Part shown: positions 1 to 64,000 of the stretch, piece by piece
Position numbering within the stretch: the stretch's first letter is position 1
Layout: each line of letters begins with the position of its first letter
Virus record (IMG/VR): IMGVR_UViG_3300008954_000029
Location: 20,663-84,662 of that record
Direction: 5' to 3' (one strand)
Length of the DNA stretch: 64,000 nucleotides
DNA from: a virus
The notes under the pieces: model-generated
Database searches by the model: none
The model's input: the letters and a program-made list of their open reading frames with translations, nothing else
Told to the model about the DNA's origin: nothing
Position numbers and translations under genes: made by a program

Positions 1-398
1 CCAGTGACGTACCCGACTATCATACTGGCTAGGTTACTGGTTGGTGTCTCCTTGTCTGTATTGCTCACGTCAACGTGTAGTTCTATCTTCAAACCTGGAA
101 ACAATGTGGCGATGTCCTGAGCAATACGAATAGTTCTATCGGCTTCGGCCAAGATGCGAGTAGCGAGAACGGTCATCTCGCGAGAAGATAAAACCTCGCG
201 AGTTATAAAGTATTTTCCACCTCGCTGATTGTAGGCTCCGTGAAGCACGATAGCCGAAGACATTATACAACCGCCATTATGGGGCTGTGTGTCTGATCCG
301 ATGTATACGGTACCATCAGCAAGATGATGCTGCTCAATCGCGTCTACTATCTGGGCATAATCAACAACGCGACCGTCTCCGGCGAACCAACTATACAT
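1..398 (-). CDS. RNase H-like YkuK/DUF458 family protein (3' end beyond window)
   Basis: A reading frame begins at an ATG at 398 and runs off the left edge; an in-frame TAG lies six bases upstream of the ATG, so the start is well bounded. About 132 residues are visible. They contain YIGSDTQ near residue 36, a KYFITREV stretch, and the block HVDVSNT followed by SNLASMIVGYVTG. This arrangement matches the YkuK/DUF458 family, whose fold is RNase H-like, with acidic residues in IGSD and HVDVS as the likely metal ligands. Family function is unsettled; a nuclease role is an inference. It is the last visible gene of a co-directional run and starts 21 bp after the nucleotidyltransferase gene. No good Shine-Dalgarno is seen. 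Confidence 0.7.
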   Translation of the reverse strand, partial: MYSWFAGDGRVVDYAQIVDAIEQHHLADGTVYIGSDTQPHNGGCIMSSAIVLHGAYNQRGGKYFITREVLSSREMTVLATRILAEADRTIRIAQDIATLFPGLKIELHVDVSNTDKETPTSNLASMIVGYVT

Positions 399-419
399 TG
401 GCTAGCCACAAAGAGACGA

Positions 420-1472
420 TCACTTCACAAGCCACTCCCACCTTTCACTCCAATAGTTCAAAGGAGATTCTACCACATTCTCTTGAAGTTGTTCAACTTC
501 TCCGATGGGAGGTGCGCTCTTTCCACGCTGCTTTGAGGGGTTGACCGTGAAGGGAACGCTCTTGCGTTTCTTGCCTTTGGTGGTAAGGCGGTTCTTTGAG
601 TGTTTACGTTTGACTGCGCGCTGGAACTTGCCGCGGTCTTGCGGCGGCTCGGCCTGCTCCGTATACCGGTCAACATTGCCGTAAAACTGATTTCCCTCTG
701 GTGGACGTTGTTTGTCCTGGACACTCATCACAGCATCATAAGAATCAACCTTCAAGCGCATTAGGTCTTTTAGTGATTCATTGCGGCGCAACACTTTGAA
801 GACAAGGTTTTCAACCGAAAACTCGCCCTCGGGAGAGTCCAGGCCTGCTCTGCGATAGTTCTTTATTCTGTCGCTCAAGTAGCGTGTTGTCGCTAGTGCC
901 TCCTCGTAGTTGGCCTCGCTGTAAAGAAGCTTGGCGCGATCAATCTGATCCATAAAGGAGGCTGCCTTGCCTTTGACGGAATGCCAATCTACCTGGGGCT
1001 CTTGGGGTTGTGGTTCTACGACCCAGTTATTATTTAAGATAGAATAAACACCTGAGGAATGGTGCGTCTCGTCCTCGTTCTCAACATAAATCTCCACCTC
1101 AAAGCCGAAGATCTTTATGTCGTGTCGCTTGTTCCAAAGGGCCTTTTGGGCATTGAACATGTCCCGAACAATGTCCTCGTTCTCATCCACATCAGCGAAG
1201 TTGACGACGATGTGTAAATCCACGTCAGAGTAGTTGGACCAATTATAGTTGGCCAAGGACCCAGTAAATCTTATGTCTTTAATCTGGACGTTAGGAAGGT
1301 CCAAATTCTCAAAAAACTGGGAGGCAATTTTTAGGAGCCGTTGAGAAATGACGGGATCAAGCTTTTTGACGGGGGACCAGAACTTTGTGTTCAGTTCGTC
1401 GTGGAATTTGAAGCTGGACACGTCAACGTTTTCGGCGTCCATATATTCTTCAAGGGAAACAATCTTCTTCAT
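420..1472 (-). CDS. Nucleotidyltransferase-fold protein with basic C-terminal tail
   Basis: The protein has 350 residues. The segment around residues 68-88 reads FTGSLANYNWSN then YSDVDLHIVV, the GS...DxD signature of the polymerase-beta-like nucleotidyltransferase superfamily; the two aspartates would bind metal. A further acidic strand (FEVEIYVENEDE) may supply the third carboxylate. Residues about 240-310 are very rich in Lys/Arg and Gln, suggesting nucleic-acid binding. The substrate cannot be read from the sequence; tRNA, nucleotide or protein targets are all possible. The start is an ATG that directly follows the TAA of the preceding gene, with GGAG about 11 bp upstream. Confidence 0.65.
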   Translation of the reverse strand: MKKIVSLEEYMDAENVDVSSFKFHDELNTKFWSPVKKLDPVISQRLLKIASQFFENLDLPNVQIKDIRFTGSLANYNWSNYSDVDLHIVVNFADVDENEDIVRDMFNAQKALWNKRHDIKIFGFEVEIYVENEDETHHSSGVYSILNNNWVVEPQPQEPQVDWHSVKGKAASFMDQIDRAKLLYSEANYEEALATTRYLSDRIKNYRRAGLDSPEGEFSVENLVFKVLRRNESLKDLMRLKVDSYDAVMSVQDKQRPPEGNQFYGNVDRYTEQAEPPQDRGKFQRAVKRKHSKNRLTTKGKKRKSVPFTVNPSKQRGKSAPPIGEVEQLQENVVESPLNYWSERWEWLVK

Positions 1473-1841
1473 TTAGGCAACTCTCCGCACTCGGCCCACC
1501 ACCTTCAACACCCGGATGCCCTTAATGTTGTTCACTGCGGGACGCAGGATCTTGCTGACGTAGGAGCGAGGAGAAATGCGTACGCTTTGCATACAACAAA
1601 ACTTAACCCGGATAGTATCATAATAGTTGCTGGCGTCTTCGGTACCAGACCCCGGCAAGTATGAAACAACAGTCACCCCGGGGATGGAACGGATCTCTCC
1701 AATGGTTTCATACTTGTCGCCGCCGATGTCCTTGTTCTTCTTGATTCGGATGTGTGTCTCAAAGGATTGATACTCGTACCCTGATTTGGGGTCCTTCAAC
1801 TCAAAAAGAAACTCTTTCCATTTTTGTGTGTAATCGCTCAT
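1473..1841 (-). CDS. Hypothetical protein, 122 aa
   Basis: I do not recognise this protein. It starts with a charged, aromatic N-terminus (MSDYTQKWKEFLFEL) and has alternating beta-like segments such as IRSIPGVTVVSYLP and IRVKFCCMQSVRI, followed by a basic C-terminus. The alternation of strands and helices could be a small alpha/beta (ferredoxin-like) domain, but this is only an impression. It lies directly upstream of the nucleotidyltransferase gene (stop and next ATG abut), so the two are probably co-translated. A promoter with TATAAT sits 12 bp upstream. Confidence 0.6.
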   Translation of the reverse strand: MSDYTQKWKEFLFELKDPKSGYEYQSFETHIRIKKNKDIGGDKYETIGEIRSIPGVTVVSYLPGSGTEDASNYYDTIRVKFCCMQSVRISPRSYVSKILRPAVNNIKGIRVLKVVGRVRRVA

Positions 1842-1853
1842 ACGTATTCCTAC

Positions 1854-1882
1854 ATTATACCAGTAGATATAAATAGTTTTAA
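1854..1882 (-). promoter_or_regulatory. Sigma-70-like promoter overlapping the ACTATTTATA motif
   Basis: On the coding strand TTAAAA (1882-1877) is followed by a 17 bp spacer and a perfect TATAAT (1859-1854). The spacer contains the recurrent phage motif ACTATTTATA (1877-1868). It would drive the 122-residue gene starting at 1841. Confidence 0.5.
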
Positions 1883-1899
1883 GCCAGCGAAAGTGCTTA

Positions 1900-2595
1900 T
1901 TACTTTATTGATTCAAAGTAGGTATTGATGTGCTCTCGCAGAAACTCTATGTGCACAGAGATGGACGAGTGAGGATACCGAGAATGAACGGCCGAAATCA
2001 TTCCAACTATTTCGTGCCTCTCGTTGTACACCGGGCCTCCTGAGTTCCCTGCGTATGCGGGGATTGATGTCATAAGCACCATCTTTGGGTCTCCACTCAA
2101 ATCAAGTTCAGTTCCAAGAAAGTCGTGACCAACAACCCACCCGCTTGTCTTGGTGGGAAAGGTCCCCGATGGAGCACCTATGGTGTGCACACGATCGCCT
2201 GTACGGGGCGCATTGGGCGCCAGCGTGAGAACACTGAACGCGTCGATGGCCATAAAAACACGGACTATACAAGCATCTCCGTCCTCCGCTGTATAGACGA
2301 CTCTGCCACCAAACTCCTCTCTCACACCTTCGTGTGGAGGGATCGTGGCCACCTTCGCTGGGCGGCCGACTTTCAAACAAATGTGGTCCGCTGTCATCAC
2401 GAAGACATCATCACCGGCAGACCCTATAACAAAGCCAGCGCCAGTAGCGACACCTTCATCGTGCTCTAAATAGACTTGAGCCACTCCACGGTATACAGGG
2501 TCCGCCGGGGTCGTTGGCGCACTATATACATAAGTTGTCTCCTGATGAGCACACGAAACTAAAGTAAAAGTTAATAAAAGCGTAAACCACTTCAC
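1900..2595 (-). CDS. Trypsin-like serine protease, predicted lipoprotein
   Basis: The 231-residue protein starts at a GTG with a strong AGGAGG 8 bp upstream. The N-terminus (KWFTLLLTFTLVSCAHQ) is a lipoprotein signal with a Cys at position 15, so the mature protein should be lipid-anchored at the cell envelope. The rest is a chymotrypsin-fold protease: TADHIC carries the catalytic His, EDGDACIV is the likely Asp region, and GNSGGPVY carries the nucleophilic Ser. Length fits a bare protease domain without PDZ. It follows the MopE/VWA lipoprotein gene by 12 bp, so the two may be expressed together and act on the infected cell surface. The role (superinfection exclusion, envelope remodelling) is not shown. 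Confidence 0.75.
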   Translation of the reverse strand: MKWFTLLLTFTLVSCAHQETTYVYSAPTTPADPVYRGVAQVYLEHDEGVATGAGFVIGSAGDDVFVMTADHICLKVGRPAKVATIPPHEGVREEFGGRVVYTAEDGDACIVRVFMAIDAFSVLTLAPNAPRTGDRVHTIGAPSGTFPTKTSGWVVGHDFLGTELDLSGDPKMVLMTSIPAYAGNSGGPVYNERHEIVGMISAVHSRYPHSSISVHIEFLREHINTYFESIK

Positions 2596-2607
2596 ATTTT
2601 ATTCCTC

Positions 2608-4821
2608 CTATCGGCAAACGTCGCTAAATATATCGTCTAAATATCCCCTTATTGTACCTGAACTTATCCCGCTGTATAATCCGTAACACGCTTGCGCTAT
2701 GTTGGCCGGGGCGCACCACTGCGTGTACGTCCCTTGCGGCACTATGGCATAAACTTCCAGAGTATCTGCGGCCTCGCAACTCCCAACCGTACAGGGGGTT
2801 AGTGCGGCGCGTACATCGGCAGCCATCAGGCGCGGGTCCCTCAATGATTGCGCGTGCTCGTCTGACATCACAACAACCATCGGCCACGCATCGTCCCTGA
2901 AGCTCAAACCAATACTGTTCGTGGCGATGGATTCCACGGCATCATACTGTGGCTCCTCGTTCCAGAAATCACAAGTCAAAGTATTCAAGGCATTGGCGAA
3001 GGCTAGTGAGTCAACGAAATCAATGTGTATGTCTGGTGTGATTACTGGCTGGCGACCGGGGATGTTTACCAAGGCAAAGCGATGGGGCGTGTTTGCGAAC
3101 TCCAGCACGTAGGGTCGGATCGCGTCTCGGAGAGCACGAATCTTACCGCACATTGATCCACTACGGTCAATGGCGAAAATCATGTCAACCGTGTCGTGCG
3201 CGTCCAAATCCTCATCTATGTCGCCGTCGCAGTCGTCGTCGAGATTGTTACAGGTTTCGTCCTCCGGGAGGACTTGTCCAGCACAATAGCCATCTACAAA
3301 AACACCATCCAATTCCCCACCCCAGCGTCCCATACTACACGTAGCTTGGCCGGCTGCGCACTCCCCAACATCCTCGGTACCAGGGGGCCCCGTGTAGCAG
3401 CGTGCGAGAAGGCCTTCATCTATCTCTTCGTCGCAATCATCGTCCCAAGCGTTACAGTCCTCTTCCTGAGGTGCACCACCAGTAACGTCGCACGCCGGAT
3501 CTCGCGGCTGCTCAAAGGCGCACATAGCCATACACTCGGTGAATGCTGTGCGGCTACACTCATCATCAACACAGACACACTCCATAAAACCAGAGCCGCA
3601 CGTTAACATAGGGTTATTCTGACACGGCAACAGCATCCCCAAGAACTCGGGAGGGCACGTGCACTCCAACCCCTCATCCACAGATCCGTCGCAGTCGTTG
3701 TCTTCGGAATCGCAAATCTCTTCCTGAGGCAGCGGGGCGGAGCACCCTCCCCACCAGCCGACTCGGCAGGTCTCAAAGCCTGAGCCACACTCATTCTCGC
3801 AAGGTCGTAGTAGACCCTCGTCAATGGTTCCGTCGCAGTCGTTGTCGCGACCGTCGCACTGTTCCACCTCTGGGGGTGTATCGCCAATACACATTAAGTC
3901 TTGCCCGTTACAAGAGAGAGAACCGTAAGTACAACTTCCCACATCGGTAAGTCCACATTGGGTACCAGCACCCTGTGGGTTATCATCAACTTGTCCGTCG
4001 CAATCATTATCAACGGAATCACAAACTTCCTGAGACGGTAGCACCTCGTTCATACACCCCGACCAGGCACCATCGGCGCATAGTTCAATTCCTGTTCTAC
4101 AAGGTGTGTCGGAAGTTTCCGGACTGTTAAACACAAGCCAGTCTTGTGGGGTACCATCGCGGTCTGAGGGGCCTGACCAACACATCCTCTTCAGTCCCTC
4201 GTCCGTGTGGCCATCGCAGTTGTTGTCGAGGCCATCGCACAATTCTGTGGCCGGCCCTTGTGCGCCTAGGCAAGCACCCGACACCCACTCATCGTCTTCA
4301 GTACCCCCAATACGGTCGTGACCGTCCAGCCACGATCCCCATTCAGAACCACCCCGGGGAAGTGGTCGGCAAACCTGATCGCCATAAACGCATTGTCCAA
4401 GGAGGGCGCCGGTCCGATTTGAGTGGTCCTCAATAGTTCCTAGTTCTCTACCCTCTTCATCCAGCCAGCACTTTCTTTTGCTTGTAGTAGCCCAGTCAAC
4501 CGAATACTCCTTCCCCGCGGGCCAGCACTCGCACCCCTCGTCCACGCCATCGTCCCCGTATCCGCACGGGGTACCGTCCCCATTGGAATCTTGTTCTTCG
4601 AAAGGTTTGGAAATACAATCGCAATCATTGTCGAGTCCATCACAAAGCTCAGGAATCTCGGGGTCTGCCTCTGCGCTGGTGTTTTCTAGACTACAAGTAG
4701 TGTCGGGTGGGAAGGAGTCGGTGGATGTGCCGCCGAGTAGGTTAAGATCTTCGCACGAACATCCGCTTATGATTGTTAAAGTTAGTAGTAGTGGTAGGCC
4801 CTTTAATAATCTATATAACAT
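2608..4821 (-). CDS. Lipoprotein with seven MopE-type metal-binding repeats and a VWA domain
   Basis: The 737-residue protein has a lipoprotein signal (LLLTLTIISGCSC). It then carries seven copies of a short Cys/Asp motif of the form C-D-x-x-D-N-D-C-D-G-x-x-D-E-G, known from MopE-like 'putative metal-binding motif' proteins of Myxococcota and relatives, separated by Cys-rich stretches. The C-terminal ~190 residues form a von Willebrand A-like domain with the MIDAS sequence DRSGSM after VDMIFAI. It is probably a surface-anchored, disulphide-rich adhesion or binding protein. It overlaps the phosphatase gene by 11 bp and precedes the protease lipoprotein. Such a protein is unusual in a phage and suggests acquisition from a host; whether it is on the virion or on the infected cell is unknown. 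Confidence 0.75.
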   Translation of the reverse strand: MLYRLLKGLPLLLTLTIISGCSCEDLNLLGGTSTDSFPPDTTCSLENTSAEADPEIPELCDGLDNDCDCISKPFEEQDSNGDGTPCGYGDDGVDEGCECWPAGKEYSVDWATTSKRKCWLDEEGRELGTIEDHSNRTGALLGQCVYGDQVCRPLPRGGSEWGSWLDGHDRIGGTEDDEWVSGACLGAQGPATELCDGLDNNCDGHTDEGLKRMCWSGPSDRDGTPQDWLVFNSPETSDTPCRTGIELCADGAWSGCMNEVLPSQEVCDSVDNDCDGQVDDNPQGAGTQCGLTDVGSCTYGSLSCNGQDLMCIGDTPPEVEQCDGRDNDCDGTIDEGLLRPCENECGSGFETCRVGWWGGCSAPLPQEEICDSEDNDCDGSVDEGLECTCPPEFLGMLLPCQNNPMLTCGSGFMECVCVDDECSRTAFTECMAMCAFEQPRDPACDVTGGAPQEEDCNAWDDDCDEEIDEGLLARCYTGPPGTEDVGECAAGQATCSMGRWGGELDGVFVDGYCAGQVLPEDETCNNLDDDCDGDIDEDLDAHDTVDMIFAIDRSGSMCGKIRALRDAIRPYVLEFANTPHRFALVNIPGRQPVITPDIHIDFVDSLAFANALNTLTCDFWNEEPQYDAVESIATNSIGLSFRDDAWPMVVVMSDEHAQSLRDPRLMAADVRAALTPCTVGSCEAADTLEVYAIVPQGTYTQWCAPANIAQACYGLYSGISSGTIRGYLDDIFSDVCR

Positions 4822-5545
4822 CCTTATTTTTAACTAGGTCATAGTTTTTTAATAGCTCCATTGTTTCTCGCCAATTAGAGACATTGTGCCAAGAAGTATC
4901 TTGATATTTCTGCATTTCAACGATCGCCTGATAATCGTTGCCACCCTCTTCTAACCTGTCTCCAAAATAGATTATGGGCTGGGGAGTCTCGTTTTCTATG
5001 ATCCAGTTAATTGTTTGCGATTTATCGTTGCCAGAGGGATATACATCGATGCTTATCTTGCCGCCAATCGTGAAGTCTAGGTCCTCGAATTGTTCGCCTA
5101 GCTCATAAACAATCGCTTCCCTTTCGCGAGCAATCTTGTCGTGTTCGTAATAGATCTCACGCTGAGTGGCGTCAGCGTTCCTACCTACCACAGAGAAGTT
5201 CAGCATCCCAGTGCGCATCTCTATGTGATTACCCAGACGCAGTGGAAAGGGGCTAGAATTTAAAACGGCAGTGAGTGCCTCAATCAAATCCTGCGAAGGT
5301 GAAAAGTTATTTTCGTAAACTAGGCGACCATCCACATAGCATTGATTCCCCATGCAGCAAAAGATTGCTGCGGCTGGCGTAAGGAGTACGCGAGGTAACT
5401 GTTCTTCGACTTTCTTAAAATCACTCCCTGTAGTGAGGTAGTATTTCTTATCCTTTCCCCACTCTATGAAGAACTGTACGAACTCATCCGCAGCGGGCTC
5501 TCGGTGGGGAGTGAGTGTCCCGTCAATATCAAACACATAAAGCAT
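4811..5545 (-). CDS. HAD-superfamily phosphatase/phosphomannomutase-like protein
   Basis: The 244-residue protein begins with the HAD motif I DIDGTLTP (residues 6-13). Motif II is LTTGSD, and the later segments GGKISIDVYPSGNDK and IYFGDRLEEGGND are typical of the HAD IIB group that includes eukaryotic-type phosphomannomutase, where the last block supplies the Mg-binding aspartates. Length matches that family (about 245). The reaction is probably phosphoryl transfer on a sugar phosphate. It sits between two small unknown genes and the MopE lipoprotein gene, overlapping the latter. No Shine-Dalgarno is evident at the start. Confidence 0.75.
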   Translation of the reverse strand: MLYVFDIDGTLTPHREPAADEFVQFFIEWGKDKKYYLTTGSDFKKVEEQLPRVLLTPAAAIFCCMGNQCYVDGRLVYENNFSPSQDLIEALTAVLNSSPFPLRLGNHIEMRTGMLNFSVVGRNADATQREIYYEHDKIAREREAIVYELGEQFEDLDFTIGGKISIDVYPSGNDKSQTINWIIENETPQPIIYFGDRLEEGGNDYQAIVEMQKYQDTSWHNVSNWRETMELLKNYDLVKNKDVI

Positions 5546-5547
5546 AG

Positions 5548-5892
5548 CTAAATGGCGTAGCCAGCAGCGCGCAGGCCTCGCTGAAGCTCTCCGTCCAAAA
5601 GCTCCATGGCTGCTTCAAATTCAAGATCGCTACACTCCATGCTCATGTTGAGCCTCAGTAGCCTTCTGTATTCGCCCTCCCCTGTGATGATGGTGGGGTC
5701 GTGCAGACTGTATTCATACAAGGTTGTGAGTGCGTTGAAGGCTGAGTCGAAAAGCTTATAAGCCCTGTCCTCGTCCCACTCTGCCGCCTCAATTAACGCA
5801 GTCATCGCAGACATCTGCTTGGCCGCTTCCTTGAATTGTTCGTCTGTCAAATCAAACTTCACTTTATTCTCCAAAAGTAACCTGCTCACCAT
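5548..5892 (-). CDS. Hypothetical acidic alpha-helical protein, 114 aa
   Basis: I do not recognise a family. The protein is mostly helical by composition, rich in Glu, Ala and Leu (for example EQFKEAAKQMSAMTALIEAAEWDED) with no membrane segment or Cys pairs. It overlaps the preceding gene by 29 bp and stops 3 bp before the phosphatase gene starts, so it belongs to the same operon. Function unknown. Confidence 0.6.
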   Translation of the reverse strand: MVSRLLLENKVKFDLTDEQFKEAAKQMSAMTALIEAAEWDEDRAYKLFDSAFNALTTLYEYSLHDPTIITGEGEYRRLLRLNMSMECSDLEFEAAMELLDGELQRGLRAAGYAI

Positions 5893-6223
5893 CCTGATAA
5901 GTGATAATTGTCTTGTTATCAGGGTGAGGCTCGATGTGGACCTTTACAAAATCGGACATGCTGTCAAACACAGCGATGCCTCCACGAGGTGGCGGGTAAA
6001 GCCAGTGGACAATGCACTGTCCCGTCGCTAGCACAACGCCCTCAATAACAATCCCTTCACCAGAGACGCCTGTCTCGTCTGCCTGGCGGCAGACCGTAAA
6101 AGCACGGATGCCTTGTGCGGCCAACTTCGGTGGCGACTTGGGGATCAAATCTTCTGCGCTCGTAGTTTCCTCTGGTGCCTCTACCTTCTCTTTCTTCTTT
6201 TTGGATGTGGTGGTTTTAGTCAT
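5864..6223 (-). CDS. Hypothetical protein with Lys/Glu-rich N-terminus, 119 aa
   Basis: The first 20 residues are very rich in Lys, Thr and Glu (TTTSKKKKEKVEAPEE), then a compact domain follows with beta-rich segments such as GIVIEGVVLATGQCIVHWL and ITYQDGEQVTF. No known family is recognised. The start is an ATG immediately after the stop of the lipoprotein gene at 6225, and the 3' end overlaps the next gene, pointing to translational coupling. Confidence 0.6.
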   Translation of the reverse strand: MTKTTTSKKKKEKVEAPEETTSAEDLIPKSPPKLAAQGIRAFTVCRQADETGVSGEGIVIEGVVLATGQCIVHWLYPPPRGGIAVFDSMSDFVKVHIEPHPDNKTIITYQDGEQVTFGE

Positions 6224-6224
6224 T

Positions 6225-6626
6225 TTATTGCTCAGACATGTCTAGGAAATACCAGTACTTCACTTCCAGACCAGTCTCCTCATCAATAGCGTGCTTTATA
6301 AAAACATACCCCAACTGGTTATTTTCATTGTTCTCGTTATGAAGCCGAAGGTATTCAAGCATCAAAATGTCGGACAACTTATCTTCAAGTTCCGGGTGCT
6401 CAACCCCCTTCCAGGCGACGGCGAACATGTCAACAACGCCTAGGCATTCAGTATACCGAAAGGCCATAAAGTTCTCGCGGAATACTTGGAGTACATAATT
6501 CTCCTTCGCCGTACACTCCTCCAAAACTGCGTCGATGGAGACATTGTACTTTGCCTTTGCCCAGCGAACCTGATTGGCGCACCCTGTGGACAGCAGCAGC
6601 GCCAATACTAATAATAATTTCTTCAT
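6225..6626 (-). CDS. Small predicted lipoprotein, 133 aa
   Basis: The N-terminus KKLLLVLALLLSTGCANQ is a clear lipoprotein signal with the lipobox Cys at residue 16. The mature part is about 118 residues and mixed-charge, without recognisable domains. Its start overlaps the stop of the deformylase gene by 4 bp. An outer spanin subunit is a possibility because these are small phage lipoproteins, but mature length and lack of a partner inner spanin argue against a firm call. Confidence 0.65.
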   Translation of the reverse strand: MKKLLLVLALLLSTGCANQVRWAKAKYNVSIDAVLEECTAKENYVLQVFRENFMAFRYTECLGVVDMFAVAWKGVEHPELEDKLSDILMLEYLRLHNENNENNQLGYVFIKHAIDEETGLEVKYWYFLDMSEQ

Positions 6627-7108
6627 TCTTTGTTCTCCAATTCTTCCATGTTATTGAAATTACCTCTGAACTCTCGATCAAACATAGTCAAGCCATCCAG
6701 ATGATCAATTTCGTGCTGGACACATATGCATTCTAATAGACTTTCAAAATCATTTAAATCTTTTGATCCGAACTCTCTTGGGTGTGGGAGATTGTCAGCC
6801 TCAACTAAAATTTTAGACGAACGAAGCGTGCGAACAGTTTGGCCCGGGAAAGAAAGACAACCCTCATCAAACATGATCTTCCCAAAAGCTCCTATTATTT
6901 TTGGGTTAACAAGAGCAATTGGCTCACGCACGTTCACCACGCAGACCCGCTTTGCTATGCCAATCTGATTGGCTGCTAGGCCGATACCACTATCAGAAGC
7001 CGACAATGTTAGGAAGAGCTTTTCAACAACATCCTTCGACTCTCCAGGTGCGCACGGTTCACAAACATTTTTGAGAATTTGTATGTCCTCAATGATCTTG
7101 CTTGTCAT
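6623..7108 (-). CDS. def: Peptide deformylase
   Basis: The 161-residue protein carries all three deformylase motifs in order: GIGLAANQ (motif I, residues 37-44), EGCLSFPG (motif II, metal-binding Cys) and QHEIDHLDG (motif III, two His ligands and catalytic Glu). It would remove the formyl group from N-terminal formyl-Met of new proteins. Length matches bacterial and phage deformylases. Phage copies are known, mostly in marine viruses. A promoter ends 6 bp before the ATG, so the mRNA may be leaderless. It is followed by a lipoprotein gene with a 4 bp overlap. Confidence 0.95.
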   Translation of the reverse strand: MTSKIIEDIQILKNVCEPCAPGESKDVVEKLFLTLSASDSGIGLAANQIGIAKRVCVVNVREPIALVNPKIIGAFGKIMFDEGCLSFPGQTVRTLRSSKILVEADNLPHPREFGSKDLNDFESLLECICVQHEIDHLDGLTMFDREFRGNFNNMEELENKE

Positions 7109-7114
7109 AATAAT

Positions 7115-7143
7115 AAATTACCACAAATTCGCCCAGTTGTTAA
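7115..7143 (-). promoter_or_regulatory. Sigma-70-like promoter of def, leaderless arrangement
   Basis: TTAACA (7143-7138), 17 bp spacer and TAATTT (7120-7115) on the coding strand. Only six bases separate the -10 box from the def ATG, so transcription should start at or next to the A of the start codon, and there is no Shine-Dalgarno. Confidence 0.5.
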
Positions 7144-7145
7144 AT

Positions 7146-7757
7146 CTATATCTCTCCCCTCAGAATAGCCTCAAAATACTGCTTCATCATAGAGGCCTTG
7201 GCTGACTTATCTTTCAACTCGCCGTATCCCCACCCAATCCTGCTTGCGATGCCACTCAGTTGAGACGAGGTCTTCGCAATCTGTCCCTCCACTATACCTA
7301 TGTGCCCTTCTGACGGAGGATCTATCTGAATGCCAAGCTCTATTGCGATTCTTTCTAATGCAACAAGATTCTCATCCTCATAATGTTCATAAGCCTTCTG
7401 AAACAGTGCCTTCTTCTCTTCTTGTACCTCTTTGGAGCGCAGAGCGAACTTATCGGGGTGTATTTGCTTTGCTATTTCCTTATAGATTTTCTTTAATTCT
7501 TGCCTTTGTGTTTTTGGTTCTGGCTCATTTTTGGATTCGCATCGTTTTGTAGACAGTTCTTCGTCCTTCCTCTTCTGGGCGTCGTCTACTGCCTGCTTCT
7601 GCTCATCGCTCAACAGTTTATAGAATTCCTCAAAATCCTTTTCAAACTCTTGTGCCCTAGTCCCAAACTCCTCCTCCATCTCCTCCAACTCTAACGTCAA
7701 GTATTCGTATTTATGTTTAAGCTTGCGGTATGAGGTAGAGAGCTTTTTATTCGCCAT
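7146..7757 (-). CDS. J-domain (DnaJ-like) protein
   Basis: The 203-residue protein has a coiled-coil N-terminal half (residues 5-65, heavy in Glu, Lys and Leu) and a J-domain-like segment around residues 85-130: ELKKIYKEIAKQIHPDKF with the invariant HPD, then a helix with QKAYEHYEDEN. J-proteins stimulate Hsp70 ATPase, so this one may direct the host DnaK. It has no Gly/Phe region or zinc domain. A helical tail follows. It sits between the 802-residue protein gene and def, beside other chaperone-type genes in this half of the window. Confidence 0.75.
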   Translation of the reverse strand: MANKKLSTSYRKLKHKYEYLTLELEEMEEEFGTRAQEFEKDFEEFYKLLSDEQKQAVDDAQKRKDEELSTKRCESKNEPEPKTQRQELKKIYKEIAKQIHPDKFALRSKEVQEEKKALFQKAYEHYEDENLVALERIAIELGIQIDPPSEGHIGIVEGQIAKTSSQLSGIASRIGWGYGELKDKSAKASMMKQYFEAILRGEI

Positions 7758-7774
7758 AGCAAAGAATTATTGCA

Positions 7775-10183
7775 TCACCCTCCTTCACTAAAGACTTCCC
7801 TCATCAGAGCCTCAGCCTTTTCCTTATAAGTATCGTGCTGTGCCTCATAAGAGGGATTTAATAGTTTGTGGATCTCCTGAATCTGTCGCTCTTGAACATC
7901 GGCTACGCCCAACTGGTATTGTGGATCGGACAATTCTGGATAGTCAATGTTGTTGAGAGCTTTTGTGATCGTAACTTGCAGAAGTTGCTGTATCTTGTTA
8001 AAGACCTCTTGTTGATCAAGATACTTGGCGAAGTTCATAACGATTTGTGCGTCTTCCTCGGTGGCCTTGAAACCTTCTTGGTGCTCCATGTCCATAATCA
8101 GATCAATTGTTATGTACCATTTGGGCACTACATACTTCTTTCCGCCCTCTTCCTCAACGTGCGCACCTCGGAAGCCGGCTGAATCGGCGCGGGGAAGCAC
8201 TAGCACACTCACATTATCGTCGCGGCCAAACCCCAATTCCTCTGCGGCCTTTTGCCAGGTCTCTTCTTCCCGTTTCTCAGCAGCCTCCTCATCACCGCCA
8301 AAGGGAAGTTCCATCTGCCTAGTGAGGTCGTCCAAGGTTTGGCTCAAAGTATCTTCAAGAACGCCAACAACACGATCACCGATCAACTTCTTTGTATGAC
8401 CGTGGCGCTCCAAGAAGGTGAAGACGTCGCTCAGAACTGCTTGTGGATTGGGTGCGTCAAGTATCCACTGGGGGATTTCAATACGGGGACGCAGTTGGGC
8501 GGAAAAAGAGACTTCTTCGTTATCGTATTCAACTTCAAAGTTGTCTAACTCAAGATCTTCAAATACCTTTACATACTTCTGTACGTCCGGGGACCAGATC
8601 GCACCGTGCTCAACGAAAGCATTCCTCAATGCCTTTTCGTCTCGCATTATGTCTTCCAGCTTCCGATCATAGTCGGCCATCCTGTCCAGGAAGTTTTCGT
8701 AACCTTCTAGGCCTGAGGCCTCCCTGTAATCGTCGGGCCTAAACTCAATTCGCACGGCCTCGTCGTACCTATCCCACTCTGCCCCATCGACATAGATCCC
8801 TTCTTCATCGAGAATCTTCTCAATCGCCGTGACGAACTTTTCTTCGTCTAAAACACTCTCCTCTGCCACATCCGGTTCAAAGCTCCACCCACCTTCCCAG
8901 CTCGAATAGCCTTCGTCGAGGTGGTGCTGGACCCACAAATGGGCGAAATCATACTCGCGCAGCTTTCTATTAAAGTCTTCCGGGTCGGGCCCGCCGGGGT
9001 TGTCCTGGTGGTGTTGTGCCGTTAAACCTATGATGTCGCCGGATTGTTCGTCCACCAGTTCTTCGACCAGAGACGCCAACTCAGTGAGGTCGTCCAAACT
9101 TATCTCTGTTAGATCAAGCCCATAACCTTCGGCCCACAATCTCCAAAACTCGATGCCGCCTTGACCCTCACTCAGACCCTCTAATGCCTCTTGGGCGAAG
9201 TCGTATCCCGCGTCTTCGGCAAACTGCTCAGGATTTTTCTTTTTGAGCTTTTTATAAGAGTCTATACCATTCAGTCCCTTGTAAAAGACGTTAAGCCTGG
9301 CGGCATTATGGATGCCGCCGGAGCCAATCTCATCGTCAGCGCGATCCCAAACTGTGTCTGGCTCTCCATAACTGTTGGGGTCGTAGACCAGGGCCAACTT
9401 CCTATCATCAAAATCTTGCGGAATGTGTTTGAAGGTGACGAAATAAAACGCGGCGCCCTTATCCCGATAGTCGTTAAAGTGATTATAAGCTTCGGTGTAT
9501 GCGATACACCACTTCGTTCCTTGGCCGAAATAACAAGCAGCCTCTTCGCTCTCTGGGCGTAGAATTCCATAGTCATCGGTGTCCTCTATGTATTCTGTGG
9601 TGCTTCTGGCCTCTTCACGCATACGCTCCATCTGATCACGCCTGGTCTCTTCCCGTTCGGCCTCGTATACTGCGGTCTGTATTTCATAGGTATCTTCAAA
9701 TTCATCAATAGATTTCTTAATCAGGCCTCGTTCCGAGTATTTGTGGAATTTCGGAAGGGCCCGGACAAGGCGATCGCCGTGTTCTCTTATGTAGCGCCCA
9801 AGAGAAGTAGCGTCCTCTGTATCAAGCAACTCGTTGCCGGCTTCAAGCGTTGCCTGGGCTTTGGCACTTAGGCGTGGAGAGAGATGTCTGAAAGTCTCTT
9901 TTGTCCAGTCTTTAAGATACTTCGCGAACCAAGGAAGGTATTTATTTTTACCACTAGGATCAGCCTCCGACGCCGCTTTAAGCGCCGATGTGACGGCGTC
10001 GGTCACAATTTCCAACGCCTCTGGCTTAATGTGAGGCATAACGTCTCTGTCGATAATCTTCTTCCAGTTCGTAGCAGAAGCCACCGCATCAGTGTAGCGA
10101 CTCTCAATTAATAATTGTTCGTCAATAGTGATAGGGTTGGCCGAAAAAGAACGCCAACTATCAAAGACACTTTTCATTCCCAT
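7775..10183 (-). CDS. Large acidic phage protein with a GTKWCIA motif, 802 aa
   Basis: The family could not be assigned. The N-terminus (MKSVFDSWRSFS) resembles a short lead sequence seen at the start of other proteins here. A conserved-looking segment at residues 215-262 contains GQGTKWCIAYTEAYNHF and GAAFYFVTF, a pattern I associate with uncharacterised phage proteins. The rest is strongly acidic, with many Asp/Glu-rich helices and no membrane segment. Its ATG lies six bases after a TATAAT box. It may be a virion-internal or early host-takeover protein; the sequence does not decide. Confidence 0.6.
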   Translation of the reverse strand: MGMKSVFDSWRSFSANPITIDEQLLIESRYTDAVASATNWKKIIDRDVMPHIKPEALEIVTDAVTSALKAASEADPSGKNKYLPWFAKYLKDWTKETFRHLSPRLSAKAQATLEAGNELLDTEDATSLGRYIREHGDRLVRALPKFHKYSERGLIKKSIDEFEDTYEIQTAVYEAEREETRRDQMERMREEARSTTEYIEDTDDYGILRPESEEAACYFGQGTKWCIAYTEAYNHFNDYRDKGAAFYFVTFKHIPQDFDDRKLALVYDPNSYGEPDTVWDRADDEIGSGGIHNAARLNVFYKGLNGIDSYKKLKKKNPEQFAEDAGYDFAQEALEGLSEGQGGIEFWRLWAEGYGLDLTEISLDDLTELASLVEELVDEQSGDIIGLTAQHHQDNPGGPDPEDFNRKLREYDFAHLWVQHHLDEGYSSWEGGWSFEPDVAEESVLDEEKFVTAIEKILDEEGIYVDGAEWDRYDEAVRIEFRPDDYREASGLEGYENFLDRMADYDRKLEDIMRDEKALRNAFVEHGAIWSPDVQKYVKVFEDLELDNFEVEYDNEEVSFSAQLRPRIEIPQWILDAPNPQAVLSDVFTFLERHGHTKKLIGDRVVGVLEDTLSQTLDDLTRQMELPFGGDEEAAEKREEETWQKAAEELGFGRDDNVSVLVLPRADSAGFRGAHVEEEGGKKYVVPKWYITIDLIMDMEHQEGFKATEEDAQIVMNFAKYLDQQEVFNKIQQLLQVTITKALNNIDYPELSDPQYQLGVADVQERQIQEIHKLLNPSYEAQHDTYKEKAEALMREVFSEGG

Positions 10184-10189
10184 TTTTAT

Positions 10190-10218
10190 ATTATACTCCC
10201 GTCCTATAAATAGTTTAA
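10190..10218 (-). promoter_or_regulatory. Promoter of the 802-residue gene, with ACTATTTATA motif
   Basis: TTAAAC (10218-10213), 17 bp spacer, perfect TATAAT (10195-10190). The recurrent motif ACTATTTATA (10214-10205) overlaps the -35 end of the spacer. The ATG at 10183 follows the -10 box after only six bases, predicting a leaderless mRNA. Confidence 0.6.
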
Positions 10219-10233
10219 AACATTACTATAACA

Positions 10234-10263
10234 TAAAAAAAGAGCCCCCCGAATGGGGGGCTC
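10234..10263 (-). terminator. Rho-independent terminator after hsp20
   Basis: A 9 bp perfect stem (GAGCCCCCC with GGGGGGCTC, 10263-10242) with a 4-base loop is followed on the minus strand by seven T residues. It ends the hsp20 transcript before the next promoter begins. Confidence 0.95.
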
Positions 10264-10294
10264 AAAGAGGACTAATGTCTTGTTACTGTCGTTT

Positions 10295-10690
10295 TTAACT
10301 AACTGGAATGCTAGTAGTCGTGGTGTCAACCTCAGGTCGCGCAATCGTGACCATCAGAATGCCGTTCTCGTAAGTCGCCGTGATGTCATCGGGCGTCGCT
10401 CCCTCGGCAACACGCCAAGAGCGAGTGTAAGAACTCTTCGTGAAGTAAGTATCATCATCCTCAGCGGCCGCGTAGCCGATGGTGATGGTATTGTTGGACA
10501 GATCAACGTTGAAGCTGGACTGTGCTACCCCTGGTGCGGCAACACTAATCTCTGTACGATTGTCGAAATGCTCAACACGCACTTGACGATTGGTGAAGGT
10601 GGGTGTGCGTGTAATAGTGGTGGGACGGAAAAAATCTTCAAAGATTCCGAAGAGTGGGTCGGCATTGGCGTATCGAACTAGGTTATTCAT
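10295..10690 (-). CDS. Hsp20/alpha-crystallin small heat-shock protein
   Basis: The 131-residue protein starts MNNLVRYANADPLFGIFEDFF, a typical sHSP N-terminus, and has an alpha-crystallin domain with the closing motif NGILMVTIARPE (family signature GxLxxxxP) and a short C-terminal tail. sHSPs hold unfolded proteins and also occur in T4-like and cyanophages. The gene forms its own transcription unit, with a strong sigma-70 promoter 54 bp upstream and a terminator 31 bp downstream. A GGAGG-type ribosome site (AGGAGGAACC on the coding strand) precedes the ATG. Confidence 0.9.
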   Translation of the reverse strand: MNNLVRYANADPLFGIFEDFFRPTTITRTPTFTNRQVRVEHFDNRTEISVAAPGVAQSSFNVDLSNNTITIGYAAAEDDDTYFTKSSYTRSWRVAEGATPDDITATYENGILMVTIARPEVDTTTTSIPVS

Positions 10691-10743
10691 TTGTTTGGTT
10701 CCTCCTGTTTTACAGTTCGTTTTAGTCCTCTCGGGACACTTAT

Positions 10744-10772
10744 AATATAAGCACCGTCAAAAAGGATGTCAA
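10744..10772 (-). promoter_or_regulatory. Strong sigma-70 promoter of hsp20
   Basis: TTGACA (10772-10767), 17 bp spacer, TATATT (10749-10744) on the coding strand. It reads into hsp20, giving a leader of roughly 47 bases. Confidence 0.85.
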
Positions 10773-10790
10773 GAGGTTTTTTAAAAAAAG

Positions 10791-11117
10791 TCACTGTTCG
10801 ATCAAAGAGACGTTATAATCCCTTCTCAGCAGGCGTACGCCAGATGCCATTGCCCGGGTAAAAGAGGTGATAGGGTTTAGATCCTCTTTTGTAAGATACA
10901 CCTCATCGCCCGGTTCAATTCCGTACATGTACTCATCAATGACAAAATTCAAGTTTCCAGCGACAGCGTAAATCTCCATCAAATACGTGAGATAAAGATC
11001 ATCGGTTCGAAACGGAGCCTCTAGGAGCGCACAGATGCGCTCCTGGTATCGAAGAGAAGATTCTCGTATCTCCTCCAAGGAAGAGCGGGAAGGGATCGCC
11101 AGAGGCTCTCCTGTCAT
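10791..11117 (-). CDS. Hypothetical protein, 108 aa
   Basis: No family is recognised. The composition suggests a helical bundle with a middle part rich in Tyr, Leu and Glu (DDLYLTYLMEIYAVAGNLN). Its start overlaps the stop of the preceding basic protein gene by 4 bp, so the pair is coupled. The 3' end lies just upstream of the hsp20 promoter. Confidence 0.55.
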   Translation of the reverse strand: MTGEPLAIPSRSSLEEIRESSLRYQERICALLEAPFRTDDLYLTYLMEIYAVAGNLNFVIDEYMYGIEPGDEVYLTKEDLNPITSFTRAMASGVRLLRRDYNVSLIEQ

Positions 11118-11560
11118 CTTTTGAGAGCAGTTCCGGAAAAAGCCTTAACCTTTCTGTTGTCCGTCAAGGCTACGATTGCCAAATACTTGCCGTCTTCATC
11201 TTCCCGGATGTGTACTCTCCCTTCTTCCGTAATCCGCTTACGGCCCTTGGGGCGCTCCCAACTGGGGATCTTACTGAAGTATAGTCGGAGATTGCCGTAG
11301 GGAGGGCTCTTCTTTCGGCGGCCGCGCTTTGGCTGTTTAATAATGTTCAGAAACTCGACACAACCCAAGGCAATCTCTTGTGGCTCTCGCTCTTGTGACA
11401 GAAGCTCTTCAAGGTTCTCTACCTCAATGCGAAGCCCCACAGGGAAAGTCTTACTTCCAATACCAGGGGCGTTATTGTACCATGTCCTCAGATAATGGCC
11501 AACCTTAGGCTTGCCATTCTTTTCCGAAAGAACTTTCAACTTACATTCAATCGGTTCCAT
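11114..11560 (-). CDS. Hypothetical basic protein, 148 aa
   Basis: I do not recognise this protein. A Lys/Arg-rich stretch near residues 75-90 (IKQPKRGRRKKSPPYG) and a second near residues 100-112 suggest nucleic-acid binding. The C-terminal part has beta-like segments (YLAIVALTDNRKVKAF). It is 4 bp downstream of another small gene and overlaps the next, so it is part of an operon of short unknown genes. Confidence 0.55.
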   Translation of the reverse strand: MEPIECKLKVLSEKNGKPKVGHYLRTWYNNAPGIGSKTFPVGLRIEVENLEELLSQEREPQEIALGCVEFLNIIKQPKRGRRKKSPPYGNLRLYFSKIPSWERPKGRKRITEEGRVHIREDEDGKYLAIVALTDNRKVKAFSGTALKR

Positions 11561-11564
11561 AACT

Positions 11565-11870
11565 CTACCCCTTCAAAAGTCGGCTTCGGGTCTTGAAGAT
11601 CTTCTCTTCCACAACATCAGGCGAGCCCACAACTACCACGTCCAACCCGGAGTTGCCCCGGTTCATATGGATGCGTGTGAAACTCTGCCCTTGATCCAAG
11701 TCAGGCATCCTTCCCTCACGCAAATGTTGCTTCACAGCCTCGTCGGCGCGCAAACACACCACTTGGTCTGAATTTACAAAAACTTCTCTCAAAGAATAAC
11801 TTACCTCAGGCAGAGTACCAAGTGTTTGGGCCTCCTTCTTCGGCACTACCTCAATCAGTTTGACTATCAT
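11565..11870 (-). CDS. Hypothetical protein, 101 aa
   Basis: An ATG at 11870 with GAGG a few bases upstream is the best start (MIVKLIEVVPKKE); an earlier ATG at 11900 would lie deeper inside the previous gene. The sequence contains SGLDVVVVGSPDVVEEKIF near the end, a single beta-alpha element. No known family is recognised. It overlaps the preceding gene by 20 bp. Confidence 0.5.
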   Translation of the reverse strand: MIVKLIEVVPKKEAQTLGTLPEVSYSLREVFVNSDQVVCLRADEAVKQHLREGRMPDLDQGQSFTRIHMNRGNSGLDVVVVGSPDVVEEKIFKTRSRLLKG

Positions 11871-12156
11871 TTTCCTCTGTTGTCGTAGGGTTAATAACAT
11901 TGTTGTATCCAGACAAGATCATCTGGATATCCTCCAACTTCACATCTATGTTGAAGAGTTGTTGACGCAACATAGCCACGTTCTGCTGGGCTGTGTCAAG
12001 GTTCTCTCCGGTGTCTGACGCACTGGTGACCGTTGCGGTAACAGGGTCACACAGAGTCAAACTATCAACCACCTGATTCTTGATGGTTTCCATCATCTGT
12101 TGAAGGTGAGTCGATAGTTCGGCGACGTCAATGGTTTCTGCGATTTTGATTTTCAC
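11851..12156 (-). CDS. Hypothetical helical protein, 101 aa
   Basis: The sequence is largely amphipathic helix with Gln, Thr and Asp (for example AELSTHLQQMMETIKNQVVD), ending in a Thr/Glu-rich tail. No domain is recognised. It begins a transcription unit: a strong promoter lies 24 bp upstream and the ribosome site TTAGGAGAAAATC precedes the ATG. Three further small genes follow with overlaps. Confidence 0.6.
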   Translation of the reverse strand: MKIKIAETIDVAELSTHLQQMMETIKNQVVDSLTLCDPVTATVTSASDTGENLDTAQQNVAMLRQQLFNIDVKLEDIQMILSGYNNVINPTTTEENDSQTD

Positions 12157-12179
12157 GATTTTCTCCTAAATCTAGAATC

Positions 12180-12208
12180 AGTATACCAAGAAAATGTACA
12201 CTAGTCAA
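12180..12208 (-). promoter_or_regulatory. Sigma-70 promoter
   Basis: TTGACT (12208-12203), 17 bp spacer, TATACT (12185-12180) on the coding strand, reading into the small-gene operon that starts at 12156. Confidence 0.8.
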
Positions 12209-12211
12209 GTA

Positions 12212-12505
12212 TTAATTTACAATTTGTTTCTGAAAGACAGCGAATGCTAATGTGACGCAACCTACGATAATCATCCACATTATTTTAGTTGTGTTTGACC
12301 TGAACGATTCAAGTCCTTTGATGCGCGCATCCAACTCTCGGAGGCGAGCATAGAGTCCCACGTCAGGGTGGTAGACTGCCTCCTTGATTCTGGAAACATC
12401 CTCACCCAACGCAATTTGCTTCTCTTTGATGGTATCAATACCATCAATAATGTGCTGAATTTGGCCCTTAATCTCAATTAGGGTAACACTTTGATGATCA
12501 TCCAT
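12212..12505 (-). CDS. Coiled-coil protein with C-terminal membrane anchor, 97 aa
   Basis: Residues 5-72 are heptad-like helix (IEIKGQIQHIIDGIDTIKEK and LRELDARIKGLESF), and residues 75-92 form a membrane segment (IMWMIIVGCVTLAFAVF) with a short tail. This layout resembles the XhlA-type membrane proteins associated with phage lysis, but the same layout occurs in unrelated membrane adaptors. The ATG follows the groEL stop by 16 bp and sits 8 bases after the motif ACTATTTA; there is no Shine-Dalgarno. Confidence 0.6.
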   Translation of the reverse strand: MDDHQSVTLIEIKGQIQHIIDGIDTIKEKQIALGEDVSRIKEAVYHPDVGLYARLRELDARIKGLESFRSNTTKIMWMIIVGCVTLAFAVFQKQIVN

Positions 12506-12513
12506 AGCACTTT

Positions 12514-12521
12514 TAAATAGT
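12514..12521 (-). promoter_or_regulatory. ACTATTTA gene-boundary motif
   Basis: Coding-strand ACTATTTA directly after the groEL stop codon; the TATTTA part ends 8 bases before the next ATG. Confidence 0.45.
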
Positions 12522-14090
12522 CTAATCTTCTATAATAGCATAGTTGGTTGTGATTAATGTTCCTGCTACGGAGGCGGCGTTTTGCAACGCGCACCTTGTC
12601 ACCTTTGTTGGATCAACAACGCCATGCTTAATCATGTCGGCAATCTCCCCACTCTGATAATCGTACCCTAGTGGCCCCTCTTCTGCCTCAACCAAAGAGA
12701 CAACCAAGTCAGGCGAATGGCCCGCGTTCAATGCCATCTGGCGCAGAGGAGCCTTCACAGCGTCCAGCACGATGTCTACGCCAAGGCGCTGCGATTCGGT
12801 CTCAGTCTCCACGCTAAGGTCCTTAATGGCCCGCAGGAGGGCCACCCCTCCCCCTGGTACAATACCTTCCTGCTGAGCGGATCTGACGGCCTCCAAGGCA
12901 TCCTCAATGCGGTGCCTCTTCTCAATCATTTCAATCTCCGTAGGAGCACCAACCTTGATGATAGCAACGCCACTGAGGAGGCGTGTGATGCGCTCTTGGA
13001 TTCTCTCGCATTCTTTGAGATTGTCTGTCTCTTGTAGAGCCACCTTGAGAGTCTCAATCCTCTCGTCAATCGCCTCAAAGTCTCCCTTCGCATCAACAAC
13101 GGTTGTTAAATTCTTTCCAACCTCAATTGACTTAGCTGTGCCAAGATGTTCTAGCTTCACCTCCGCAAGATCTATTCGGGATTGCTTAGTGATAAAGGTT
13201 GCTCCTGTCGCCACTGCTAAGTCAGCCAGGATGCTTCTACGCTCCTCGCCATAGCGAGGTGCCTTCACGGCAGCAACCTTCATAGTGCCTCTCACCGCAT
13301 TCATAATCAGAGCAGCGAGGGCTTGGCCCTCAACCTCTTCTGCGACGATGATGAAAGGGCGGCCCTCCCGGGCTACGATCTCCAACAGCGGGAGGATCTC
13401 TTCCACAGTTTCTATCTTGCTGTCGCACACCAAGATGAGGGGATCCTCGTATTGTACGACACCCCTGCGCTCGTTGTTGACGAAAGCACCAGCGGCATAG
13501 CCAGAGTCAAAGCGGAAACCCTCAACGATGTCCAGGGAGGTATCAACGGACTTGGCTTCCTCAATGGTGACTGAGCCGTCCTTGCCCGCTTGGTCAATGG
13601 CCATTGCGACGAGGTTGCCGATTGATGTATCACCATTAGCAGAAATGGTCGCGACGTGCTCAATGTCGTTCTTGCTGGTGATAGGCTGGGAAAGGTTCTC
13701 CAACCGAAGGGAGATCTCCTTCACGGCCTTATCAATTCCCCGCTTCAACTCAACGGGCGACGAGCCAGCCAAAAGATACTTTTGAGCGTTGATGTAGATG
13801 GCTCGGGCTAACACGGTGGCCGTAGTGGTCCCATCGCCAGCATCAATGTTCGTCTTTTCTGACGCCTGTTTAATAATCTGTGCGCCAGCATTCTCAAAGG
13901 GATCTGAAAGATCAACAAACTTTGCGACTGTTACGCCGTCCTTGGTGATTATTGGGTTCTTGCCCTTCTGATGAAGGATTACATTGCGACCCAACGGCCC
14001 AAGCGTTGACGCAACATTGTTTGTGAGCTTATTGACTCCCTCTAAAATCTTGTTCTGTAATTCTTGGTTAGAACTATACTCTCTGGACAC
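12522..14090 (-). CDS. groEL: Chaperonin GroEL
   Basis: The 522-residue protein begins at a GTG with AGGAGG upstream. It has the GroEL landmarks: LGPLGRNVILHQKG and TKDGVTVAKF near the N-terminus, the ATP-site GDGTTTATVLARAI, and the C-terminal equatorial VPGGGVALLRA. Length is slightly below the bacterial 545, and the Gly-Gly-Met tail is absent; it ends IITTNYAIIED. It would fold phage proteins, probably with the GroES-like protein encoded at 30918. Phage-encoded GroEL is known from some large phages, whereas T4 brings only the co-chaperonin. Confidence 0.97.
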   Translation of the reverse strand: MSREYSSNQELQNKILEGVNKLTNNVASTLGPLGRNVILHQKGKNPIITKDGVTVAKFVDLSDPFENAGAQIIKQASEKTNIDAGDGTTTATVLARAIYINAQKYLLAGSSPVELKRGIDKAVKEISLRLENLSQPITSKNDIEHVATISANGDTSIGNLVAMAIDQAGKDGSVTIEEAKSVDTSLDIVEGFRFDSGYAAGAFVNNERRGVVQYEDPLILVCDSKIETVEEILPLLEIVAREGRPFIIVAEEVEGQALAALIMNAVRGTMKVAAVKAPRYGEERRSILADLAVATGATFITKQSRIDLAEVKLEHLGTAKSIEVGKNLTTVVDAKGDFEAIDERIETLKVALQETDNLKECERIQERITRLLSGVAIIKVGAPTEIEMIEKRHRIEDALEAVRSAQQEGIVPGGGVALLRAIKDLSVETETESQRLGVDIVLDAVKAPLRQMALNAGHSPDLVVSLVEAEEGPLGYDYQSGEIADMIKHGVVDPTKVTRCALQNAASVAGTLITTNYAIIED

Positions 14091-14145
14091 ACTTCCTCCT
14101 GTGGTAAGTTTATAGTAACACGAGTTATTAGGAATTTAAATGGAT

Positions 14146-15738
14146 TTATATTTCTTTGACGCCCTTTTCTGGGTCGGTAATCAAATCATTCAACTCTTCG
14201 GAGGCTCGCACCGCAGTCTGCCCATAAGCAAACCGATTGCCTCCTTGCGGGGTAAGGTAGTAGCCCGTGATCCCCTGGGTGAGCGTGTCTAGGGCTGCGA
14301 AAATCGAGACAACAGTATCTTTTAATGAATCGGTGTATTCCTCAGCCAGCCTTAGGGCGTTCTCTCTATCAATCTGTAAATAACCGAGTCTCACCTTCTT
14401 ATACACATCGGGCAGAGCTTTCTTGAGGACATCGCTTGAGTTTATCTCAAACTGCGACACTTTGGATTCTGTTAGCAAATCTTCTGAGGTCGGATTAGTG
14501 GACTCCATTCTGATGCCGCGGCGGGCGGCCAACTGCCGGCCCCACTCCCGAGGATCCTCCGCATACAACTCTCTGAAGTATTCGATGTCCTGTGTGGCTG
14601 TATCACTCACCTCTGCTTCGCTCTCACCCCTGAAATCTCCCAACTCATGGTCCGCTGGGAAATCCATAGTCTTGAAGAACTTTCTCCGCCTTGCGACGAC
14701 GGCGCCCAACTCATCCAGAGACATTTCGTTCATCTGCTGGTCTGTCAGATCAAACTCCGCAGGGGCCTTGTACCCGAAATCCTGTGCTGCCTTCTTAATC
14801 ATTCGCACACCCTTCTTGGCCTCAGCGGATAGCAGCTTCGCCAACATCTTTGGACCTATGCGCTGTTGAAAGGCTATGGCCGCTTTAACAAATTCTCGGG
14901 CGGCGGCCTGCTTTTTCATGATCTTTTCTACCTTGCTTCCAGCTATGTCTCGGCGGTGCGTCAAGCGAGGATCGGCGGCTTCCGACAATTGAATCTGAAA
15001 GTCCAACTCGTTGGCCAGCCAATAATAAATGTTTTCTGGGTCGATAATGAAAGAATAAAAAGAAACCCCTTTTGTATCGTCTTTTCCGAATTTATACACA
15101 CAAAGATACTCGATGCCTTCCCGACCATCCGGACCAGAAAGGAACCCAATTAAGTTCTTGATACTGCCCTTTACAGGTGTTGTCGGTACAAGCAGTTTAA
15201 GTGAGATGGGCTTCCCCTCGGCATCCCTCAAATCGTCAATCTGAAGCTCGCCGTCAGCCTTTTCTACCTGCTGTGTTCCCCTAAGCAGTCCCGCAAGAAA
15301 CGCTTCAAACAAGAAGCCGGCGCCGGAGGGGGAGAAGTTATTAACAACTGTCGACAAGAGATCCAAAAACATCAAGTTAGAAAGGATCTCGTGTGTTTCG
15401 TACTTTTCCGGGCGAACCCTTTCAGTGAAAAGGTTGAGGTATCTCAGCTTATCCTCAATGGTCGACCCAGGGATGTTGTTCATGTAAGCTTCGAACTGTT
15501 GGCGGGCATCTGTGTCCTTTTGCCCCCAGGCTTCACTTATCTCAAACTTTGGCAGCATGTCCAAGAACGACTTAGACATGTCCTCTATTTTGGTCGACAT
15601 GGTTGACTGTGCGTGAGCGGCGTCCTCGCTCATGGCCTGCTCAACCATTTCTAGGAGCGTGGCCATGTTAAGGAGAGTCTTCTTTCTTGGCTTGAAATAT
15701 TCTTCTACAAGAAGATCGAGGTCTTTGCTACTTTCCAT
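14146..15738 (-). CDS. Hypothetical 530-aa protein, possible PD-(D/E)XK-like core
   Basis: I do not recognise the family. The N-terminus (DLDLLVEEYFKPRKKTLLNM) and helical flanks are typical of large phage proteins of unknown function. Around residues 140-185 the order FLFEAFLAGLLRG, then GELQIDDLRD, then GKPISLKLL looks like the E...D...xK core of a PD-(D/E)XK nuclease, but this is a pattern reading only. The C-terminal region is mixed helix. The ATG lies 5 bases after the TATTTA of an ACTATTTA motif and has no Shine-Dalgarno. Confidence 0.6.
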   Translation of the reverse strand: MESSKDLDLLVEEYFKPRKKTLLNMATLLEMVEQAMSEDAAHAQSTMSTKIEDMSKSFLDMLPKFEISEAWGQKDTDARQQFEAYMNNIPGSTIEDKLRYLNLFTERVRPEKYETHEILSNLMFLDLLSTVVNNFSPSGAGFLFEAFLAGLLRGTQQVEKADGELQIDDLRDAEGKPISLKLLVPTTPVKGSIKNLIGFLSGPDGREGIEYLCVYKFGKDDTKGVSFYSFIIDPENIYYWLANELDFQIQLSEAADPRLTHRRDIAGSKVEKIMKKQAAAREFVKAAIAFQQRIGPKMLAKLLSAEAKKGVRMIKKAAQDFGYKAPAEFDLTDQQMNEMSLDELGAVVARRRKFFKTMDFPADHELGDFRGESEAEVSDTATQDIEYFRELYAEDPREWGRQLAARRGIRMESTNPTSEDLLTESKVSQFEINSSDVLKKALPDVYKKVRLGYLQIDRENALRLAEEYTDSLKDTVVSIFAALDTLTQGITGYYLTPQGGNRFAYGQTAVRASEELNDLITDPEKGVKEI

Positions 15739-15743
15739 GCTAC

Positions 15744-15751
15744 TAAATAGT
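15744..15751 (-). promoter_or_regulatory. ACTATTTA gene-boundary motif
   Basis: Coding-strand ACTATTTA between the amidase stop codon and the next ATG (15738), 5 bases from TATTTA to the start. Confidence 0.45.
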
Positions 15752-15752
15752 T

Positions 15753-16658
15753 TTATTCTTCGTTAAGTTCTTTAATAATTTCGCCGAGTTTCAGGCCTGC
15801 GCAGTCAATCTTCTTCTTGGAAAGATTGAAGTGACAAACCACTCCTTTGAAGAGGCCCTTCGCCGAATCTACGTGGTATCGCGTAATGTAGTCGCCCTTG
15901 GAATCTCGCGGACAAGCAACGGGAATGTTGTAATGCGCGCATAAAACACGCAATAACTCTTGATACGCCTCCAATTGCTTTGGGTAGTACCCTAGGTGCG
16001 GAGGGTGCTTGCGTCCGTGGGTGTAGGACTCATCAAGGATGGGTCGTCGCCCAAAGCCCTTTCTGGTATACCACTTCTGGTACTTCGCATAATAGGCGTT
16101 GCTGAAATCTATCCCAATACTGATGTTATTGGCTCCGCGGGCGTGCCACGCAATGTCGTTGGTGTCCATCATCTGGTAGATGGTGCCGTCATTATCAATC
16201 ACAAAGTGGGAAGAGATTTCTCTCTTCTTCAAAATCTTAAAACAAGAATGTGCTGATAACGCAGCATCCCAATGGGTTACAATCATCGTCGGTGTGCGGC
16301 CGGCGGGAGCCTGTTTGTAACACGCCTCGGGGAGCACAAGAGCACCCTCCTCGGTCATCGTCACAACATTACAGTTGATGGGGACTTGGACGCCATCACA
16401 AACGATGTGATCAACAGTCACCGTCTCTGGGGCAGGTGTCTCCACCACCTCAATGTCTTCTGATTCGCGCTTGGTCATAGCCCTTCTGTATGTAGTTGGG
16501 CCTACCAAACCATCCACAGCCAACTTGTGCTGATTCTGGAAAATCTTAACCTGTCGCACTAGTTCAGAGTCAAAAGTGTCGGCCCCGAACCAGGACGGAT
16601 CCCAGCCGTTCTTCTCCGCTGATTCTTGGTTATATTTAATAATATCTACGAACTTCAT
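15753..16658 (-). CDS. N-acetylmuramoyl-L-alanine amidase endolysin with peptidoglycan-binding domain
   Basis: Starting at the ATG at 16658 (MKFVDIIKYNQES) gives 301 residues; an upstream ATG-like start at 16694 would lie inside the clpP gene. An N-terminal peptidoglycan-binding domain (VKIFQNQHKLAVDG, LVGPTTYRRA) is followed by an amidase_2 domain from about residue 120: VTHWDAALSAHSCF supplies the first zinc His, ISSHFVIDNDGTIYQ and IAWHARGANNISIGI are characteristic. It would cut the amide between MurNAc and L-Ala at lysis. It is unusual that the binding domain is N-terminal, but this is known in phages. The gene lies among chaperone genes, away from the second lytic enzyme at 29461. Confidence 0.9.
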   Translation of the reverse strand: MKFVDIIKYNQESAEKNGWDPSWFGADTFDSELVRQVKIFQNQHKLAVDGLVGPTTYRRAMTKRESEDIEVVETPAPETVTVDHIVCDGVQVPINCNVVTMTEEGALVLPEACYKQAPAGRTPTMIVTHWDAALSAHSCFKILKKREISSHFVIDNDGTIYQMMDTNDIAWHARGANNISIGIDFSNAYYAKYQKWYTRKGFGRRPILDESYTHGRKHPPHLGYYPKQLEAYQELLRVLCAHYNIPVACPRDSKGDYITRYHVDSAKGLFKGVVCHFNLSKKKIDCAGLKLGEIIKELNEE

Positions 16659-16668
16659 TTTTAAACAA

Positions 16669-17313
16669 CTAAATAATTTCGTCCACAATCCCATACTTTA
16701 AAGCCTGCTCAGCGTCAAAATAGACGTTCATCTTCTGGTCTAGAATCTTCTTTATCTGCCTCTTCTTCAACTTGCTCTCTCTCGCCAGGGCTGCGAAGTA
16801 TCTATCCTGCATCCATTTGAACTCATCAAACTCATTCTCCAAACTATAAATGGAGCCGTGATGACCTGCTGAGACGCTGTGGAGCATCAGACGACAATTG
16901 GCGCCGATGCGCCGGCGTCCCTTAGTTCCGGAAGCCAGAAGTAGCACGCCGGCAGACATCACCTCGCCTAGGCCGAGAGTGCCGATTTCACAGTCCTCTC
17001 TGACCACGCGCATTGAGTCGTAGATCGCGAACATATCGGCCGCAGATCCACCACCTGTGCAGATGATGAATTCAATCGGTTCAATGAACTCCTCTTCGGT
17101 CTCCGGATCAATTTCTCTGCCGGTCTCTCTCATCGCAAAAAGAGAATAGACCGTCTCCATACCCTTTTCAGGACCAATGTCTCCATAGAGGCCGATAGTG
17201 CGGATCTGTGGAGGTCCCGGGGGGATGATGATAGGAGGAAGCGAAAAGTCCTCCTCTGGATCGGGCTCTGCGCAGTGATGGCAGTGGCCCGAGACACATT
17301 TTCTGGATTTCAT
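16669..17313 (-). CDS. clpP: ClpP-family serine protease
   Basis: The 214-residue protein matches ClpP: YGDIGPE near residue 43, ICTGGGSAADMFAIYDSM, the nucleophile region LGEVMSAGVLLLAS, the His in RLMLHSVSAGHHG, and a C-terminal ALKYGIVDEII. The N-terminus has CVSGHCHHC, an extra Cys/His cluster that could bind zinc. It could degrade host or phage proteins with a host Clp ATPase, or act as a capsid-maturation protease; it is not beside the capsid genes in this window, which favours the former weakly. It is flanked by the amidase gene and a small unknown gene. Confidence 0.88.
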   Translation of the reverse strand: MKSRKCVSGHCHHCAEPDPEEDFSLPPIIIPPGPPQIRTIGLYGDIGPEKGMETVYSLFAMRETGREIDPETEEEFIEPIEFIICTGGGSAADMFAIYDSMRVVREDCEIGTLGLGEVMSAGVLLLASGTKGRRRIGANCRLMLHSVSAGHHGSIYSLENEFDEFKWMQDRYFAALARESKLKKRQIKKILDQKMNVYFDAEQALKYGIVDEII

Positions 17314-17607
17314 TTAGTTTCCTTTCTTGATTAGACGAAAAGTGCCGTTCTTCTTCAACTGATAGAACGTATGAGGGAACTCTCTTACCCACGCATTCCA
17401 CTCTCTTTCAGAACCGAACTCCTTGCGGTAGCCGAGAATAACTCTCTTATTCTTCGGGGAGCCTCCCTCGACAAACTGCTTCCAATCCTGAAACAACTTG
17501 ATGATCTTGTTTTGTTTTCTCTTTGGGATGCCAATCAGTTCCAATTGAACCTTGTAGGCTGATTCCTCTTCTTCTCGCGAATCCTTCCAGGCGTATGCTT
17601 CAATCAT
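17314..17607 (-). CDS. Hypothetical basic protein, 97 aa
   Basis: Start taken at the ATG at 17607 because ATAGGTGATAAA gives a ribosome site; an ATG 30 bp upstream lacks one. The sequence is rich in Lys, Arg and Trp with a WKDSREEEESAYKVQLELIG segment and WKQFVEGGSPKNKR. No known family. The stop abuts the clpP start, so they are co-transcribed. Confidence 0.55.
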   Translation of the reverse strand: MIEAYAWKDSREEEESAYKVQLELIGIPKRKQNKIIKLFQDWKQFVEGGSPKNKRVILGYRKEFGSEREWNAWVREFPHTFYQLKKNGTFRLIKKGN

Positions 17608-17636
17608 TTTATCACCTATACTCTTATATAGTATCA

Positions 17637-18035
17637 TTATTGCCTATTCTCCTCGTCGAACGATCCAAGCACGTATCTCTGAGCACTTGCCCAATCGCTA
17701 AACGGCAAAAGGCCGTGCATTTGTCGCGGATAGGAGGCAAAGAATTGCCGGATTACATTTTGTCGCCAGGTATGTAGCGTGCGATCATCGACCGACCTTA
17801 CGAAATCAATCTCCTTCTTGGTCATTCCAGCTTCTTCAAGATATTCATACTTCTTCTTGCAAAGAAACTCGATATCAGTGTTCATGCTATAAGCGAGCGT
17901 AATGATGCGCTTATTTAGTTCATCAAACACGATGTTCATTTGACCAAAATTAATCAGATTGTGTAGGAATTTGTAAGTGACTGCGCCCCCTACGAACCAT
18001 AGAAGGCTATGAACAAGTTGTGTGCTAATCTCCAT
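17637..18035 (-). CDS. Hypothetical protein with N-terminal membrane segment, 132 aa
   Basis: The first 28 residues (STQLVHSLLWFVGGAVTYKF) are hydrophobic enough to be a membrane anchor. The rest is a soluble helical domain with KKEIDFVRSVDDRTLHTWRQ. No family is recognised. Its ATG is 7 bases downstream of a good -10 box and has no Shine-Dalgarno, so translation probably starts on a leaderless mRNA. Confidence 0.6.
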   Translation of the reverse strand: MEISTQLVHSLLWFVGGAVTYKFLHNLINFGQMNIVFDELNKRIITLAYSMNTDIEFLCKKKYEYLEEAGMTKKEIDFVRSVDDRTLHTWRQNVIRQFFASYPRQMHGLLPFSDWASAQRYVLGSFDEENRQ

Positions 18036-18042
18036 GTTCTAA

Positions 18043-18071
18043 AGAATAACACAGAGAGGGTGGGTCGTCAA
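18043..18071 (-). promoter_or_regulatory. Sigma-70 promoter, leaderless arrangement
   Basis: TTGACG (18071-18066), 17 bp spacer, TATTCT (18048-18043) on the coding strand; the ATG at 18035 begins 7 bases later. Confidence 0.65.
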
Positions 18072-18089
18072 GTAAAAAATGAAATTATC

Positions 18090-18626
18090 TTACTTTTTTG
18101 CTTCGCGGACAAGACGGGCAGCGACGCGACGAGTCAGTTCCTCGACGAGATCTGCGGGGATCTGGCGACCTTCCTCTAGGTCGTCGTCCTCTTGCTTGGC
18201 GGCATAATCGCCCTCTTCCAACTCGTCGGCCCCTTCGAGAGGCTCAACATCAGAGCCAAGCTCAGCCTCAAGTTCGGCGCCGGCGTCCATTGGAACTTCC
18301 TCGGCGGGGGGCTCGCCGCCCTCAACACTGACATCTACGCCAGTCACATCACCGATAGCATCGGCAATGGCGCCGACGAGCGCCTCGACGGTCTCAGGAT
18401 CTACATCAACAGCAGGACCCTCGACTTCCAGGGGAGCAACGTCACCGGTGGCTTCGAGATCGTCGACTTCCGGGGCTTCATCAGCGAGAGCCGCTAGGGG
18501 GTCAACCTCTTCCTCTTCTTCATCCAGAGTATCAACAAAATTCTCCGTGAGGTTATCCAGGGTAGCGAGCTTCATAAAGCGTCGAACGGTGCCCTCGGAA
18601 AGTAGTGGTGATTTGCGGCTGCTCAT
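18090..18626 (-). CDS. Highly acidic low-complexity protein, 178 aa
   Basis: Residues 30-155 are almost entirely Glu, Asp, Ala, Val, Gly and Pro (for example VDTLDEEEEEVDPLAALADE), with short charged ends; the C-terminus returns to a basic helix (LVEELTRRVAARLVREAKK). It looks like a disordered acidic protein with a basic helical tail, as seen in scaffolding or DNA-mimic proteins, but no such role can be shown. AAGGAGAAATAACAC gives a good ribosome site. Confidence 0.65.
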   Translation of the reverse strand: MSSRKSPLLSEGTVRRFMKLATLDNLTENFVDTLDEEEEEVDPLAALADEAPEVDDLEATGDVAPLEVEGPAVDVDPETVEALVGAIADAIGDVTGVDVSVEGGEPPAEEVPMDAGAELEAELGSDVEPLEGADELEEGDYAAKQEDDDLEEGRQIPADLVEELTRRVAARLVREAKK

Positions 18627-18678
18627 GTGTTATTTCTCCTTAAAACAATAGCAAGTTGTCATTTATAAGTAGTCTAAG

Positions 18679-18939
18679 TTAGTCTAAACGGCCGTTATTT
18701 ATTATGCCCTGATTCTTCAATCTCTTCCTCATCTTAACCTTCAAAGAATCCTCAATCTGCTTGACGCGGACAAAACTTATGCCTAGTCTTTCCGAAACTT
18801 GTCGCAATGTCATTCGGCCGTGTTTCGCGACGGCAATGTCGGTACAATTTAAATCTTCCTCAAACTCTATCCATAAACGACACTCTTCGTTCGGACAACT
18901 AACTTCGTGCTTTACGCACGTCTTTGCGCATTCTCTCAA
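18679..18939 (-). CDS. Small sigma region 4-like HTH protein with Cys cluster, 86 aa
   Basis: The N-terminal third has CAKTCVKHEVSCPNEEC, a possible zinc-binding cluster. The C-terminal half reads GRMTLRQVSERLGISFVRVK then QIEDSLKVKMRKRL, which matches the sigma-70 region 4.2 helix-turn-helix (usual form: TLEEVGERLGVTRERVRQIE). The protein therefore may contact -35 DNA or host RNA polymerase and act as a transcription switch. It overlaps the previous gene by 4 bp. There are no regions 2 or 3, so it is not a complete sigma factor. Confidence 0.65.
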   Translation of the reverse strand: MRECAKTCVKHEVSCPNEECRLWIEFEEDLNCTDIAVAKHGRMTLRQVSERLGISFVRVKQIEDSLKVKMRKRLKNQGIINNGRLD

Positions 18940-19265
18940 AATGTATCTTCTCCTGATTCTATTAAATCAAATATATTTTCTAATTCATCGTCGGAAAAGG
19001 CGAATTTATGAGCCTCTTCCTTTCCTTTTTCAATTAACTTTAATGTCTTCTCTCTCTTAATACGACTCTGAATCTTATTCTTCTCTTTATAATCTTTGAT
19101 GTATTGAAGAATTAAATCATTGTTCTCTAAATACCCATCGACCATCGCCTTAAAAAACTTAACCTGCGAAAGATCATCGTGCCGAAGACGGATACGAAGA
19201 TCTACGTGCTTCTTCTCTTCAATTACGAAGGTTAAATTCTTATGGTCCTCAGGGTATCTATTCAC
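18936..19265 (-). CDS. Hypothetical charged helical protein, 109 aa
   Basis: The protein is rich in Lys, Glu and Asp; an N-terminal segment VIEEKKHVDLRIRLRHDDLS looks like a short beta strand pair, followed by a long helix (YLENNDLILQYIKDYKEKNK) and a basic-acidic tail. A ribbon-helix-helix-like DNA-binding function is possible but not shown. It overlaps both neighbours by 4 bp, between IMPDH and the sigma-4-like gene. Confidence 0.55.
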   Translation of the reverse strand: MNRYPEDHKNLTFVIEEKKHVDLRIRLRHDDLSQVKFFKAMVDGYLENNDLILQYIKDYKEKNKIQSRIKREKTLKLIEKGKEEAHKFAFSDDELENIFDLIESGEDTF

Positions 19266-20287
19266 CGTCTATCCAAGATGTGCGTTGAACTCTCAAACTG
19301 GCCAGCGGCCGTCTGACGGATCAGTTCCGACTTCATCCACAATTGCTGAATTGTAGCCGCCCCACTGTAAGAGAAGCCCGACAGAATGCCGGCTCGGAGA
19401 CCCTCCAAAATACCAGAAGCCGCACCTACGCACGGGACTGTTGTTGAGACACCCTCAGCAAAAGTACAACTTCCCCGCCATTCAGTCTGAGCCTCAGAGG
19501 AAGCCATCCCACGATACACCTTTTGTTGGTGCCCATTCACCCTAACATACTCGCCAGGCGCCTCCTCTGTACCAGCCAGCAGCGAACCAACCATAGCAAA
19601 GTCGGCACCAGCAGCCAAGGCCTTAACAATGTCGCCTGAGTTCTTGATCCCTCCATCGGCTATGATGGGGACATCGTATTCCAGTGCGGCACACTCAGCA
19701 ATGGCTGTGATGTTGGGAACGCCGTGCCCTGTTTGGAGGCGCGTAGAACAGATGCTACCTCCACCGATTCCGACACGAACACTATCGGCACCCCACTCAC
19801 TAAGAGCCCGATAAGCATCTACCGTGGCCACGTTGCCGGCCATCAGATGTACGTTTCCTTGAAACTCTTTCTTCAAGGACTCAATAGCGTCACGCACCAT
19901 CACGTGATGGCCGTGCGCTACATCAATACAAATGACTTCGGCTCCTGCCTCCACCAAGGCCTTGGCTCGTAGAATGTAATCCCCTGTAACACCGACCGCT
20001 GCCCCAATGTGGAAAGGGGCAGTAGCATTTTCCCTAGCATTCTTGACTAACTCTGCCTGTTCCTGTACGGTATTGTATCGGTGTATGATACCTAGGCCAC
20101 CAGCATCCGACATAGCAGTCGCCATTCTGGAACCACATACCGTATCCATCGGGCTAGCGATAATAGGCAGGCTCAGACGAATAAAGTCGTCCAAATCATT
20201 CCCAATGTTTATCTCTGTGCGACTCTTAATCTCGCTGTACTTTGGGACGAGCAAAACATCGTCATAAGTGAGTGCTGGTATGGTCAT
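19262..20287 (-). CDS. guaB: IMP dehydrogenase/GMP reductase family protein
   Basis: Starting at the ATG at 20287 (CGGAGGAACAACA upstream) gives 341 residues. The TIM-barrel family is clear: [28 protein letters not shown], the catalytic Cys loop [17 protein letters not shown], and [23 protein letters not shown] domains are missing, so the length is that of GMP reductase or a CBS-less IMPDH. It would act in guanine nucleotide supply for phage DNA. The name is tentative between guaB and guaC. Its start overlaps the stop of the small zinc protein gene by 4 bp (ATGA). Confidence 0.88.
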
Positions 20288-20520
20288 TGTTGTTCCTCCG
20301 GGCCGTGTTCGGGGCATAGGAGGCGAATGTTTCCAGTCTCAAAATCACACTCCACTCTCCAACTATTAACTGTCTCGCGAGTTCGCTCAAAGGGAGCGTC
20401 ACAAACCGTACAATTGGAGGGCATGTTCTGCATGTGTTCCAACTGTTTAGACATTCTTTTAATAGCGTCCTTCTCCTGCTCTCTAGCCTTCCGGCGTCTT
20501 ATCCTTCTTCCTAAGTTCAT
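20284..20520 (-). CDS. Small protein with possible zinc-binding Cys residues, 78 aa
   Basis: The N-terminal 30 residues are a basic helix (GRRIRRRKAREQEKDAIKRM). The C-terminal half contains NCTVCDAPF and LLCPEH, which could form one zinc site. No known family. It overlaps the dUTPase gene and the IMPDH gene by 4 bp each, so it is translated with the nucleotide-metabolism genes. Confidence 0.55.
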   Translation of the reverse strand: MNLGRRIRRRKAREQEKDAIKRMSKQLEHMQNMPSNCTVCDAPFERTRETVNSWRVECDFETGNIRLLCPEHGPEEQQ

Positions 20521-20966
20521 CGTAATCCCGTTGACCCAAAGCCGCCGTCCCCTCTTTCAGTCTTCTGGTTCAAACAATCCTCCGTCACCTCTTCGATCTC
20601 GCAGGTGATGATCGGAACTAAAACAGCCTGGGCGACTTTCTGGTTTATCTCGACTCGGCGGCAGGTCGTTCCAATATTGTGCAAATTGACGAACACTTCT
20701 CCGTCATACCCGGCATCGACCACGCATGCACCAACCACAAGCTGCTGCCTAAAGGCAATGCCTGACTTGTTCTTGACCTCTAGCATGTGGTTGTCTGGCA
20801 CCTCCACTTTAATTCCTGTCGGGACTAACCTCGTCTCACCGGGGTGGATGGTGATACCACGATCCGTCTCCTTCCCATCTGGACAGTAAAACAAGTCCAT
20901 CCCCGCATCAGTCGGGTGGGCTCGGTGTGGTAGTCTTGCGTTTTCTCTAATCCTATAAACTCTCAT
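20517..20966 (-). CDS. dut: dUTP diphosphatase
   Basis: The 149-residue protein has the trimeric dUTPase motifs in order: PTDAGMDLFY (motif 1), KSGIAF (motif 2), ACVVDAGYDGEVFVNLHN (motif 3) and a C-terminal RGDGGFGSTG (motif 5). It hydrolyses dUTP to dUMP, preventing uracil incorporation and feeding ThyX. Length is typical. It begins at the last base of the deoxynucleoside kinase gene. Confidence 0.95.
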   Translation of the reverse strand: MRVYRIRENARLPHRAHPTDAGMDLFYCPDGKETDRGITIHPGETRLVPTGIKVEVPDNHMLEVKNKSGIAFRQQLVVGACVVDAGYDGEVFVNLHNIGTTCRRVEINQKVAQAVLVPIITCEIEEVTEDCLNQKTERGDGGFGSTGLR

Positions 20967-21667
20967 TACAATGTTCTCCTATGAAGGTCCAAAAACAAAT
21001 CTTTTTGTTGTGTTTCTACAATCTGCGCAGCAATCTCATTTACTGCGTCCTTTCTTGCCTCGGTCGTTCCTCGGTCAGCATCCCACGGAACGTGAATGGT
21101 GTGTACCCCTTGTCCAGTTAGCACACCAACCATGTGATTAATTTCTCGATCTAACTCTCGCAAGTAATTGATGTCAATAACATTCTCACACTTGCGGCCG
21201 GTCTGCGACTCCATCCTGCGACGGATCCTCTCCGCTGCGACCTCTGGGCTCACCACGAGACGCACACATACGCTAGGTAGCAGGACGCTCGCAGTCATAG
21301 CGTGATAGATACTACGGTAAGTCTCAAACTCATTCTCACTCATCGCACCAGTCTTGACTTGTAGGCGCGCAAACGAGGTATCGCCAAAGTAACTTCGGTC
21401 AAGAACGGCGTGACCTTGTTTGTTCATCGCATACCACTGAGCCTGTAAGTGCATCATATAGCGTGCTTGAAGCAAATGAACTTGCATTGTGAACGCCCAC
21501 CTCTCCTGGTTCTGATAGAAGGAGGCGAGGTAAGGATTAGCATTGTCCTTCTCATCCGGCTCCATCAGGGTGAGGGTGTTTTCGCCAAGAGCCTCACCAA
21601 GTTCCCTCGAAAGAGAACTCTTGCCGGCCCCAATCAAACCTTCTACGATTACTACCTTGTTGTTCAT
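20966..21667 (-). CDS. Deoxynucleoside kinase
   Basis: The 233-residue protein has the P-loop GLIGAGKSS at residues 10-18, the ERS-like motif as DRSYFGDTSFA, and an arginine-rich lid (AAERIRRRME). This is the dCK/dGK-like deoxynucleoside kinase family, which phosphorylates deoxynucleosides to monophosphates in salvage. Substrate choice cannot be read. It overlaps the DnaE C-terminal gene by 4 bp and the dUTPase gene by 1 bp. Confidence 0.88.
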   Translation of the reverse strand: MNNKVVIVEGLIGAGKSSLSRELGEALGENTLTLMEPDEKDNANPYLASFYQNQERWAFTMQVHLLQARYMMHLQAQWYAMNKQGHAVLDRSYFGDTSFARLQVKTGAMSENEFETYRSIYHAMTASVLLPSVCVRLVVSPEVAAERIRRRMESQTGRKCENVIDINYLRELDREINHMVGVLTGQGVHTIHVPWDADRGTTEARKDAVNEIAAQIVETQQKDLFLDLHRRTL

Positions 21668-22656
21668 CCCAACATCCTAAATGTGTGTCTAATAGATCGC
21701 GTACTAAATCCCCATTGGTCGCTGTAATCCAGCTTAGCCATGTAGGGGTGGTTCAAAATAATCTTATCTCTCGCCAAATTGGCGTTCCAGCACTTGATAG
21801 TCTCAGCGCTACTCGTTGAATCAATAGTCTTGATAATCAAGAAGTTCTTTCCATTCCTCGTCTTCTTCTGAATCACCTCTCTCGGGATAAACCAGGCAAC
21901 CCCCAAGTTATCGTCCCACTCGCCAAGCGGAGGAACCATGTGTTCTTCCAACTTGCGGAGAATGTGTTCGTCCATCACCAACTCAAAGGGAAAAACCCCA
22001 GTCAAATCAACAAGATACTGGATCTTCTCCTCGTCTGTAAACTCTCCTTCGCTCGCATACTTCTTGATGTTTTCAGTGAGGTTCTTTTCCTTTCTTGGAC
22101 GATCAACCGCTACGGCAGTCCAAAAATGCTTCGCCCCACTAAACCTCTCGTCGATGAGAGAGGACAAGGCGCCTGCTCTCGTCAATGCGTCCAAAGCCTT
22201 CTTATTCAGTTTACTATAAACAATACCCTCATTAAAGATAAATTCTTCAACAGTGTTGAAAGGCCTATTCGCAATGATTTGATCAATTGCGGCATCACCC
22301 AAGCCCTTGATTGAAGTGAGAGGCTGAATGAGCGTCTTGTTGTCGGACGCAATCTCCCAAACTCTTCCTGAGGAATTGACGTCAAGCGGTTGTAGCTCAA
22401 ACCCGTACTTCCGCGCCAAGTTAATGGCCTTCTCCTTCCTTCCCTCAGGCTCCTTATCCAAGAAAGCCGCCATCCATTCAGCAGGATAAGAGTTAAACAA
22501 CCAAGCACACTGGAACGACAGCATTGAATAAGAAATGGCGTGACTATTGCTCGTCAGCATCCCATTCGCCAAGTAAAATTGGTGGTCTTTGTGTGCGACT
22601 TCTAGATCGCAAACATCCATTTCCCCTACTTCTTCAAAGGCAATTATCTTCGCCAT
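21664..22656 (-). CDS. dnaE: DNA polymerase III alpha, C-terminal fragment preceded by C-intein
   Basis: The first 37 residues are a C-intein: AKIIAFEEVGEMDVCDLEV carries the block F region, and GMLTSN is block G ending in the splice-site Asn; the +1 residue is Ser38. From there SHAISYSMLSFQCAWLFNSYP resumes DnaE exactly where the other fragment stops. The C-extein (293 residues) contains the finger end, helix-hairpin-helix (IKGLGDAAIDQII) and an OB-type domain (VAWFIPREVIQKKTRNGKNF). It is preceded by GGGAGAATGTT as ribosome site and by a promoter inside the endonuclease gene. Protein trans-splicing with the 23554-26379 product would give a polymerase of about 1136 residues. Confidence 0.93.
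   Translation of the reverse strand: MAKIIAFEEVGEMDVCDLEVAHKDHQFYLANGMLTSNSHAISYSMLSFQCAWLFNSYPAEWMAAFLDKEPEGRKEKAINLARKYGFELQPLDVNSSGRVWEIASDNKTLIQPLTSIKGLGDAAIDQIIANRPFNTVEEFIFNEGIVYSKLNKKALDALTRAGALSSLIDERFSGAKHFWTAVAVDRPRKEKNLTENIKKYASEGEFTDEEKIQYLVDLTGVFPFELVMDEHILRKLEEHMVPPLGEWDDNLGVAWFIPREVIQKKTRNGKNFLIIKTIDSTSSAETIKCWNANLARDKIILNHPYMAKLDYSDQWGFSTRSIRHTFRMLG
22546..22656 (-). other. C-intein segment of split DnaE intein
   Basis: Codes for residues 1-37 of the C-terminal gene. Block F-like VCDLEV...HKDHQFYLAN and block G GMLTSN are visible. The residue before the terminal Asn is Ser rather than the usual His. Confidence 0.9.
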
Positions 22657-23641
22657 AACATTCTCCCAATTTGAATACGCCAGTTTGTTTATTATCTACT
22701 ATTTCTCTAATTTTGTCAAGAACTTCCTGCCTAATTCTGCCAGTCGAATTAGCCCAGCACACGTATCCGACTCTTATCAAACACTTGTTTTTACCAACAA
22801 CAATCTGCTCAACAAGTTTATCGCGACTGCGCGTTCTTGCAATGCTTTCTTCAATCCTAATGCTGCCTACTTTTTCTTCTCTTCCCAGGTTCTCAAAATG
22901 GAAGGGTCCATCTACTTCAATGTAGATAAGGCGATCTTTGGAGCGAAAATCAATTTGTTTCCTGTCGCTGTGGCCGGCCTCTTCAAATCGAACGGAGCGC
23001 AACATCTTTCCCCACTCAAAAACACCTGAATACTCTTCTTCCAGCCATTCTAACAAGAACTTTTCCGGCTTTGTCTTCTTCCATTGTTTTGGCGCCGCCA
23101 GCATCCTTTCGGTGCATCGTTTTCGGAATTTCCCAGGGTTCTCCCTCCTCCATTTGGCCAGTTGTTCGGCGCGCTGCTCTTGTATGTCCTTTCTTGCAGA
23201 AGTCTTAATCGCTGTTCGCGATGCTCTCTCCCTAAATCCCTTGGTCTTGTTTAATTCTCCAAGCAAGCGCGCACGGCGCTGGCGCTCTTCCGGAGAAGCC
23301 ATAATGCTTGCGGAAACGGCGCGTCGCTGTCGCCTCTTGTAATTCAGAGAGCACGCCTCAATCCCCAATTCCTTTGCTCTCCGTTTGTTGATTTGGTGAA
23401 GTTTGTTTAAATGACTGTAAAGAGAAGCCGATGCATACTCGCAGTAGGGGCACTTTACAAAATCACCAATCTCCAAGGCTTTCGAGGAACATTTCTCGCA
23501 GTTTCTCCGATGGAGGTGAAAAGAGGCCATTGACGGAGGTTCATAGCCACATACTATACAATCTCTAACTCTCTCTCCAAGATCTCCTTGATCGGCAGCA
23601 TCTGACCGCACTTCGTCCTGAACTTGTGGTCCATCGTGCAT
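22634..23641 (-). CDS. Zinc-finger homing endonuclease (Vsr/EDxHD-like) inside the split intein
   Basis: Up to 335 residues from the ATG at 23641, which overlaps the N-intein end by 88 bp; a GTG at 23611 is an alternative. It has two zinc-finger-like units, CIVC...HLHRRNC near residue 28 and VKCPYC...HLNKLH near residue 63, then a long basic linker, then a nuclease domain near residues 190-260 with FLLEWLEEEY, KQIDFRS and IYIEVDGPFHFE. The E...D...EVDxxxH order fits the Vsr-like 'EDxHD' homing endonucleases known from fractured phage genes. It would cut intein-less dnaE alleles and spread the split intein. Its last codons overlap the C-intein gene start by 23 bp. Confidence 0.8.
   Translation of the reverse strand: MHDGPQVQDEVRSDAADQGDLGERVRDCIVCGYEPPSMASFHLHRRNCEKCSSKALEIGDFVKCPYCEYASASLYSHLNKLHQINKRRAKELGIEACSLNYKRRQRRAVSASIMASPEERQRRARLLGELNKTKGFRERASRTAIKTSARKDIQEQRAEQLAKWRRENPGKFRKRCTERMLAAPKQWKKTKPEKFLLEWLEEEYSGVFEWGKMLRSVRFEEAGHSDRKQIDFRSKDRLIYIEVDGPFHFENLGREEKVGSIRIEESIARTRSRDKLVEQIVVGKNKCLIRVGYVCWANSTGRIRQEVLDKIREIVDNKQTGVFKLGECYGEDNCL
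22691..22719 (-). promoter_or_regulatory. Promoter inside the endonuclease gene, reading into the DnaE C-half
   Basis: TTGACA (22719-22714), 17 bp spacer, GATAAT (22696-22691) on the coding strand, 35 bp before the ATG of the C-intein gene. It lies within the last codons of the endonuclease gene. Confidence 0.6.
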
Positions 23642-23850
23642 CTTACTTTTCTCCCATCATCAAGGGTAAATTCGAAAACCTTTTTCACTCCGTTGTGATG
23701 AACTTGCTCGACCGGAATGAAGATGTCTTCACCGGTGTCTTCGTCTCGGGAGCGGACAATGTCTCCTACTACAACGTCGCCAATTTGCTTATCAGCAACC
23801 TTTCCCTTGTCTTTATTATAAATAGTAACCTTTTCAGAAAAAGACAAACA
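23554..23850 (-). other. N-intein segment of split DnaE intein
   Basis: Codes for the last 98 residues of the N-terminal gene. Block A begins CLSFSEKVTIYN with the catalytic Cys1; block B is visible as DGRKVRCTMDHKFRT with the conserved T-x-x-H. The frame ends ERELEIV then a stop, as natural N-inteins do. Confidence 0.92.
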
Positions 23851-26379
23851 TTTGTTGAAGCCGTAGCCAGAGAAGTATTCAAACAGGTCCCAAATCTGTT
23901 GGGATGTTGCGTAATCAATCTTCTTTTGTTCGCAACCGTCAATGAACTTCTTCTTAATCTTATTCTTTTCCTTCTCCACCTCCGCAACACCCTTCTTGGT
24001 CAGCAACTTGCGAAGTTTGTTGCCCTCGTCCAAAGAAATGTTGCGACCCAACTTGTGGGCCAACTCAGCAATCTGCTCTTGGAAGATCAAGAAGCCAGCA
24101 GTGTCTTTGGTTATGTCCTTAAAGACTTGATGGGGGTATTCAACACTATCAGGGTCGCGACGGGCTTCCACATAACTCTTATCTACGCCCGCACTCAACG
24201 GCCCAGGTCGGTAGATGGAGGTGATAGCAGCCAAATCAACCAAGTTCGTCGGCATTACCCGTTGGCATAGTTTTTGCGCACCACTTTCGGTGAATTGAAA
24301 GATTCCAGCCCAACTTCCATCGTGAAAGATGTTTTCATAGACATCTTGATCGTTAAAGTCAATCACCTCCGGGTGGAGATTCTTATTATAAAACTCACGC
24401 ACATCGTCAAATGTGGGATCTGCGATGCCTTCGTGGCGCTTCAAAATGTGACGGATTGCTCCCTCCATCATACGAAGTGATGCGAGGCCAAGAATGTCAA
24501 ACTTAATAAAGCCCATTGGCTCCAAATGCCTGACGTTTTGACCCTCCGTCCAAGGAGTTTGCCTAACACCCTTGCTGTTAATGAGCGGCATACGGGTATC
24601 AAGATCCTCGCCAATCACCACCCCACCAGCGTGCCTAGAACAAGACCGAATCTGTCCGTAAAGAACATTAATGTGAGTCTTGACTTGCGGATACTTCCTG
24701 AGGAAGTCTTGAAGCGACTTACTATACAACATCACTTCTTCAAAAGTAGGCGTATAGACACCAGCCTTGATGCCGTGTGCCTTCTTGGCCTCCGGTGTTG
24801 CCTCATAGAGCATTCGGCCAGTTACGAAATTGACCTCCGTAAAGGGAATGTCGTAGAACTTTGAAATGTCCTTAATAAGGCTGCGAAGTTGAAGAGTATT
24901 CCAGTTAGAAATGGGAACAACAGTCGTGTCGCCCCACTCCTGAATCAGATCCTCCTTCAAAGACATCGGGTCGCTTACGTCGTAGTCAATATCCGGGTAT
25001 CCCGCACCTTCTTCCGTCAGGAATCGCGAAAATTGAAGCTTATACTTCAAAGGATCAACTTGCGTAATCCCCATGACATACGAAATCAGCGAACCAGCAG
25101 CGCTTCCACGCCCAGCCCCAACAAGTTGGTCCTGAACGGCCCTATCAGCAATCGCCTTCATTGTTAGGAAATACTTGGAGAACCCACGCTTCTGGATTAC
25201 CTTGATTTCGCCCTTCAAGCGATCAACATACTCCTTGTTGTCTTCCAGGCCATTGGCTTTCAGGCCATCAACACAATACTGGACAAGCGCTTGGTCAGCA
25301 CTCACGCCATCCGGCACAACAAAGTCAGGAAGGCGAACCTCCGTGTCGGGGAAGAACGATTCCACCCGATCGTGGGCGATTTGGTGTGTGCGAACAATAG
25401 AATCCATCACCAAGTCATCGTTATAAGAGACATTCAACTCGCTGGCGAACCTCTTGTAGGACTCCCACATAGCATCGCCATTCTTTGGGTAGAGTTCGTA
25501 GTCCATGTCATCAAGAGACGCGGGGAGGTCAATGTCGAGCCACTCGGGCCGACGAGCCTTCCCAATCCAACCAAGCCGACGATAAAGTTCGCGGTCCTTG
25601 AACGTGTCTTGCGACGGGAAATGGCTATCGGCCGTCGAAATGAGATCGACGCCCATTTTTTGACACGTCTTAATGATGTATTGGTTTAGTTCGTGCTGCT
25701 CGGGGATGCGATTCCATTGAATCTCGCCGTACCAACGATCGCCGAAGACCTCCTGCATTTGCTGTGTGGTCTTATACATCGCTTGCATAACGGCATCGGG
25801 GCCGTCGTCGCGATTTCTCCAATAATCTTGAGCGTATACGCCGCCAAGACAGGCACTACTCGCAATGATGCCTTCACCATACTCTTTAAGAAGGCGATAA
25901 TCCATACGCGGATAGCGATAGAAGTTACCTTCCTTGAAACTTTCCGAAACCAACTTAAAAAGATTATTAAGCCCGGTTTGGTTTTGGGCCAAGAGAATCA
26001 AGTGGCTACGACGGCGTAGCAAGTCCTTCTTCTCGCCGCGAGTTTCCTCTTCAACGAAAGTCCCGATCTCCTCGTTACGCTTCTCCTTTAGAGCCTCAAC
26101 CTCCTGCTTCCACTTTGAAATGGAGGGAAGGAAGTAGGCTTCGCAACCGAAGATCGGCTTAAAGTCCTTGCCGTCCTTCTGCATCTTCTTGGCGTGCTGG
26201 GCTTGATAGACTAGCCCGTTGGCGTTTCCGTGGTCCGTGAGTGCCAAAGCATCCTGACCGGTCTCCCAAGCATAATCCATGTGCTCACCGGGATAACCGA
26301 GGCCGTCGAAAATGCTCGCATTCGAGTGGGCATGCAGGCCCACGAACTTGACGTGTGATTTAATTCTCTTCTTGCTCAT
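23554..26379 (-). CDS. dnaE: DNA polymerase III alpha, N-terminal fragment followed by N-intein
   Basis: The 941-residue product holds 843 residues of DnaE. An N-terminal PHP domain (FVGLHAHSNASIFDG, LALTDHGN) is followed by the polymerase palm with catalytic aspartates in GYPDIDYDVSD, and fingers (YRPGPLSAGVDKSYVEARRD). The DnaE part stops at FEYFSGYGFNK and the intein Cys1 begins directly, so the break lies in the highly conserved FNKSH region. A C-family replicative polymerase in a T4-like phage replaces the expected B-family enzyme. It starts 8 bp after an HNH gene. Confidence 0.95.
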   Translation of the reverse strand: MSKKRIKSHVKFVGLHAHSNASIFDGLGYPGEHMDYAWETGQDALALTDHGNANGLVYQAQHAKKMQKDGKDFKPIFGCEAYFLPSISKWKQEVEALKEKRNEEIGTFVEEETRGEKKDLLRRRSHLILLAQNQTGLNNLFKLVSESFKEGNFYRYPRMDYRLLKEYGEGIIASSACLGGVYAQDYWRNRDDGPDAVMQAMYKTTQQMQEVFGDRWYGEIQWNRIPEQHELNQYIIKTCQKMGVDLISTADSHFPSQDTFKDRELYRRLGWIGKARRPEWLDIDLPASLDDMDYELYPKNGDAMWESYKRFASELNVSYNDDLVMDSIVRTHQIAHDRVESFFPDTEVRLPDFVVPDGVSADQALVQYCVDGLKANGLEDNKEYVDRLKGEIKVIQKRGFSKYFLTMKAIADRAVQDQLVGAGRGSAAGSLISYVMGITQVDPLKYKLQFSRFLTEEGAGYPDIDYDVSDPMSLKEDLIQEWGDTTVVPISNWNTLQLRSLIKDISKFYDIPFTEVNFVTGRMLYEATPEAKKAHGIKAGVYTPTFEEVMLYSKSLQDFLRKYPQVKTHINVLYGQIRSCSRHAGGVVIGEDLDTRMPLINSKGVRQTPWTEGQNVRHLEPMGFIKFDILGLASLRMMEGAIRHILKRHEGIADPTFDDVREFYNKNLHPEVIDFNDQDVYENIFHDGSWAGIFQFTESGAQKLCQRVMPTNLVDLAAITSIYRPGPLSAGVDKSYVEARRDPDSVEYPHQVFKDITKDTAGFLIFQEQIAELAHKLGRNISLDEGNKLRKLLTKKGVAEVEKEKNKIKKKFIDGCEQKKIDYATSQQIWDLFEYFSGYGFNKCLSFSEKVTIYNKDKGKVADKQIGDVVVGDIVRSRDEDTGEDIFIPVEQVHHNGVKKVFEFTLDDGRKVRCTMDHKFRTKCGQMLPIKEILERELEIV

Positions 26380-26387
26380 TCCAATAC

Positions 26388-26837
26388 TTACCTTTTAAGC
26401 CTTCGCGACTTAGTTACACCTTCGCGACTTAGGATGCGGCTCACCTTGGTAATGCTCCACTTCTCTCCGGGAAACATCGTTTCCATTCTCTCCACGATTT
26501 CACGCAGCTTCCAACCAGAGTTGCGATAATCCACGACGGTTGAAGCCATAAACCACTTATCCCCCTTCGCCAGCTTCCCGTTTTCAACCTTGTAGCCAAA
26601 CGGAGCACCTCCCACCCACTCTCCACGAGCCTGCTTTTGCGCCAAGGCCTGCTTTGTCAATTTCCTGATCGACGGTCCTGAACCTTTGCTATGTACCGCC
26701 CAATGGCAATCTTGACAGAGGGAGACTGTCCTTTTACCTCCTAAGCTTCGGGGCACCACATGATGATCATGCAAGTCATCGCGCGAACCGCACTCAAAGC
26801 ACGATGTGCGCGCATTTGATTTATTCTTCTTCGTCAT
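26388..26837 (-). CDS. HNH endonuclease with recombinase-type C-terminal domain
   Basis: The 149-residue protein has a zinc-bound HNH core: CFECGSRDDLHDHHVVPRS, then LCQDCHWAVHSKG. The C-terminal half (GEWVGGAPFGYKVENGKL, then VVDYRNSGWKLREIVERM and ITKVSRILSREG) looks like the 'Recombinase' DNA-binding domain found after the catalytic domain of large serine recombinases. No resolvase catalytic domain is present. It is probably a free-standing homing endonuclease and lies 8 bp upstream of the fractured dnaE. It overlaps the gene before it by 17 bp. Confidence 0.75.
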   Translation of the reverse strand: MTKKNKSNARTSCFECGSRDDLHDHHVVPRSLGGKRTVSLCQDCHWAVHSKGSGPSIRKLTKQALAQKQARGEWVGGAPFGYKVENGKLAKGDKWFMASTVVDYRNSGWKLREIVERMETMFPGEKWSITKVSRILSREGVTKSRRLKR

Positions 26838-27711
26838 CGATTCCTATTGGGTTAAGTTCTCTATAGTATAGCATCTTTTTAGATGGCCGCGCAAGTAAAT
26901 TCGCCTCTTCCGAGCCTAAAAAGTTGGTCAAGTTGTCCCAACTGTCTATTCGGTAATACCACGGCAATTCCACCTCTTTTGCTCCATCCATTATAACAGA
27001 TTCATAGACCTTGTCAAGAGAAAATTTTCGGGCTGAATTTCTTTCTTCTAATGGGAGCTTGTCGTAATTTTCATTATAAACATACGTCTCCGGGTCAAAC
27101 GTGCCGGTGCCACTTTTCATTGTTCTGAGGATTGTTTTGTATTCTTCCTCACGGAAAGAAAAACCAAGGTATTCTCCGTCCTTAAAAGTCTTTCCTTCAT
27201 AGGACAAGCAAAATAAGTCCTTGCCTGAAATGTCCCTGCGATGGGGGCGCAGAATCTTGGGGTCATACACGCCATAAGGGTAAGAAACATAGTATTTCTT
27301 GGGGACGGCCCACTTGCTTATACGATGAGCAACCCACCACGCCATAAGGGCGCCTTGCATCACGCTCCACCCGTAACAATCTATCTTATCACGATACTTT
27401 GGGTGGATGGGGACATAGTAAATGGGGATCGACCTTTGGTTCTCAAAAGCGTTTCTATCAAATGCCCTATAGAGCCACACAGGATCCTGGACGTAGTCAC
27501 CGATCCGATGTCGGATGAGGGGCTGCATGTCATCATTACAAACAATCCAAATTGTATCCGCTCCCGCAAAGGCACACTCCACCACAGACCTCTCAATGGC
27601 GAGATAGTTCTGCGCTATTGGTTGTAGGCAGTCGTGCCAAGGAAAACCAAAGTCCCCCTCAAAGCCAGCGACAGGAATGACGCCTACTAGATGGTCGTGT
27701 CCCTTACCCAT
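26821..27711 (-). CDS. Nucleotidyltransferase-like protein of unknown substrate, 296 aa
   Basis: The N-terminus (VGVIPVAGFEGDFGFPWHDC, then LQPIAQNYLAIERSVVECAF, GADTIWIVCNDD) has the layout of nucleotide-sugar or NTP transferase (GT-A-like) proteins: a first strand, a loop, an 'early' helix, and a strand ending in acidic residues. A canonical GxGxRxxP signature is absent, so activity is uncertain. The rest is Tyr/Asp-rich. It overlaps the next gene by 8 bp, and with purA forms a three-gene run, possibly for nucleotide or DNA modification. Confidence 0.55.
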   Translation of the reverse strand: MGKGHDHLVGVIPVAGFEGDFGFPWHDCLQPIAQNYLAIERSVVECAFAGADTIWIVCNDDMQPLIRHRIGDYVQDPVWLYRAFDRNAFENQRSIPIYYVPIHPKYRDKIDCYGWSVMQGALMAWWVAHRISKWAVPKKYYVSYPYGVYDPKILRPHRRDISGKDLFCLSYEGKTFKDGEYLGFSFREEEYKTILRTMKSGTGTFDPETYVYNENYDKLPLEERNSARKFSLDKVYESVIMDGAKEVELPWYYRIDSWDNLTNFLGSEEANLLARPSKKMLYYRELNPIGIDDEEE

Positions 27712-28450
27712 ACGGATTTATGATTATATCATCGTATTCATCAGGAATCAAGTCCTTTGTTTCAATAATCTCTCTTCGGTCGTATGCTAGTTTTATTGAA
27801 ATACGGTAATGTTCGCCTGTTTCCTTATTTATGCCGTTCTTGCGACCCTGAATACCAGCCTCTTTCATCATGTCCAACACCTTGTACCGGACATAGATCT
27901 CTAACGCTTCGTTTTCTTTAATTCCCTCGGGACCAAAGTAGGAAATGGCCACTAAATTACGATCTTTTAGGTACTCTTCGTCATTAATAAAATGAACTTC
28001 TCTCACAAAGTCTTCATCTGAGGTAAGTTTCTTTATATCGTGTGGAGCGCAAGACGGTATGTCATACCAGTCTAACACCTTGTAGCCCAAAGTATCTTTT
28101 TGATAGGAAGCCTGTATTCCTTCAACGTTTTGGTCATCAAAGACATACAACTTGTCGTATTGTACCCGGAACACGCGAGAGTTCTGCGTCACAACTTTAA
28201 CCAAATTATCTTCTTCAATACGAACGTTGGAAACCTTATCAGCGAACATACTGAGTCCTCGCAAGCTCAAGTCTGCTAGTAGTTTGTCTCGCAGGGCTGT
28301 GGAATTCTGGTGGCCTTCAACCAAATCAAACGGACGAGACTTCTCCAAATGGTTTAAAATAAGGGGATACTTGTTCTCGTAACTGTACCGTACAGCGTCC
28401 GTATTGCCCCCTATAACAACGCCTTCAAACTTATAAATGTGGTTATTCAA
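27704..28450 (-). CDS. Hypothetical protein, 248 aa, beside purA
   Basis: A TTG at 28450, 7 bp after the purA stop, is the likely start (NNHIYKFEGVVIGGNTDAV follows); an ATG 54 bp upstream would overlap purA and add a basic stretch with no logic. The N-terminus VVIGGNTDAVRYSYENKYPL could be a nucleotide-binding loop. Other segments are YDKLYVFDDQNVEG and NLVAISYFGPEG. No family recognised. It overlaps the next gene by 8 bp. Confidence 0.55.
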   Translation of the reverse strand: MNNHIYKFEGVVIGGNTDAVRYSYENKYPLILNHLEKSRPFDLVEGHQNSTALRDKLLADLSLRGLSMFADKVSNVRIEEDNLVKVVTQNSRVFRVQYDKLYVFDDQNVEGIQASYQKDTLGYKVLDWYDIPSCAPHDIKKLTSDEDFVREVHFINDEEYLKDRNLVAISYFGPEGIKENEALEIYVRYKVLDMMKEAGIQGRKNGINKETGEHYRISIKLAYDRREIIETKDLIPDEYDDIIINPYG

Positions 28451-28457
28451 TATACTT

Positions 28458-29450
28458 CTAGATGGCCTCTTTATTCGAACTAAAAACGACCTCCACCTCA
28501 TCATTAATGTTTTGAGTAATAAATTCCTTCATTTCGTTTGAATTATCAAAATCAAGAATTTGCTGATCTAGGATTAAGCGGTATTCACCAACCTCTTCCA
28601 GGACATCAACCTTGTTGATGATCAGGTTTGTTACTCCATTGATGTTAGAGGCCTTTTGGAGGAGATTTAAATCCATCCAATTACATTGCCTTGGACGACC
28701 GGTAGTAGCACCGTATTCTTCGCCTGCGTCACGAATAGCATTGAAAATAGCGTCCTTAGGTTGGAACTTCTTGGCCCCGACGTAGGTTTCGTACATCTTC
28801 GCTACGCCATAGACGTTTCTTAAAGAACGTGGGGGTACTCCGTTAAGAAATGCTGAAGCAGTCGTGCAGTGAGATGAAGTAACAAAAGGATAATCACCCC
28901 AATCAACGTCCAGTCCAAATCCCTGGGCGCCCTCAAAAAGTATCCGCACGTCTTCGCCACTTTCATGAAGTTCTTCGTAAAGATCGACAATAAATTCTTG
29001 AAGTACTTCAACGTTTTCGGCTCTTACTCCCTTTCTTGCGTACTTATCGCGATAGGCGGGCCCATTTCCTCGTTTCGTTGTTCCGATAGCAGTGTCCCTT
29101 CCATCTTCACGGAGGTGGTCTCGTGTGATGACATGTGTATTGCGTGCAATACGTACAAATCGTCTAGCGGGTATTCCTGCTTCTTCGAGTTCCTTGATTT
29201 CAGCGAAAAACTGATCAGGATAAACAACGCACCCAGGCCCAATAATAGACTTGACGCCGTGCAAAACTCCGCAAGGTATGTGGTGAGTGACGAGCTTTTG
29301 TCCATTATGGTAAATAGTGTGGCCAGCGTTTTGACCACCATTGTACCTTATGACATGTGTGTAGTCCCCGTTCTTACACAAATGGTTTGTTACTTTACCC
29401 TTTCCACAGTCTCCATACTGTAAATCCACCACCACATCTGCGATCATCAT
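28458..29450 (-). CDS. purA: Adenylosuccinate synthetase (short form)
   Basis: The 330-residue protein has the PurA motifs: VVDLQYGDCGKGKV (canonical GDEGKGK with E replaced by C), GGQNAGHTIYH, IGTTKRGNGPAY, LFEGAQGFGLD and GATTGRPRQCNWMD. It would join IMP and Asp using GTP to form adenylosuccinate. At 330 residues it is about 100 shorter than E. coli PurA and has the size of archaeal or viral forms. The catalytic Asp is retained, so it is not a standard PurZ (the diaminopurine enzyme, in which this Asp is replaced). It lies upstream of two unknown enzymes in the same transcription unit. Confidence 0.9.
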   Translation of the reverse strand: MMIADVVVDLQYGDCGKGKVTNHLCKNGDYTHVIRYNGGQNAGHTIYHNGQKLVTHHIPCGVLHGVKSIIGPGCVVYPDQFFAEIKELEEAGIPARRFVRIARNTHVITRDHLREDGRDTAIGTTKRGNGPAYRDKYARKGVRAENVEVLQEFIVDLYEELHESGEDVRILFEGAQGFGLDVDWGDYPFVTSSHCTTASAFLNGVPPRSLRNVYGVAKMYETYVGAKKFQPKDAIFNAIRDAGEEYGATTGRPRQCNWMDLNLLQKASNINGVTNLIINKVDVLEEVGEYRLILDQQILDFDNSNEMKEFITQNINDEVEVVFSSNKEAI

Positions 29451-29460
29451 TTCTCCTTTG

Positions 29461-29934
29461 TTAATTTATTAGCTTGTGATATTCTTTAATTGACTTAATT
29501 TTATTTTCTATTCTTTTCGCCAATTTAAGGACTCTATTGGCGTACCTCTTGGAAGACTTCAATTTCTTACATCTGTATCCACCATTGTACCCGCACAAGC
29601 CCCTCTTATACCTTCCCTTACCATAATCATACACCCAAAACGCCAGCGTCTTTGCCCCCACCTCTATTGACTTCCTGGGGTCCTTCAACTGGTTACAGGT
29701 TACTTTCGGTCTTGTGTACTTGGGCAGTACCTGTGTTAGTCCACAAGCACCACTTCTACTGACTGCTTCTGGCTTCCACCTGCTCTCCTCATTTATCAGG
29801 GCCACCAAAACTCTCGACCTTACCTTGTTCTTCTGTGCCTGTTCCACAAGATAATCCATGTGTTCACACGCAACTGCCGAATTTGGAAGTTGGATGGAAA
29901 TCACAGACATACATAATAGTTGTGCCAGAGTCAT
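29461..29934 (-). CDS. Lytic transglycosylase (SLT-type), secreted
   Basis: The 157-residue protein starts with a hydrophobic signal (LAQLLCMSVISIQLPNSAVA) and has a lysozyme-like SLT domain: VALINEESRWKPEAVSRSG with the catalytic Glu, then ACGLTQVLP and CGYNGGYRC. It would cleave peptidoglycan glycan strands. It is a second cell-wall enzyme besides the amidase at 15753; it may act in genome entry or in lysis. It overlaps the thyX stop by 4 bp (ATGA). Confidence 0.85.
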   Translation of the reverse strand: MTLAQLLCMSVISIQLPNSAVACEHMDYLVEQAQKNKVRSRVLVALINEESRWKPEAVSRSGACGLTQVLPKYTRPKVTCNQLKDPRKSIEVGAKTLAFWVYDYGKGRYKRGLCGYNGGYRCKKLKSSKRYANRVLKLAKRIENKIKSIKEYHKLIN

Positions 29935-30644
29935 ACGTGCCCTCGCAACTCTCTATACGCAGAGACGGTCGTTGGCCACAGTTCTGTGGCGATGTCCAGG
30001 CAGGCTTGCGCAACTCTTTGAATTTCCCACTGTGCGTGAGCGTCTAAACGTAGGTCAATGAATTTGAGAAGATTAGACAAGTTGGCTGTTCCGTAATATT
30101 CCGTGTAGAGATTCTGCGGAAGGACTCCACGGGCTTGTTCGCGACACACACCGGCAGCAAGCAACTCTTCATACACAGATACAGAAGTCGCGTGATGGGC
30201 TTTTACCTTCTCGCTAGCCAAAAGATAATAATACTCGGGCAGCTCGGGATTTATCAATTCTTCCTCATTTGAAGCCTGCCTGTTAGACTTGTGTTGTGTC
30301 CTAAAAGCCTCTGGCTCGTAGAATTGAAGGTTCTCATCAGTGTACCTGCGGGAAACCTCATTGTAGGACCAAGTTCGGTGCCTATGGTGCTGACTCCTGA
30401 TGAACAACGGTACGACAAACTTGAATGTCGCCCCACAATGCTCCAGAGTGGATGTGTGGCGATTCTTAATAAGATACTTTATTAATTTCTTATCTTTTTC
30501 ATCCAACTCTTCCTTATACTTGCCGAAACTTACACGGGCAGAGTTGACCACCATCTTGTCGTCACCATAATGCTGGATTAATTGAACCTTTCCAATGTCG
30601 TCACCGTAAAGATCAACTGAAATCTCCTTTGATTCGTCATTCAT
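29931..30644 (-). CDS. thyX: Flavin-dependent thymidylate synthase
   Basis: The 237-residue protein has the ThyX signature RHRTWSYNEVSRRY (consensus RHR-x7-8-S) at about residues 72-85 and supporting features (NSARVSFGKYKE, TLEHCGATFKFVV, FIRSQHHRHR). It methylates dUMP to dTMP using FAD and methylenetetrahydrofolate. With dUTPase, dCMP deaminase and RNR it completes dTTP supply. Length fits the family. It overlaps the GroES-like gene and the transglycosylase gene. Confidence 0.95.
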   Translation of the reverse strand: MNDESKEISVDLYGDDIGKVQLIQHYGDDKMVVNSARVSFGKYKEELDEKDKKLIKYLIKNRHTSTLEHCGATFKFVVPLFIRSQHHRHRTWSYNEVSRRYTDENLQFYEPEAFRTQHKSNRQASNEEELINPELPEYYYLLASEKVKAHHATSVSVYEELLAAGVCREQARGVLPQNLYTEYYGTANLSNLLKFIDLRLDAHAQWEIQRVAQACLDIATELWPTTVSAYRELRGHV

Positions 30645-30918
30645 TTACAATGCCAACAACGTGGTTCTCAAGGATCAGGTGTACTTCTTCGTCCAAGATC
30701 CTGACCTTCTCTATCATTGGTGCATTGACCGCAATTAGCGTCTTTTTAACAAAATGCTTAGCACAGTCATCAGCGACGGCCACCACCCGGCAAAGCTTGT
30801 ATTGCTCGCTTCGTGGATTATAATTCTCCGGAAGTAAAACGCTTGATTTACTCTTATCCTTCGGAAGTTGAATAAGCTCAACTTGAAGGTGTCGGTTAAC
30901 AGGCTTGAAATTCACCAT
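30637..30918 (-). CDS. GroES/gp31-like co-chaperonin
   Basis: Start taken at the ATG at 30918 (GGAG just upstream); a TTG nine bases earlier is possible. The 93-residue protein starts FKPVNRHLQVELIQL and ends EVHLILENHVVGIVNE. The two ends match the GroES barrel (KPLxDRVLVxxxE and xYLILxEDDILAVI), with a middle part (LCRVVAVADDC) like the GEVVAVG strand. It is probably the partner of the GroEL encoded at 12522, although the two genes are 17 kb apart. Sequence divergence leaves some doubt. Confidence 0.7.
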   Translation of the reverse strand: MVNFKPVNRHLQVELIQLPKDKSKSSVLLPENYNPRSEQYKLCRVVAVADDCAKHFVKKTLIAVNAPMIEKVRILDEEVHLILENHVVGIVNE

Positions 30919-31009
30919 TTTCTCCAATAATGTGATTCAAAAACGATATGGTCTAATTGTAACGCCAAACGAGGTATTTGTTAATCACGCAATTGGCAAT
31001 TATGCAATT

Positions 31010-31855
31010 TTATTCGTCCTCGCACTCATCGTCATCGGCGATATCGACGTCCTCGGGTACCTCTTCGCCACGAAGGCGCGCGCACTCTTCGAATGTCATG
31101 TTATTGTCGAAAATAAAGTGATAATCGTTGTCCCTGAGCAGGTTGTAAACCCTCTCGATGGGAATGAAGTAACCCATGTGCGTGATGGGGTCGCTGCTGA
31201 AGCCCATGGGTTGTACTGTGATCCTGGAAGGGATTCCAATGTATTCGTATTTCTTCCTCTCGTCCGAGTAACGATAGAGGGCTCCTCCGGAGTTTCCAAA
31301 AATAGTCTGGGCAGTCGACATCCAATAGCGGTAATGGCTGATCTCATCATCCATGTAACAAATGTGACCGCTTGTGGCGATTGGGGCGTGGCCTAAGGAC
31401 GCACCGACAGCATAGCAGGGATCAAAAATGTGAATGTTTTCGATGTCGCTCTCTGGGAACAGATTTGCGACATAAGGAGCACGGGTCTCCTTGTCGCGGA
31501 CACGCAGGAGGGCCCAGTCCTGGCCGCCTTCCACCTCTGAATAGGCGACGATGTCCGCCTCAATAGCAAAACTACCAATACAGTGTGAATAATTGTTGTA
31601 TTTAAAATATTCCACGTATACTGTATCAAGGATCTCGGTATCCATCTTCTTTTTCTTTACTGGATTCCATCTTTTCTCAACCTTAATACACTTTGCGACT
31701 ACGTGGTGGTTGGTAATGACATAGGTGTGAAACTCGTCTCCGTGCTTCTCTGAATAGACAACGGTACCCGAACCACCAGAGCCCTTTGCTCTAACGCGGA
31801 CGGTAGGGTAGAACATCTCTTCGTGCTTTTTAATAATTTTTGGTGATACAGGCAT
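31010..31855 (-). CDS. Trypsin/HtrA-like serine protease, cytoplasmic
   Basis: The 281-residue protein has no signal peptide. Catalytic triad regions are visible: TYVITNHHVV (His), EVEGGQDWALLRV (Asp) and IFGNSGGALYRY (Ser). This resembles the protease domain of HtrA without PDZ. The C-terminus is strongly acidic (EEVPEDVDIADDDECEDE). A second chymotrypsin-fold protease, at 1900, is a lipoprotein, so the two act in different places. The ATG has AGGAG upstream. The substrate is unknown. Confidence 0.8.
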   Translation of the reverse strand: MPVSPKIIKKHEEMFYPTVRVRAKGSGGSGTVVYSEKHGDEFHTYVITNHHVVAKCIKVEKRWNPVKKKKMDTEILDTVYVEYFKYNNYSHCIGSFAIEADIVAYSEVEGGQDWALLRVRDKETRAPYVANLFPESDIENIHIFDPCYAVGASLGHAPIATSGHICYMDDEISHYRYWMSTAQTIFGNSGGALYRYSDERKKYEYIGIPSRITVQPMGFSSDPITHMGYFIPIERVYNLLRDNDYHFIFDNNMTFEECARLRGEEVPEDVDIADDDECEDE

Positions 31856-31895
31856 AATCGTCTCCTAAGTTAGTGCGCTGGGCGCAGCCTTACAT

Positions 31896-31903
31896 TAAAT
31901 AGT
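31896..31903 (-). promoter_or_regulatory. ACTATTTA gene-boundary motif
   Basis: Coding-strand ACTATTTA begins two bases after the nrdJ stop codon, 40 bp before the ATG of the serine protease gene. Confidence 0.45.
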
Positions 31904-31904
31904 C

Positions 31905-34319
31905 TCATCCACACTTAGCGTACCCACAAGAAGTACAAGTTATGCACCCATCTTGATAAAGAAGCGCTTCCGCGTTACACTCTGTACAGACCCGGTCGCT
32001 GGGCTCTTCCCCGTCTTCAATGTAGTTTTTCAGGATTCTCGCGATACAACGAGCGAAACTGAACATGTCAGAGTCCTTGTCCTTTTGAAGTTGCTCCACC
32101 ATAAACTTTACTTTGGCGCCGTGACGAAGGCCAAGCGAAATCATTCGAGTAAACGCAGAATTGTTAGGATTATCAAAGACTTTGACTACATCCTTGATGT
32201 GGATAGTATCTCCATTATAGCCAAATGAAAGGTCATAACGGTTATTTTTCGTCTTGAAGCAATGCTTGGCCAACTTCCCCTTGTCGTACTTCTTGGGAAT
32301 CTCAATCAAACTCGCTTCACCACCTAGAACCTCGTATGGCTTGCCGTCCAAAAGTCCGACCAAAACAACCCACTTTTCACCCTTAATTGTGGTGTGGTGG
32401 ATGTCGCAGTCTAGTTCTTGGGGACGCTTTGGAGCGCAACTCTGGGGAAATTCCTCGGTCTGTTCCTCAGATGTCTCATTCGTCACCAGGACGCCAGTGC
32501 GCGACCCGTCAACGTAGACAGTGATGCCCTTCAAGCCCTTCTTCCATCCCTCCAAGTATAGCTCTCCTACCAAGGAGGGCAGAGTACCCTTAGGCAGATT
32601 AATCGTTGAAGAAATGGAGTGGTCAATGTGCTGCTGAATTGCGGCCTGGATCTCCACTCGCTTCGCCCAATCAATTTGGTCAGAGGTTGTGAAAAAGTTT
32701 GGAACTTTCTTCTTTCCCTGAGTATCCAAAAATTCTTGTACGTTGTGATGGAAGACTTCATACTCCATCCAGCGATCTCCAAGATCATCTACAAAATCAG
32801 CCTTAATGTGCTGCTCGTTATGCGACAACTTACGACGGCGAATGTAAGAGTTCCTAAATACAGGCTCAATACCGGTGCTCGTCTGTGAAAGAAGCGATAC
32901 AGAACCAGTAGGAGCATTCGTTAGGATAGAAATGTTCCTTCTGCCGTGAGCGCGAATCTTCGCTTGTAGAACTTGTGGGAGATCCTTGATAAAAGAATTG
33001 TCCTTCTCAACCTCCCAGTCAAACACGGGAAATGCGCCTCGCTCTTGGGCCATCTTGACGCTCTCCTCGTAAGCGCTGACCTTCATAATACGATAAATGT
33101 CGTCAACAATAGCGATGGCGACGTCGCTGTCGTAAGAGAGGTCCAGGCGAGCAATCGCGTCGGCTAGTCCGTGGGTGCCTAAGCCCGTGCGTCGGCCATT
33201 CATACAGGCGTCAATCATCTTCGTCCAAAGCGCCTTTTCGTCGTCAGTATCACAAGTTTCCTTGATCCTAAGGAGCTTCTCGTTTTCCAACTCAACAAGG
33301 TCGTCAGAAAGCCTAGTCGCAACACGAATTACATCGCTGAACTTCTTCAGATCAAAGGAAGCCTTCTTGGTAAAGGGGTTCTTGACTAAGTTTTTTAAAT
33401 TTACCGAAATTAAACGGCACGAGTCATAGGCAGAAAGAGCAATCTCAGCACAAGGATTCACACAGATAGTCTTAAATCCATCGTATTCGTTTGCGGGCAG
33501 ACGGCTCGTAATGTTGTCCCACATCAGAAGACCCGGCTCAGCAGTTTGAGTAGCAGATTCTACAATTTGAGTCCATAACTCGGTTGCTTCAATTTCACGG
33601 GTGTGCGTGGGTTCATCAGAATCAATTGGGAACTGTAAAGTGAACGTTTCCTCGTTCTCAACAGCCCTCATAAAGTCGTCGCTTATCTTGACGGAAACAT
33701 TCGCCCCTGTTACCTTCGTTAGATCGTGCTTCATCGTCACAAATTTATCAATGTCCGGATGGCGAACATCCATAGAAATCATAAGTGCGCCACGACGGCC
33801 ATTTTGGCCAATCATACGACAAACGTATGAATAAAAGTCTGCGAAACTCCAAGCACCGGTGGTGGTGCGGGCAGCATTGTTTACAGGGGCATTTTCTGGC
33901 CGTAAGTTACTAATATCCAAGCCAACACCGCAGCGGCGCTTGAATAGATTAGCCAATTCCTTGCCACTGTCAATAATTGAAGAAACATTGTCAGCAGGAG
34001 AATCAACGACAACACAATTAGAGAGAGAGACATTGACATAATCGTTTCCTATTCCATACATAGGCGAGCCCTGAGGAACGATGCTCTCAAAGCCCTTCAA
34101 AAAGTTATAAATTTCATCTTCACCAAGAGGGTTGGAAAACTTATCTTCAACACGAGCAAATTCTCTGGCCAATCTACGATGCATGTCATCGGGGGTCAAT
34201 TCCATAAAATTGCCCTCCTGATCTTTTAGGCAGTACTTGGTCATCCACACATTGGTGGCCAATTCATCACCGTCAAAGTATTTTAGAGTCGCGGCCCTAA
34301 CTTCTTGTTCGTTGTGCAT
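31905..34319 (-). CDS. nrdJ: Class II (B12-dependent) ribonucleotide reductase
   Basis: The 804-residue protein has the RNR barrel: SLSNCVVVDSPADN, CGVGLDISNLRP, VNPCAEIALSAYDSC (finger-loop motif NPCxE), GLGTHGLADA and NAPTGSVSLLSQTSTGIEP. The C-terminus ends in two Cys pairs (CTECNAEALL, CTSCGYAKCG) as in NrdJ, which regenerate the active-site disulphide. No separate small subunit is seen here, consistent with adenosylcobalamin as cofactor. It reduces ribonucleotides to deoxyribonucleotides, so the host should have or import B12. It overlaps the helicase gene by 23 bp; GAAGGAAAGC is the ribosome site. Confidence 0.93.
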   Translation of the reverse strand: MHNEQEVRAATLKYFDGDELATNVWMTKYCLKDQEGNFMELTPDDMHRRLAREFARVEDKFSNPLGEDEIYNFLKGFESIVPQGSPMYGIGNDYVNVSLSNCVVVDSPADNVSSIIDSGKELANLFKRRCGVGLDISNLRPENAPVNNAARTTTGAWSFADFYSYVCRMIGQNGRRGALMISMDVRHPDIDKFVTMKHDLTKVTGANVSVKISDDFMRAVENEETFTLQFPIDSDEPTHTREIEATELWTQIVESATQTAEPGLLMWDNITSRLPANEYDGFKTICVNPCAEIALSAYDSCRLISVNLKNLVKNPFTKKASFDLKKFSDVIRVATRLSDDLVELENEKLLRIKETCDTDDEKALWTKMIDACMNGRRTGLGTHGLADAIARLDLSYDSDVAIAIVDDIYRIMKVSAYEESVKMAQERGAFPVFDWEVEKDNSFIKDLPQVLQAKIRAHGRRNISILTNAPTGSVSLLSQTSTGIEPVFRNSYIRRRKLSHNEQHIKADFVDDLGDRWMEYEVFHHNVQEFLDTQGKKKVPNFFTTSDQIDWAKRVEIQAAIQQHIDHSISSTINLPKGTLPSLVGELYLEGWKKGLKGITVYVDGSRTGVLVTNETSEEQTEEFPQSCAPKRPQELDCDIHHTTIKGEKWVVLVGLLDGKPYEVLGGEASLIEIPKKYDKGKLAKHCFKTKNNRYDLSFGYNGDTIHIKDVVKVFDNPNNSAFTRMISLGLRHGAKVKFMVEQLQKDKDSDMFSFARCIARILKNYIEDGEEPSDRVCTECNAEALLYQDGCITCTSCGYAKCG

Positions 34320-35688
34320 CTTGCTTTCCTTCTTCCTTCCATGACATGTACTTCTTTTTAATGTTACTCATCTGCTTTTCAGCAGCCTTAACATTAATTT
34401 CTTCCACTGTTTCGTTAGTAGGTTCAAAGACTTTTATTTTTACGTTGCTCGTATCCATAAAAATAGGATATATCATACCATCATACCCTTGTCTGTTTTT
34501 AGCAACAAACATTCTTCCGGTATTGGCGGTTTTATCTTCAATTGTTCTAGAAACGGTGCAGATGAAGTCGGCCACAAAGCACTTGTTGAACGCCTCGCTA
34601 ATAGCCTCCATCGTAATGACTTCGGCGTTGAGTCCTGAGCGGTTTGTTTGTGAGGCAGTCCAGAAAAGGCACTTAAACTCTTGCGCAAGGCCGCGCAATT
34701 CTTCATACATTGATTCCAATTCGTGCCTCTTTTCCCTCTCTACACGCTTTGGACGCAAAAGATCGGCATAATCGACGATGACCATGTCAACGTCAATGCC
34801 TCGTGTCTTAAGCTTCTCCAGATGCGTCTTAATCGTATTCGTACTCGCCGTTTTCGACGGGTACTCTTTAATTATCAGTCTGCCACCGAAATTGGACACT
34901 TTTTCGTATACTTCTTCCTTGAAAACTGGAAGATCGTTGATTGGTACTCCAGTTAAGCAACTGTCATAACGCAGGCCGATGGACATGTCTTGTAGTTCCA
35001 GAGTATAGTGGACAACAGTCTTGCCCTCCTTGATCGCCTGGGCGCCTAAGTGGACCAGGACCATCGACTTCCCTGCGCCAGTTGGGGCGATCACAACGCC
35101 AAGCTCGCTGTTGCCTAGACCTCCATTGGTGATGTCGTCAATAAGCTTCCACCCTGTTGTGACTGGGTGTCGCATCTTTGGAACATAGCGGTCCTCAAAG
35201 TCAGCGATGTACTCATACCCAAAATTGTTATCGGATCCAAGCTTGATTGCGTTGTTGATGATTGTGCTGATTTCATCAAAAGACGAGTGATGGAGGAGGT
35301 CAACGGACTGAATCATCGCTTCCTTGAGCTTCTGCTTCTTACAGAAGTCAAGAGACACGTCCTTAATGTATTCTGCCTCCCTGATTTCCTTTGAGGAGAG
35401 GGCCCGGGCCAGGAAGTCGCGGGTTTGCTTACAAACGGCATCACTCTCATCCTCCATTTGGGAACGGAGGATTGTAGCCATAATTTCGTATGTTGGGTGC
35501 GTCTCGTACTTGTCTCTGTACTCAAAGATGCGACGCACAAACGCTTGAAGGTATTTTAATTCAAAAAAACTGGTAGAAAGGACCTCTTGCATTTGGTCAC
35601 AAAAGGCTCTCTCCTGCAGGATAAGGTGGGCCAGTTTCTCCTGGAAAGACTTACCGAACTTTGAGAAATCTGCTTTTTCGTGTTTCAT
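34297..35688 (-). CDS. DnaB/gp41-like replicative DNA helicase
   Basis: The 463-residue protein has a RecA-type motor: APTGAGKSMVLVHLG (Walker A), VVHYTLELQDMSIGLRYDS (H1a), MVIVDYADLL (Walker B) and LFWTASQTNRSG (H3/H4). The N-terminal 160 residues are helical, as in T4 gp41 or DnaB. It unwinds DNA at the replication fork and would work with the DnaE polymerase. No separate loader or primase is recognised in the window. Start is the ATG at 35688, with GAGGGTT just upstream. A sigma-70 promoter lies about 70 bp upstream. Confidence 0.9.
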   Translation of the reverse strand: MKHEKADFSKFGKSFQEKLAHLILQERAFCDQMQEVLSTSFFELKYLQAFVRRIFEYRDKYETHPTYEIMATILRSQMEDESDAVCKQTRDFLARALSSKEIREAEYIKDVSLDFCKKQKLKEAMIQSVDLLHHSSFDEISTIINNAIKLGSDNNFGYEYIADFEDRYVPKMRHPVTTGWKLIDDITNGGLGNSELGVVIAPTGAGKSMVLVHLGAQAIKEGKTVVHYTLELQDMSIGLRYDSCLTGVPINDLPVFKEEVYEKVSNFGGRLIIKEYPSKTASTNTIKTHLEKLKTRGIDVDMVIVDYADLLRPKRVEREKRHELESMYEELRGLAQEFKCLFWTASQTNRSGLNAEVITMEAISEAFNKCFVADFICTVSRTIEDKTANTGRMFVAKNRQGYDGMIYPIFMDTSNVKIKVFEPTNETVEEINVKAAEKQMSNIKKKYMSWKEEGKQDAQRTRS

Positions 35689-35756
35689 CAACCCTCTTTG
35701 TCAATACTAGTATTGTACAGGTCTGGACTGTTTTAGTTTAGATCTTTACTTAGAAT

Positions 35757-35785
35757 AAAGTATCACAAGTTTAAAGATGTGTCAA
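35757..35785 (-). promoter_or_regulatory. Sigma-70 promoter of the helicase/RNR unit
   Basis: TTGACA (35785-35780), 17 bp spacer, TACTTT (35762-35757) on the coding strand, just downstream of the tRNA-Ala gene. Confidence 0.7.
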
Positions 35786-35797
35786 GGACAAAAAGGG

Positions 35798-35870
35798 TGG
35801 AGCCGGAGGGACTTGAACCCACGACATTCACGCTGCCAGCGTGACGCTCTCCCAACTGAGCTACGGCCCC
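35798..35870 (-). tRNA. tRNA-Ala(GGC)
   Basis: A 73-nt cloverleaf: acceptor GGGGCCG with CGGCTCC, D arm with AGCTCAGTTGGGAGAGC, anticodon stem TCACG/CGTGA around loop CTGGCAG (anticodon GGC), and GGTTCAAGTCC T arm. CCA is not encoded; a T-run follows. Confidence 0.95.
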
Positions 35871-35880
35871 TTTTCACCCT

Positions 35881-35888
35881 TAAATAGT
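35881..35888 (-). promoter_or_regulatory. ACTATTTA motif upstream of tRNA-Ala
   Basis: Coding-strand ACTATTTA between tRNA-Ser and tRNA-Ala, with TATTTA ending 10 bases before the 5' end of tRNA-Ala. Confidence 0.5.
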
Positions 35889-35926
35889 CGGCCCCTTTTA
35901 AAGGTTCCTTAATTGTATGATTGCGG

Positions 35927-36014
35927 CAGAGAAGGAGGGATTCGAACCCTCGGTACGCTTTTGACGCACACACGATTTCCAGTCGTGCACCTTCGGCCTC
36001 TCGGTCACTTCTCT
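35927..36014 (-). tRNA. tRNA-Ser(GGA)
   Basis: An 88-nt cloverleaf with a long variable arm: acceptor AGAGAAG with CTTCTCT, anticodon stem CACGA/TCGTG around loop CTGGAAA (anticodon GGA), T arm GGTTCGAATCC, discriminator G. Confidence 0.95.
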
Positions 36015-36042
36015 ATAAGCCAGAATTCATGTTTTTCAAAAG

Positions 36043-36116
36043 TACGCCCGGTAGGAATCGAACCTACAACCGATGGGTTAAAAGCCCAGTGCTCTGCCTG
36101 GTTGAGCTACGAGCGC
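36043..36116 (-). tRNA. tRNA-Lys(TTT)
   Basis: A 74-nt cloverleaf: acceptor GCGCTCG with CGGGCGT (wobble pairs), anticodon loop CTTTTAA (anticodon TTT) on the stem CTGGG/CCCAT with one mismatch at the base, T arm GGTTCGATTCC, discriminator A. Confidence 0.92.
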
Positions 36117-36127
36117 TTACTCCCCAA

Positions 36128-36475
36128 CTATCTTGACGACATCGCCGTCTTCGTCTTACCTTCCCAGATACTATTCTTGACCTTAATGGTCACATGCCAT
36201 CGTTTATGAACTTCTGAAGCGATCCTCTCCTTCAGCGGCACGGCCATTGTGTGCGTCAGCCTGGTGTTGAATGGGGGCTCTTGTTGAATAATGACCAGCT
36301 TCACTTCTGCGTCGAGCTCAAGGAACTTGTATTTTACACCCTCCTTTTCAAATAGTCTAGCACTTTCCTCTCCGCAAATAACCTCTGCTAGAGCTACCTT
36401 TTGTACAAAACTCTTGTGCTTCTCTCTTGCCTTAAGATCCGCTCGTGTCGCCATAAAAAGTGTTTCCTTCTCCAT
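36128..36475 (-). CDS. Hypothetical protein within the tRNA cluster, 115 aa
   Basis: The gene lies between tRNA-Ile and tRNA-Lys. Start taken at the ATG at 36475 (GGTGAGG 8 bp upstream); the ATG at 36454 is an alternative. The N-terminal part is a charged helix (TRADLKAREKHKSFVQKVAL), the middle has beta-like FLELDAEVKLVIIQQE, and the end is basic. No known family is recognised. Confidence 0.6.
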   Translation of the reverse strand: MEKETLFMATRADLKAREKHKSFVQKVALAEVICGEESARLFEKEGVKYKFLELDAEVKLVIIQQEPPFNTRLTHTMAVPLKERIASEVHKRWHVTIKVKNSIWEGKTKTAMSSR

Positions 36476-36528
36476 TAACTAGACCTCACCAAGTTCTTTG
36501 CGCACCAATTAAATTTTCAACTTCCAAG

Positions 36529-36601
36529 TTGGCCCACCGGGACTTGAACCCGGAACCGCCCGCTTATAAGACGGGTGCTCTAACCCTTGAGCTATGGGCC
36601 A
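36529..36601 (-). tRNA. tRNA-Ile(TAT)
   Basis: A 73-nt cloverleaf: acceptor TGGCCCA with TGGGCCA, D arm AGCTCAAGGGTTAGAGC, anticodon stem CCCGT/GCGGG around loop CTTATAA (anticodon TAT, reading AUA), T arm GGTTCAAGTCC, discriminator A. Confidence 0.95.
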
Positions 36602-36609
36602 GTATCGGA

Positions 36610-36647
36610 AAACGGGGCCGACAACTGTCTCGCTCCCGACCCCGTTT
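36610..36647 (-). promoter_or_regulatory. Hairpin in the leader of the tRNA-Ile transcript
   Basis: An 11 bp stem (AAACGGGG arms at 36647-36637 and 36620-36610, one G-U pair in RNA) with a 16-base loop lies between the promoter at 36656 and tRNA-Ile. The 3' arm ends in four U residues. It could be a weak terminator/attenuator or a processing signal. Confidence 0.55.
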
Positions 36648-36655
36648 ATGTTACT

Positions 36656-36684
36656 AATATATCAAAGTACCTTCTCTAAGTCAA
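36656..36684 (-). promoter_or_regulatory. Sigma-70 promoter of the tRNA cluster
   Basis: TTGACT (36684-36679), 17 bp spacer, TATATT (36661-36656) on the coding strand, about 55 bp upstream of tRNA-Ile. Confidence 0.8.
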
Positions 36685-36705
36685 GAGAAAAGTGCACTTT
36701 ACATA

Positions 36706-36831
36706 TTACTTTCCTTGACCTCGATACTTCTTCCTGTAGTGCTTGGACTGACCTTTGGGACCGGGGCGGCCCCACTTTGTGAACACACTGCAGCCCTGTC
36801 GGACCTTCTTCTTTTGTCCTCGATTCTTCAT
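36706..36831 (-). CDS. Very basic small protein, 41 aa
   Basis: A short frame starts at the ATG at 36831 with AAGGAAAACA upstream and ends with TAA. The product begins MKNRGQKKKVRQGCSVFTKW and continues GRPGPKGQSKHYRKKYRGQGK; about one third of residues are Lys or Arg. It looks like a nucleic-acid- or ribosome-binding peptide. It fills the gap between the 231-residue gene and the tRNA promoter. No family is recognised; the ribosome site and composition support it as real. Confidence 0.65.
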   Translation of the reverse strand: MKNRGQKKKVRQGCSVFTKWGRPGPKGQSKHYRKKYRGQGK

Positions 36832-36843
36832 TGTTTTCCTTTT

Positions 36844-37539
36844 TTAGTCTGAATTCTTCTTTAGTTTTGTAAGAAAGGAGTTGAGTACTCCTCTGTGGTG
36901 CCAGTAATACTTCGGCGTCTTGTTTTCAACTTGTAACTTTTCTTCGCGAATGCGAATCTCCCTTACGAGAGCATCTTCTTCGTTGATGTCACCGTTGATA
37001 ACTGGCTGGTTGGACTCTTCAACGATTTCGTAATCTTCGTCGAAGAAGGGGATGATGAACTTGCGGCCAGAGGAGTGCCTCTCCTGAGAGTAGAAGTCTT
37101 CACGGTCCTGGACGTCAGAACCAACAAGAGCAACGTCCCTTTCCTGGACCACCTTGTAACCTTCAATGTACTGAAAGCGCATTGATTCATCATCCCTCTT
37201 GATCCCCCAGATTACAGACTCTTGTCCGAAGTCCTTGCCAAGGTTCATAATCTCGGACTTTGTGATGTTGGGAACAAGAAAAGAGTTTTCAAGATTGCCG
37301 AACTTTCCCTTGATCCTGATGTAGCCCAGATTCCTCTCGCGCAGACGTTCTTGGAGAAGCTTGTTACGCTCTTGATTCTCTTGTGGATTCAGTTGGTTGC
37401 CGTCAGGGTTCTCTGCGGTGATGAATCCAACTGTATGGACGTTAGGGACGGAGCCCATGAGCATGTTGGCGATGCGAGGAAACCCCGACTCTGTAATCAA
37501 GGTCTTTCGCCAACTTTCCATAATTTCTCTCATTATCAT
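36844..37539 (-). CDS. DUF3293-like hypothetical protein, 231 aa
   Basis: The segment VHTVGFITAENPDGNQLNPQ, then NKLLQERLRERNLGYIRI and NSFLVPNITKSEIMNLGKDF with QESVIWG, resembles the DUF3293 family (aITAxNP...N...L...GyxrxxG...E.SflV). The C-terminal third is acidic. Function unknown. The ATG lies 7 bases after the TATTTA of an ACTATTTATA motif; a second ATG two codons on is also possible. Confidence 0.6.
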   Translation of the reverse strand: MIMREIMESWRKTLITESGFPRIANMLMGSVPNVHTVGFITAENPDGNQLNPQENQERNKLLQERLRERNLGYIRIKGKFGNLENSFLVPNITKSEIMNLGKDFGQESVIWGIKRDDESMRFQYIEGYKVVQERDVALVGSDVQDREDFYSQERHSSGRKFIIPFFDEDYEIVEESNQPVINGDINEEDALVREIRIREEKLQVENKTPKYYWHHRGVLNSFLTKLKKNSD

Positions 37540-37546
37540 TGTCCTA

Positions 37547-37554
37547 TAAATAGT
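37547..37554 (-). promoter_or_regulatory. ACTATTTATA gene-boundary motif
   Basis: Coding-strand ACTATTTATA (37554-37545) four bases after the upstream stop codon, with the next ATG at 37539. Confidence 0.45.
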
Positions 37555-37557
37555 TGC

Positions 37558-37680
37558 TTATTCTTCTTTGCTCTCGTCTTCTTCCTTGGGCAAATAGTTG
37601 AGGTTTGCGACCACAAATACTATAATACCACCGATGATTGACAAAGTCAAGAACAGATTACGAATTGTCTCAAGCAACAA
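37558..37680 (-). CDS. Single-span small membrane protein, about 40 aa
   Basis: No ATG is near; tandem TTG codons at 37680/37677, overlapping the end of the previous gene, are the likely starts. The product has one membrane segment (LFLTLSIIGGIIVFVVANL) and an acidic tail (KEEDESKEE). The longer open frame to 37764 is covered by the preceding gene. A holin-type or other small membrane role is possible but unproven. Confidence 0.45.
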   Translation of the reverse strand: MLLETIRNLFLTLSIIGGIIVFVVANLNYLPKEEDESKEE

Positions 37681-38185
37681 TTTGGTATTCTTTATCTCCG
37701 CGATACTTGACAAACCAGTCGGGGACCTTACTCTTCGGGTATCGCATATTACTCTTGTTGGCATAATAACGACGGTATGACTCCACGATGTTGTCGCCTT
37801 TGAAATAATCAGGCATTGCCATCTTCAACGGAGTTGAAAAGTGACAATCAAAGTTGTCGCGGTCATACAAGGAGACGACCTGATCTAGCACGGCATCGCA
37901 CTTATGTGTCTTACCGAATCTCTCGGTATACTCCTCTAGCATCGCGGCGCAGTGAACAACAAGCGCCCTAAAGTTTGCTGAAGATTCAGCGGCCCATAAA
38001 CACGATGGGTGTTTAGGATTAAAAGATTTATAGGGTGCTTGGATCCCCTGCTCGTTCAAGACCGTGGAAAGGATCTGACAAGACTCCAAAATCATCTTGA
38101 CGACGCGCAAGTTATCTAGCGACTGTGCAGACTTGACCCAATCAACGTCGCCATCGTTATTGCTTTCAATGGCGAAAATGTTCAC
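37670..38185 (-). CDS. Phage conserved 'VVKMxLES' family protein, 171 aa
   Basis: A GTG at 38185 overlaps the preceding stop (GTGA) and gives MNIFAIESNNDGDVDWVKSA. The segment LRVVKMILESCQILSTVL and the later HPSCLWAAESSANFRALV resemble a family common in T4-like and cyanophages, in some genomes labelled pyrimidine-dimer glycosylase-like. I do not see enough to assign an enzyme activity. The longer frame to 38278 would lie inside the upstream gene. Confidence 0.6.
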   Translation of the reverse strand: MNIFAIESNNDGDVDWVKSAQSLDNLRVVKMILESCQILSTVLNEQGIQAPYKSFNPKHPSCLWAAESSANFRALVVHCAAMLEEYTERFGKTHKCDAVLDQVVSLYDRDNFDCHFSTPLKMAMPDYFKGDNIVESYRRYYANKSNMRYPKSKVPDWFVKYRGDKEYQIVA

Positions 38186-38472
38186 AGGATCATCTTCTTT
38201 ACTTGGTCGTAAGCGTCGATAAGAGCATCCATGTCCTTCTCGTTCTTGATCATCCGATAAGCCTTGACGGCGGCCCAAATCTCATCCTTGGTGAGGTACC
38301 CCTCCTCAATGTAAGACTTGCGCATGTCGCGCTTGTGCTCCTTGAAGGGCTCCATAGCGGCCTCGGTTTCCGCTAGGTCCTTCAAATAGTTCTTGACGTG
38401 CTCCTCCTTTGAAAGGACAACACCCTCTTCCTCATCATCCTGATAAGGCTCAATGTGCACTACGTTACTCAT
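38182..38472 (-). CDS. Hypothetical charged protein, 96 aa
   Basis: The sequence is rich in Glu, Lys and Asp; a motif like DDEEEGVVLSKEEHVKNYLK is followed by helices (KAYRMIKNEKDMDALIDAYD). No family is recognised. The start ATG directly follows the stop of the membrane-protein gene. Confidence 0.55.
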   Translation of the reverse strand: MSNVVHIEPYQDDEEEGVVLSKEEHVKNYLKDLAETEAAMEPFKEHKRDMRKSYIEEGYLTKDEIWAAVKAYRMIKNEKDMDALIDAYDQVKKMIL

Positions 38473-38667
38473 TTATTCTTCTCCTTTACTAATCCAATCG
38501 TCAATGGAAATCATCGACAGTGCGAAAGCCCCACCAACAAGGTACAGGCCCAAAACGAACTTTGCTGCTGCGGCAGCGTCATCAGTGGCGACCCAAAGAC
38601 TCGTAAACGATACGAGTACCCACAACAGGTTCGCCACCACTCTTCTACTATTTTTTGTCTTAAACAT
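38473..38667 (-). CDS. Small membrane protein with two predicted spans, 64 aa
   Basis: Start taken at the ATG at 38667 because AAGGAGGTTAGT precedes it; an ATG 69 bp upstream has no ribosome site and would overlap the previous gene. Two hydrophobic stretches (VVANLLWVLVSFTSLWVA and FVLGLYLVGGAFALSMI) suggest two membrane passes. Confidence 0.6.
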   Translation of the reverse strand: MFKTKNSRRVVANLLWVLVSFTSLWVATDDAAAAAKFVLGLYLVGGAFALSMISIDDWISKGEE

Positions 38668-38677
38668 ACTAACCTCC

Positions 38678-39151
38678 TTAGTTATTTTCGTAAGCAGCCA
38701 GGAGTTCAAAAGACTCTCGTGACTGCTTTTCCTCATTAGCCCTAATCTTCTCTAACTCGCCCTGGTAAATTCTTTCTCTTAACTCTGTCGTTGACCAACC
38801 GTGGTCTCTACTGTTGAAGTATACCTTAATTGGTAGGTCGTGTCCAGTAAAATCTTTACCCTTATGGTCGGCGCCTATAATGCGAACTTCCGGATTGATG
38901 AACCGGAGGAGTTCGTACAATTCCTCCTCGGTGCTGTACTCAACAACCTCATCCACGTGCCTAACTGCTCGCAATTGGATGCGGCGCTCGTCTAGACTCT
39001 GAACAGGCTTGTTCTTGGCCGGCCTATCAATGGTCGGATCCGTTTGAAGTCCGACAATCAGATAGTCACAAACAGAGCGCGCCTCTTGAAGCATCAGGAC
39101 GTGGCCTGCGTGAAGCAAGTCAAAGGCGCCGCAAGTAAATCCTTTATTCAT
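38678..39151 (-). CDS. Cytidylyltransferase-like (TagD/RfaE type) nucleotidyltransferase
   Basis: The 157-residue protein has GAFDLLHAGHVLMLQEA, with the HxGH active site, near residue 8, and WSTTELRERI near residue 120, the equivalent of the ISTT motif. It would attach CMP or ADP to a phosphorylated polyol or sugar (glycerol-3-phosphate, heptose-1-phosphate). GAGAGGGGAGTG precedes the start. It overlaps the DUF3310 gene by 8 bp. The substrate is unknown; surface glycan change or precursor synthesis are options. Confidence 0.8.
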   Translation of the reverse strand: MNKGFTCGAFDLLHAGHVLMLQEARSVCDYLIVGLQTDPTIDRPAKNKPVQSLDERRIQLRAVRHVDEVVEYSTEEELYELLRFINPEVRIIGADHKGKDFTGHDLPIKVYFNSRDHGWSTTELRERIYQGELEKIRANEEKQSRESFELLAAYENN

Positions 39152-39377
39152 CACTCCCCTCTCTCAATGAGATAAGCCTGTCTATGTAAAATCGTGCTTT
39201 TTTCAAGTCTTCAAGTGGTTTGTCTTTATGCTTGTGCCTTGTAACATACTTTACTACATTACCCTCATTAAAATCTAAATCCCAAGACTCGATGAAATCA
39301 ATAACTTCAATCCCCTTGTTGTAGTGCTCTGGGTGGAACACCATCTCCCTTTTCTTCGGCACGGTGTCTTCACTCAT
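39144..39377 (-). CDS. DUF3310 protein, 77 aa
   Basis: The sequence HPEHYNKGIEVIDFIES, then GNVVKYVTRHKHKDKPLEDL and KKARFYIDRLI, is characteristic of DUF3310, a small protein family frequent in phages and sometimes labelled nucleotide-kinase-like. Function unknown. It lies 14 bp downstream of the tRNA-Leu gene. Confidence 0.8.
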   Translation of the reverse strand: MSEDTVPKKREMVFHPEHYNKGIEVIDFIESWDLDFNEGNVVKYVTRHKHKDKPLEDLKKARFYIDRLISLREGSDE

Positions 39378-39391
39378 CGCACACTCCTCGG

Positions 39392-39473
39392 TAGGAAAGG
39401 CGGGACTCGAACCCGCAAGCCCGAAGGGCGGGAGATTTTAAGTCTCCTGTGTATGCCGTTCCACCACTTTCCC
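39392..39473 (-). tRNA. tRNA-Leu(TAA)
   Basis: An 82-nt cloverleaf with a long variable arm: acceptor GGGAAAG with CTTTCCT, anticodon stem GGAGA/TCTCC around loop CTTAAAA (anticodon TAA), variable hairpin GCCCTTCGGGC, T arm GGTTCGAGTCC, discriminator A. Confidence 0.95.
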
Positions 39474-39486
39474 GAACTGTGTGATT

Positions 39487-39515
39487 ATAATACCTCATTT
39501 AGGACATCGTGTCAA
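39487..39515 (-). promoter_or_regulatory. Sigma-70 promoter of tRNA-Leu
   Basis: TTGACA (39515-39510), 17 bp spacer, TATTAT (39492-39487) on the coding strand, 14 bp upstream of tRNA-Leu; it overlaps the end of the preceding membrane-protein gene. Confidence 0.8.
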
Positions 39516-39765
39516 GAGTTTTCTTCAACATACGGATCTCTTCTTCCAGTTCTGCGTAGGGCCTCTTACGCTTGCTGAAGCCTTCCCACAAAGATAGCAC
39601 GATTGCGTTAAGAACCAGCAGACTATACACAGACATTGATACGGTCGCCGCTGTGTCGCTGATTGCCATACAAATAGCAGTCATCACAAAGGTGAGTTTT
39701 GCCAAGATAAAGCTTACAGCCGCTACCTGTATGCGCAGCGATCCCTCTAAAAAGGCTTGAAACAT
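39499..39765 (-). CDS. Small membrane protein with two spans, 88 aa
   Basis: Two hydrophobic segments (VAAVSFILAKLTFVMTAICM and VSMSVYSLLVLNAIVLSLW) separated by a short loop, then a basic and acidic tail (KRKRPYAELEEEIRMLKK) that could form a coiled coil. No family is recognised. Confidence 0.6.
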   Translation of the reverse strand: MFQAFLEGSLRIQVAAVSFILAKLTFVMTAICMAISDTAATVSMSVYSLLVLNAIVLSLWEGFSKRKRPYAELEEEIRMLKKTLDTMS

Positions 39766-39769
39766 TTAT

Positions 39770-40639
39770 TTAGCGGCGGCGCAAAAGAGCGGGAAGAGGG
39801 GCATCCAGCGGCAGTACTACGTTACATCCCGTCATGGTCTCGCCAGAGCCCACCATGTCAGTCTTTCCCACCTCTTCCTCACACTCTGAGGTATTGACGA
39901 GGCCGGCGGGGCCGTTCGCACAATAATCGTCCGGACTCCACTCAGATACGTCTGAAATTCCATTGCCATCCATGTCAAAGTCGCACTCGTCCCCTATTCC
40001 ATCACGATCGGAGTCAATCTGGTGGAAATTATATACGGCAATACAGTTATCGACGTGGTCGCTGACCCCGTCGCGGTCACGGTCAGTAACACATTGCATG
40101 TTTCTGGTATAGTCGCGCCTATGCAGGAGCGGACACTCATCCGTGATATCTGGAACGCTATCGTTATCATCATCGGAATCGCAGGCGTCGCCCCAACCAT
40201 CCCCGTCTGTGTCTATCTGGCTAGGATTACTAACATCGGAGCAATTATCGTCAGGATTATTTACCGAATCGTTATCCAAGTCCTCGTCACAATAATCACC
40301 CAATCCGTCAGCGTCTCTATCAAATTGATTTGGATTCCAACTGGTTCGACAAGTGTCGCAGGCATCTCCCCACCCATCTGAGTCTATGTCCATCTGATCT
40401 GGGTTCGAGGCCCATGGGCAGTTGTCCGAATCATCCTCCACTCCATCCTCGTCATAGTCATCAGCGTATTGATAAGTGTCGCCCTGGTCGGTATTGGCGA
40501 TTAGAACGCTTCCTCCGCCTCCTCCACCCCCTCCGGATTCCTCAGGGGTCCCACACAGGCCACCGGCACACTCTCCCTCCTCGTCTGCGTGAGCGGTGCT
40601 CAGCATCAGTGCGCTAATCATAATCACATTCTTCAACAT
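39770..40639 (-). CDS. Secreted protein with thrombospondin type-3 calcium-binding repeats
   Basis: The 289-residue protein has a signal peptide (NVIMISALMLSTAHADEE), a Gly-rich linker, and a run of TSP3-type repeats (DxDxDGxxDxxDNC...NPxQxDxDxDGxGDxCD) that bind calcium and form disulphides. It ends TGCNVVLPLDAPLPALLRRR: a Cys, a hydrophobic stretch and Arg residues, somewhat like MYXO-CTERM sorting tails but shorter. It should be exported. TSP3 proteins are common in Myxococcota and other outer-membrane bacteria, rare in phages. Its role could be surface attachment or masking. Confidence 0.75.
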   Translation of the reverse strand: MLKNVIMISALMLSTAHADEEGECAGGLCGTPEESGGGGGGGGSVLIANTDQGDTYQYADDYDEDGVEDDSDNCPWASNPDQMDIDSDGWGDACDTCRTSWNPNQFDRDADGLGDYCDEDLDNDSVNNPDDNCSDVSNPSQIDTDGDGWGDACDSDDDNDSVPDITDECPLLHRRDYTRNMQCVTDRDRDGVSDHVDNCIAVYNFHQIDSDRDGIGDECDFDMDGNGISDVSEWSPDDYCANGPAGLVNTSECEEEVGKTDMVGSGETMTGCNVVLPLDAPLPALLRRR

Positions 40640-40666
40640 TCTTGACTCCTAGTTTAGTTTTGTTTG

Positions 40667-40888
40667 TCAGACAACTTCGAAACCCTGTGGTCCCTCAGTG
40701 AGGGTCTTGACTTCATTCTGGGCGCACAGCATCTTCCAATAAGCCGGGCTTGCGATCGTAACATCGTTTTTGAAATAAGCTTTTAACCACTTGTGTCTCG
40801 CAATGCCAGAACTAACACTAAGCGGCCTGGGGACGACAATGGTACCCAGTTTGGTTACGACAAACTCGCAAGACTTGTTTTTCTGCAC
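40667..40888 (-). CDS. Hypothetical protein, 73 aa
   Basis: The sequence starts MQKNKSCEFVVTKLGTIVVP and has no recognised domain or membrane segment. A clear sigma-70 promoter lies 29 bp upstream, making it the first gene of a unit continuing into the TSP3 protein. Confidence 0.55.
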   Translation of the reverse strand: MQKNKSCEFVVTKLGTIVVPRPLSVSSGIARHKWLKAYFKNDVTIASPAYWKMLCAQNEVKTLTEGPQGFEVV

Positions 40889-40917
40889 CGCTCGGCCTCT
40901 CCAAAGTTTGTATTACT

Positions 40918-40946
40918 ACTATACCTTAATTTTCTTGTTTAGTCAA
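40918..40946 (-). promoter_or_regulatory. Sigma-70 promoter
   Basis: TTGACT (40946-40941), 17 bp spacer, TATAGT (40923-40918) on the coding strand; it overlaps the last codons of the gene at 40926. Confidence 0.8.
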
Positions 40947-41213
40947 GGTGTTTTTTTTGATCCTCACCCAAACAGCCCAAGTCAAGGGCACCATAATCCC
41001 GTGTAAGCACAAAAGCCAACTGATGGGGGTGGCAGTATGAAACCAGGGATTAACATTGTTCCCCAGCCAGTAAAAAAGAATTGGAAACCCTATGTCCTCA
41101 ATAACTTCCCAGATCAAAAAGATAACCAGGAACGCTAAGCCGTGTTCCTTGAATGTCTTTTTTAAACGTTGTGGAGAAATGTGGTTCCACTTCTTCTTTA
41201 ACCAGCGAAACAT
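40926..41213 (-). CDS. Membrane protein with about three spans, 95 aa
   Basis: A basic N-terminus (WLKKKWNHISPQRLKKTF) precedes hydrophobic segments (GLAFLVIFLIWEVIEDI, FPILFYWLGNNV, SWLLCLHGIMVPLTWAVWV) and a Lys-rich tail. No family is recognised. It starts 4 bp after the previous stop. A holin is possible given size and topology, but nothing else supports this. Confidence 0.6.
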   Translation of the reverse strand: MFRWLKKKWNHISPQRLKKTFKEHGLAFLVIFLIWEVIEDIGFPILFYWLGNNVNPWFHTATPISWLLCLHGIMVPLTWAVWVRIKKNTLTKQEN

Positions 41214-41216
41214 CTT

Positions 41217-41558
41217 TCAGTCCAAAAGCCTTATTCTCATCCTCTCGTAACCCAACTGGCCCAGATCAACAACAAAATCTAGATTTCCTTCGATGTTGGG
41301 CAAATAACATTTATCATCGTAATAAACAACTTTATCCGAGTTCGTTAATTGATAACAAATTTCTCTAGAGTGACGTTCTGTTTGTGTAGTTACCCACCTG
41401 TAAGAGTAGAGGGCGCCCACTTCAAATAACGAAAACAACACAACAAAAGCGAGAATACGCTTTTTAAATTTCTTATGTTGCTCAATTAAAAGCTGGTTTA
41501 TTTCGGCAGTCCTATCTGCTTCCTTCCTATTAGGGCAAACTGGGCAACCAACTATCAC
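41217..41558 (-). CDS. Single-span membrane protein with CxxC N-terminus, 113 aa
   Basis: It starts at a GTG. The N-terminal GCPVCPNRKEADR has a CxxC pair, residues 37-55 are a membrane segment (ILAFVVLFSLFEVGALYSY) and the rest is an outer soluble part with two further Cys. No family recognised. Confidence 0.55.
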   Translation of the reverse strand: MIVGCPVCPNRKEADRTAEINQLLIEQHKKFKKRILAFVVLFSLFEVGALYSYRWVTTQTERHSREICYQLTNSDKVVYYDDKCYLPNIEGNLDFVVDLGQLGYERMRIRLLD

Positions 41559-41580
41559 TATTATTTTTTACCTCTGAAAA

Positions 41581-41841
41581 TTAAACCCAAGTGGAAATAA
41601 AGCCTTTATTATAACTATTCCCAATCTCATAAGATAACTCGTATTCTCCAAGAACTTTGATTACAATTTCACGCATCTTTTCTGAAAAGCCAGTAACAAT
41701 GTGAATCTCTGTTTCGTCACCCCAGTGTGACTCTATGAATCGTATGCTGGCGCTTCTAACGTCTTCGTGCCTCATAGAATGTAAATCTAGTTTAGGTATG
41801 TCTTGATACGCGTTTCTTTGGAATCGCTTACGCCTTGGCAT
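41581..41841 (-). CDS. Smr-domain protein, 86 aa
   Basis: The protein carries LDLHSMRHEDVRSASIRFIE near residue 16 and EIHIVTGFSEKMREIVIKVL near residue 43, matching the Smr (MutS2 C-terminal) domain with its LDLHG and TGxG motifs, the second changed to TGF. Smr domains nick DNA or cut RNA. It overlaps the FEN nuclease gene by 14 bp, which supports a DNA or RNA processing role. Confidence 0.7.
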   Translation of the reverse strand: MPRRKRFQRNAYQDIPKLDLHSMRHEDVRSASIRFIESHWGDETEIHIVTGFSEKMREIVIKVLGEYELSYEIGNSYNKGFISTWV

Positions 41842-42802
41842 TGAAGTCTGAAATATTCCTCTTAAAGTTCTGGAACAGATCGTTCAAAGAAATTTCCCCG
41901 ATGCCGTCTTCAATCATCATCTTTCGCACTTGCGTCTTGTTCAGCATCGGCACAAAACTTCCAAGAACACTGTTAATGTTCTGCTTTTGTTGAATGGAGA
42001 TTGATGGTGCGTAAAGCTGCATTAACTTGTAGTTCTCACGAATAAGACTTTCGCCTTCAATAATGTTCGTGTGCGCACCCACCTTCTTTTCAACGCCCTC
42101 ACAATACTCAATCACCTCATCAATAGAATAGTCCTTCTCCTCAGCCAAAAACGAAAGACGCTTGGCTACGGTAGGGATTCCGACGCGGCCAACCCCGGGC
42201 AAGTTATCACTGGTGTCGCCGGCGATGGCGCGAGCCAAAGCAAAGTTGGTGGGGTGAATACCAAACTTCTCAACAACTCGCGTCTTGTTCAACATTTCCT
42301 TTTGGATAGGGCGATAAAGGACGGTTTCATCGTCCAGTAGTTGGATGAAATCCTTATCGGAACTGACGATGACCTTCTGCCAGCCCTTGTGCTCCGGATG
42401 GTTGACGACATAAGAAATGATGTCATCTGCCTCTACGTGATCCGAAACAAACTGAATCATCGGCATTTCATTGAGGTATTCAAACAGCCTCGTCTGTTGC
42501 CAGATCTTGTTGGCGATCTCCTCGTTCTCAGAGAGATTCCTGATGGTGCGATTGAGGCGGATGGGCTTGCGGCCTTCCTTGTAGCCCTTGTTGGTGCTCT
42601 TCCTCTTCTGAGAACCACCAGCACCGTCCCAGCAGACAACTATTTTGTCTGGCTTAATCTCCCTTACGAGACGGTTGGTAATCTTCAAAAAACCCTTCAA
42701 GCCACCAATAGGTTGTCCGTTTGAGGACAGGCTAGGGTCAACGATGTACGCCCTGATAAACTGATTCACAGCATCAAGAACGAGAAGTCTTTTCGCTTTC
42801 AT
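41828..42802 (-). CDS. 5'-3' exonuclease/FEN (T4 RNase H-like)
   Basis: The 324-residue protein has the FEN layout: LVLDAVNQFIRAYI (first Asp), VVCWDGAGGSQKRK, DHVEADDIISYVV and VIVSSDKDFIQLL (acidic metal ligands), then the helix-hairpin-helix region DTSDNLPGVGRVGIPTVAKR. It would remove RNA primers or 5' flaps, as T4 RNase H does. There is no attached polymerase. GGAAAC precedes the ATG. Confidence 0.92.
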   Translation of the reverse strand: MKAKRLLVLDAVNQFIRAYIVDPSLSSNGQPIGGLKGFLKITNRLVREIKPDKIVVCWDGAGGSQKRKSTNKGYKEGRKPIRLNRTIRNLSENEEIANKIWQQTRLFEYLNEMPMIQFVSDHVEADDIISYVVNHPEHKGWQKVIVSSDKDFIQLLDDETVLYRPIQKEMLNKTRVVEKFGIHPTNFALARAIAGDTSDNLPGVGRVGIPTVAKRLSFLAEEKDYSIDEVIEYCEGVEKKVGAHTNIIEGESLIRENYKLMQLYAPSISIQQKQNINSVLGSFVPMLNKTQVRKMMIEDGIGEISLNDLFQNFKRNISDFNAKA

Positions 42803-42823
42803 GTTTCCTTATTATAATGTTTT

Positions 42824-43024
42824 TTATTTTTCTTGTATAGAGTTAACTAAGATTAGATCTTCTTCCTCAAGCCACCTGACCGCGGCGTTCTCAAAGAAGT
42901 AAACCACGCAAATGTAATGTCCACCCCACTGTTCAACATCGACTACAATGCCTAGGCCCTCGATAGGATCGTAAGGTACCTTCAGGAACTCCTCAGCTTT
43001 CACAAGGTCGCCGATGTTTAACAA
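42824..43024 (-). CDS. Hypothetical small beta-barrel-like protein, 66 aa
   Basis: The sequence LNIGDLVKAEEFLKVPYDPI then GIVVDVEQWGGHYICVVYFF and VRWLEEEDLILV looks like a small SH3-type barrel. No family is assigned. It overlaps the preceding gene by 7 bp. Confidence 0.55.
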   Translation of the reverse strand: MLNIGDLVKAEEFLKVPYDPIEGLGIVVDVEQWGGHYICVVYFFENAAVRWLEEEDLILVNSIQEK

Positions 43025-43233
43025 TCATCGTCCCTCTTCTTCCTTCGGTGTGACTTGGCTTTTTGTAAATGGTTGTCTATCTTGTTGATAAGTTTCTGCT
43101 TCCAGGGGGGTAGTTCTTCGTCACCAACGGAGGCGCGTAGCAACTCCAAAATAAGGCGCAGTTCCCTCTTTGATAGGAAGACTTTCCTTAAAAAAGCGGG
43201 AATCTTTCTGGACCCTATATCGTCGTCGCTCAT
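43018..43233 (-). CDS. Hypothetical basic protein, 71 aa
   Basis: A helical protein with a Lys/Arg-rich C-terminus (KSHRRKKRDDDC). GAAGAGAGGTTCT precedes the ATG. No known family. It lies 19 bp after an ACTATTTA-type motif. Confidence 0.5.
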   Translation of the reverse strand: MSDDDIGSRKIPAFLRKVFLSKRELRLILELLRASVGDEELPPWKQKLINKIDNHLQKAKSHRRKKRDDDC

Positions 43234-43254
43234 TCATAGAACCTCTCTTCCCCT

Positions 43255-43262
43255 TAAATAGA
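43255..43262 (-). promoter_or_regulatory. Variant gene-boundary motif (TCTATTTA)
   Basis: Coding-strand TCTATTTAAGG, eight bases after the dCMP deaminase stop codon and upstream of the ATG at 43233. Confidence 0.35.
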
Positions 43263-43269
43263 GCAGGAA

Positions 43270-43668
43270 TCACAGTTTAATCCTGGAAATCTTCTCTCCA
43301 CCCTCAGTATATACCACCTTCTTCACTCCACAAAAGCGAAGAACCTCCTCACACATAGCGCACGGCTTGGACATCCTGAACTCTCCCATACGATTTGTTC
43401 TACAAACATACATCGTCGCTCCAGTAGTTATTGAGCGATCCAGACCAAGAATGGCTCCTAGTTCGGCGTGATGAGTGGCGTGGCCACAGTCCTTCACGTT
43501 GCGAAACCTGTTCCCAAATCTCTTGTGTTGGTCCTTGTTGAAGGCTGTATTAATAACGGAGCCGCCCTTCACTAGGACGGCTCCGTGCTTAAAGGTATCG
43601 TGGGCGCTTTGTTGAGATACGCGGCGGGCCAAGTTGAGATAATTTCTAATCTTGTTCGATATCTTCAT
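43270..43668 (-). CDS. Deoxycytidylate (dCMP) deaminase family protein
   Basis: The 132-residue protein has the zinc deaminase motifs: ATHHAELGAI (HAE) and KPCAMCEEVLRF (PCxxC). A further Cys/His region (KDCGHATHH) resembles the second zinc site of phage dCMP deaminases. It would make dUMP for ThyX. The ATG lies 6 bases after a good -10 box and has no Shine-Dalgarno, so the mRNA is probably leaderless. Confidence 0.88.
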   Translation of the reverse strand: MKISNKIRNYLNLARRVSQQSAHDTFKHGAVLVKGGSVINTAFNKDQHKRFGNRFRNVKDCGHATHHAELGAILGLDRSITTGATMYVCRTNRMGEFRMSKPCAMCEEVLRFCGVKKVVYTEGGEKISRIKL

Positions 43669-43674
43669 ACAACA

Positions 43675-43703
43675 AGAATACCAAGAAAAGACTAAAAAGT
43701 CAA
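43675..43703 (-). promoter_or_regulatory. Sigma-70 promoter of dCMP deaminase, leaderless arrangement
   Basis: TTGACT (43703-43698), 17 bp spacer, TATTCT (43680-43675) on the coding strand; the ATG at 43668 begins 6 bases later. Confidence 0.7.
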
Positions 43704-43710
43704 GAAATTT

Positions 43711-44832
43711 CTAAGCAGTTGCCTCGGTTTCAGCCTGTTCCTCTTCAAGAGCATAGAAGTCATCAGCCTTTCCAGTCTTACTCTCAAACTTGAGGATGAC
43801 TTCCTCATCCATCAATTGGAGCACACGCTTGCGGAACTTATCATCTTGAAGCTTCTCAAGCCAACCGGCCTTCTGAAACTTATCAACACTCCCATCCTCA
43901 TAGTGAAGGCTAAACCAGGCACCAGCGTTTGTCAATTGCTCGGAGGATTTGATTGCTTCAAACCACGACTCCTCGTCGCGGATTGCTACTTCCTCGCCTC
44001 CCCAGACAATCTTGAAGGTACAGACTCGACCCTGCGTCCCGAAACGAGACTTCTCAATCTTGGCTTTAACCTCCGAACCGACACGGAACCCATTCTCATC
44101 AGTAATGAAACTGGCCTTTGCCTTTCGTCCTGTGAGCCAAATACGTAATGAATACGAGTAGTTAAGAGCCTTGCCGCCGGGGGTGAAATAAGGCGTGGTC
44201 ATCGCCTCCGCAATGTTGGAGGTAATGTTTGTCTTCAACTGATTTAGAATCAAGAGCGTTGAAGAACTATTGGCGATTGGTTGCACCAACTTGGAGAGAC
44301 CCTTGGATAAGATCCTCGGCTTCACGGCCATACTGGAAAGAGGGTTAAAGTCGCCCTCAATATCGGATTTGCTCGGAGTAAAGGCGAGGCTGTCCCAAAT
44401 AAAGAGGAACTGATTACCAGTCCCAAGGAGTTCCTCAACGTATTCCAGTACGGACTCTACGCTCGTGGCTTGAACGTAAAGGACGCTATCAACGTCACAG
44501 CCTGCCTTCTCCAGGAAAGAAGAGTCTAGGGCCGACTCAGAATCAAAATAGACCACATCAATGCCCATCTTTTGAGCGTTGGCTGCGATCTGCGATGCCA
44601 TGTAGGACTTACCCGTTGATTCCAAGCCGGCGATCTCTGCGATCTTCCCCATGGGAATGCCAGCAGACTTACCTCGGCAAATAATCGAATCAAGCCAACG
44701 CGAACCAGTGGGGATCCACTCCTTCACATCTGTTGGGTTGTCTTCGTTTAGGTTATAGGCGACACTGCCGCCTGCCTTCTTGTTAAGCAACTTTCGCATT
44801 TCTGCGATGCTGACCTTCCCTGCTTTTGTCAT
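43711..44832 (-). CDS. RecA/UvsX-type recombinase
   Basis: The 373-residue protein has RecA features: TGSRWLDSIICRGKSAGIPM, Walker A GLESTGKS (69-76), VVYFDSESALDSSFL with the catalytic Glu-like position, Walker B FLFIWDSLAF, and LILNQLKTNI. It forms filaments on single-stranded DNA for strand exchange and recombination-dependent replication. The acidic C-terminal tail fits both RecA and UvsX. It overlaps the 152-residue gene by 4 bp and lies near SSB. Confidence 0.94.
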   Translation of the reverse strand: MTKAGKVSIAEMRKLLNKKAGGSVAYNLNEDNPTDVKEWIPTGSRWLDSIICRGKSAGIPMGKIAEIAGLESTGKSYMASQIAANAQKMGIDVVYFDSESALDSSFLEKAGCDVDSVLYVQATSVESVLEYVEELLGTGNQFLFIWDSLAFTPSKSDIEGDFNPLSSMAVKPRILSKGLSKLVQPIANSSSTLLILNQLKTNITSNIAEAMTTPYFTPGGKALNYSYSLRIWLTGRKAKASFITDENGFRVGSEVKAKIEKSRFGTQGRVCTFKIVWGGEEVAIRDEESWFEAIKSSEQLTNAGAWFSLHYEDGSVDKFQKAGWLEKLQDDKFRKRVLQLMDEEVILKFESKTGKADDFYALEEEQAETEATA

Positions 44833-45287
44833 CCGTCAATCCTCAAAGTTCCAACGTTAGTCTTTACGTTCGTTGACCACCCGGTAAAGAGGTTATCGGG
44901 AGCCTCCATAATGTCCGCGACAGTGGCACGAATATTCGCCTCCAAAGTCAAGAACCCTCGCTTGTAGTCGTACTGTTCCACGGTCCGGTCAATGAAATCA
45001 AACTCGTAGATGTTATCACTAATAACCTCTGCGACGTACCCATCAAACCAGCCGTCACGATCATAGCCATCCAGTTCCCCACGATCACGCAGGTCTTCCA
45101 GGGCCTCGTTCCTGAAACCGGGTGTGGTAATTACACCAGCCACAGTATCAGCGAAATCAGTATTAGCCAAAACGTCATCGACATACCCATCCCGGGCGTG
45201 GATAACATCCCCACCAACAGAATAAGTTAGTGTAAGTGTCTTGTCGTCAGGCAAATTAGCCTCTCGTAGCTTGCTTTGTAAACTCAC
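44829..45287 (-). CDS. Hypothetical acidic protein, 152 aa
   Basis: It starts at a GTG preceded by AAGGAGATAAA. The sequence is rich in Asp with beta-like segments (KTLTLTYSVGGDVI, RGFLTLEANIRATVADI). No family recognised. Its position between SSB and RecA suggests a replication or recombination accessory (inference only). Confidence 0.6.
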   Translation of the reverse strand: MSLQSKLREANLPDDKTLTLTYSVGGDVIHARDGYVDDVLANTDFADTVAGVITTPGFRNEALEDLRDRGELDGYDRDGWFDGYVAEVISDNIYEFDFIDRTVEQYDYKRGFLTLEANIRATVADIMEAPDNLFTGWSTNVKTNVGTLRIDG

Positions 45288-45359
45288 TTTATCTCCTTGT
45301 TTTGAAAGTTTAAAGGTTGAGACATCTATAACCCCATGCCTCCCTGCGGGGATTACCGA

Positions 45360-46118
45360 TTACTGCCCCAACAACTCGTTGAAGGCATCGTCTACCGAAG
45401 TAGCACCACCAGAGGCCTGCGGGCCGGTGCTGTACTGTGTAGTCTCGGTCGAAGCAGCCTCAGCGGACGCGTCCGTAGAGAGGAACTCGTCCAGCATTTG
45501 GCCCACCTCAGCGGGCGTCTTACGCTCGAAGAGATCGTCAAACACCGGGATGGATTCCAACCACTCGGTGGTCTGGCCATCGCCCTCTGTAAGCGCAGAA
45601 GACTTGCGACGGGGGGTGATCTTGGTCTGCGGGAACTGAGCGCCGGCAGGCTTACCGTAGTGGATCACCAAATCGGTGCCACTCTCAGGGTCAGTGATGT
45701 CACCGTAATCCGGATTCAGGACGAGGTTCAAGAGGTTCTGATAAACCATCTTGCCGTAGCCCCAGATCTGGACACCCTTGTCCTCCTCTCCGCGAACGAT
45801 GACGGGAGAGAAGAAGCGCTGGCGCGCCATGAGGTTCTTGGCCATCTTGATGGACTCCTCGTCACCCTCGTTGAAGAGTTGGCGAACGAACGAATCCAAC
45901 GGATCATCCTCGCCGAAGTTCTTCTTCGGAGAAAGGAACCCGGGGTTCTTACCAACGTTGTAGTGGAAAAAGAACTCCTTAAAGGGGTCACCATCTGCGG
46001 TGGGTAGAATACGAATGGTGGTTTCACCATCGTCCGGGCGCCAGAAGTTGCCCTTTCCGTTGCCGCGGTTTTCAATTGCAGCCTTCTTAGCTGCCATCTT
46101 GCTCATATCAATAGCCAT
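45360..46118 (-). CDS. Single-stranded DNA-binding protein (gp32-like)
   Basis: The 252-residue protein opens with a basic segment (DMSKMAAKKAAIENRGNGK) and FWRPDDGETTIRILPTADGD, typical of the phage gp32-like SSB OB-fold. A Lys/Arg and aromatic-rich core follows (FFFHYNVGKNPGFLSPKKNF), then a flexible acidic end (TSVDDAFNELLGQ) such as SSBs use to recruit partners. It coats ssDNA at forks. It has its own promoter and the ribosome site AAAGGAGG. Confidence 0.85.
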   Translation of the reverse strand: MAIDMSKMAAKKAAIENRGNGKGNFWRPDDGETTIRILPTADGDPFKEFFFHYNVGKNPGFLSPKKNFGEDDPLDSFVRQLFNEGDEESIKMAKNLMARQRFFSPVIVRGEEDKGVQIWGYGKMVYQNLLNLVLNPDYGDITDPESGTDLVIHYGKPAGAQFPQTKITPRRKSSALTEGDGQTTEWLESIPVFDDLFERKTPAEVGQMLDEFLSTDASAEAASTETTQYSTGPQASGGATSVDDAFNELLGQ

Positions 46119-46181
46119 GTTTTGCCTCCTTTGTGCGCTTAGCTATAGTATGGTTGGTCAATATCCCAACCATCTGAATAC

Positions 46182-46210
46182 AGTGTATCAAACAAAATCC
46201 CCACTGTCAA
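46182..46210 (-). promoter_or_regulatory. Sigma-70 promoter of the SSB gene
   Basis: TTGACA (46210-46205), 17 bp spacer, TACACT (46187-46182) on the coding strand; leader of about 60 bases. Confidence 0.8.
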
Positions 46211-47058
46211 GGATTATTTTCATTATTTTCTAGTTGTACTTTGGATGTGTATGCCTTGCAAAAGACATAGTCGTCTTCGTAGTCTGAGGGATAGACTGCG
46301 TATGAGACGCGTGTGTGTTCGGTGATTTTTGATTTCACCTGATTCTTTATCTTCTTAATGAGAGATCCGTCCGTTTCAAGTTTGCTTCGGTTGATAGCAT
46401 AATAATAAGTCTTTTCTCGCACCAAGTCAAGGGGGTAAAACAGGTTTTCTTCGCCTGTTTCGAAGTTCAGCGCCCCGATAGTCGCGATTCTGTTGACATC
46501 AAGCGGCTTTTGCGTGGTGCTAATTATTGGCGATGAATTGTCAAAAACGTTAATCATGTGCATGGTAGAGACAATAATGTCGTTTAGTGAATCATAGTAT
46601 TTGGCAATAGAAATGTCATCCAAAAAGTTTTCAATAACTGTATTATCCACTAAATAGACCTTTTTAAACACGCCCGATCTACCATACTCTTGCAGCACGC
46701 CGCGGAGGGCGCGCTCCTGGGCCCGGGCGGCCTGTGCTAACAATTCCAAATCGGGACGTACGTATAAAACGTTAACCGGACGTCTCTTGAGGTGCTCAAG
46801 GATCCACAAAGAAGCCCCGGGCGTATCGCCCGAGCCGGCAGTAGCAAACATCACCTCATCTTTGACGTTCTTGAAATACTCTGTTAAATCCTGAGAGTTT
46901 TCTTCGTATTCCCTAAAGGTCTCTCTTGCCTTAAGTTGATAATAGTTGAGTTGACCCTCATAGTTACTACTATCGATTTTGTAAACCTTATATTCTTCGT
47001 GCTCCCCGAAGCGAGACGCCAAGCTACAACCTGCCCCACCTAGACCTACTACGTTCAT
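46207..47058 (-). CDS. FtsZ/tubulin-like GTPase
   Basis: The 283-residue protein begins NVVGLGGAGCSLASRF, as in FtsZ nucleotide-binding loop 1, followed by VYKIDSS at the loop-2 position. Residues 69-90 read VMFATAGSGDTPGASLWILE, corresponding to the tubulin signature G-G-G-T-G-S-G but altered (GSGDTPG). The next strand, NVLYVRPD, and the helix with ERALRGVLQEYG also fit, as does VYLVDNTVIENF. It could form filaments, like the phage tubulins PhuZ and TubZ, but is shorter and divergent; filament formation or GTP use is not proven. It overlaps the MazG-like gene by 4 bp. Confidence 0.65.
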   Translation of the reverse strand: MNVVGLGGAGCSLASRFGEHEEYKVYKIDSSNYEGQLNYYQLKARETFREYEENSQDLTEYFKNVKDEVMFATAGSGDTPGASLWILEHLKRRPVNVLYVRPDLELLAQAARAQERALRGVLQEYGRSGVFKKVYLVDNTVIENFLDDISIAKYYDSLNDIIVSTMHMINVFDNSSPIISTTQKPLDVNRIATIGALNFETGEENLFYPLDLVREKTYYYAINRSKLETDGSLIKKIKNQVKSKITEHTRVSYAVYPSDYEDDYVFCKAYTSKVQLENNENNP

Positions 47059-47366
47059 TTATCAAACACTTCTTCTAGAATAATGCGGTCCTCAAACCTG
47101 CCGCGGCTATCGGCCTTAATCTGCTTGGCGGTCTCCACATCATACAAGCTGTAACCGTAGAATTGAACGATTGCATCCACAACCTCCAAAACATCGGCCG
47201 CCTCTTCCTCGCAAACATCTTTCTTGAACTCGGCGATTTCCTCGTCCAACTTGCTCCAGAGAGCCTCTTCGTACTCTTGTTCCGTTGCAACATGCATCGA
47301 GAACTTCTTTCCCGATTTACGAATAATTGTTGGAATCTTGTCTCTGACGAGCTTGTTATACTTCAT
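47055..47366 (-). CDS. MazG/HisE-like nucleotide pyrophosphohydrolase
   Basis: The 103-residue protein begins YNKLVRDKIPTIIRKSG, a hallmark of this small phosphoribosyl-ATP pyrophosphohydrolase-like family, and has the metal-binding pattern LDEEIAEFKKDVCEEEAADV, then LEVVDAIVQF (ExxE...ExxD). It would hydrolyse (d)NTPs or ppGpp-like nucleotides. It overlaps the PolA-like gene by 11 bp and the tubulin-like gene by 4 bp. Confidence 0.8.
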   Translation of the reverse strand: MKYNKLVRDKIPTIIRKSGKKFSMHVATEQEYEEALWSKLDEEIAEFKKDVCEEEAADVLEVVDAIVQFYGYSLYDVETAKQIKADSRGRFEDRIILEEVFDK

Positions 47367-48543
47367 ATCTTTTCATTTCTCCGAAGTTCTTTCCAATGCT
47401 AACATTTGTTCTGTACTCGCCAAGTTCGGTCGACGCGAACACCGATACCAGTTCGTGTAACAAACCGCGATCATCCAGCGACATGTCCAAAACCAAACTG
47501 TCGTGCATTGGAAAGGAAATAAATGTTTGCACTTCTTTTAGTATTTTATCAACTTTTACCATTTGTTTAAGCAATAAATCACTTGTTGTGCTCTGAATAA
47601 TATAATTCAACGCGTGGTGTTTGTCGCACGGAATCGTCCTACCAAAGAAGGTTGTCACTTCATCGCCAGTGAAATACTTCTCCACCACCGACTCACGGTC
47701 ATAAGTGCGATCCAATAGGCAATCTTTTGCTGCTGGATTGTACAACCACGCAAAGACTCTCTTCTTCGCCTCCTCTCGGGTCCCCATGCCTCGGAAAACG
47801 TTTTGGATGTTCCAATCGTGTAAGTCTTCTTGCGGCTGTTCTATTCCCGAGAGGGCCAAGAGGGTGCGCAACTCTGCCGCATTGAAATCTAGCTCAACAA
47901 AGCAATCATTCTTCGGTTTCAGGATCTTTCTATACGTCTTATCCATCGTCATGATGGGAAAACTGTTCTTCTTGGTTGAAAGTCGGCCTGTTTTGGTCCC
48001 GAAGAGGTTAAAATCAATATAATTGTTTGTCCGTGTCAATTTATTGACGAATTGACGCACTTTAAACTCATATAGGCGATCTTTTAGGGCATCTTCATCA
48101 ATATCAAGCTCATTTTGACGGATTTGGGCCAAAATAGCGCTCACATCCCTCAAAAAGTCGTAATTTTTGGGCTTTTCGTAAGTTTTCAGCACATATTTCG
48201 TTATTTCGTTCTTGATTTCGCAAAAATCCAACAAAAATCGCTGTGGAACAAGGTCGAAGAAGCAATTGTCGCTCAAAGAGACCTTCGATTCCCTGAAGGA
48301 GACCAGGAAAGCCTTTAACTTGGCACTTTTCTCATGCCAACCGTCCAGCAGATGTTCTGGGCACGCCTGATCAAGCGTCTGGCCGTTACAATACAGCCTA
48401 GCATACTCAATTTCGCAATCTCTCAGGAAGGACGCGTAGTCCCAAGTGCGTGTAAGGTCCTCGGGCAAGCTATCAAAGTGCAACTTGCCATCGACATACA
48501 CACCCACACAGGCACCTTTATCGTCTAAGGATTGAAAAATCAT
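47356..48543 (-). CDS. Family A DNA polymerase-like protein lacking exonuclease, altered motif C
   Basis: The 395-residue protein has polymerase-core landmarks: TGRLSTKKNSFP (183-196), motif A VELDFNAAELRTLLALSG (217-233, Asp219), an O-helix-like REEAKKRVFAWLYNP (256-270), LNYIIQSTTSDLL (312-324) and motif C FPMHDSLVLD (344-353). Pol I normally has HDE; here it is HDS, so the second carboxylate is missing. The N-terminal ~170 residues show no 3'-5' exonuclease motifs. With a C-family polymerase also present, this may be a repair or primer-processing enzyme, or a non-catalytic protein. Confidence 0.8.
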   Translation of the reverse strand: MIFQSLDDKGACVGVYVDGKLHFDSLPEDLTRTWDYASFLRDCEIEYARLYCNGQTLDQACPEHLLDGWHEKSAKLKAFLVSFRESKVSLSDNCFFDLVPQRFLLDFCEIKNEITKYVLKTYEKPKNYDFLRDVSAILAQIRQNELDIDEDALKDRLYEFKVRQFVNKLTRTNNYIDFNLFGTKTGRLSTKKNSFPIMTMDKTYRKILKPKNDCFVELDFNAAELRTLLALSGIEQPQEDLHDWNIQNVFRGMGTREEAKKRVFAWLYNPAAKDCLLDRTYDRESVVEKYFTGDEVTTFFGRTIPCDKHHALNYIIQSTTSDLLLKQMVKVDKILKEVQTFISFPMHDSLVLDMSLDDRGLLHELVSVFASTELGEYRTNVSIGKNFGEMKRYEV

Positions 48544-48559
48544 TAATACGTTCTTATAC

Positions 48560-49768
48560 TCAGGGCTCTTCCGTTAGATTCGGTTCCCAGGACCACCATC
48601 GGTTAGGGGTTAGATCTATGACCTTCTTGTTTATCCTCTTGACGACTTCTCGTTGCCCCAATGTCGGAAGTAGCTTGAGCATCTGTCTAATCATAACCTT
48701 TCTTCTAGGCTCTGTCAAGGGAATTCCTACCTCCCTGAGCCTTAGGTTGAAATAAGTTTGGACCCAATAAGAATCAGTATACTTGTTGTTGTAGTGTTGT
48801 GCGTCCAACATTTCTCTCGGTAATAATTGTGTATCGATTGTTGGACTATTTTTACAAAACTGTGTAGTCTTCCTAGTATACCTCGGATACCTGTCATAAA
48901 AGGCCTCGTAAGAAACTTTGAAGAACTTTTTCAACAAATTTATGTCACTATTATACACAAGATCGTAGTGTGTGTCAAATATATTCGAAGCAGACCCGGG
49001 CTTAAAATGAACTCCGTAGCTAGTTGCATACTTTTGCATAAAGGGGCTGGATAAGTCCGCGACGAAGCGCCATGGCGCATTCTTGTCTATCATAAAACCA
49101 TACTCTTGCGCAGTTTTGCGAATCAATTCGAAGTTCGGATCATCTATCCAAGAGCGCTTTTTGGTCTTGTCGTCAGCATGGCTTTCGATATCCACCTCTA
49201 TCATCAGACCTCCGATGTTCGGAATGGCATACTTGGATAGCACGAAAGAACTCTTGTTTATTGGCACAAAAGGAACTCTCTCATACAAGTACCTCAGGTA
49301 ATTCTTCATATACAAATCGAAGTTCATTATCTCATCCGCCCTATTCTTTGCCAAGATGTAGGTTTCAACAAAAGTCTTATCAAGGATTTCCAAATATTGA
49401 TAATAAGTATTCGTCGCACTCTCTGCGGCTCTTGTTATTTGCATGGGTGCATAGACAGAACCACGAGTATCAACATTGCCATAGGCGACACCTCTGCGTA
49501 GTGCATCACTCATAGCGACAAAAGCATCAGTTACAAAATTCACAGCAAAGTAGGTGCCGTTCAACGATGGCAATTGTGTCATCACTGACGGTTTTGGTGT
49601 TGCAGCATTCTCCACCCTGTCTATCTTGCCGTACAGGGGCTTGTCATACCACAGATCCAAACTCCTTGGGCCGGTGGTTGGAAATGCCTTATCCTTGTAC
49701 AACTTACGAAGAATGAATGTTTCTTCAGTTCCAAGGTCGTTTGTGGCGGTTGTCAAAATTTCTGCCAT
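48560..49768 (-). CDS. Probable structural/baseplate protein, 402 aa
   Basis: I do not recognise the family. Composition is Tyr- and Asn-rich with mixed strands, e.g. YFAVNFVTDAFVAMSDALRR and IGGLMIEVDIESHADD. It starts 2 bp after the 822-residue gene and ends before the PolA gene, at the end of the tail-gene block, so a baseplate or fibre-associated role is inferred from place only. Confidence 0.55.
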   Translation of the reverse strand: MAEILTTATNDLGTEETFILRKLYKDKAFPTTGPRSLDLWYDKPLYGKIDRVENAATPKPSVMTQLPSLNGTYFAVNFVTDAFVAMSDALRRGVAYGNVDTRGSVYAPMQITRAAESATNTYYQYLEILDKTFVETYILAKNRADEIMNFDLYMKNYLRYLYERVPFVPINKSSFVLSKYAIPNIGGLMIEVDIESHADDKTKKRSWIDDPNFELIRKTAQEYGFMIDKNAPWRFVADLSSPFMQKYATSYGVHFKPGSASNIFDTHYDLVYNSDINLLKKFFKVSYEAFYDRYPRYTRKTTQFCKNSPTIDTQLLPREMLDAQHYNNKYTDSYWVQTYFNLRLREVGIPLTEPRRKVMIRQMLKLLPTLGQREVVKRINKKVIDLTPNRWWSWEPNLTEEP

Positions 49769-49770
49769 AA

Positions 49771-52239
49771 TTATTCACCTTCATCTTCGACAACATCTGC
49801 CATGCGGTCTCTGAACGGCCTGGCGATCCTATAATCCGTGGACATCAAGTCCTCATCGGGATCGATAGAACTCTCCAATGGCATATGCCCGACTTCAAGT
49901 GGTACTGTCATCATCCCTCCGCCGGCCGCCCTGGCCTCGCGGAAGCCCACAACAGTCGGGGAGGCCTCCTCCGACGCGTCCTCGGTCTTGCCGAAGGTCT
50001 GCCAAGCACACTTCAAAGTGGTTGTGTATCCCCTATCTACACCAAATTCTGAGGTGACTGTTATTATATCGTAATAACCTCCCAGGCCAAGCAGTCTGGC
50101 CGTGGACGTACGACTCCTAAGACTCCCAAACCCAATCAAAGTTGGGTTAAGGTAAAGTTTTTGGCCGGGGCGAAACAAGAAAGAAGAGCCAATCAAATTG
50201 ATAGTGGCGTCGTATTTGTCCCTTAACTGACCTTCTTCTGCATCTTGCGAAGTCATCCTGGCTGCCCGCAGGTGAGGAATGTCTGTTTTAGAAAAATTGA
50301 TTGACTTTAAAATACCGCGGTCCGACCCCAAATGAAAATGGTAAATACCATCTTCCATGTCTTTCCCAACGAGGGTTGGGTCTCGGGAGACGGGTATCTC
50401 AACCGAGGCAAAGACCACAACGTATGGTTTCAACCCCGTTATTTCTTTCTTTCCGTCGAGAGACCTAACTAACTTCAACCTGTCGCCAGAATCTAGATCA
50501 ATCGTCTTAGTCGTCGAGGAGAGCGGACTAGCCAAGAAAGTTTGAATTCCTACCCGATTTCTGAATTTTAGTTTTTTATCAACACCCATGAACTCCCCAA
50601 GCGCAGCGAGGACTAGCTCGGACGTTGTGGAATTCAGAAAGCTCATGAAAGAATATGAATCCAGATTCCTTTTTCTAATATTCCTCTCAAACCAAACCTC
50701 AAAAGACTTCAAAGATATCGGAACGTCCGCCAGATTAATAATCCCCGATTCATACTTATCACCAACCTTCTTCTTGTATGTGAGGGGCCCGAGAATGACC
50801 TCAAAATCATCAAGCCCCTCCCTCTGGGCTTGGCCGGTCTCTTCAAAGTTAGACTCTATAATTTCTTTTGCAACCTGCACAAGATCTCCAAAATAAACAT
50901 AGGTCATTCTTGTGTTGCCTTTAGCCAAGGGCTTCGGGTCTGCCAGATTCATCCTCCTAGCAGTGGCGCCAAACGAACTTGCAAGCCCACTAGCAGTGGC
51001 GGCGCTTGCTGCGCGCGTCGTGGGGGTGTCTGAAGTAGGCACTGTAGTGGAGATACTAAACTCCTCTCCTCTTGCAAATTTCTCAACTTGGTCAGGCGTT
51101 AAGTCAATTATACGAATTCTGCTTTCGCCGGAGCGGGGAAGATAAAGTCTGTTTATTATCTGGGCATACTTTTGGGCTCTCAGTGGCTTTTTTAATTTTT
51201 CAACCCTTTCTTTAAGTTCTGTTATTGATTTTTGGACCTTCTCCTTGGCCTCTTTATCGTCTTCATCGAGACTTTCGCCTTCTTCTGATCTTGCCTCAAC
51301 TGCCTCCTCCAGACTATTGATGCGCTCTTGAAATTTGTTTTCCTCCGTTACTTTTAAAAGGTCATACGCCCGGGTGTCAGAAAACGCTCTTTCAAGGGCG
51401 CCCTGGTAATTACACAAAAGCACACCAGTACCATCTTGATTAAAATCAATACGATGATCAAGGAGATGTAGATAAATAAATTCTTGACTTTCCCTTAAAA
51501 CATCTTTCAACTTTTTATCAACAAGCTTCCCCTCTGGAACTGCCCAGCCGACTTGTGCCATCAACCTGAAACCAAAACGATTTGTTATTCTAGAGTAGGG
51601 AATTTCATCTCCTCTACTATCGTGTGTTTTAGCCGGGTTCTTCGTTCTTCTTAAAATCAACTCTATGTAGTCATGGTGTGAGGGGTCCTCTTGTATTGAC
51701 TGGGAGGCCAGCATTTCTATATTTTGAAAGAAGATCTCCAAGTCACACTTAACCAGGGCTCCCTCAGCCGGGTTTGTCCCCTGGGTCTCCACAGAAAAAC
51801 TTCTTATTCCAACGCCATCGCCGCGGCCCAAGCGACTTTCAGAGATAGATCCGATATCAGAATTGGTCTTATCTTCAAACTTCAGCTCAACTACTTTGTC
51901 TTTTTTTGATTTGTCACTCCCAGAATAAACCAAAAATAATCTAATGGTTGGAACAAGGGCGGCAATTTGGTACGGTTTAATTTGTAAAAATTGGTCAATC
52001 TCATCCCTTGTGGAGCGCCTCAACAGTTTGTTTAATAAAACTGCCGGTTCATTGGTTTTGACTCTCTTGATACTTTCATAATCAATGCCACTATTCTCAT
52101 TCGCAAAAAACTCCAAGTTTTGGAGGAGAAAGTTTTGAACGGCGGTGCGACGGGAGAGGGAGCGCTTAGCTGCGATGTCAGCTTCGTGGCGCTTGGCGGC
52201 TTCGAGTTGTTCGTGACTGGGAGTAAAAGGCATCACCAT
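49771..52239 (-). CDS. Probable baseplate/tail hub structural protein, 822 aa
   Basis: Start taken at the ATG at 52239 with GAGGT 8 bp upstream; an ATG at 52305 would overlap the LysM gene by 56 bp. A central coiled-coil (INSLEEAVEARSEEGESLDE) is flanked by beta-rich domains. The C-terminal part contains PGQKLYLNPTLIGFGSL, then LGLGGYYDIITVTSEF, a layout I associate with tail-hub and baseplate proteins. It sits between the gp53-like gene and the 402-residue gene. A precise T4 equivalent cannot be assigned. Confidence 0.6.
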   Translation of the reverse strand: MVMPFTPSHEQLEAAKRHEADIAAKRSLSRRTAVQNFLLQNLEFFANENSGIDYESIKRVKTNEPAVLLNKLLRRSTRDEIDQFLQIKPYQIAALVPTIRLFLVYSGSDKSKKDKVVELKFEDKTNSDIGSISESRLGRGDGVGIRSFSVETQGTNPAEGALVKCDLEIFFQNIEMLASQSIQEDPSHHDYIELILRRTKNPAKTHDSRGDEIPYSRITNRFGFRLMAQVGWAVPEGKLVDKKLKDVLRESQEFIYLHLLDHRIDFNQDGTGVLLCNYQGALERAFSDTRAYDLLKVTEENKFQERINSLEEAVEARSEEGESLDEDDKEAKEKVQKSITELKERVEKLKKPLRAQKYAQIINRLYLPRSGESRIRIIDLTPDQVEKFARGEEFSISTTVPTSDTPTTRAASAATASGLASSFGATARRMNLADPKPLAKGNTRMTYVYFGDLVQVAKEIIESNFEETGQAQREGLDDFEVILGPLTYKKKVGDKYESGIINLADVPISLKSFEVWFERNIRKRNLDSYSFMSFLNSTTSELVLAALGEFMGVDKKLKFRNRVGIQTFLASPLSSTTKTIDLDSGDRLKLVRSLDGKKEITGLKPYVVVFASVEIPVSRDPTLVGKDMEDGIYHFHLGSDRGILKSINFSKTDIPHLRAARMTSQDAEEGQLRDKYDATINLIGSSFLFRPGQKLYLNPTLIGFGSLRSRTSTARLLGLGGYYDIITVTSEFGVDRGYTTTLKCAWQTFGKTEDASEEASPTVVGFREARAAGGGMMTVPLEVGHMPLESSIDPDEDLMSTDYRIARPFRDRMADVVEDEGE

Positions 52240-52249
52240 TGGTATTACC

Positions 52250-52591
52250 TCATACTCCCAGCATCCCAAGCACTCTTTCGAGAGGTAATGGGATCTGTAA
52301 ACCATCGCCTAACTTTAAGTGATGTTCTGTGGGCGTCTGATTGAACCAAGCAATAACCCACCAAAGCCTTGGATCACCATAGTGCTGCTGAGCTAACTTG
52401 TAAAACCTATCTCCCGTCTTCCAAACATGGCCGATCATTTCCAAGGTCATTATTTGTTCTGTGGTCGGGTGTTTTAATGTACCAGTCCTGTATTGTTTTA
52501 TGAAATTGATGTTCCTTTTTATAAAGAAATCTTCATAAAGTTCATTATCGTTTCTGGCTATCTTTCTATTATCGTATCTCGTTATTGGCAT
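52250..52591 (-). CDS. Baseplate wedge protein with LysM domain (gp53-like)
   Basis: The 113-residue protein has an N-terminal ~50 residues followed by a LysM-type segment: HVWKTGDRFYKLAQQHYGDP then WWVIAWFNQTPT and LGDGLQIPLP. T4 gp53, which joins baseplate wedges, has the same N-terminal extension plus LysM-like fold. Length is half of T4 gp53. It lies between two tail genes. Confidence 0.75.
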   Translation of the reverse strand: MPITRYDNRKIARNDNELYEDFFIKRNINFIKQYRTGTLKHPTTEQIMTLEMIGHVWKTGDRFYKLAQQHYGDPRLWWVIAWFNQTPTEHHLKLGDGLQIPLPLERVLGMLGV

Positions 52592-52596
52592 CTCCG

Positions 52597-53298
52597 TTAA
52601 CTACCTCCCGTCACGGCGGTCGTGAGCGCCTCGCTGACCTTTATGTTGTTGCTAACATTGGTAGGGTCGGGCTCCCCTATGTTAAGATCAGCGCCATGTG
52701 GGAAGCCCTCTGCTCGCAATTCGGCCTCGCCATCGGGTGCAGATCTCCACCCAAGATCATGAGTGTGGAAAACATGAAAAGTGGCCTGAATGGAGATTGT
52801 CTGCGGATACATCTTGCCGTCTTGAAGGTGCACGCCAGAGTCAAGATCGGGCGTGTATCTGTAACCCGCCAAGCGACCAACAAGTCCTTCTGCGGCACCT
52901 TTCGAGGCCTCCGCGCCGTGGGCGGTGGGTTGTGAAACCAGATTAGAAAACCTCATTCGAAGAATCGGAGCGCTTGTAATAGAGTTAGCGTTACCGTAGT
53001 CTCCATAAACGGGGTAAAGAAAATTAGCCAACCTGCCTGCCCTGGCGAGATTCTCTTTGGCATCCTCCAAGGAAAATGAAACAACGTCCCATTCCATCTC
53101 TATGATTCTCTTGGTGCCTTGAAAAGTCTCAATGGGATCCATCCTACCATAAACCTCCTCGCTGCTCCAATTGGATTCAAAATTGTCAGAAAAGGAATTC
53201 AACATCCCCTTAAAACGCACAGACTTGCCAGATGGAACGTGCTGAATGTAAATCCACAGATTGTTTTTGTCAGCGTATCCTGTTGTAACATCTGCCAT
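52597..53298 (-). CDS. Probable tail tube initiator/baseplate protein, 233 aa
   Basis: The N-terminus (NLWIYIQHVPSGKSVRFKG, FSDNFESNWSSEEVYGRMDP, IETFQGTKRIIEMEWDVVSF) has the shape of tail-tube-cap or baseplate-tube-junction proteins of T4-like phages (gp48/gp54 type), which are related to tail tube proteins. It directly follows the tape measure gene, as expected. Exact equivalence is not certain. Confidence 0.6.
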   Translation of the reverse strand: MADVTTGYADKNNLWIYIQHVPSGKSVRFKGMLNSFSDNFESNWSSEEVYGRMDPIETFQGTKRIIEMEWDVVSFSLEDAKENLARAGRLANFLYPVYGDYGNANSITSAPILRMRFSNLVSQPTAHGAEASKGAAEGLVGRLAGYRYTPDLDSGVHLQDGKMYPQTISIQATFHVFHTHDLGWRSAPDGEAELRAEGFPHGADLNIGEPDPTNVSNNIKVSEALTTAVTGGS

Positions 53299-53310
53299 TA
53301 CTTATCTCCT

Positions 53311-55758
53311 TCAGCTTGCTACGAAATCTGATCTAACGTTTTTCTGACGGTCGATGGCGGCAATTGTGGTCTTCGCGAACTGCCTTTCATCAACCTTGAG
53401 GGTCACGTGCAAATCCCTATCCTGAGCGGCGAGGGCGCGGCCGGTTGCGGATCCGCCGATGGCGGCGGCTGAGGCGGCCCTTGGAACTCTTTCGATTTTG
53501 CCAGAACTGGTGGGACGGTCCGTGTCGAAGGGGCTCGGCCCGGGGCTGGCGCGCCTGGGGGACACGACTGCAGTGGGCCCACCAAGCAAATCATCATCAG
53601 GGCCTGAATTGAATACACTGTAGGCTCCGGCTCCGGCGAGGCCCAATCCCAGGCCGCCGATGGCCCAACCGACAGGACCAAGAGCGGCAAGAGCGGCCAC
53701 GATACCCATGGTTTTGGCGAGCGCTGCAACCTTTGCTATAATGCCGCCGATTGCAGTAAGGCCCGCGAAGAGGCCGAGCGCCTGAGCCGTAGCGCTGTCA
53801 AAAGATTCCCCTATCTGGTTCACGATGGCCACGCCGGCGCCTAGGCCGGCGGTGGCGATCACTACCGGGGTGAGGACCTTGGCAAACTTGGCGAGGGCGG
53901 CTGTGCTTCTTCCAATGGTTGCGGGCGCAGCAGGTGCGAGGGGCGACACTGGGGCGGTGGGCCGGGGCGAGGGGGCGGCAGTCAGCGCTGTCCAAGCGGC
54001 CTCGGCACCTGCACGGCCTCCGCCTGCTCGCGAGGCCACGGTCTGTGCCGCAGTGAGCCTTCCTAGGCTACCTGCAGTGATGTTCGCCTGAGTATTCATG
54101 GCGGCCATAGAAGTTGTGGCCGTGGCGATGTTGCGAGTCATCTCCAGTGCGGAGAGGGCGACGGCCTTGAGGGCCTTGACCTTTTTAACAGCGAACGCGC
54201 CGGAGACGGCCAGGATCGCTGGAACTAGAAGACCAAACATCGCCTCGTTCGCCCTGAAGATAAAATTAATAAAAGAATGAAACATCTCCAGTGGCACCCT
54301 CATCGATGTAGTGAACATTCTAAAGGTGTGAGACAACTTTTCAACAATAGTCTGCGTTGCTCTGATTCTTTCCTCAGTCTCTTCCTTGGTCAAGCCAGAA
54401 GCACCAAGGGCGCCTCCAAACCTATCCATGTCCCCGGTAAGCATCTTTGTTGCAGTCGCTATGTCGCTGACCCCAAGAGCGTTAGCGACTGCTAGCTTTT
54501 CGAAACGGTTCATTACATCAAACTGGCGTCCAGAGAGAGCAATTGCCTCACGCACCATCCGGAGGCGCTCTGCCTCATCAGCCATCAGCAACTCTGTACT
54601 GTTGAGTAAATCACCGCCAAGTATTGTGTTGAGTTTGCCGGCAGCTTGCGCGGCGCCTTCAAATGTATCAAACTGCCCCATTGTTTGAAGCAATTGTCCA
54701 ACCTCGACACCTAAGGAGCGGGAAGCGACTTGAACTTTCTTAAAGATGTCAGGAGCATCTTTCCCAAACTTGGCCAAGACTGGCATTGCGGCGTTGAAAT
54801 TTTCCGTGACCTGCTCAATTGGTAAGCTCATTTGGATGGCCATATCAGCAAGGGAACTCGTCAATCCCATTGACTGCTCTTCGGTCATCCCCAAGACCAG
54901 CATGGCATTTTCCATGGTCTGCGCAGTCAATTGAACCGAAACACCCAGCTCTTGCATTCGAGCAGCAGTGTTGGCCAATCTCGTCTGCAAGCTAGGAGCA
55001 GCGTCTCGAAACGTTGTCACGTTTGTGAGGAGTGCTCCGAATGCTGCGCCGGCCTCTTGTGTGCTGATACCAAGCCCAATGTGATCTCTTTCAATGCCAA
55101 CCAACTGTTCACTGTATTCGCCCATTGTCGAAGTTGCTTTGTTGAATGATGCAATTGCCTCATCCTGCTCGCGGGCTAGTAGGACCATGGACTGCCCAAC
55201 CTTCTGGAGCATTGAGCCAAAGATGTTCATGGAGTTGGTTGCGTCCGATAACGCACCCGTGAATTGCCTCATTCTGTCTGTGGCGCCGTCAGCACTTATT
55301 CCAGCCACGGTAAAGCCACCGACGAGCGTCTCCTTCCACTGGTCACCGACGCCAGTTAAGGCTTTGACCATGTTTCTAGTCTGGGCGCCTGCAGCCTCGA
55401 CTGCACGGACAGCTTCTTTTTGTAGTTTTAGACCTTTCTCAAGCTTGACTAGTTCCTTGATCCCCAGCTTATCGCCTTCAGCTTGAGTTTGGACTTTCTT
55501 TCTTTCAATGTCGAGGAGCTTTTCCCCGAGTTCGACCTCTAGTCGCCTCTGTTCATTAGATAAAAAAGACGCTCTTAACTTCTCGTTAGCACCCTCCGCC
55601 GCTTCCTTCTCGACCTTCAAGCCTTCGATTTTTATCTTTAGCTCTTTTGCTCTCTCTTCTGTTGTCTTTTTCGCTAATTCGAGGATGTCTTTGAGGGCTG
55701 CGGCGGACTCTGGGTCGAGCGTGCCGGGATCGTTATTGTTGTTATCGCCATCAGCCAT
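53311..55758 (-). CDS. Tail tape measure protein
   Basis: The 815-residue protein starts with a long charged coiled coil (residues 20-110, KTTEERAKELKIKIEGLKVE). Helical regions rich in Ala, Met and Gln follow (MQELGVSVQLTAQTMENAML), with several hydrophobic stretches (LVPAILAVSGAFAV, IVAALAALGPVGWAIGGLGL) typical of the ends of tape measure proteins, and a Pro/Ser-rich C-terminus. It lies downstream of the tail tube and chaperone-like genes. It sets tail length; at about 0.15 nm per residue this would be near 120 nm, a rule-of-thumb estimate. Confidence 0.85.
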   Translation of the reverse strand: MADGDNNNNDPGTLDPESAAALKDILELAKKTTEERAKELKIKIEGLKVEKEAAEGANEKLRASFLSNEQRRLEVELGEKLLDIERKKVQTQAEGDKLGIKELVKLEKGLKLQKEAVRAVEAAGAQTRNMVKALTGVGDQWKETLVGGFTVAGISADGATDRMRQFTGALSDATNSMNIFGSMLQKVGQSMVLLAREQDEAIASFNKATSTMGEYSEQLVGIERDHIGLGISTQEAGAAFGALLTNVTTFRDAAPSLQTRLANTAARMQELGVSVQLTAQTMENAMLVLGMTEEQSMGLTSSLADMAIQMSLPIEQVTENFNAAMPVLAKFGKDAPDIFKKVQVASRSLGVEVGQLLQTMGQFDTFEGAAQAAGKLNTILGGDLLNSTELLMADEAERLRMVREAIALSGRQFDVMNRFEKLAVANALGVSDIATATKMLTGDMDRFGGALGASGLTKEETEERIRATQTIVEKLSHTFRMFTTSMRVPLEMFHSFINFIFRANEAMFGLLVPAILAVSGAFAVKKVKALKAVALSALEMTRNIATATTSMAAMNTQANITAGSLGRLTAAQTVASRAGGGRAGAEAAWTALTAAPSPRPTAPVSPLAPAAPATIGRSTAALAKFAKVLTPVVIATAGLGAGVAIVNQIGESFDSATAQALGLFAGLTAIGGIIAKVAALAKTMGIVAALAALGPVGWAIGGLGLGLAGAGAYSVFNSGPDDDLLGGPTAVVSPRRASPGPSPFDTDRPTSSGKIERVPRAASAAAIGGSATGRALAAQDRDLHVTLKVDERQFAKTTIAAIDRQKNVRSDFVAS

Positions 55759-55769
55759 AAGCTAGTTTC

Positions 55770-56105
55770 CTATTTAAAGGGCCACTTCAAGCCTGTGGAT
55801 CTTTCAAAATCTCTCACGGCCCTATCTAACTTGTACTTGCTAGCATAAGTTGATTCGTGATTGAGGCCATGCCGGTTAAAGTCGGACATGTATTTCTTTT
55901 CTCCACTGAGTGCTCTGACAAACTTTCTGACATCGGTATCTCTACCGCGAACACTAACTGGAACCTCATACCCTTGAGTTATCGCCTTAAGCAACATACC
56001 GACTGCTGCTCCGAACTGACCCAGGTAATCTTCATTAATCTCGCCTTTCTTGGCGACACTTAGGTCAATTTCGATTGGTGCCAAATCCTTGTTAGTATCG
56101 TCCAT
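55770..56105 (-). CDS. Hypothetical protein upstream of tape measure, 111 aa
   Basis: The ATG at 56105 is preceded by GGAG at 10 bp and is preferred over a GTG at 56126. The product has IEIDLSVAKKGEINEDYLGQ, then a helix LGQFGAAVGMLLKAITQGYE and a Lys/Arg-rich end. It may be a tail assembly chaperone by position, directly upstream of the tape measure, but no family is recognised. On the coding strand a TATAAATA sits at 56151-56165 and TATATAAGG nearer the gene, possible promoter elements. Confidence 0.55.
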   Translation of the reverse strand: MDDTNKDLAPIEIDLSVAKKGEINEDYLGQFGAAVGMLLKAITQGYEVPVSVRGRDTDVRKFVRALSGEKKYMSDFNRHGLNHESTYASKYKLDRAVRDFERSTGLKWPFK

Positions 56106-56201
56106 AAGTACAGGTCTCCAAAACACCTTATATACAAAGCTTCGAAATAATTAGTATTTATAAAAATAAATGTAGAAGAAGCGCATGCGCAAGAGGCAGA
56201 A

Positions 56202-56462
56202 TTATCTGCGGCCGCTCGCTTTCTTGATTGCTTCCTTTTCTTGTTCGTTTTCGTCCTGGATTTGTTGTCGCAACCTTTCCAGAAACCACCTACGAATAAC
56301 AACAGGGAGGTTGTATGCTTCAGTGAAATCCCAATTACCGTGATACTTTAGAAGAAAGAACTCTTCGTAAACACCCCTGATATAATCGTCACTTAACCCA
56401 AAAGAAGTCCGCTGTGAACGGAACCTCCATTTTTTGTTCCAGTTCACAATTGGAGCATTCAA
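56202..56462 (-). CDS. gp51-like small tail protein, possibly made by +1 frameshift
   Basis: The 86-residue frame overlaps the end of the gp26-like gene by 74 bp in the +1 phase. Only TTG/GTG codons without ribosome site (56462, 56447) could start it. The product YIRGVYEEFFLLKYHGNWDF, then EAYNLPVVIRRWFLERLRQQ, resembles the small protein that accompanies gp26 in T4-like phages (gp51-like). Before the gp26 stop the coding strand reads TTC TTT TGG, where a +1 slip on TTT-T would enter this frame. It could thus be a C-terminal extension, as in tail assembly chaperones. Confidence 0.55.
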   Translation of the reverse strand: MNAPIVNWNKKWRFRSQRTSFGLSDDYIRGVYEEFFLLKYHGNWDFTEAYNLPVVIRRWFLERLRQQIQDENEQEKEAIKKASGRR

Positions 56463-57243
56463 AGTTTTGTGTCAAATCGACGTTTGGGACAACTGCCTGG
56501 TAGTGGTGCCGCAGAAAGCGGGAATCATAAGCGGGCATGTTCTCAATGAAAGAGTTAATAATGTCCCTGCCAGTTTCCCCATTCACTGAAACAATGAATT
56601 GTCTAAACTGGTCGGTAAGCAGCGAGTCTTCTAGCTTATTCTTCTTCTTGGAAGAAGCTAGCTTAGACATGTTCATCTCGTCGCGCCCTGTTAAGAGTCT
56701 CGCCTCAACATCCAGGCCCATCTTAGGAATGCGAATAACAAACGTGCCATCACCTGTTCTAGTGATGTCGCTAGATTCCTGGTCGGCAGGATGGTTAACC
56801 TCGGCCTGGTCTAGATCGAAAGTGTACTCAACAAACTGTCCACAAGATGGGCAGTTTATGTTGGTTGTATACTCTGAGCCATAACCAGTAGCTCTGGCTG
56901 CGACCAAGATTGCGTTTCTATCCCCAATAAGCAAGTCGGCCGGCTTGATCGTCTTGTTAACGATGATGTTTTGCAGTAACCTTTCGATTGCCAAGCCTTT
57001 CTTCAGCAATGTTCGAGAAGTCAGAATGTCTTCATCCTTCGCCGTCATAAAGCGAATCTCAACCGTGTCTTGCATGTGCAATGGGTGACCTTGTGGGTAA
57101 AACTCCCCTTTCGAAGGAAGATCAACAAACTCTGTTGGTGTTACGAACGAAAGAGGGTCTGTTGCCGGAGCTTGCGGCACAGGTGTGGAAGCCGGCTCAG
57201 CATCTCCAGAAGAGACGCGGGCTTCATTATTGCGTGGACTCAT
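56389..57243 (-). CDS. gp26-like baseplate hub/tail assembly protein
   Basis: The 284-residue protein contains VDLPSKGEFYPQGHPL, IEIRFMTAKDEDILTSRTLL (EIRFMTAKDEDILT block), LIGDRNAILVAARATGYGSE and two CxxC pairs (INCPSCGQ, ECSNCELEQK) that may bind zinc. This matches the T4-like gp26 family. It lies between tail tube and tape measure, the usual place of tail assembly chaperones, not with a baseplate hub cluster. It is the first gene after a strong promoter. Confidence 0.75.
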   Translation of the reverse strand: MSPRNNEARVSSGDAEPASTPVPQAPATDPLSFVTPTEFVDLPSKGEFYPQGHPLHMQDTVEIRFMTAKDEDILTSRTLLKKGLAIERLLQNIIVNKTIKPADLLIGDRNAILVAARATGYGSEYTTNINCPSCGQFVEYTFDLDQAEVNHPADQESSDITRTGDGTFVIRIPKMGLDVEARLLTGRDEMNMSKLASSKKKNKLEDSLLTDQFRQFIVSVNGETGRDIINSFIENMPAYDSRFLRHHYQAVVPNVDLTQNFECSNCELEQKMEVPFTADFFWVK

Positions 57244-57267
57244 TATTAACCTCGGGTGTTATTAATA

Positions 57268-57296
57268 ATTATAATAAAAGGAGTAAAGTATGTTAA
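57268..57296 (-). promoter_or_regulatory. Sigma-70 promoter of the gp26-like operon
   Basis: TTAACA (57296-57291), 17 bp spacer, perfect TATAAT (57273-57268) on the coding strand, 24 bp before the ATG at 57243. Confidence 0.8.
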
Positions 57297-57321
57297 GTAC
57301 TTTGTTAGGCGTCGGCCTTAG

Positions 57322-57939
57322 TTACGGCTTTTTTGCCCCGCTCTTAACTACGCGGCCGCGGAGGGCTGCCGCGCGGCCGCCGTCCACCTGTGTGTACTGG
57401 GCCCAGTCATACCTGACAGTCACCTCGGCATTGACGAACTCCTCAGACTCATAGCTTAGCTCACTGTGAGTCACAGACTTCACCCAGCCATTGCTTAACT
57501 TCCAAGATCCCAACTTGGTACCGGCCGCGGCGTGGTTGATGTCGTCGGACGAGGCATCGGACTCTCCATACAATTCCAAAGTTATGACCCCTAAGGCATT
57601 CCTTGCGCGGGCTTTCGAAGGAGTGTCAGTGTTCCGGTCGAGAACACCATCGTTCGGGAAAGCATATCCGGATTTTGACAAGAGCTGCTGGAATTCTAAC
57701 GCAGCGTCAGGCGACACGGGATCGACAAGAGTGAAGCTCACATCCGACCAAGTAACTCGGCCTGGGTAATAGAACTTGTGATTAATGAACTGGTGCTCAT
57801 GCTCGGAAACCTCAAAGCTCGGTTGAGACACCTTTGTCACAACCCATGAAGGCATCCCGGTGGTTCCGACCGTCAATAGCCACCTAAACGACCTCTTTGG
57901 ATCTACGTTAGGTTGGGCCCAAATGTTACCTGTTGCCAT
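57322..57939 (-). CDS. Tail tube protein (gp19-like)
   Basis: The 205-residue protein (GNIWAQPNVDPKRSFRWLLT, FEVSEHEHQFINHKFYYPGR, VTWSDVSFTLVDPVSPDAAL) has the pattern of T4-like tail tube proteins, and it follows the sheath gene immediately. The C-terminus is basic. Hexameric rings of it form the inner tube. GAGGAGAGATT precedes the ATG. Confidence 0.85.
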   Translation of the reverse strand: MATGNIWAQPNVDPKRSFRWLLTVGTTGMPSWVVTKVSQPSFEVSEHEHQFINHKFYYPGRVTWSDVSFTLVDPVSPDAALEFQQLLSKSGYAFPNDGVLDRNTDTPSKARARNALGVITLELYGESDASSDDINHAAAGTKLGSWKLSNGWVKSVTHSELSYESEEFVNAEVTVRYDWAQYTQVDGGRAAALRGRVVKSGAKKP

Positions 57940-57997
57940 TTATAATCTCTCCTCTTGTCGATTCTTATTAACTAGTCTTAGCATTCCTTTTTCTATT

Positions 57998-60964
57998 TTA
58001 ATCATCAAAAGAAGCCCCACTTCTCGTTATAATGAAGTCGAGAGCGATGAATTCAATAGCACGGGCAGGCTTCAAGAAAACCTTGGCGTACAGAGTGTTT
58101 CTATCAACCAAATCTGGTGTGGTCGTGGTTTCGTCCAAAACCACCTTGTAGTCAGTCAAACCGCCGCCAATCTTAACACCCTCAAGAAGCTGGTTAGCAC
58201 TGTCGGAGAACTTAGTCCAAGTCGCGCTAACATTCTGCTCGAACAAGATGCCAGAAGCGATCTTGCTGATCTCTCTCTTGAGGAAAATAAGCAACCTTCT
58301 GACGTTAATTCTATCTAGAGCAGAAGCCTTGATTTGTAGAGTCTTCTGTCCGAAGATCACGATGCCCTCAGCGGGGAACTTCGCAATCGGGTTAACATTA
58401 ACCTCGTAGAGGTTATCGCGGTCTCTTGCGGTGAGGTGGCCATCAGTGTTGATAACCGTCAGACCAGAAGAGCCCTGCGTTAGGCCACCTCTGTTAAAGC
58501 CGGCGGGAGCGAACCACAGAGCCGACTCTGTCTCAGAGCTAGCAAATGTGCCAAGTGCCGCAATCGAAGGCGGAATCCATAAGACAGCCTCAGAGTTGCT
58601 GTCGAGGATCTGTACCCAGGGGTAGTAAGCGCAACCATAACTTGAGTTGAGCTTGCGGCTCCTCATCTCGTCAATAACTGTTCTCACATTACCGATTCGG
58701 TCGGAGCGAGAATCCTTAGACTCTGCACGGGGTGTGTACCCACCGACCAAGTCAATGACGGCCAAGGCGTCGCCGCGGCCTTCGCAGACATCAATCATGT
58801 GCTTCGTAAGGCTGTTTGTGTCGACGCCGGGGGCTGTCAGGAGATTCATCTCCAAGCTCTCGGGATCTGCGACGCTGTCGATGGCCCGTCGGATCGAGTT
58901 ATACTCGTAAGAAACTGTCTCCGAAGCGCCGATCGAAGCATTGTTGAAGGGGTCCATCTCGGCAACATCCACACCGTCAGTGCCTCCGAACAGGGGCATT
59001 GTAAACTTGTTGATGCCCATGTCCAAAACAGTCTTCCAGTTATCAGCGCTAGCCGACACAGCCGACATGGAAGTTCCGGCGGCTCTGGAGCCGTCAATCC
59101 AAACGGCGTCGGTCAACTTGTCGTATGTACCATCCCAAGCGGGGGATAGCTGTGCGCGGACATTGTCCAAGCTGAAGACGAACGAAGCCTCAGTGTTGCC
59201 TCCAGCAGTGAACGAATCAATGCCGGTCGGCTTTTGGCGAACCAAGTCAACATAACCATTATCATACCCAAGGGTTGCGCCGGGCTCAGCGTCGGTGCCA
59301 CCATTCGTCTGAAGTCCAAAATAGGAGTTCCTAATGTCGTTGGGGCTGGCCAGGGTTTCGCCGGCTGCATTGGTGCCAAATCCGGCAGATGCGCTAACCC
59401 TCACCCAGTCGACCAAGCTTGGGAACACGGTAGGCAGCTTAAGCTGCGAGAGGCTTCCCGTCTGCGATAGGAACGCCCCTGGCGCACCGATGTTGGCCGG
59501 AGCAAGCGGAATGCTCGCACTGCCGGCCGTGATAAACGTAAGACCGGCGGGGTCGTCGCCGGCGGCGTTCGAATTCGCAGTCAATGTTGCGCTCTTAAAC
59601 CTCGGTGGACCGAAGAACCCGAAAGGAAGCAGCATTGGGTCAGCGTCTCCGTCATCAACATCCGGGTGCATCTCTACTGTAATGTAACGAGAGCGGTTCG
59701 GATAATTGCCAACCTCTGTGAACCTTCTCTTATCGTAATCCCAAACAATGTCCTTGTCTCCAATCATTCTACCAACGTAGTTGAGAGAGTTTGGATTTAG
59801 GTCTAGGTTGCCAAAGGATTCCAGCACCTCCACCTCTTGGTCGTTGTCGGATACGCGGCGGACTTCCACGGTGAACGAGCCGTACGGCTCTAGCTCAGTA
59901 TCGAGGTTGTACTTGATGTTCTTAATAGAAATCTTAATACTTGCCTGATCCCACTCGCCTCCGGAAGGGCGGCTCTTAATCTTGAAGAGCTTTTGCATGT
60001 TGCCGGGCTCGTAGGCGGCTGTATCATCACTGGTATCCTGTGAAATAACCCAGCCACTCTCTGCTTGAGTAACCTCATTCTGGAAAACCGACCCATCGCC
60101 CGTACCGTCCTTGAGGGCCAGCACAGCACCAATCAAGGTGCCATTTGACTGTGACAGGGTGGTAGACCGAAGAATGTTGGACTCGAAAGTCTCGCCAAGC
60201 CAGTAGGACTTTGTTGTCGTTGTCAAAGTGGTGTTTGTCGTGACCGGGTTTGTATTAAAGACGGAACGGATGAATGAGCCGTTCTGCTTATTAAATCCAA
60301 AAGATTTGGTTTCTGTTACAGTGCCAGCGGCGTTACGAATATCCACCTTCCATTGGCCGCCAGTTGTCTGATTGCCAGTTGAAACAATTAAGTCGCCGGC
60401 AGAAGACGTCGCGACGCCGGCGGCCGAGGCGCTGATGGTCGATGTGGTACCACTTAGCGTTATCGCGCCCGACTCCAAGTACCACACAGCAGCGAGAGTG
60501 CCTGTACTAACCGTATCGTTAGCATTTGCACTACCAGAATTCCAAATGAACAGACCGTAGGCGCCGCCGTTATCTGCAAGAGTGGTCGAGGCGGAGCCGG
60601 CTGTCTTCCAGCCAGCTTTGCCGGCGTCCGTGGCGCTAGGATTTTGTGCGCCCGCAAGGCGAATAACAGTGCAAGGAGAGTTGTTCGTTAGCCACGCTTG
60701 TGCGGCAAAAGAAGCATAAGTCGGAGCCGTGCCGGCTTCGGCCGAACGCCAAACGTCGCCGTTGGTCTCAATACCAGCGACGGGCGTACCAAAGACCTCA
60801 ACAAACTCCGAATAAGACCTAACCTTTGTAGGTATGAAAGAGGGTCCCTTTCGCGTCCTTCCGATGATTACAGGGCCAACGGCGCCGGGCTCGTCGGGCA
60901 GAACGGATTCGTCTACTTCACGGAGAAAAATTCCAGGGGATATAAACTTAAACTTTCTTGCCAT
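57998..60964 (-). CDS. Tail sheath protein (gp18-like), large form
   Basis: The 988-residue protein begins FKFISPGIFLREVDESVLPD then PGAVGPVIIGRTRKGPSFIP and YSEFVEVFGTP, the standard N-terminus of contractile tail sheath proteins. The C-terminal domain contains LWIPPSIAALGTFASSE, WFAPAGFNRGG and VFLKPARAIEFIALDFIIT, also typical. At 988 residues it is larger than T4 gp18 (659), with an expanded middle domain rich in Ser, Thr and Gly that may be surface-exposed. TAAGGAGAATTT is the ribosome site. Confidence 0.93.
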   Translation of the reverse strand: MARKFKFISPGIFLREVDESVLPDEPGAVGPVIIGRTRKGPSFIPTKVRSYSEFVEVFGTPVAGIETNGDVWRSAEAGTAPTYASFAAQAWLTNNSPCTVIRLAGAQNPSATDAGKAGWKTAGSASTTLADNGGAYGLFIWNSGSANANDTVSTGTLAAVWYLESGAITLSGTTSTISASAAGVATSSAGDLIVSTGNQTTGGQWKVDIRNAAGTVTETKSFGFNKQNGSFIRSVFNTNPVTTNTTLTTTTKSYWLGETFESNILRSTTLSQSNGTLIGAVLALKDGTGDGSVFQNEVTQAESGWVISQDTSDDTAAYEPGNMQKLFKIKSRPSGGEWDQASIKISIKNIKYNLDTELEPYGSFTVEVRRVSDNDQEVEVLESFGNLDLNPNSLNYVGRMIGDKDIVWDYDKRRFTEVGNYPNRSRYITVEMHPDVDDGDADPMLLPFGFFGPPRFKSATLTANSNAAGDDPAGLTFITAGSASIPLAPANIGAPGAFLSQTGSLSQLKLPTVFPSLVDWVRVSASAGFGTNAAGETLASPNDIRNSYFGLQTNGGTDAEPGATLGYDNGYVDLVRQKPTGIDSFTAGGNTEASFVFSLDNVRAQLSPAWDGTYDKLTDAVWIDGSRAAGTSMSAVSASADNWKTVLDMGINKFTMPLFGGTDGVDVAEMDPFNNASIGASETVSYEYNSIRRAIDSVADPESLEMNLLTAPGVDTNSLTKHMIDVCEGRGDALAVIDLVGGYTPRAESKDSRSDRIGNVRTVIDEMRSRKLNSSYGCAYYPWVQILDSNSEAVLWIPPSIAALGTFASSETESALWFAPAGFNRGGLTQGSSGLTVINTDGHLTARDRDNLYEVNVNPIAKFPAEGIVIFGQKTLQIKASALDRINVRRLLIFLKREISKIASGILFEQNVSATWTKFSDSANQLLEGVKIGGGLTDYKVVLDETTTTPDLVDRNTLYAKVFLKPARAIEFIALDFIITRSGASFDD

Positions 60965-61005
60965 GCTAATAAATTCTCCTTACATAAGTGTATTTATTTC
61001 TTCTA

Positions 61006-61013
61006 TAAATAGT
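61006..61013 (-). promoter_or_regulatory. ACTATTTATA gene-boundary motif before the sheath gene
   Basis: Coding-strand ACTATTTATA (61013-61004), 40 bp upstream of the sheath ATG. Confidence 0.5.
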
Positions 61014-61039
61014 GCGGGTTACTGTGAAAAGAAGAAAAA

Positions 61040-61978
61040 TTAATCCCGATAAAACCCCCTCTTATCAATATGATCGGGGATGTCACCAACGATTACCCTC
61101 TCGCGAGGGATCTTGACTTCAACAGCGTTTTGGCGCCTTACTATCCTTGGTTGTTCTTGGTTGGTGTCAGCACCAATAACATACCCCAGAACCTTGATGG
61201 TTATCTTGGTCTGGTATTGTCTCTCTTCCTCATCCAGCGAAGAAACGTTGTTTTCCTGAGCATAGTCTTCTTGTATGAATGCTTCAAAGCCGTGACCTTC
61301 GTTGTAAATGTGGAAGTAGCTTAGACTACCCGTCTTAACGAGAAATGGGGCTATAATTTCGTTCATTTGCTGTTGGTATTCAGTCCTAACGTAGATGTCG
61401 TATTGGATGTCCAAATAAACCGGGACCGGAATTGTAATGGTTTCGTAAACAACTTTCTTATTTTTACGAGGAAAATTCCTTTGATTGATGCCCGAATCAG
61501 GACTCTCTGGCGTGCCCCGCTTCTTGTATGCATCAGCGTTTGCAAAATTAGAAGTCTTATCTTGATTAATTTGTCTTGCAATTGTTATAGATCCGCCGCG
61601 AACATCGTTGACGGCAAAAGAATTGAAGATTGCCCCTTTCTTACTAAGACTCTTTACAACACTCGTCCTTTCAACAGTTATCAAGGGGAAAATAAGAGTA
61701 CCATCCTGGTCTCTCAATCCCTTATCTTTCTTAATCTGGTAAGCTCTTTCGGCAGAAACCCATAATACTGGAACTTTCTTAAACCCTGTGTTGCCTCTTG
61801 CGGAAACATTCATCTCCTCGTCTATCCACCGGAACATCGCTGTATCGATCGTTTCTAGGGTGGATTCCTGAAATGGTATCACCTCTTTAATAATGGAAGT
61901 ATCTTCCACATCAGTGTAAGAATAATCTTTCTGCGTCTTGTTCCTCGTAGAGAAATACCGGGGCTTCTTACTTGGCAT
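61040..61978 (-). CDS. Probable tail sheath stabiliser (gp15-like), 312 aa
   Basis: The protein has VPVYLDIQYDIYVRTEYQQQ followed by MNEIIAPFL, a segment like that of T4 gp15 where a beta strand precedes a helix bundle contact. It lies between gp14-like and sheath genes, matching T4 order (13, 14, 15, 18). The C-terminus is rich in basic residues. Assignment rests mainly on position and the conserved segment. Confidence 0.55.
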   Translation of the reverse strand: MPSKKPRYFSTRNKTQKDYSYTDVEDTSIIKEVIPFQESTLETIDTAMFRWIDEEMNVSARGNTGFKKVPVLWVSAERAYQIKKDKGLRDQDGTLIFPLITVERTSVVKSLSKKGAIFNSFAVNDVRGGSITIARQINQDKTSNFANADAYKKRGTPESPDSGINQRNFPRKNKKVVYETITIPVPVYLDIQYDIYVRTEYQQQMNEIIAPFLVKTGSLSYFHIYNEGHGFEAFIQEDYAQENNVSSLDEEERQYQTKITIKVLGYVIGADTNQEQPRIVRRQNAVEVKIPRERVIVGDIPDHIDKRGFYRD

Positions 61979-62453
61979 TGAACACCTCCTCTCTGGCTCT
62001 TATGCATTTTGCGCTTATTTCAAGCTTGTGGTTCTCTTGCCCAAACAAGAGTCGTGGCTCGTTGAGGGTAGCAATCTCATAGTAAAGTTTATCGAACTGA
62101 ATAAAATCGCCCTCTCTCACAAAAAGATCTTGATCCTCAGTCAGTCTTCTTTTATGGAAATGCACAGTCAAAGAGGATCTCTTGTCAACGCCATAGCGGC
62201 CCGTTTGAGTTGTCTGCCCTTCCCAATCAACGAGGGCGTATACACGGATAGGGGGCAAAAAGGTCTTCCTTATTGCCTCCCCATACAGTGAATGGAAGTT
62301 TGTGCGAGATAAGTCAATTGGAAAATAAAGTATGGGCTGCCCGATGACTCTCTCAATAAGTTCGTCATTAACTTGCTTTACTAGGTCTCTTTCCTTCTTT
62401 CCTAAAAAAAGAGGAGGAGGGGGGTTACCAGGCTGTGACCATTCGTTTGCCAT
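61968..62453 (-). CDS. Neck protein (gp14-like), 161 aa
   Basis: The segment LVKQVNDELIERVIGQPILYFP then LYGEAIRKTFLPPIRVYALV and FVREGDFIQFDKLYYEI parallels the T4 gp14 pattern (ILADVLVAES...YYVP...FGED). Head completion proteins of this type connect capsid and tail. It overlaps the gp15-like gene by 11 bp. Confidence 0.65.
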   Translation of the reverse strand: MANEWSQPGNPPPPLFLGKKERDLVKQVNDELIERVIGQPILYFPIDLSRTNFHSLYGEAIRKTFLPPIRVYALVDWEGQTTQTGRYGVDKRSSLTVHFHKRRLTEDQDLFVREGDFIQFDKLYYEIATLNEPRLLFGQENHKLEISAKCIRAREEVFNAK

Positions 62454-62459
62454 ACTCTG

Positions 62460-63746
62460 TTACCCCGCGTATATTGAAAGAACTGGAATGTCTTTGTTAA
62501 CAATGATCGTATTCTCGGAAATTGCCGCAGTATCTTCCACGAGTTGTTTATAGGTCATTTCATCCAACGTTGCCTTCAGCTCATCTCTCAGAGCCGTTTG
62601 CTCTTCCTTTGCCTGGGTTATTAGTGCGTCAGCATTCAGAGTGACTGACTCACCTGGAATGGGTATGGTCGTAAACTTGCCGCGGATCTGTCCCAAGGTC
62701 TCCTTTGACAAGGCGAGGGCGAATCTGCGAATCCACTGCTTGCCAATGCTGTTAATGTTGTTATACGGAACATTCTCAAAGGGCAGAGTATTCATGTTGT
62801 TGATGCCTTCAGTTCCATCATCAACTCCGGAATCGGATTCCCATGCATCTTGTGGAATTACAAAGTCTATCCACATCGTATCGAACCCAGGGTCTGATTC
62901 TGGTGGAGGTGGGTAAAGCCTTATCTTGTTGTTTGAAATCTCGTACGAATAATGAGAGATTCTGGTATAAATTGCATCCTCGTACGCCATTGCCTGTTGT
63001 TTATTTTGCCAAACAGGAACAACCTGAAACGTAGAATCATCAGCGTACTGGCCATAAGTGGTGAGATTCCCTAAAACGTTGATACCACCATAATAACCAA
63101 AGAACCTCCACATGGCGCGCGCTGTTTTGTAATAAACTCTTTTAATTAAAATCTTTTTATCTCCGACCAAGCCAGCAAATTTAACTGTATTGCCCGTTCC
63201 GTTATCCTCGTTTGTGTTGGAGCTTCCTGAGATAATCGCCTGCAAATCATAATCCTGATTTCCACTGGAAATATCAAAAGAAGCCGAATATAGCGTGTCA
63301 TTTGGGCCTAGGCCAACTTGGGCGATTGAGGAATCGGAAACTCTTTGAGCATATCCGAACTTAAACTTGGGATACCTGAGGGCCAAGTTTGAGCCAGAAA
63401 GTGCATGGCCAGCTTCCAACTGCCCGTCCTGATCGAAAGACCCGGTGGGCGCTCCAAGCAAACTACCAATGGAGTTCTTGGCCTGATGGATGTTAACAAT
63501 ATAGGAATATTCTAAAACTGCCTCTTCGTAGGCAGCGTATACTTGGGAAGTCTTTAATTCAATGTCTAATACTTCACCACCAAGCTTGTTGTAGGTGTAT
63601 GCCACCTGATCAACGGCGCCAGATACAAAGGCGTTGGACGTGTATATTCCAAAGGGTAGGCTCCCGACCACGTCTGCGTGGGAGCCAGTAGACGTTAAAA
63701 TTGACTTGCTTACTTGACTACTTGGTCTTAATGTTGGTATCGCCAT
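62460..63746 (-). CDS. Probable neck protein (gp13-like), 428 aa
   Basis: The N-terminal region has GGEVLDIELKTSQVYAAYEE then AVLEYSYIVNIHQAKNS, resembling the helix pair of gp13-type neck proteins. Later segments (MWRFFGYYGGINVLGNLTTY, IRLYPPPPESDPGFDTMWID) are typical of this phage protein group. It is the first tail/neck gene after the capsid terminator and precedes gp14-like. No Shine-Dalgarno beyond GGAG is visible. Confidence 0.65.
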   Translation of the reverse strand: MAIPTLRPSSQVSKSILTSTGSHADVVGSLPFGIYTSNAFVSGAVDQVAYTYNKLGGEVLDIELKTSQVYAAYEEAVLEYSYIVNIHQAKNSIGSLLGAPTGSFDQDGQLEAGHALSGSNLALRYPKFKFGYAQRVSDSSIAQVGLGPNDTLYSASFDISSGNQDYDLQAIISGSSNTNEDNGTGNTVKFAGLVGDKKILIKRVYYKTARAMWRFFGYYGGINVLGNLTTYGQYADDSTFQVVPVWQNKQQAMAYEDAIYTRISHYSYEISNNKIRLYPPPPESDPGFDTMWIDFVIPQDAWESDSGVDDGTEGINNMNTLPFENVPYNNINSIGKQWIRRFALALSKETLGQIRGKFTTIPIPGESVTLNADALITQAKEEQTALRDELKATLDEMTYKQLVEDTAAISENTIIVNKDIPVLSIYAG

Positions 63747-63808
63747 GCATTAAAAACTCCTATGACTAATGGTAAGTAGTTTCCAATGGTCATAATCTCA
63801 TTTTTAAT

Positions 63809-63845
63809 AAAAAAAGCCCCGCCCTCAGCTAAGAGAACGGGGCTT
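63809..63845 (-). terminator. Rho-independent terminator after the major capsid gene
   Basis: AAGCCCCG/CGGGGCTT stem (63845-63838 with 63821-63814) followed on the minus strand by a T-run. It lies 25 bp after the capsid stop codon and separates capsid and neck transcription. Confidence 0.92.
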
Positions 63846-63869
63846 CGGTTTTGCTTTTTAAGCTATGGC

Positions 63870-64000
63870 TTAAGCGCCATCCTCACCAAGCAGACCACGA
63901 ACGACAACCAGACCGTACATATCGGGTCGGACCATCTTCTTGGCGTAGCGGGTCATCACGCCCTTACGGGGCACGAAGTCCTCAACACCGAAGATCGTGG
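63870..64000 (-). CDS. Major capsid protein, C-terminal end (gp23-like; 5' part beyond window)
   Basis: About 43 codons are visible at the right edge, ending in TAA. They read TIFGVEDFVPRKGVMTRYAK then KMVRPDMYGLVVVRGLLGED, which matches the C-terminus of T4-like gp23 capsid proteins (RPDMYG motif). A terminator follows. Only the tail of the gene is present, so length and features cannot be given. Confidence 0.75.
   Translation of the reverse strand, partial: TIFGVEDFVPRKGVMTRYAKKMVRPDMYGLVVVRGLLGEDGA

Follow-up and report, generated by a model that had tools for sequence, protein, structure and literature searches.

The phage tubulins known so far are accessory filament formers of jumbo and plasmid-like phages. 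PhuZ/phiKZ TubZ, the spindle tubulin of nucleus-forming jumbo phages, retains the T4 signature and a catalytic Asp, forms filaments and belongs to the Chimalliviridae; it is present in 66% of chimallin phages, can be deleted and is regarded as accessory (PMC10299810). Assembly of PhuZ uses a C-terminal tail (PMC3678025), and that of TubZ needs a C-terminal helix or tail (PMC5322520). Here we compare these systems with a gene for a protein of predicted tubulin/FtsZ fold from an uncultured bacterial virus of aquatic origin, distantly related to phage T4. The window analyzed spans 64,000 nucleotides (positions 20,663 to 84,662 of IMG/VR record IMGVR_UViG_3300008954_000029), and coordinates are those of the window. 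Based on annotation searches, the virus record, of 84,662 bases, encodes a contractile tail, a gp32-type single-stranded DNA-binding protein (SSB), UvsX, a DnaB-type helicase, RNR and GroEL, and its main polymerase is DnaE.

The first-pass annotation had drawn attention to an FtsZ-like gene in an overlapping run with MazG-like and PolA-like genes. Its coordinates and the two stretches that it quoted, VVGLGGAGCSL and TAGSGDTPG, are all found in one reverse-strand open reading frame with an ATG start (table 1), which is joined to the MazG-like frame by an ATGA overlap, the MazG-like frame in turn overlapping the PolA-like frame by 11 nt. This open reading frame is a real gene, given its more than 580 relatives in IMG/VR and a dN of 0.075 against a saturated dS (~3) in comparison with an 86%-identical homolog; purifying selection on it is strong. 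A scan with the single protein recovered 14 IMG/VR relatives and a profile scan at least 589, and these proteins form an unnamed family, found in uncultured viruses of the Far-T4 type, that has more than 580 members. The window protein alone has no match in Pfam, PHROGs, NCBIfam, PDB sequences or cultured phages, in searches that included phmmer and hmmsearch runs on PDB and a tblastn search of 50,697 phage records, and no bacterial homologs were found in GTDB genomes. Nor did the literature searched contain a description of a tubulin or FtsZ protein from Far-T4 phages, and the paper on that assemblage (PMC4360716) does not mention either.

The resemblance to FtsZ that was noted at first could not be demonstrated by sequence searches, and it is clear only from the predicted fold. 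Among the 81 family members of alignment A2 (47% identical per column), a Pfam scan gave weak Tubulin matches for 8, the best of which (0.0086) falls well below the curated cut-off of PF00091, and TrkA_N matches for 18 (best 6e-5). The genome record itself has no match to PF00091. Because weak matches to both Tubulin and TrkA_N occur, sequence alone leaves the family undecided. In an hhalign comparison of the family profile with 30 nonredundant FtsZ sequences, the score was not significant (P 0.06), and the register was that which the fold predicts, pairing GSG with the T4 region, VDN139 with FtsZ IPND and N159 with FtsZ AND. No E. coli-type FtsZ was found in IMG/VR by an exact-pattern search, and most of the FtsZ matches in the phage collection seem to be host DNA that entered under poor annotation.

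An AlphaFold model of the window protein, built from A2 with no templates and no FtsZ in the alignment, reached a pLDDT of 93.0 and a pTM of 0.91. Foldseek searches of the PDB with this model returned 573 matches at E ≤ 0.001, of which the best 50 are all TubZ or FtsZ, with E-values from 5e-13 upward, TMq of 0.60-0.74 and full-length alignment over both domains. A second model, for the most divergent clade (first sequence L212), was likewise made without templates or FtsZ in the alignment; its pLDDT is 94.6 and its PDB matches are again FtsZ, TubZ and tubulin (TM 0.6-0.74). As the first-pass annotation had anticipated, the fold obtained is that of tubulin/FtsZ and not another, with a predicted nucleotide-binding domain, the core helix H7 and a second alpha/beta domain. 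With two confident models and their TubZ and FtsZ matches, the predicted tubulin/FtsZ fold is as well supported as prediction allows. Identity to any matched FtsZ or TubZ is 8-15% in the structure matches of both models.

With FtsZ, the cell-division GTPase of bacteria and archaea, the protein shares a fold of two domains built around a long core helix (TM up to 0.74); a GxGxxG-type T1 loop and putative base-contacting Asn residues of T6 and H7 are seen in most members. It differs in its low identity, in the absence of the T3, T4 and T7 signatures, and in its viral origin within a replication operon; judging from the topology and the order of its elements, H8, H9 and the partner peptide at the C-terminus of FtsZ would be missing as well. 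TubZ, the partition tubulin of plasmids and phages and thus also encoded by mobile DNA, provides the best Foldseek E-value (5e-13), but the window protein is approximately 100 residues shorter, and its predicted secondary structure contains no C-terminal helix or tail. PhuZ is similarly a phage-encoded tubulin fold; unlike PhuZ, the present family is without the signatures, is near-universal and occurs in viruses with a gp23 capsid of the T4 type. The closest viral predicted structures are BFVD FtsZ-like proteins of uncultured Caudovirales (A0A6J5RW92 and others, TMq 0.75), the top match being annotated as FtsZ in an uncultured phage; proteins of the A0A6J5RW92 type have 452 aa, however, and are 14% identical to the tubulin-fold protein.

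Several features of the family indicate loss of the canonical GTPase. The GAG-type gamma-phosphate loop T3, the T4 signature [SAG]GGTG[SAT]G (GGTGTG) and the T7 catalytic loop NxDxxD are each present in 31 of 31 FtsZ sequences and in none of 140 nonredundant family members, in a motif register set by hhalign and topology; position 187, the nearest to the T7 Asp, is E or D in only 100 of the 140. Conversely, a QEYxRS motif occurs in all 140 members and in 0 of 31 FtsZ. The T1 loop is of the GxGxxG type in 129/140, and the putative base-contacting Asn residues of T6 and H7 are widely retained (N139 in 129/140, N159 in 131/140), so that GTP binding is possible in most members on the basis of these two residues. 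The exception is the L212-L217 clade, which has lost its nucleotide-pocket residues: its T1 reads GIGxFCS, T4 reads GSE and T6 reads FDK or IDK, with the T1 AG and the T6 Asn gone. This clade nevertheless keeps Q123, Y125, R127, S128 and H167, and in the model it keeps the fold as well; the nucleotide loops are thus expendable, to the extent that the model holds. From the topology, the invariant residues would be remote from the nucleotide loops, some at the end of the helix before the N139 strand and others midway along the core helix.

The gene order across relatives is 844-aa protein, 402-aa protein, PolA-like, (MazG-like), tubulin-fold, SSB, UvsX and 5'-3' exonuclease. In 126 nonredundant loci in which PolA is visible, the tubulin-fold gene always shares the strand of the PolA-like gene, which it follows directly in 82; MazG intervenes in 35 and some other insert in 9. 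Most of the 82 direct junctions overlap by ATGA or approximately 10 nt. To avoid ascertainment on the tubulin-fold gene itself, loci with at least 900 bases upstream were also fetched with SSB alignments, and 109 of these 111 carry the tubulin-fold gene immediately upstream of SSB. The two exceptions, L376 and L410, have other open reading frames upstream of SSB in the short upstream sequence present. In L376, a 393-aa open reading frame (L376:138-1319) is found just upstream of SSB, at the expected place of the tubulin-fold gene. The PolA-like residues D219, R256, K260, Y268, H347 and D348, which belong to the active site, are invariant in 114 of 114 homologs. The MazG-like protein has invariant E42/E43/E46 and E55/D58, and its members match four sister all-alpha NTP-pyrophosphatase Pfam families (MazG-like, dUTPase_2, PRA-PH and MazG) at 0.005-0.03, which weakly supports its identity as MazG. 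Of the coupling to MazG and PolA that had been proposed, PolA-like stands as the constant partner and MazG-like as an optional one. A promoter-like site, TTGACA-17-TACACT (46210-46182, reverse strand), with a perfect -35 and an extended -10, overlaps the end of the tubulin-fold gene in a consensus scan. Given this site, SSB may have a transcript of its own.

Table 1. Tubulin-fold gene and neighboring features in the window.
Feature	Window coordinates	Strand	Evidence or remark
PolA-type 5'-3' exonuclease, separate gene	41828..42802	-	PF02739 2e-28
UvsX/RecA-like recombinase	43711..44832	-	PF00154 1e-35, phrog_97 5e-53
152-aa protein, no family match	44829..45287	-	minority of loci
gp32-like ssDNA-binding protein (SSB)	45360..46118	-	PF08804 8e-13, phrog_1192 5e-25
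Gap before SSB, 88 nt, promoter-like site	46119..46206	-	consensus scan only
Tubulin-fold gene, 283 aa, degenerate GTPase motifs	46207..47058	-	AlphaFold, Foldseek, >580 relatives
MazG-like all-alpha NTP pyrophosphohydrolase, 103 aa, optional cluster member	47055..47366	-	ATGA overlap with tubulin-fold gene; present in 35/126 loci
Short family-A DNA polymerase (PolA-like), 395 aa, without exonuclease domains	47356..48543	-	PF00476 (DNA_pol_A) 5e-14, phrog_17 1e-17
402-aa protein upstream of PolA, probably virion, no family match	48560..49768	-	conserved synteny
844-aa protein, probably baseplate, no confident family	49771..52305	-	conserved synteny

Gp23 was found in 8 of 12 large contigs. For the Gp23 of locus L177, which comes from the same record as L001, whose tubulin-fold protein is 100% identical to that of the window, the best named matches are Flavobacterium phage immuto, Microcystis phage Mel-JY01 and Rhodothermus phage RM378, ahead of cyanophages. 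Based on these matches, the group belongs to the Far-T4 assemblage (described in PMC4360716). The order from PolA to SSB-RecA is kept in immuto, in Mel-JY01 and in an uncultured phage of 484 kb, and the slot between PolA and SSB there holds a protein of 129-151 aa. Among 83 loci with this small protein, none has the tubulin-fold gene; a PolA-like gene lies directly upstream in 43 of 76 and SSB within 2 kb downstream in 62 of 75. When records with the tubulin-fold gene were searched whole for the small protein, six of seven showed no trace and one gave a nonsignificant match. Homology of the small protein to the second domain of the tubulin-fold protein was considered and rejected, as the hhalign score of 13.1 falls within those of column shuffles. 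The shared slot, the lack of detectable homology and the lack of co-occurrence therefore indicate that one PolA-coupled slot is filled by either of two unrelated proteins. The small protein is itself very common and, in many Far-T4-type loci, lies directly after a PolA-like gene; it has the motif HRKKESNTLYTINALN (L283:1346-1801, L282:6813-7256, L284:5374-5763 and L411-L490).

Other parts of the genome also merit description. The DnaE polymerase gene is fractured (21664-26379, reverse strand): DnaE-N carries an N-terminal split intein (CLSFSEKV...), DnaE-C is preceded by a C-terminal split intein (...GMLTSN/S), and between the halves is a free-standing gene of 335 aa, which probably encodes a homing endonuclease (phrog_559 is matched weakly), an arrangement that resembles the known fractured-gene split inteins of phage genes. 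A gene of the adenylosuccinate-synthetase family (28458-29450, reverse strand) has as its best PHROG 2-aminooxy adenylosuccinate synthetase (PurZ-type), and the PolA-like enzyme weakly matches the aminoadenine polymerase DpoZ (0.0014); given these two matches, a base-Z genome is possible. The tail sheath, of 988 aa (57998-60964, reverse strand), has Pfam sheath domains only in its C-terminal third (residues 695-979), which suggests a large insertion or extra domains. GroEL (12522-14090) and a ClpP-type protease (16669-17313) flank an amidase, and there is a five-tRNA gene cluster; the regions listed for this cluster and GroEL/ClpP are 12522-17313 and 35796-39473.

Because its frame overlaps with that of a polymerase with an intact active site, because it is near-universal and because it alternates with another PolA-coupled protein, we favor a role for the tubulin-fold protein together with the polymerase. 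We give an even chance to the hypothesis that it is a non-cytomotive accessory or scaffold of the Far-T4-type replication machinery. It would be made together with the PolA-like polymerase and would probably bind this enzyme, and possibly SSB, at the phage replication fork, the driving of filaments not being its role. Judging from the topology, binding would take place through the invariant QEYxRS and HMxNV residues, on a side of the GTPase domain that faces away from the nucleotide loops, and nucleotide binding, where kept, would be structural or regulatory. The partnership with the polymerase and SSB is suggested by the neighborhood, which does not prove it, and the gene could serve either the virion or replication, since it stands where these two groups of genes meet. 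A more specific proposal, which we hold tentatively and consider somewhat less probable, is that a tubulin fold that lost its GTPase now belongs to the viral replisome as a stable subunit. It would serve the PolA-like enzyme as a clamp, tether or scaffold and would be an alternative to the unrelated small protein that sister phages have in this slot.

The first-pass annotation had suggested a cytoskeletal element or a GTP-binding regulator tied to replication and drew a comparison with the filaments of PhuZ and TubZ. The tie to replication genes proved strict (109/111 and 117/126 loci). A GTP-driven filament, in contrast, is disfavored because the GTPase signatures are lost in all members and the nucleotide loops in one clade while the fold is kept, and the comparison with PhuZ and TubZ is not supported given the absence of T3, T4 and T7 in 140/140 members and of any predicted C-terminal tail or extra helix. 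Altered-motif proteins of the tubulin family can still polymerize elsewhere. Most members of the present family may likewise bind nucleotide or even polymerize, since they keep the T1 glycines and the two putative Asn residues, and replication sites may be surrounded by a noncanonical polymer with slow turnover. A true phage cytoskeleton, in which a nucleotide-driven polymer with a noncanonical catalytic site would form filaments that position or organize replicating DNA in the manner of PhuZ and TubZ, would fit the predicted fold, the retained T1 loop and Asn residues, and the replication-linked operon. We nonetheless consider it unlikely: beyond the missing signatures, the clade without nucleotide loops and the unpredicted C-terminal helix or tail that TubZ and PhuZ need for assembly (PMC5322520; PMC3678025), PhuZ is accessory and deletable (PMC10299810) whereas the tubulin-fold gene is near-universal. 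Centromere-like repeats are also lacking, as no tubC-like direct-repeat array was found in 45200-48700, where there is a single two-copy 12-nt repeat, and Pfam and PHROGs revealed no TubR-like gene among the neighbors.

Less probable again is a decoy of host FtsZ that would cap or poison host filaments and so stop host division during infection. The fold matches FtsZ across both domains, the T7 face is lost while the nucleotide (top) face is partly retained, as a capping subunit would need, and FtsZ is a target of other phages, as with T7 Gp0.4 (PMC13423816). One would expect a decoy to follow the interface of the host protein, however, and this is difficult to reconcile with 8-15% identity to any FtsZ or TubZ, with coupling to a polymerase gene rather than to early host-takeover genes, and with more than 580 divergent members that share an invariant motif unlike FtsZ. 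Slightly further down in probability we place a nucleotide-sensing regulator of dNTP supply that would act alongside other nucleotide enzymes, the MazG-like pyrophosphohydrolase among them. The ATGA overlap with the MazG-like gene is in line with such a role, as are the dCMP deaminase, RNR and thymidylate-kinase-like genes of the same genome, but the MazG-like gene is found in only 35 of 126 loci and its assignment from sequence is weak. We see hardly any chance that the protein is a plain Rossmann nucleotide-binding protein of the NAD/TrkA type and not a tubulin: the TrkA_N matches (18/81, up to 6e-5) outnumber the eight weak Tubulin matches, yet the full-length, two-domain match to TubZ and FtsZ (top 50 of 50, E ~1e-12) and the fold-expected register of the otherwise weak hhalign comparison with FtsZ (P 0.06) speak against this identity, and it was rejected on the predicted fold.

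The fold itself is known; the family represents a branch of the tubulin/FtsZ superfamily that has no name, is degenerate in its GTPase and is fixed in a replication operon. It is large, near-core in a group of uncultured viruses, tied to replication and devoid of GTPase signatures. If its members do not polymerize, the tubulin fold would be separable from the activity that defines it, and if they do, they would polymerize by a chemistry not yet described. If the replisome reading is true, this would be, to our knowledge, the first DNA-polymerase accessory factor of the tubulin superfamily, as opposed to its cytomotive filaments. A conserved gene of these viruses now has a predicted fold and becomes testable, and the findings suggest that a cytoskeletal fold has been reused in the machinery with which the virus copies its DNA.
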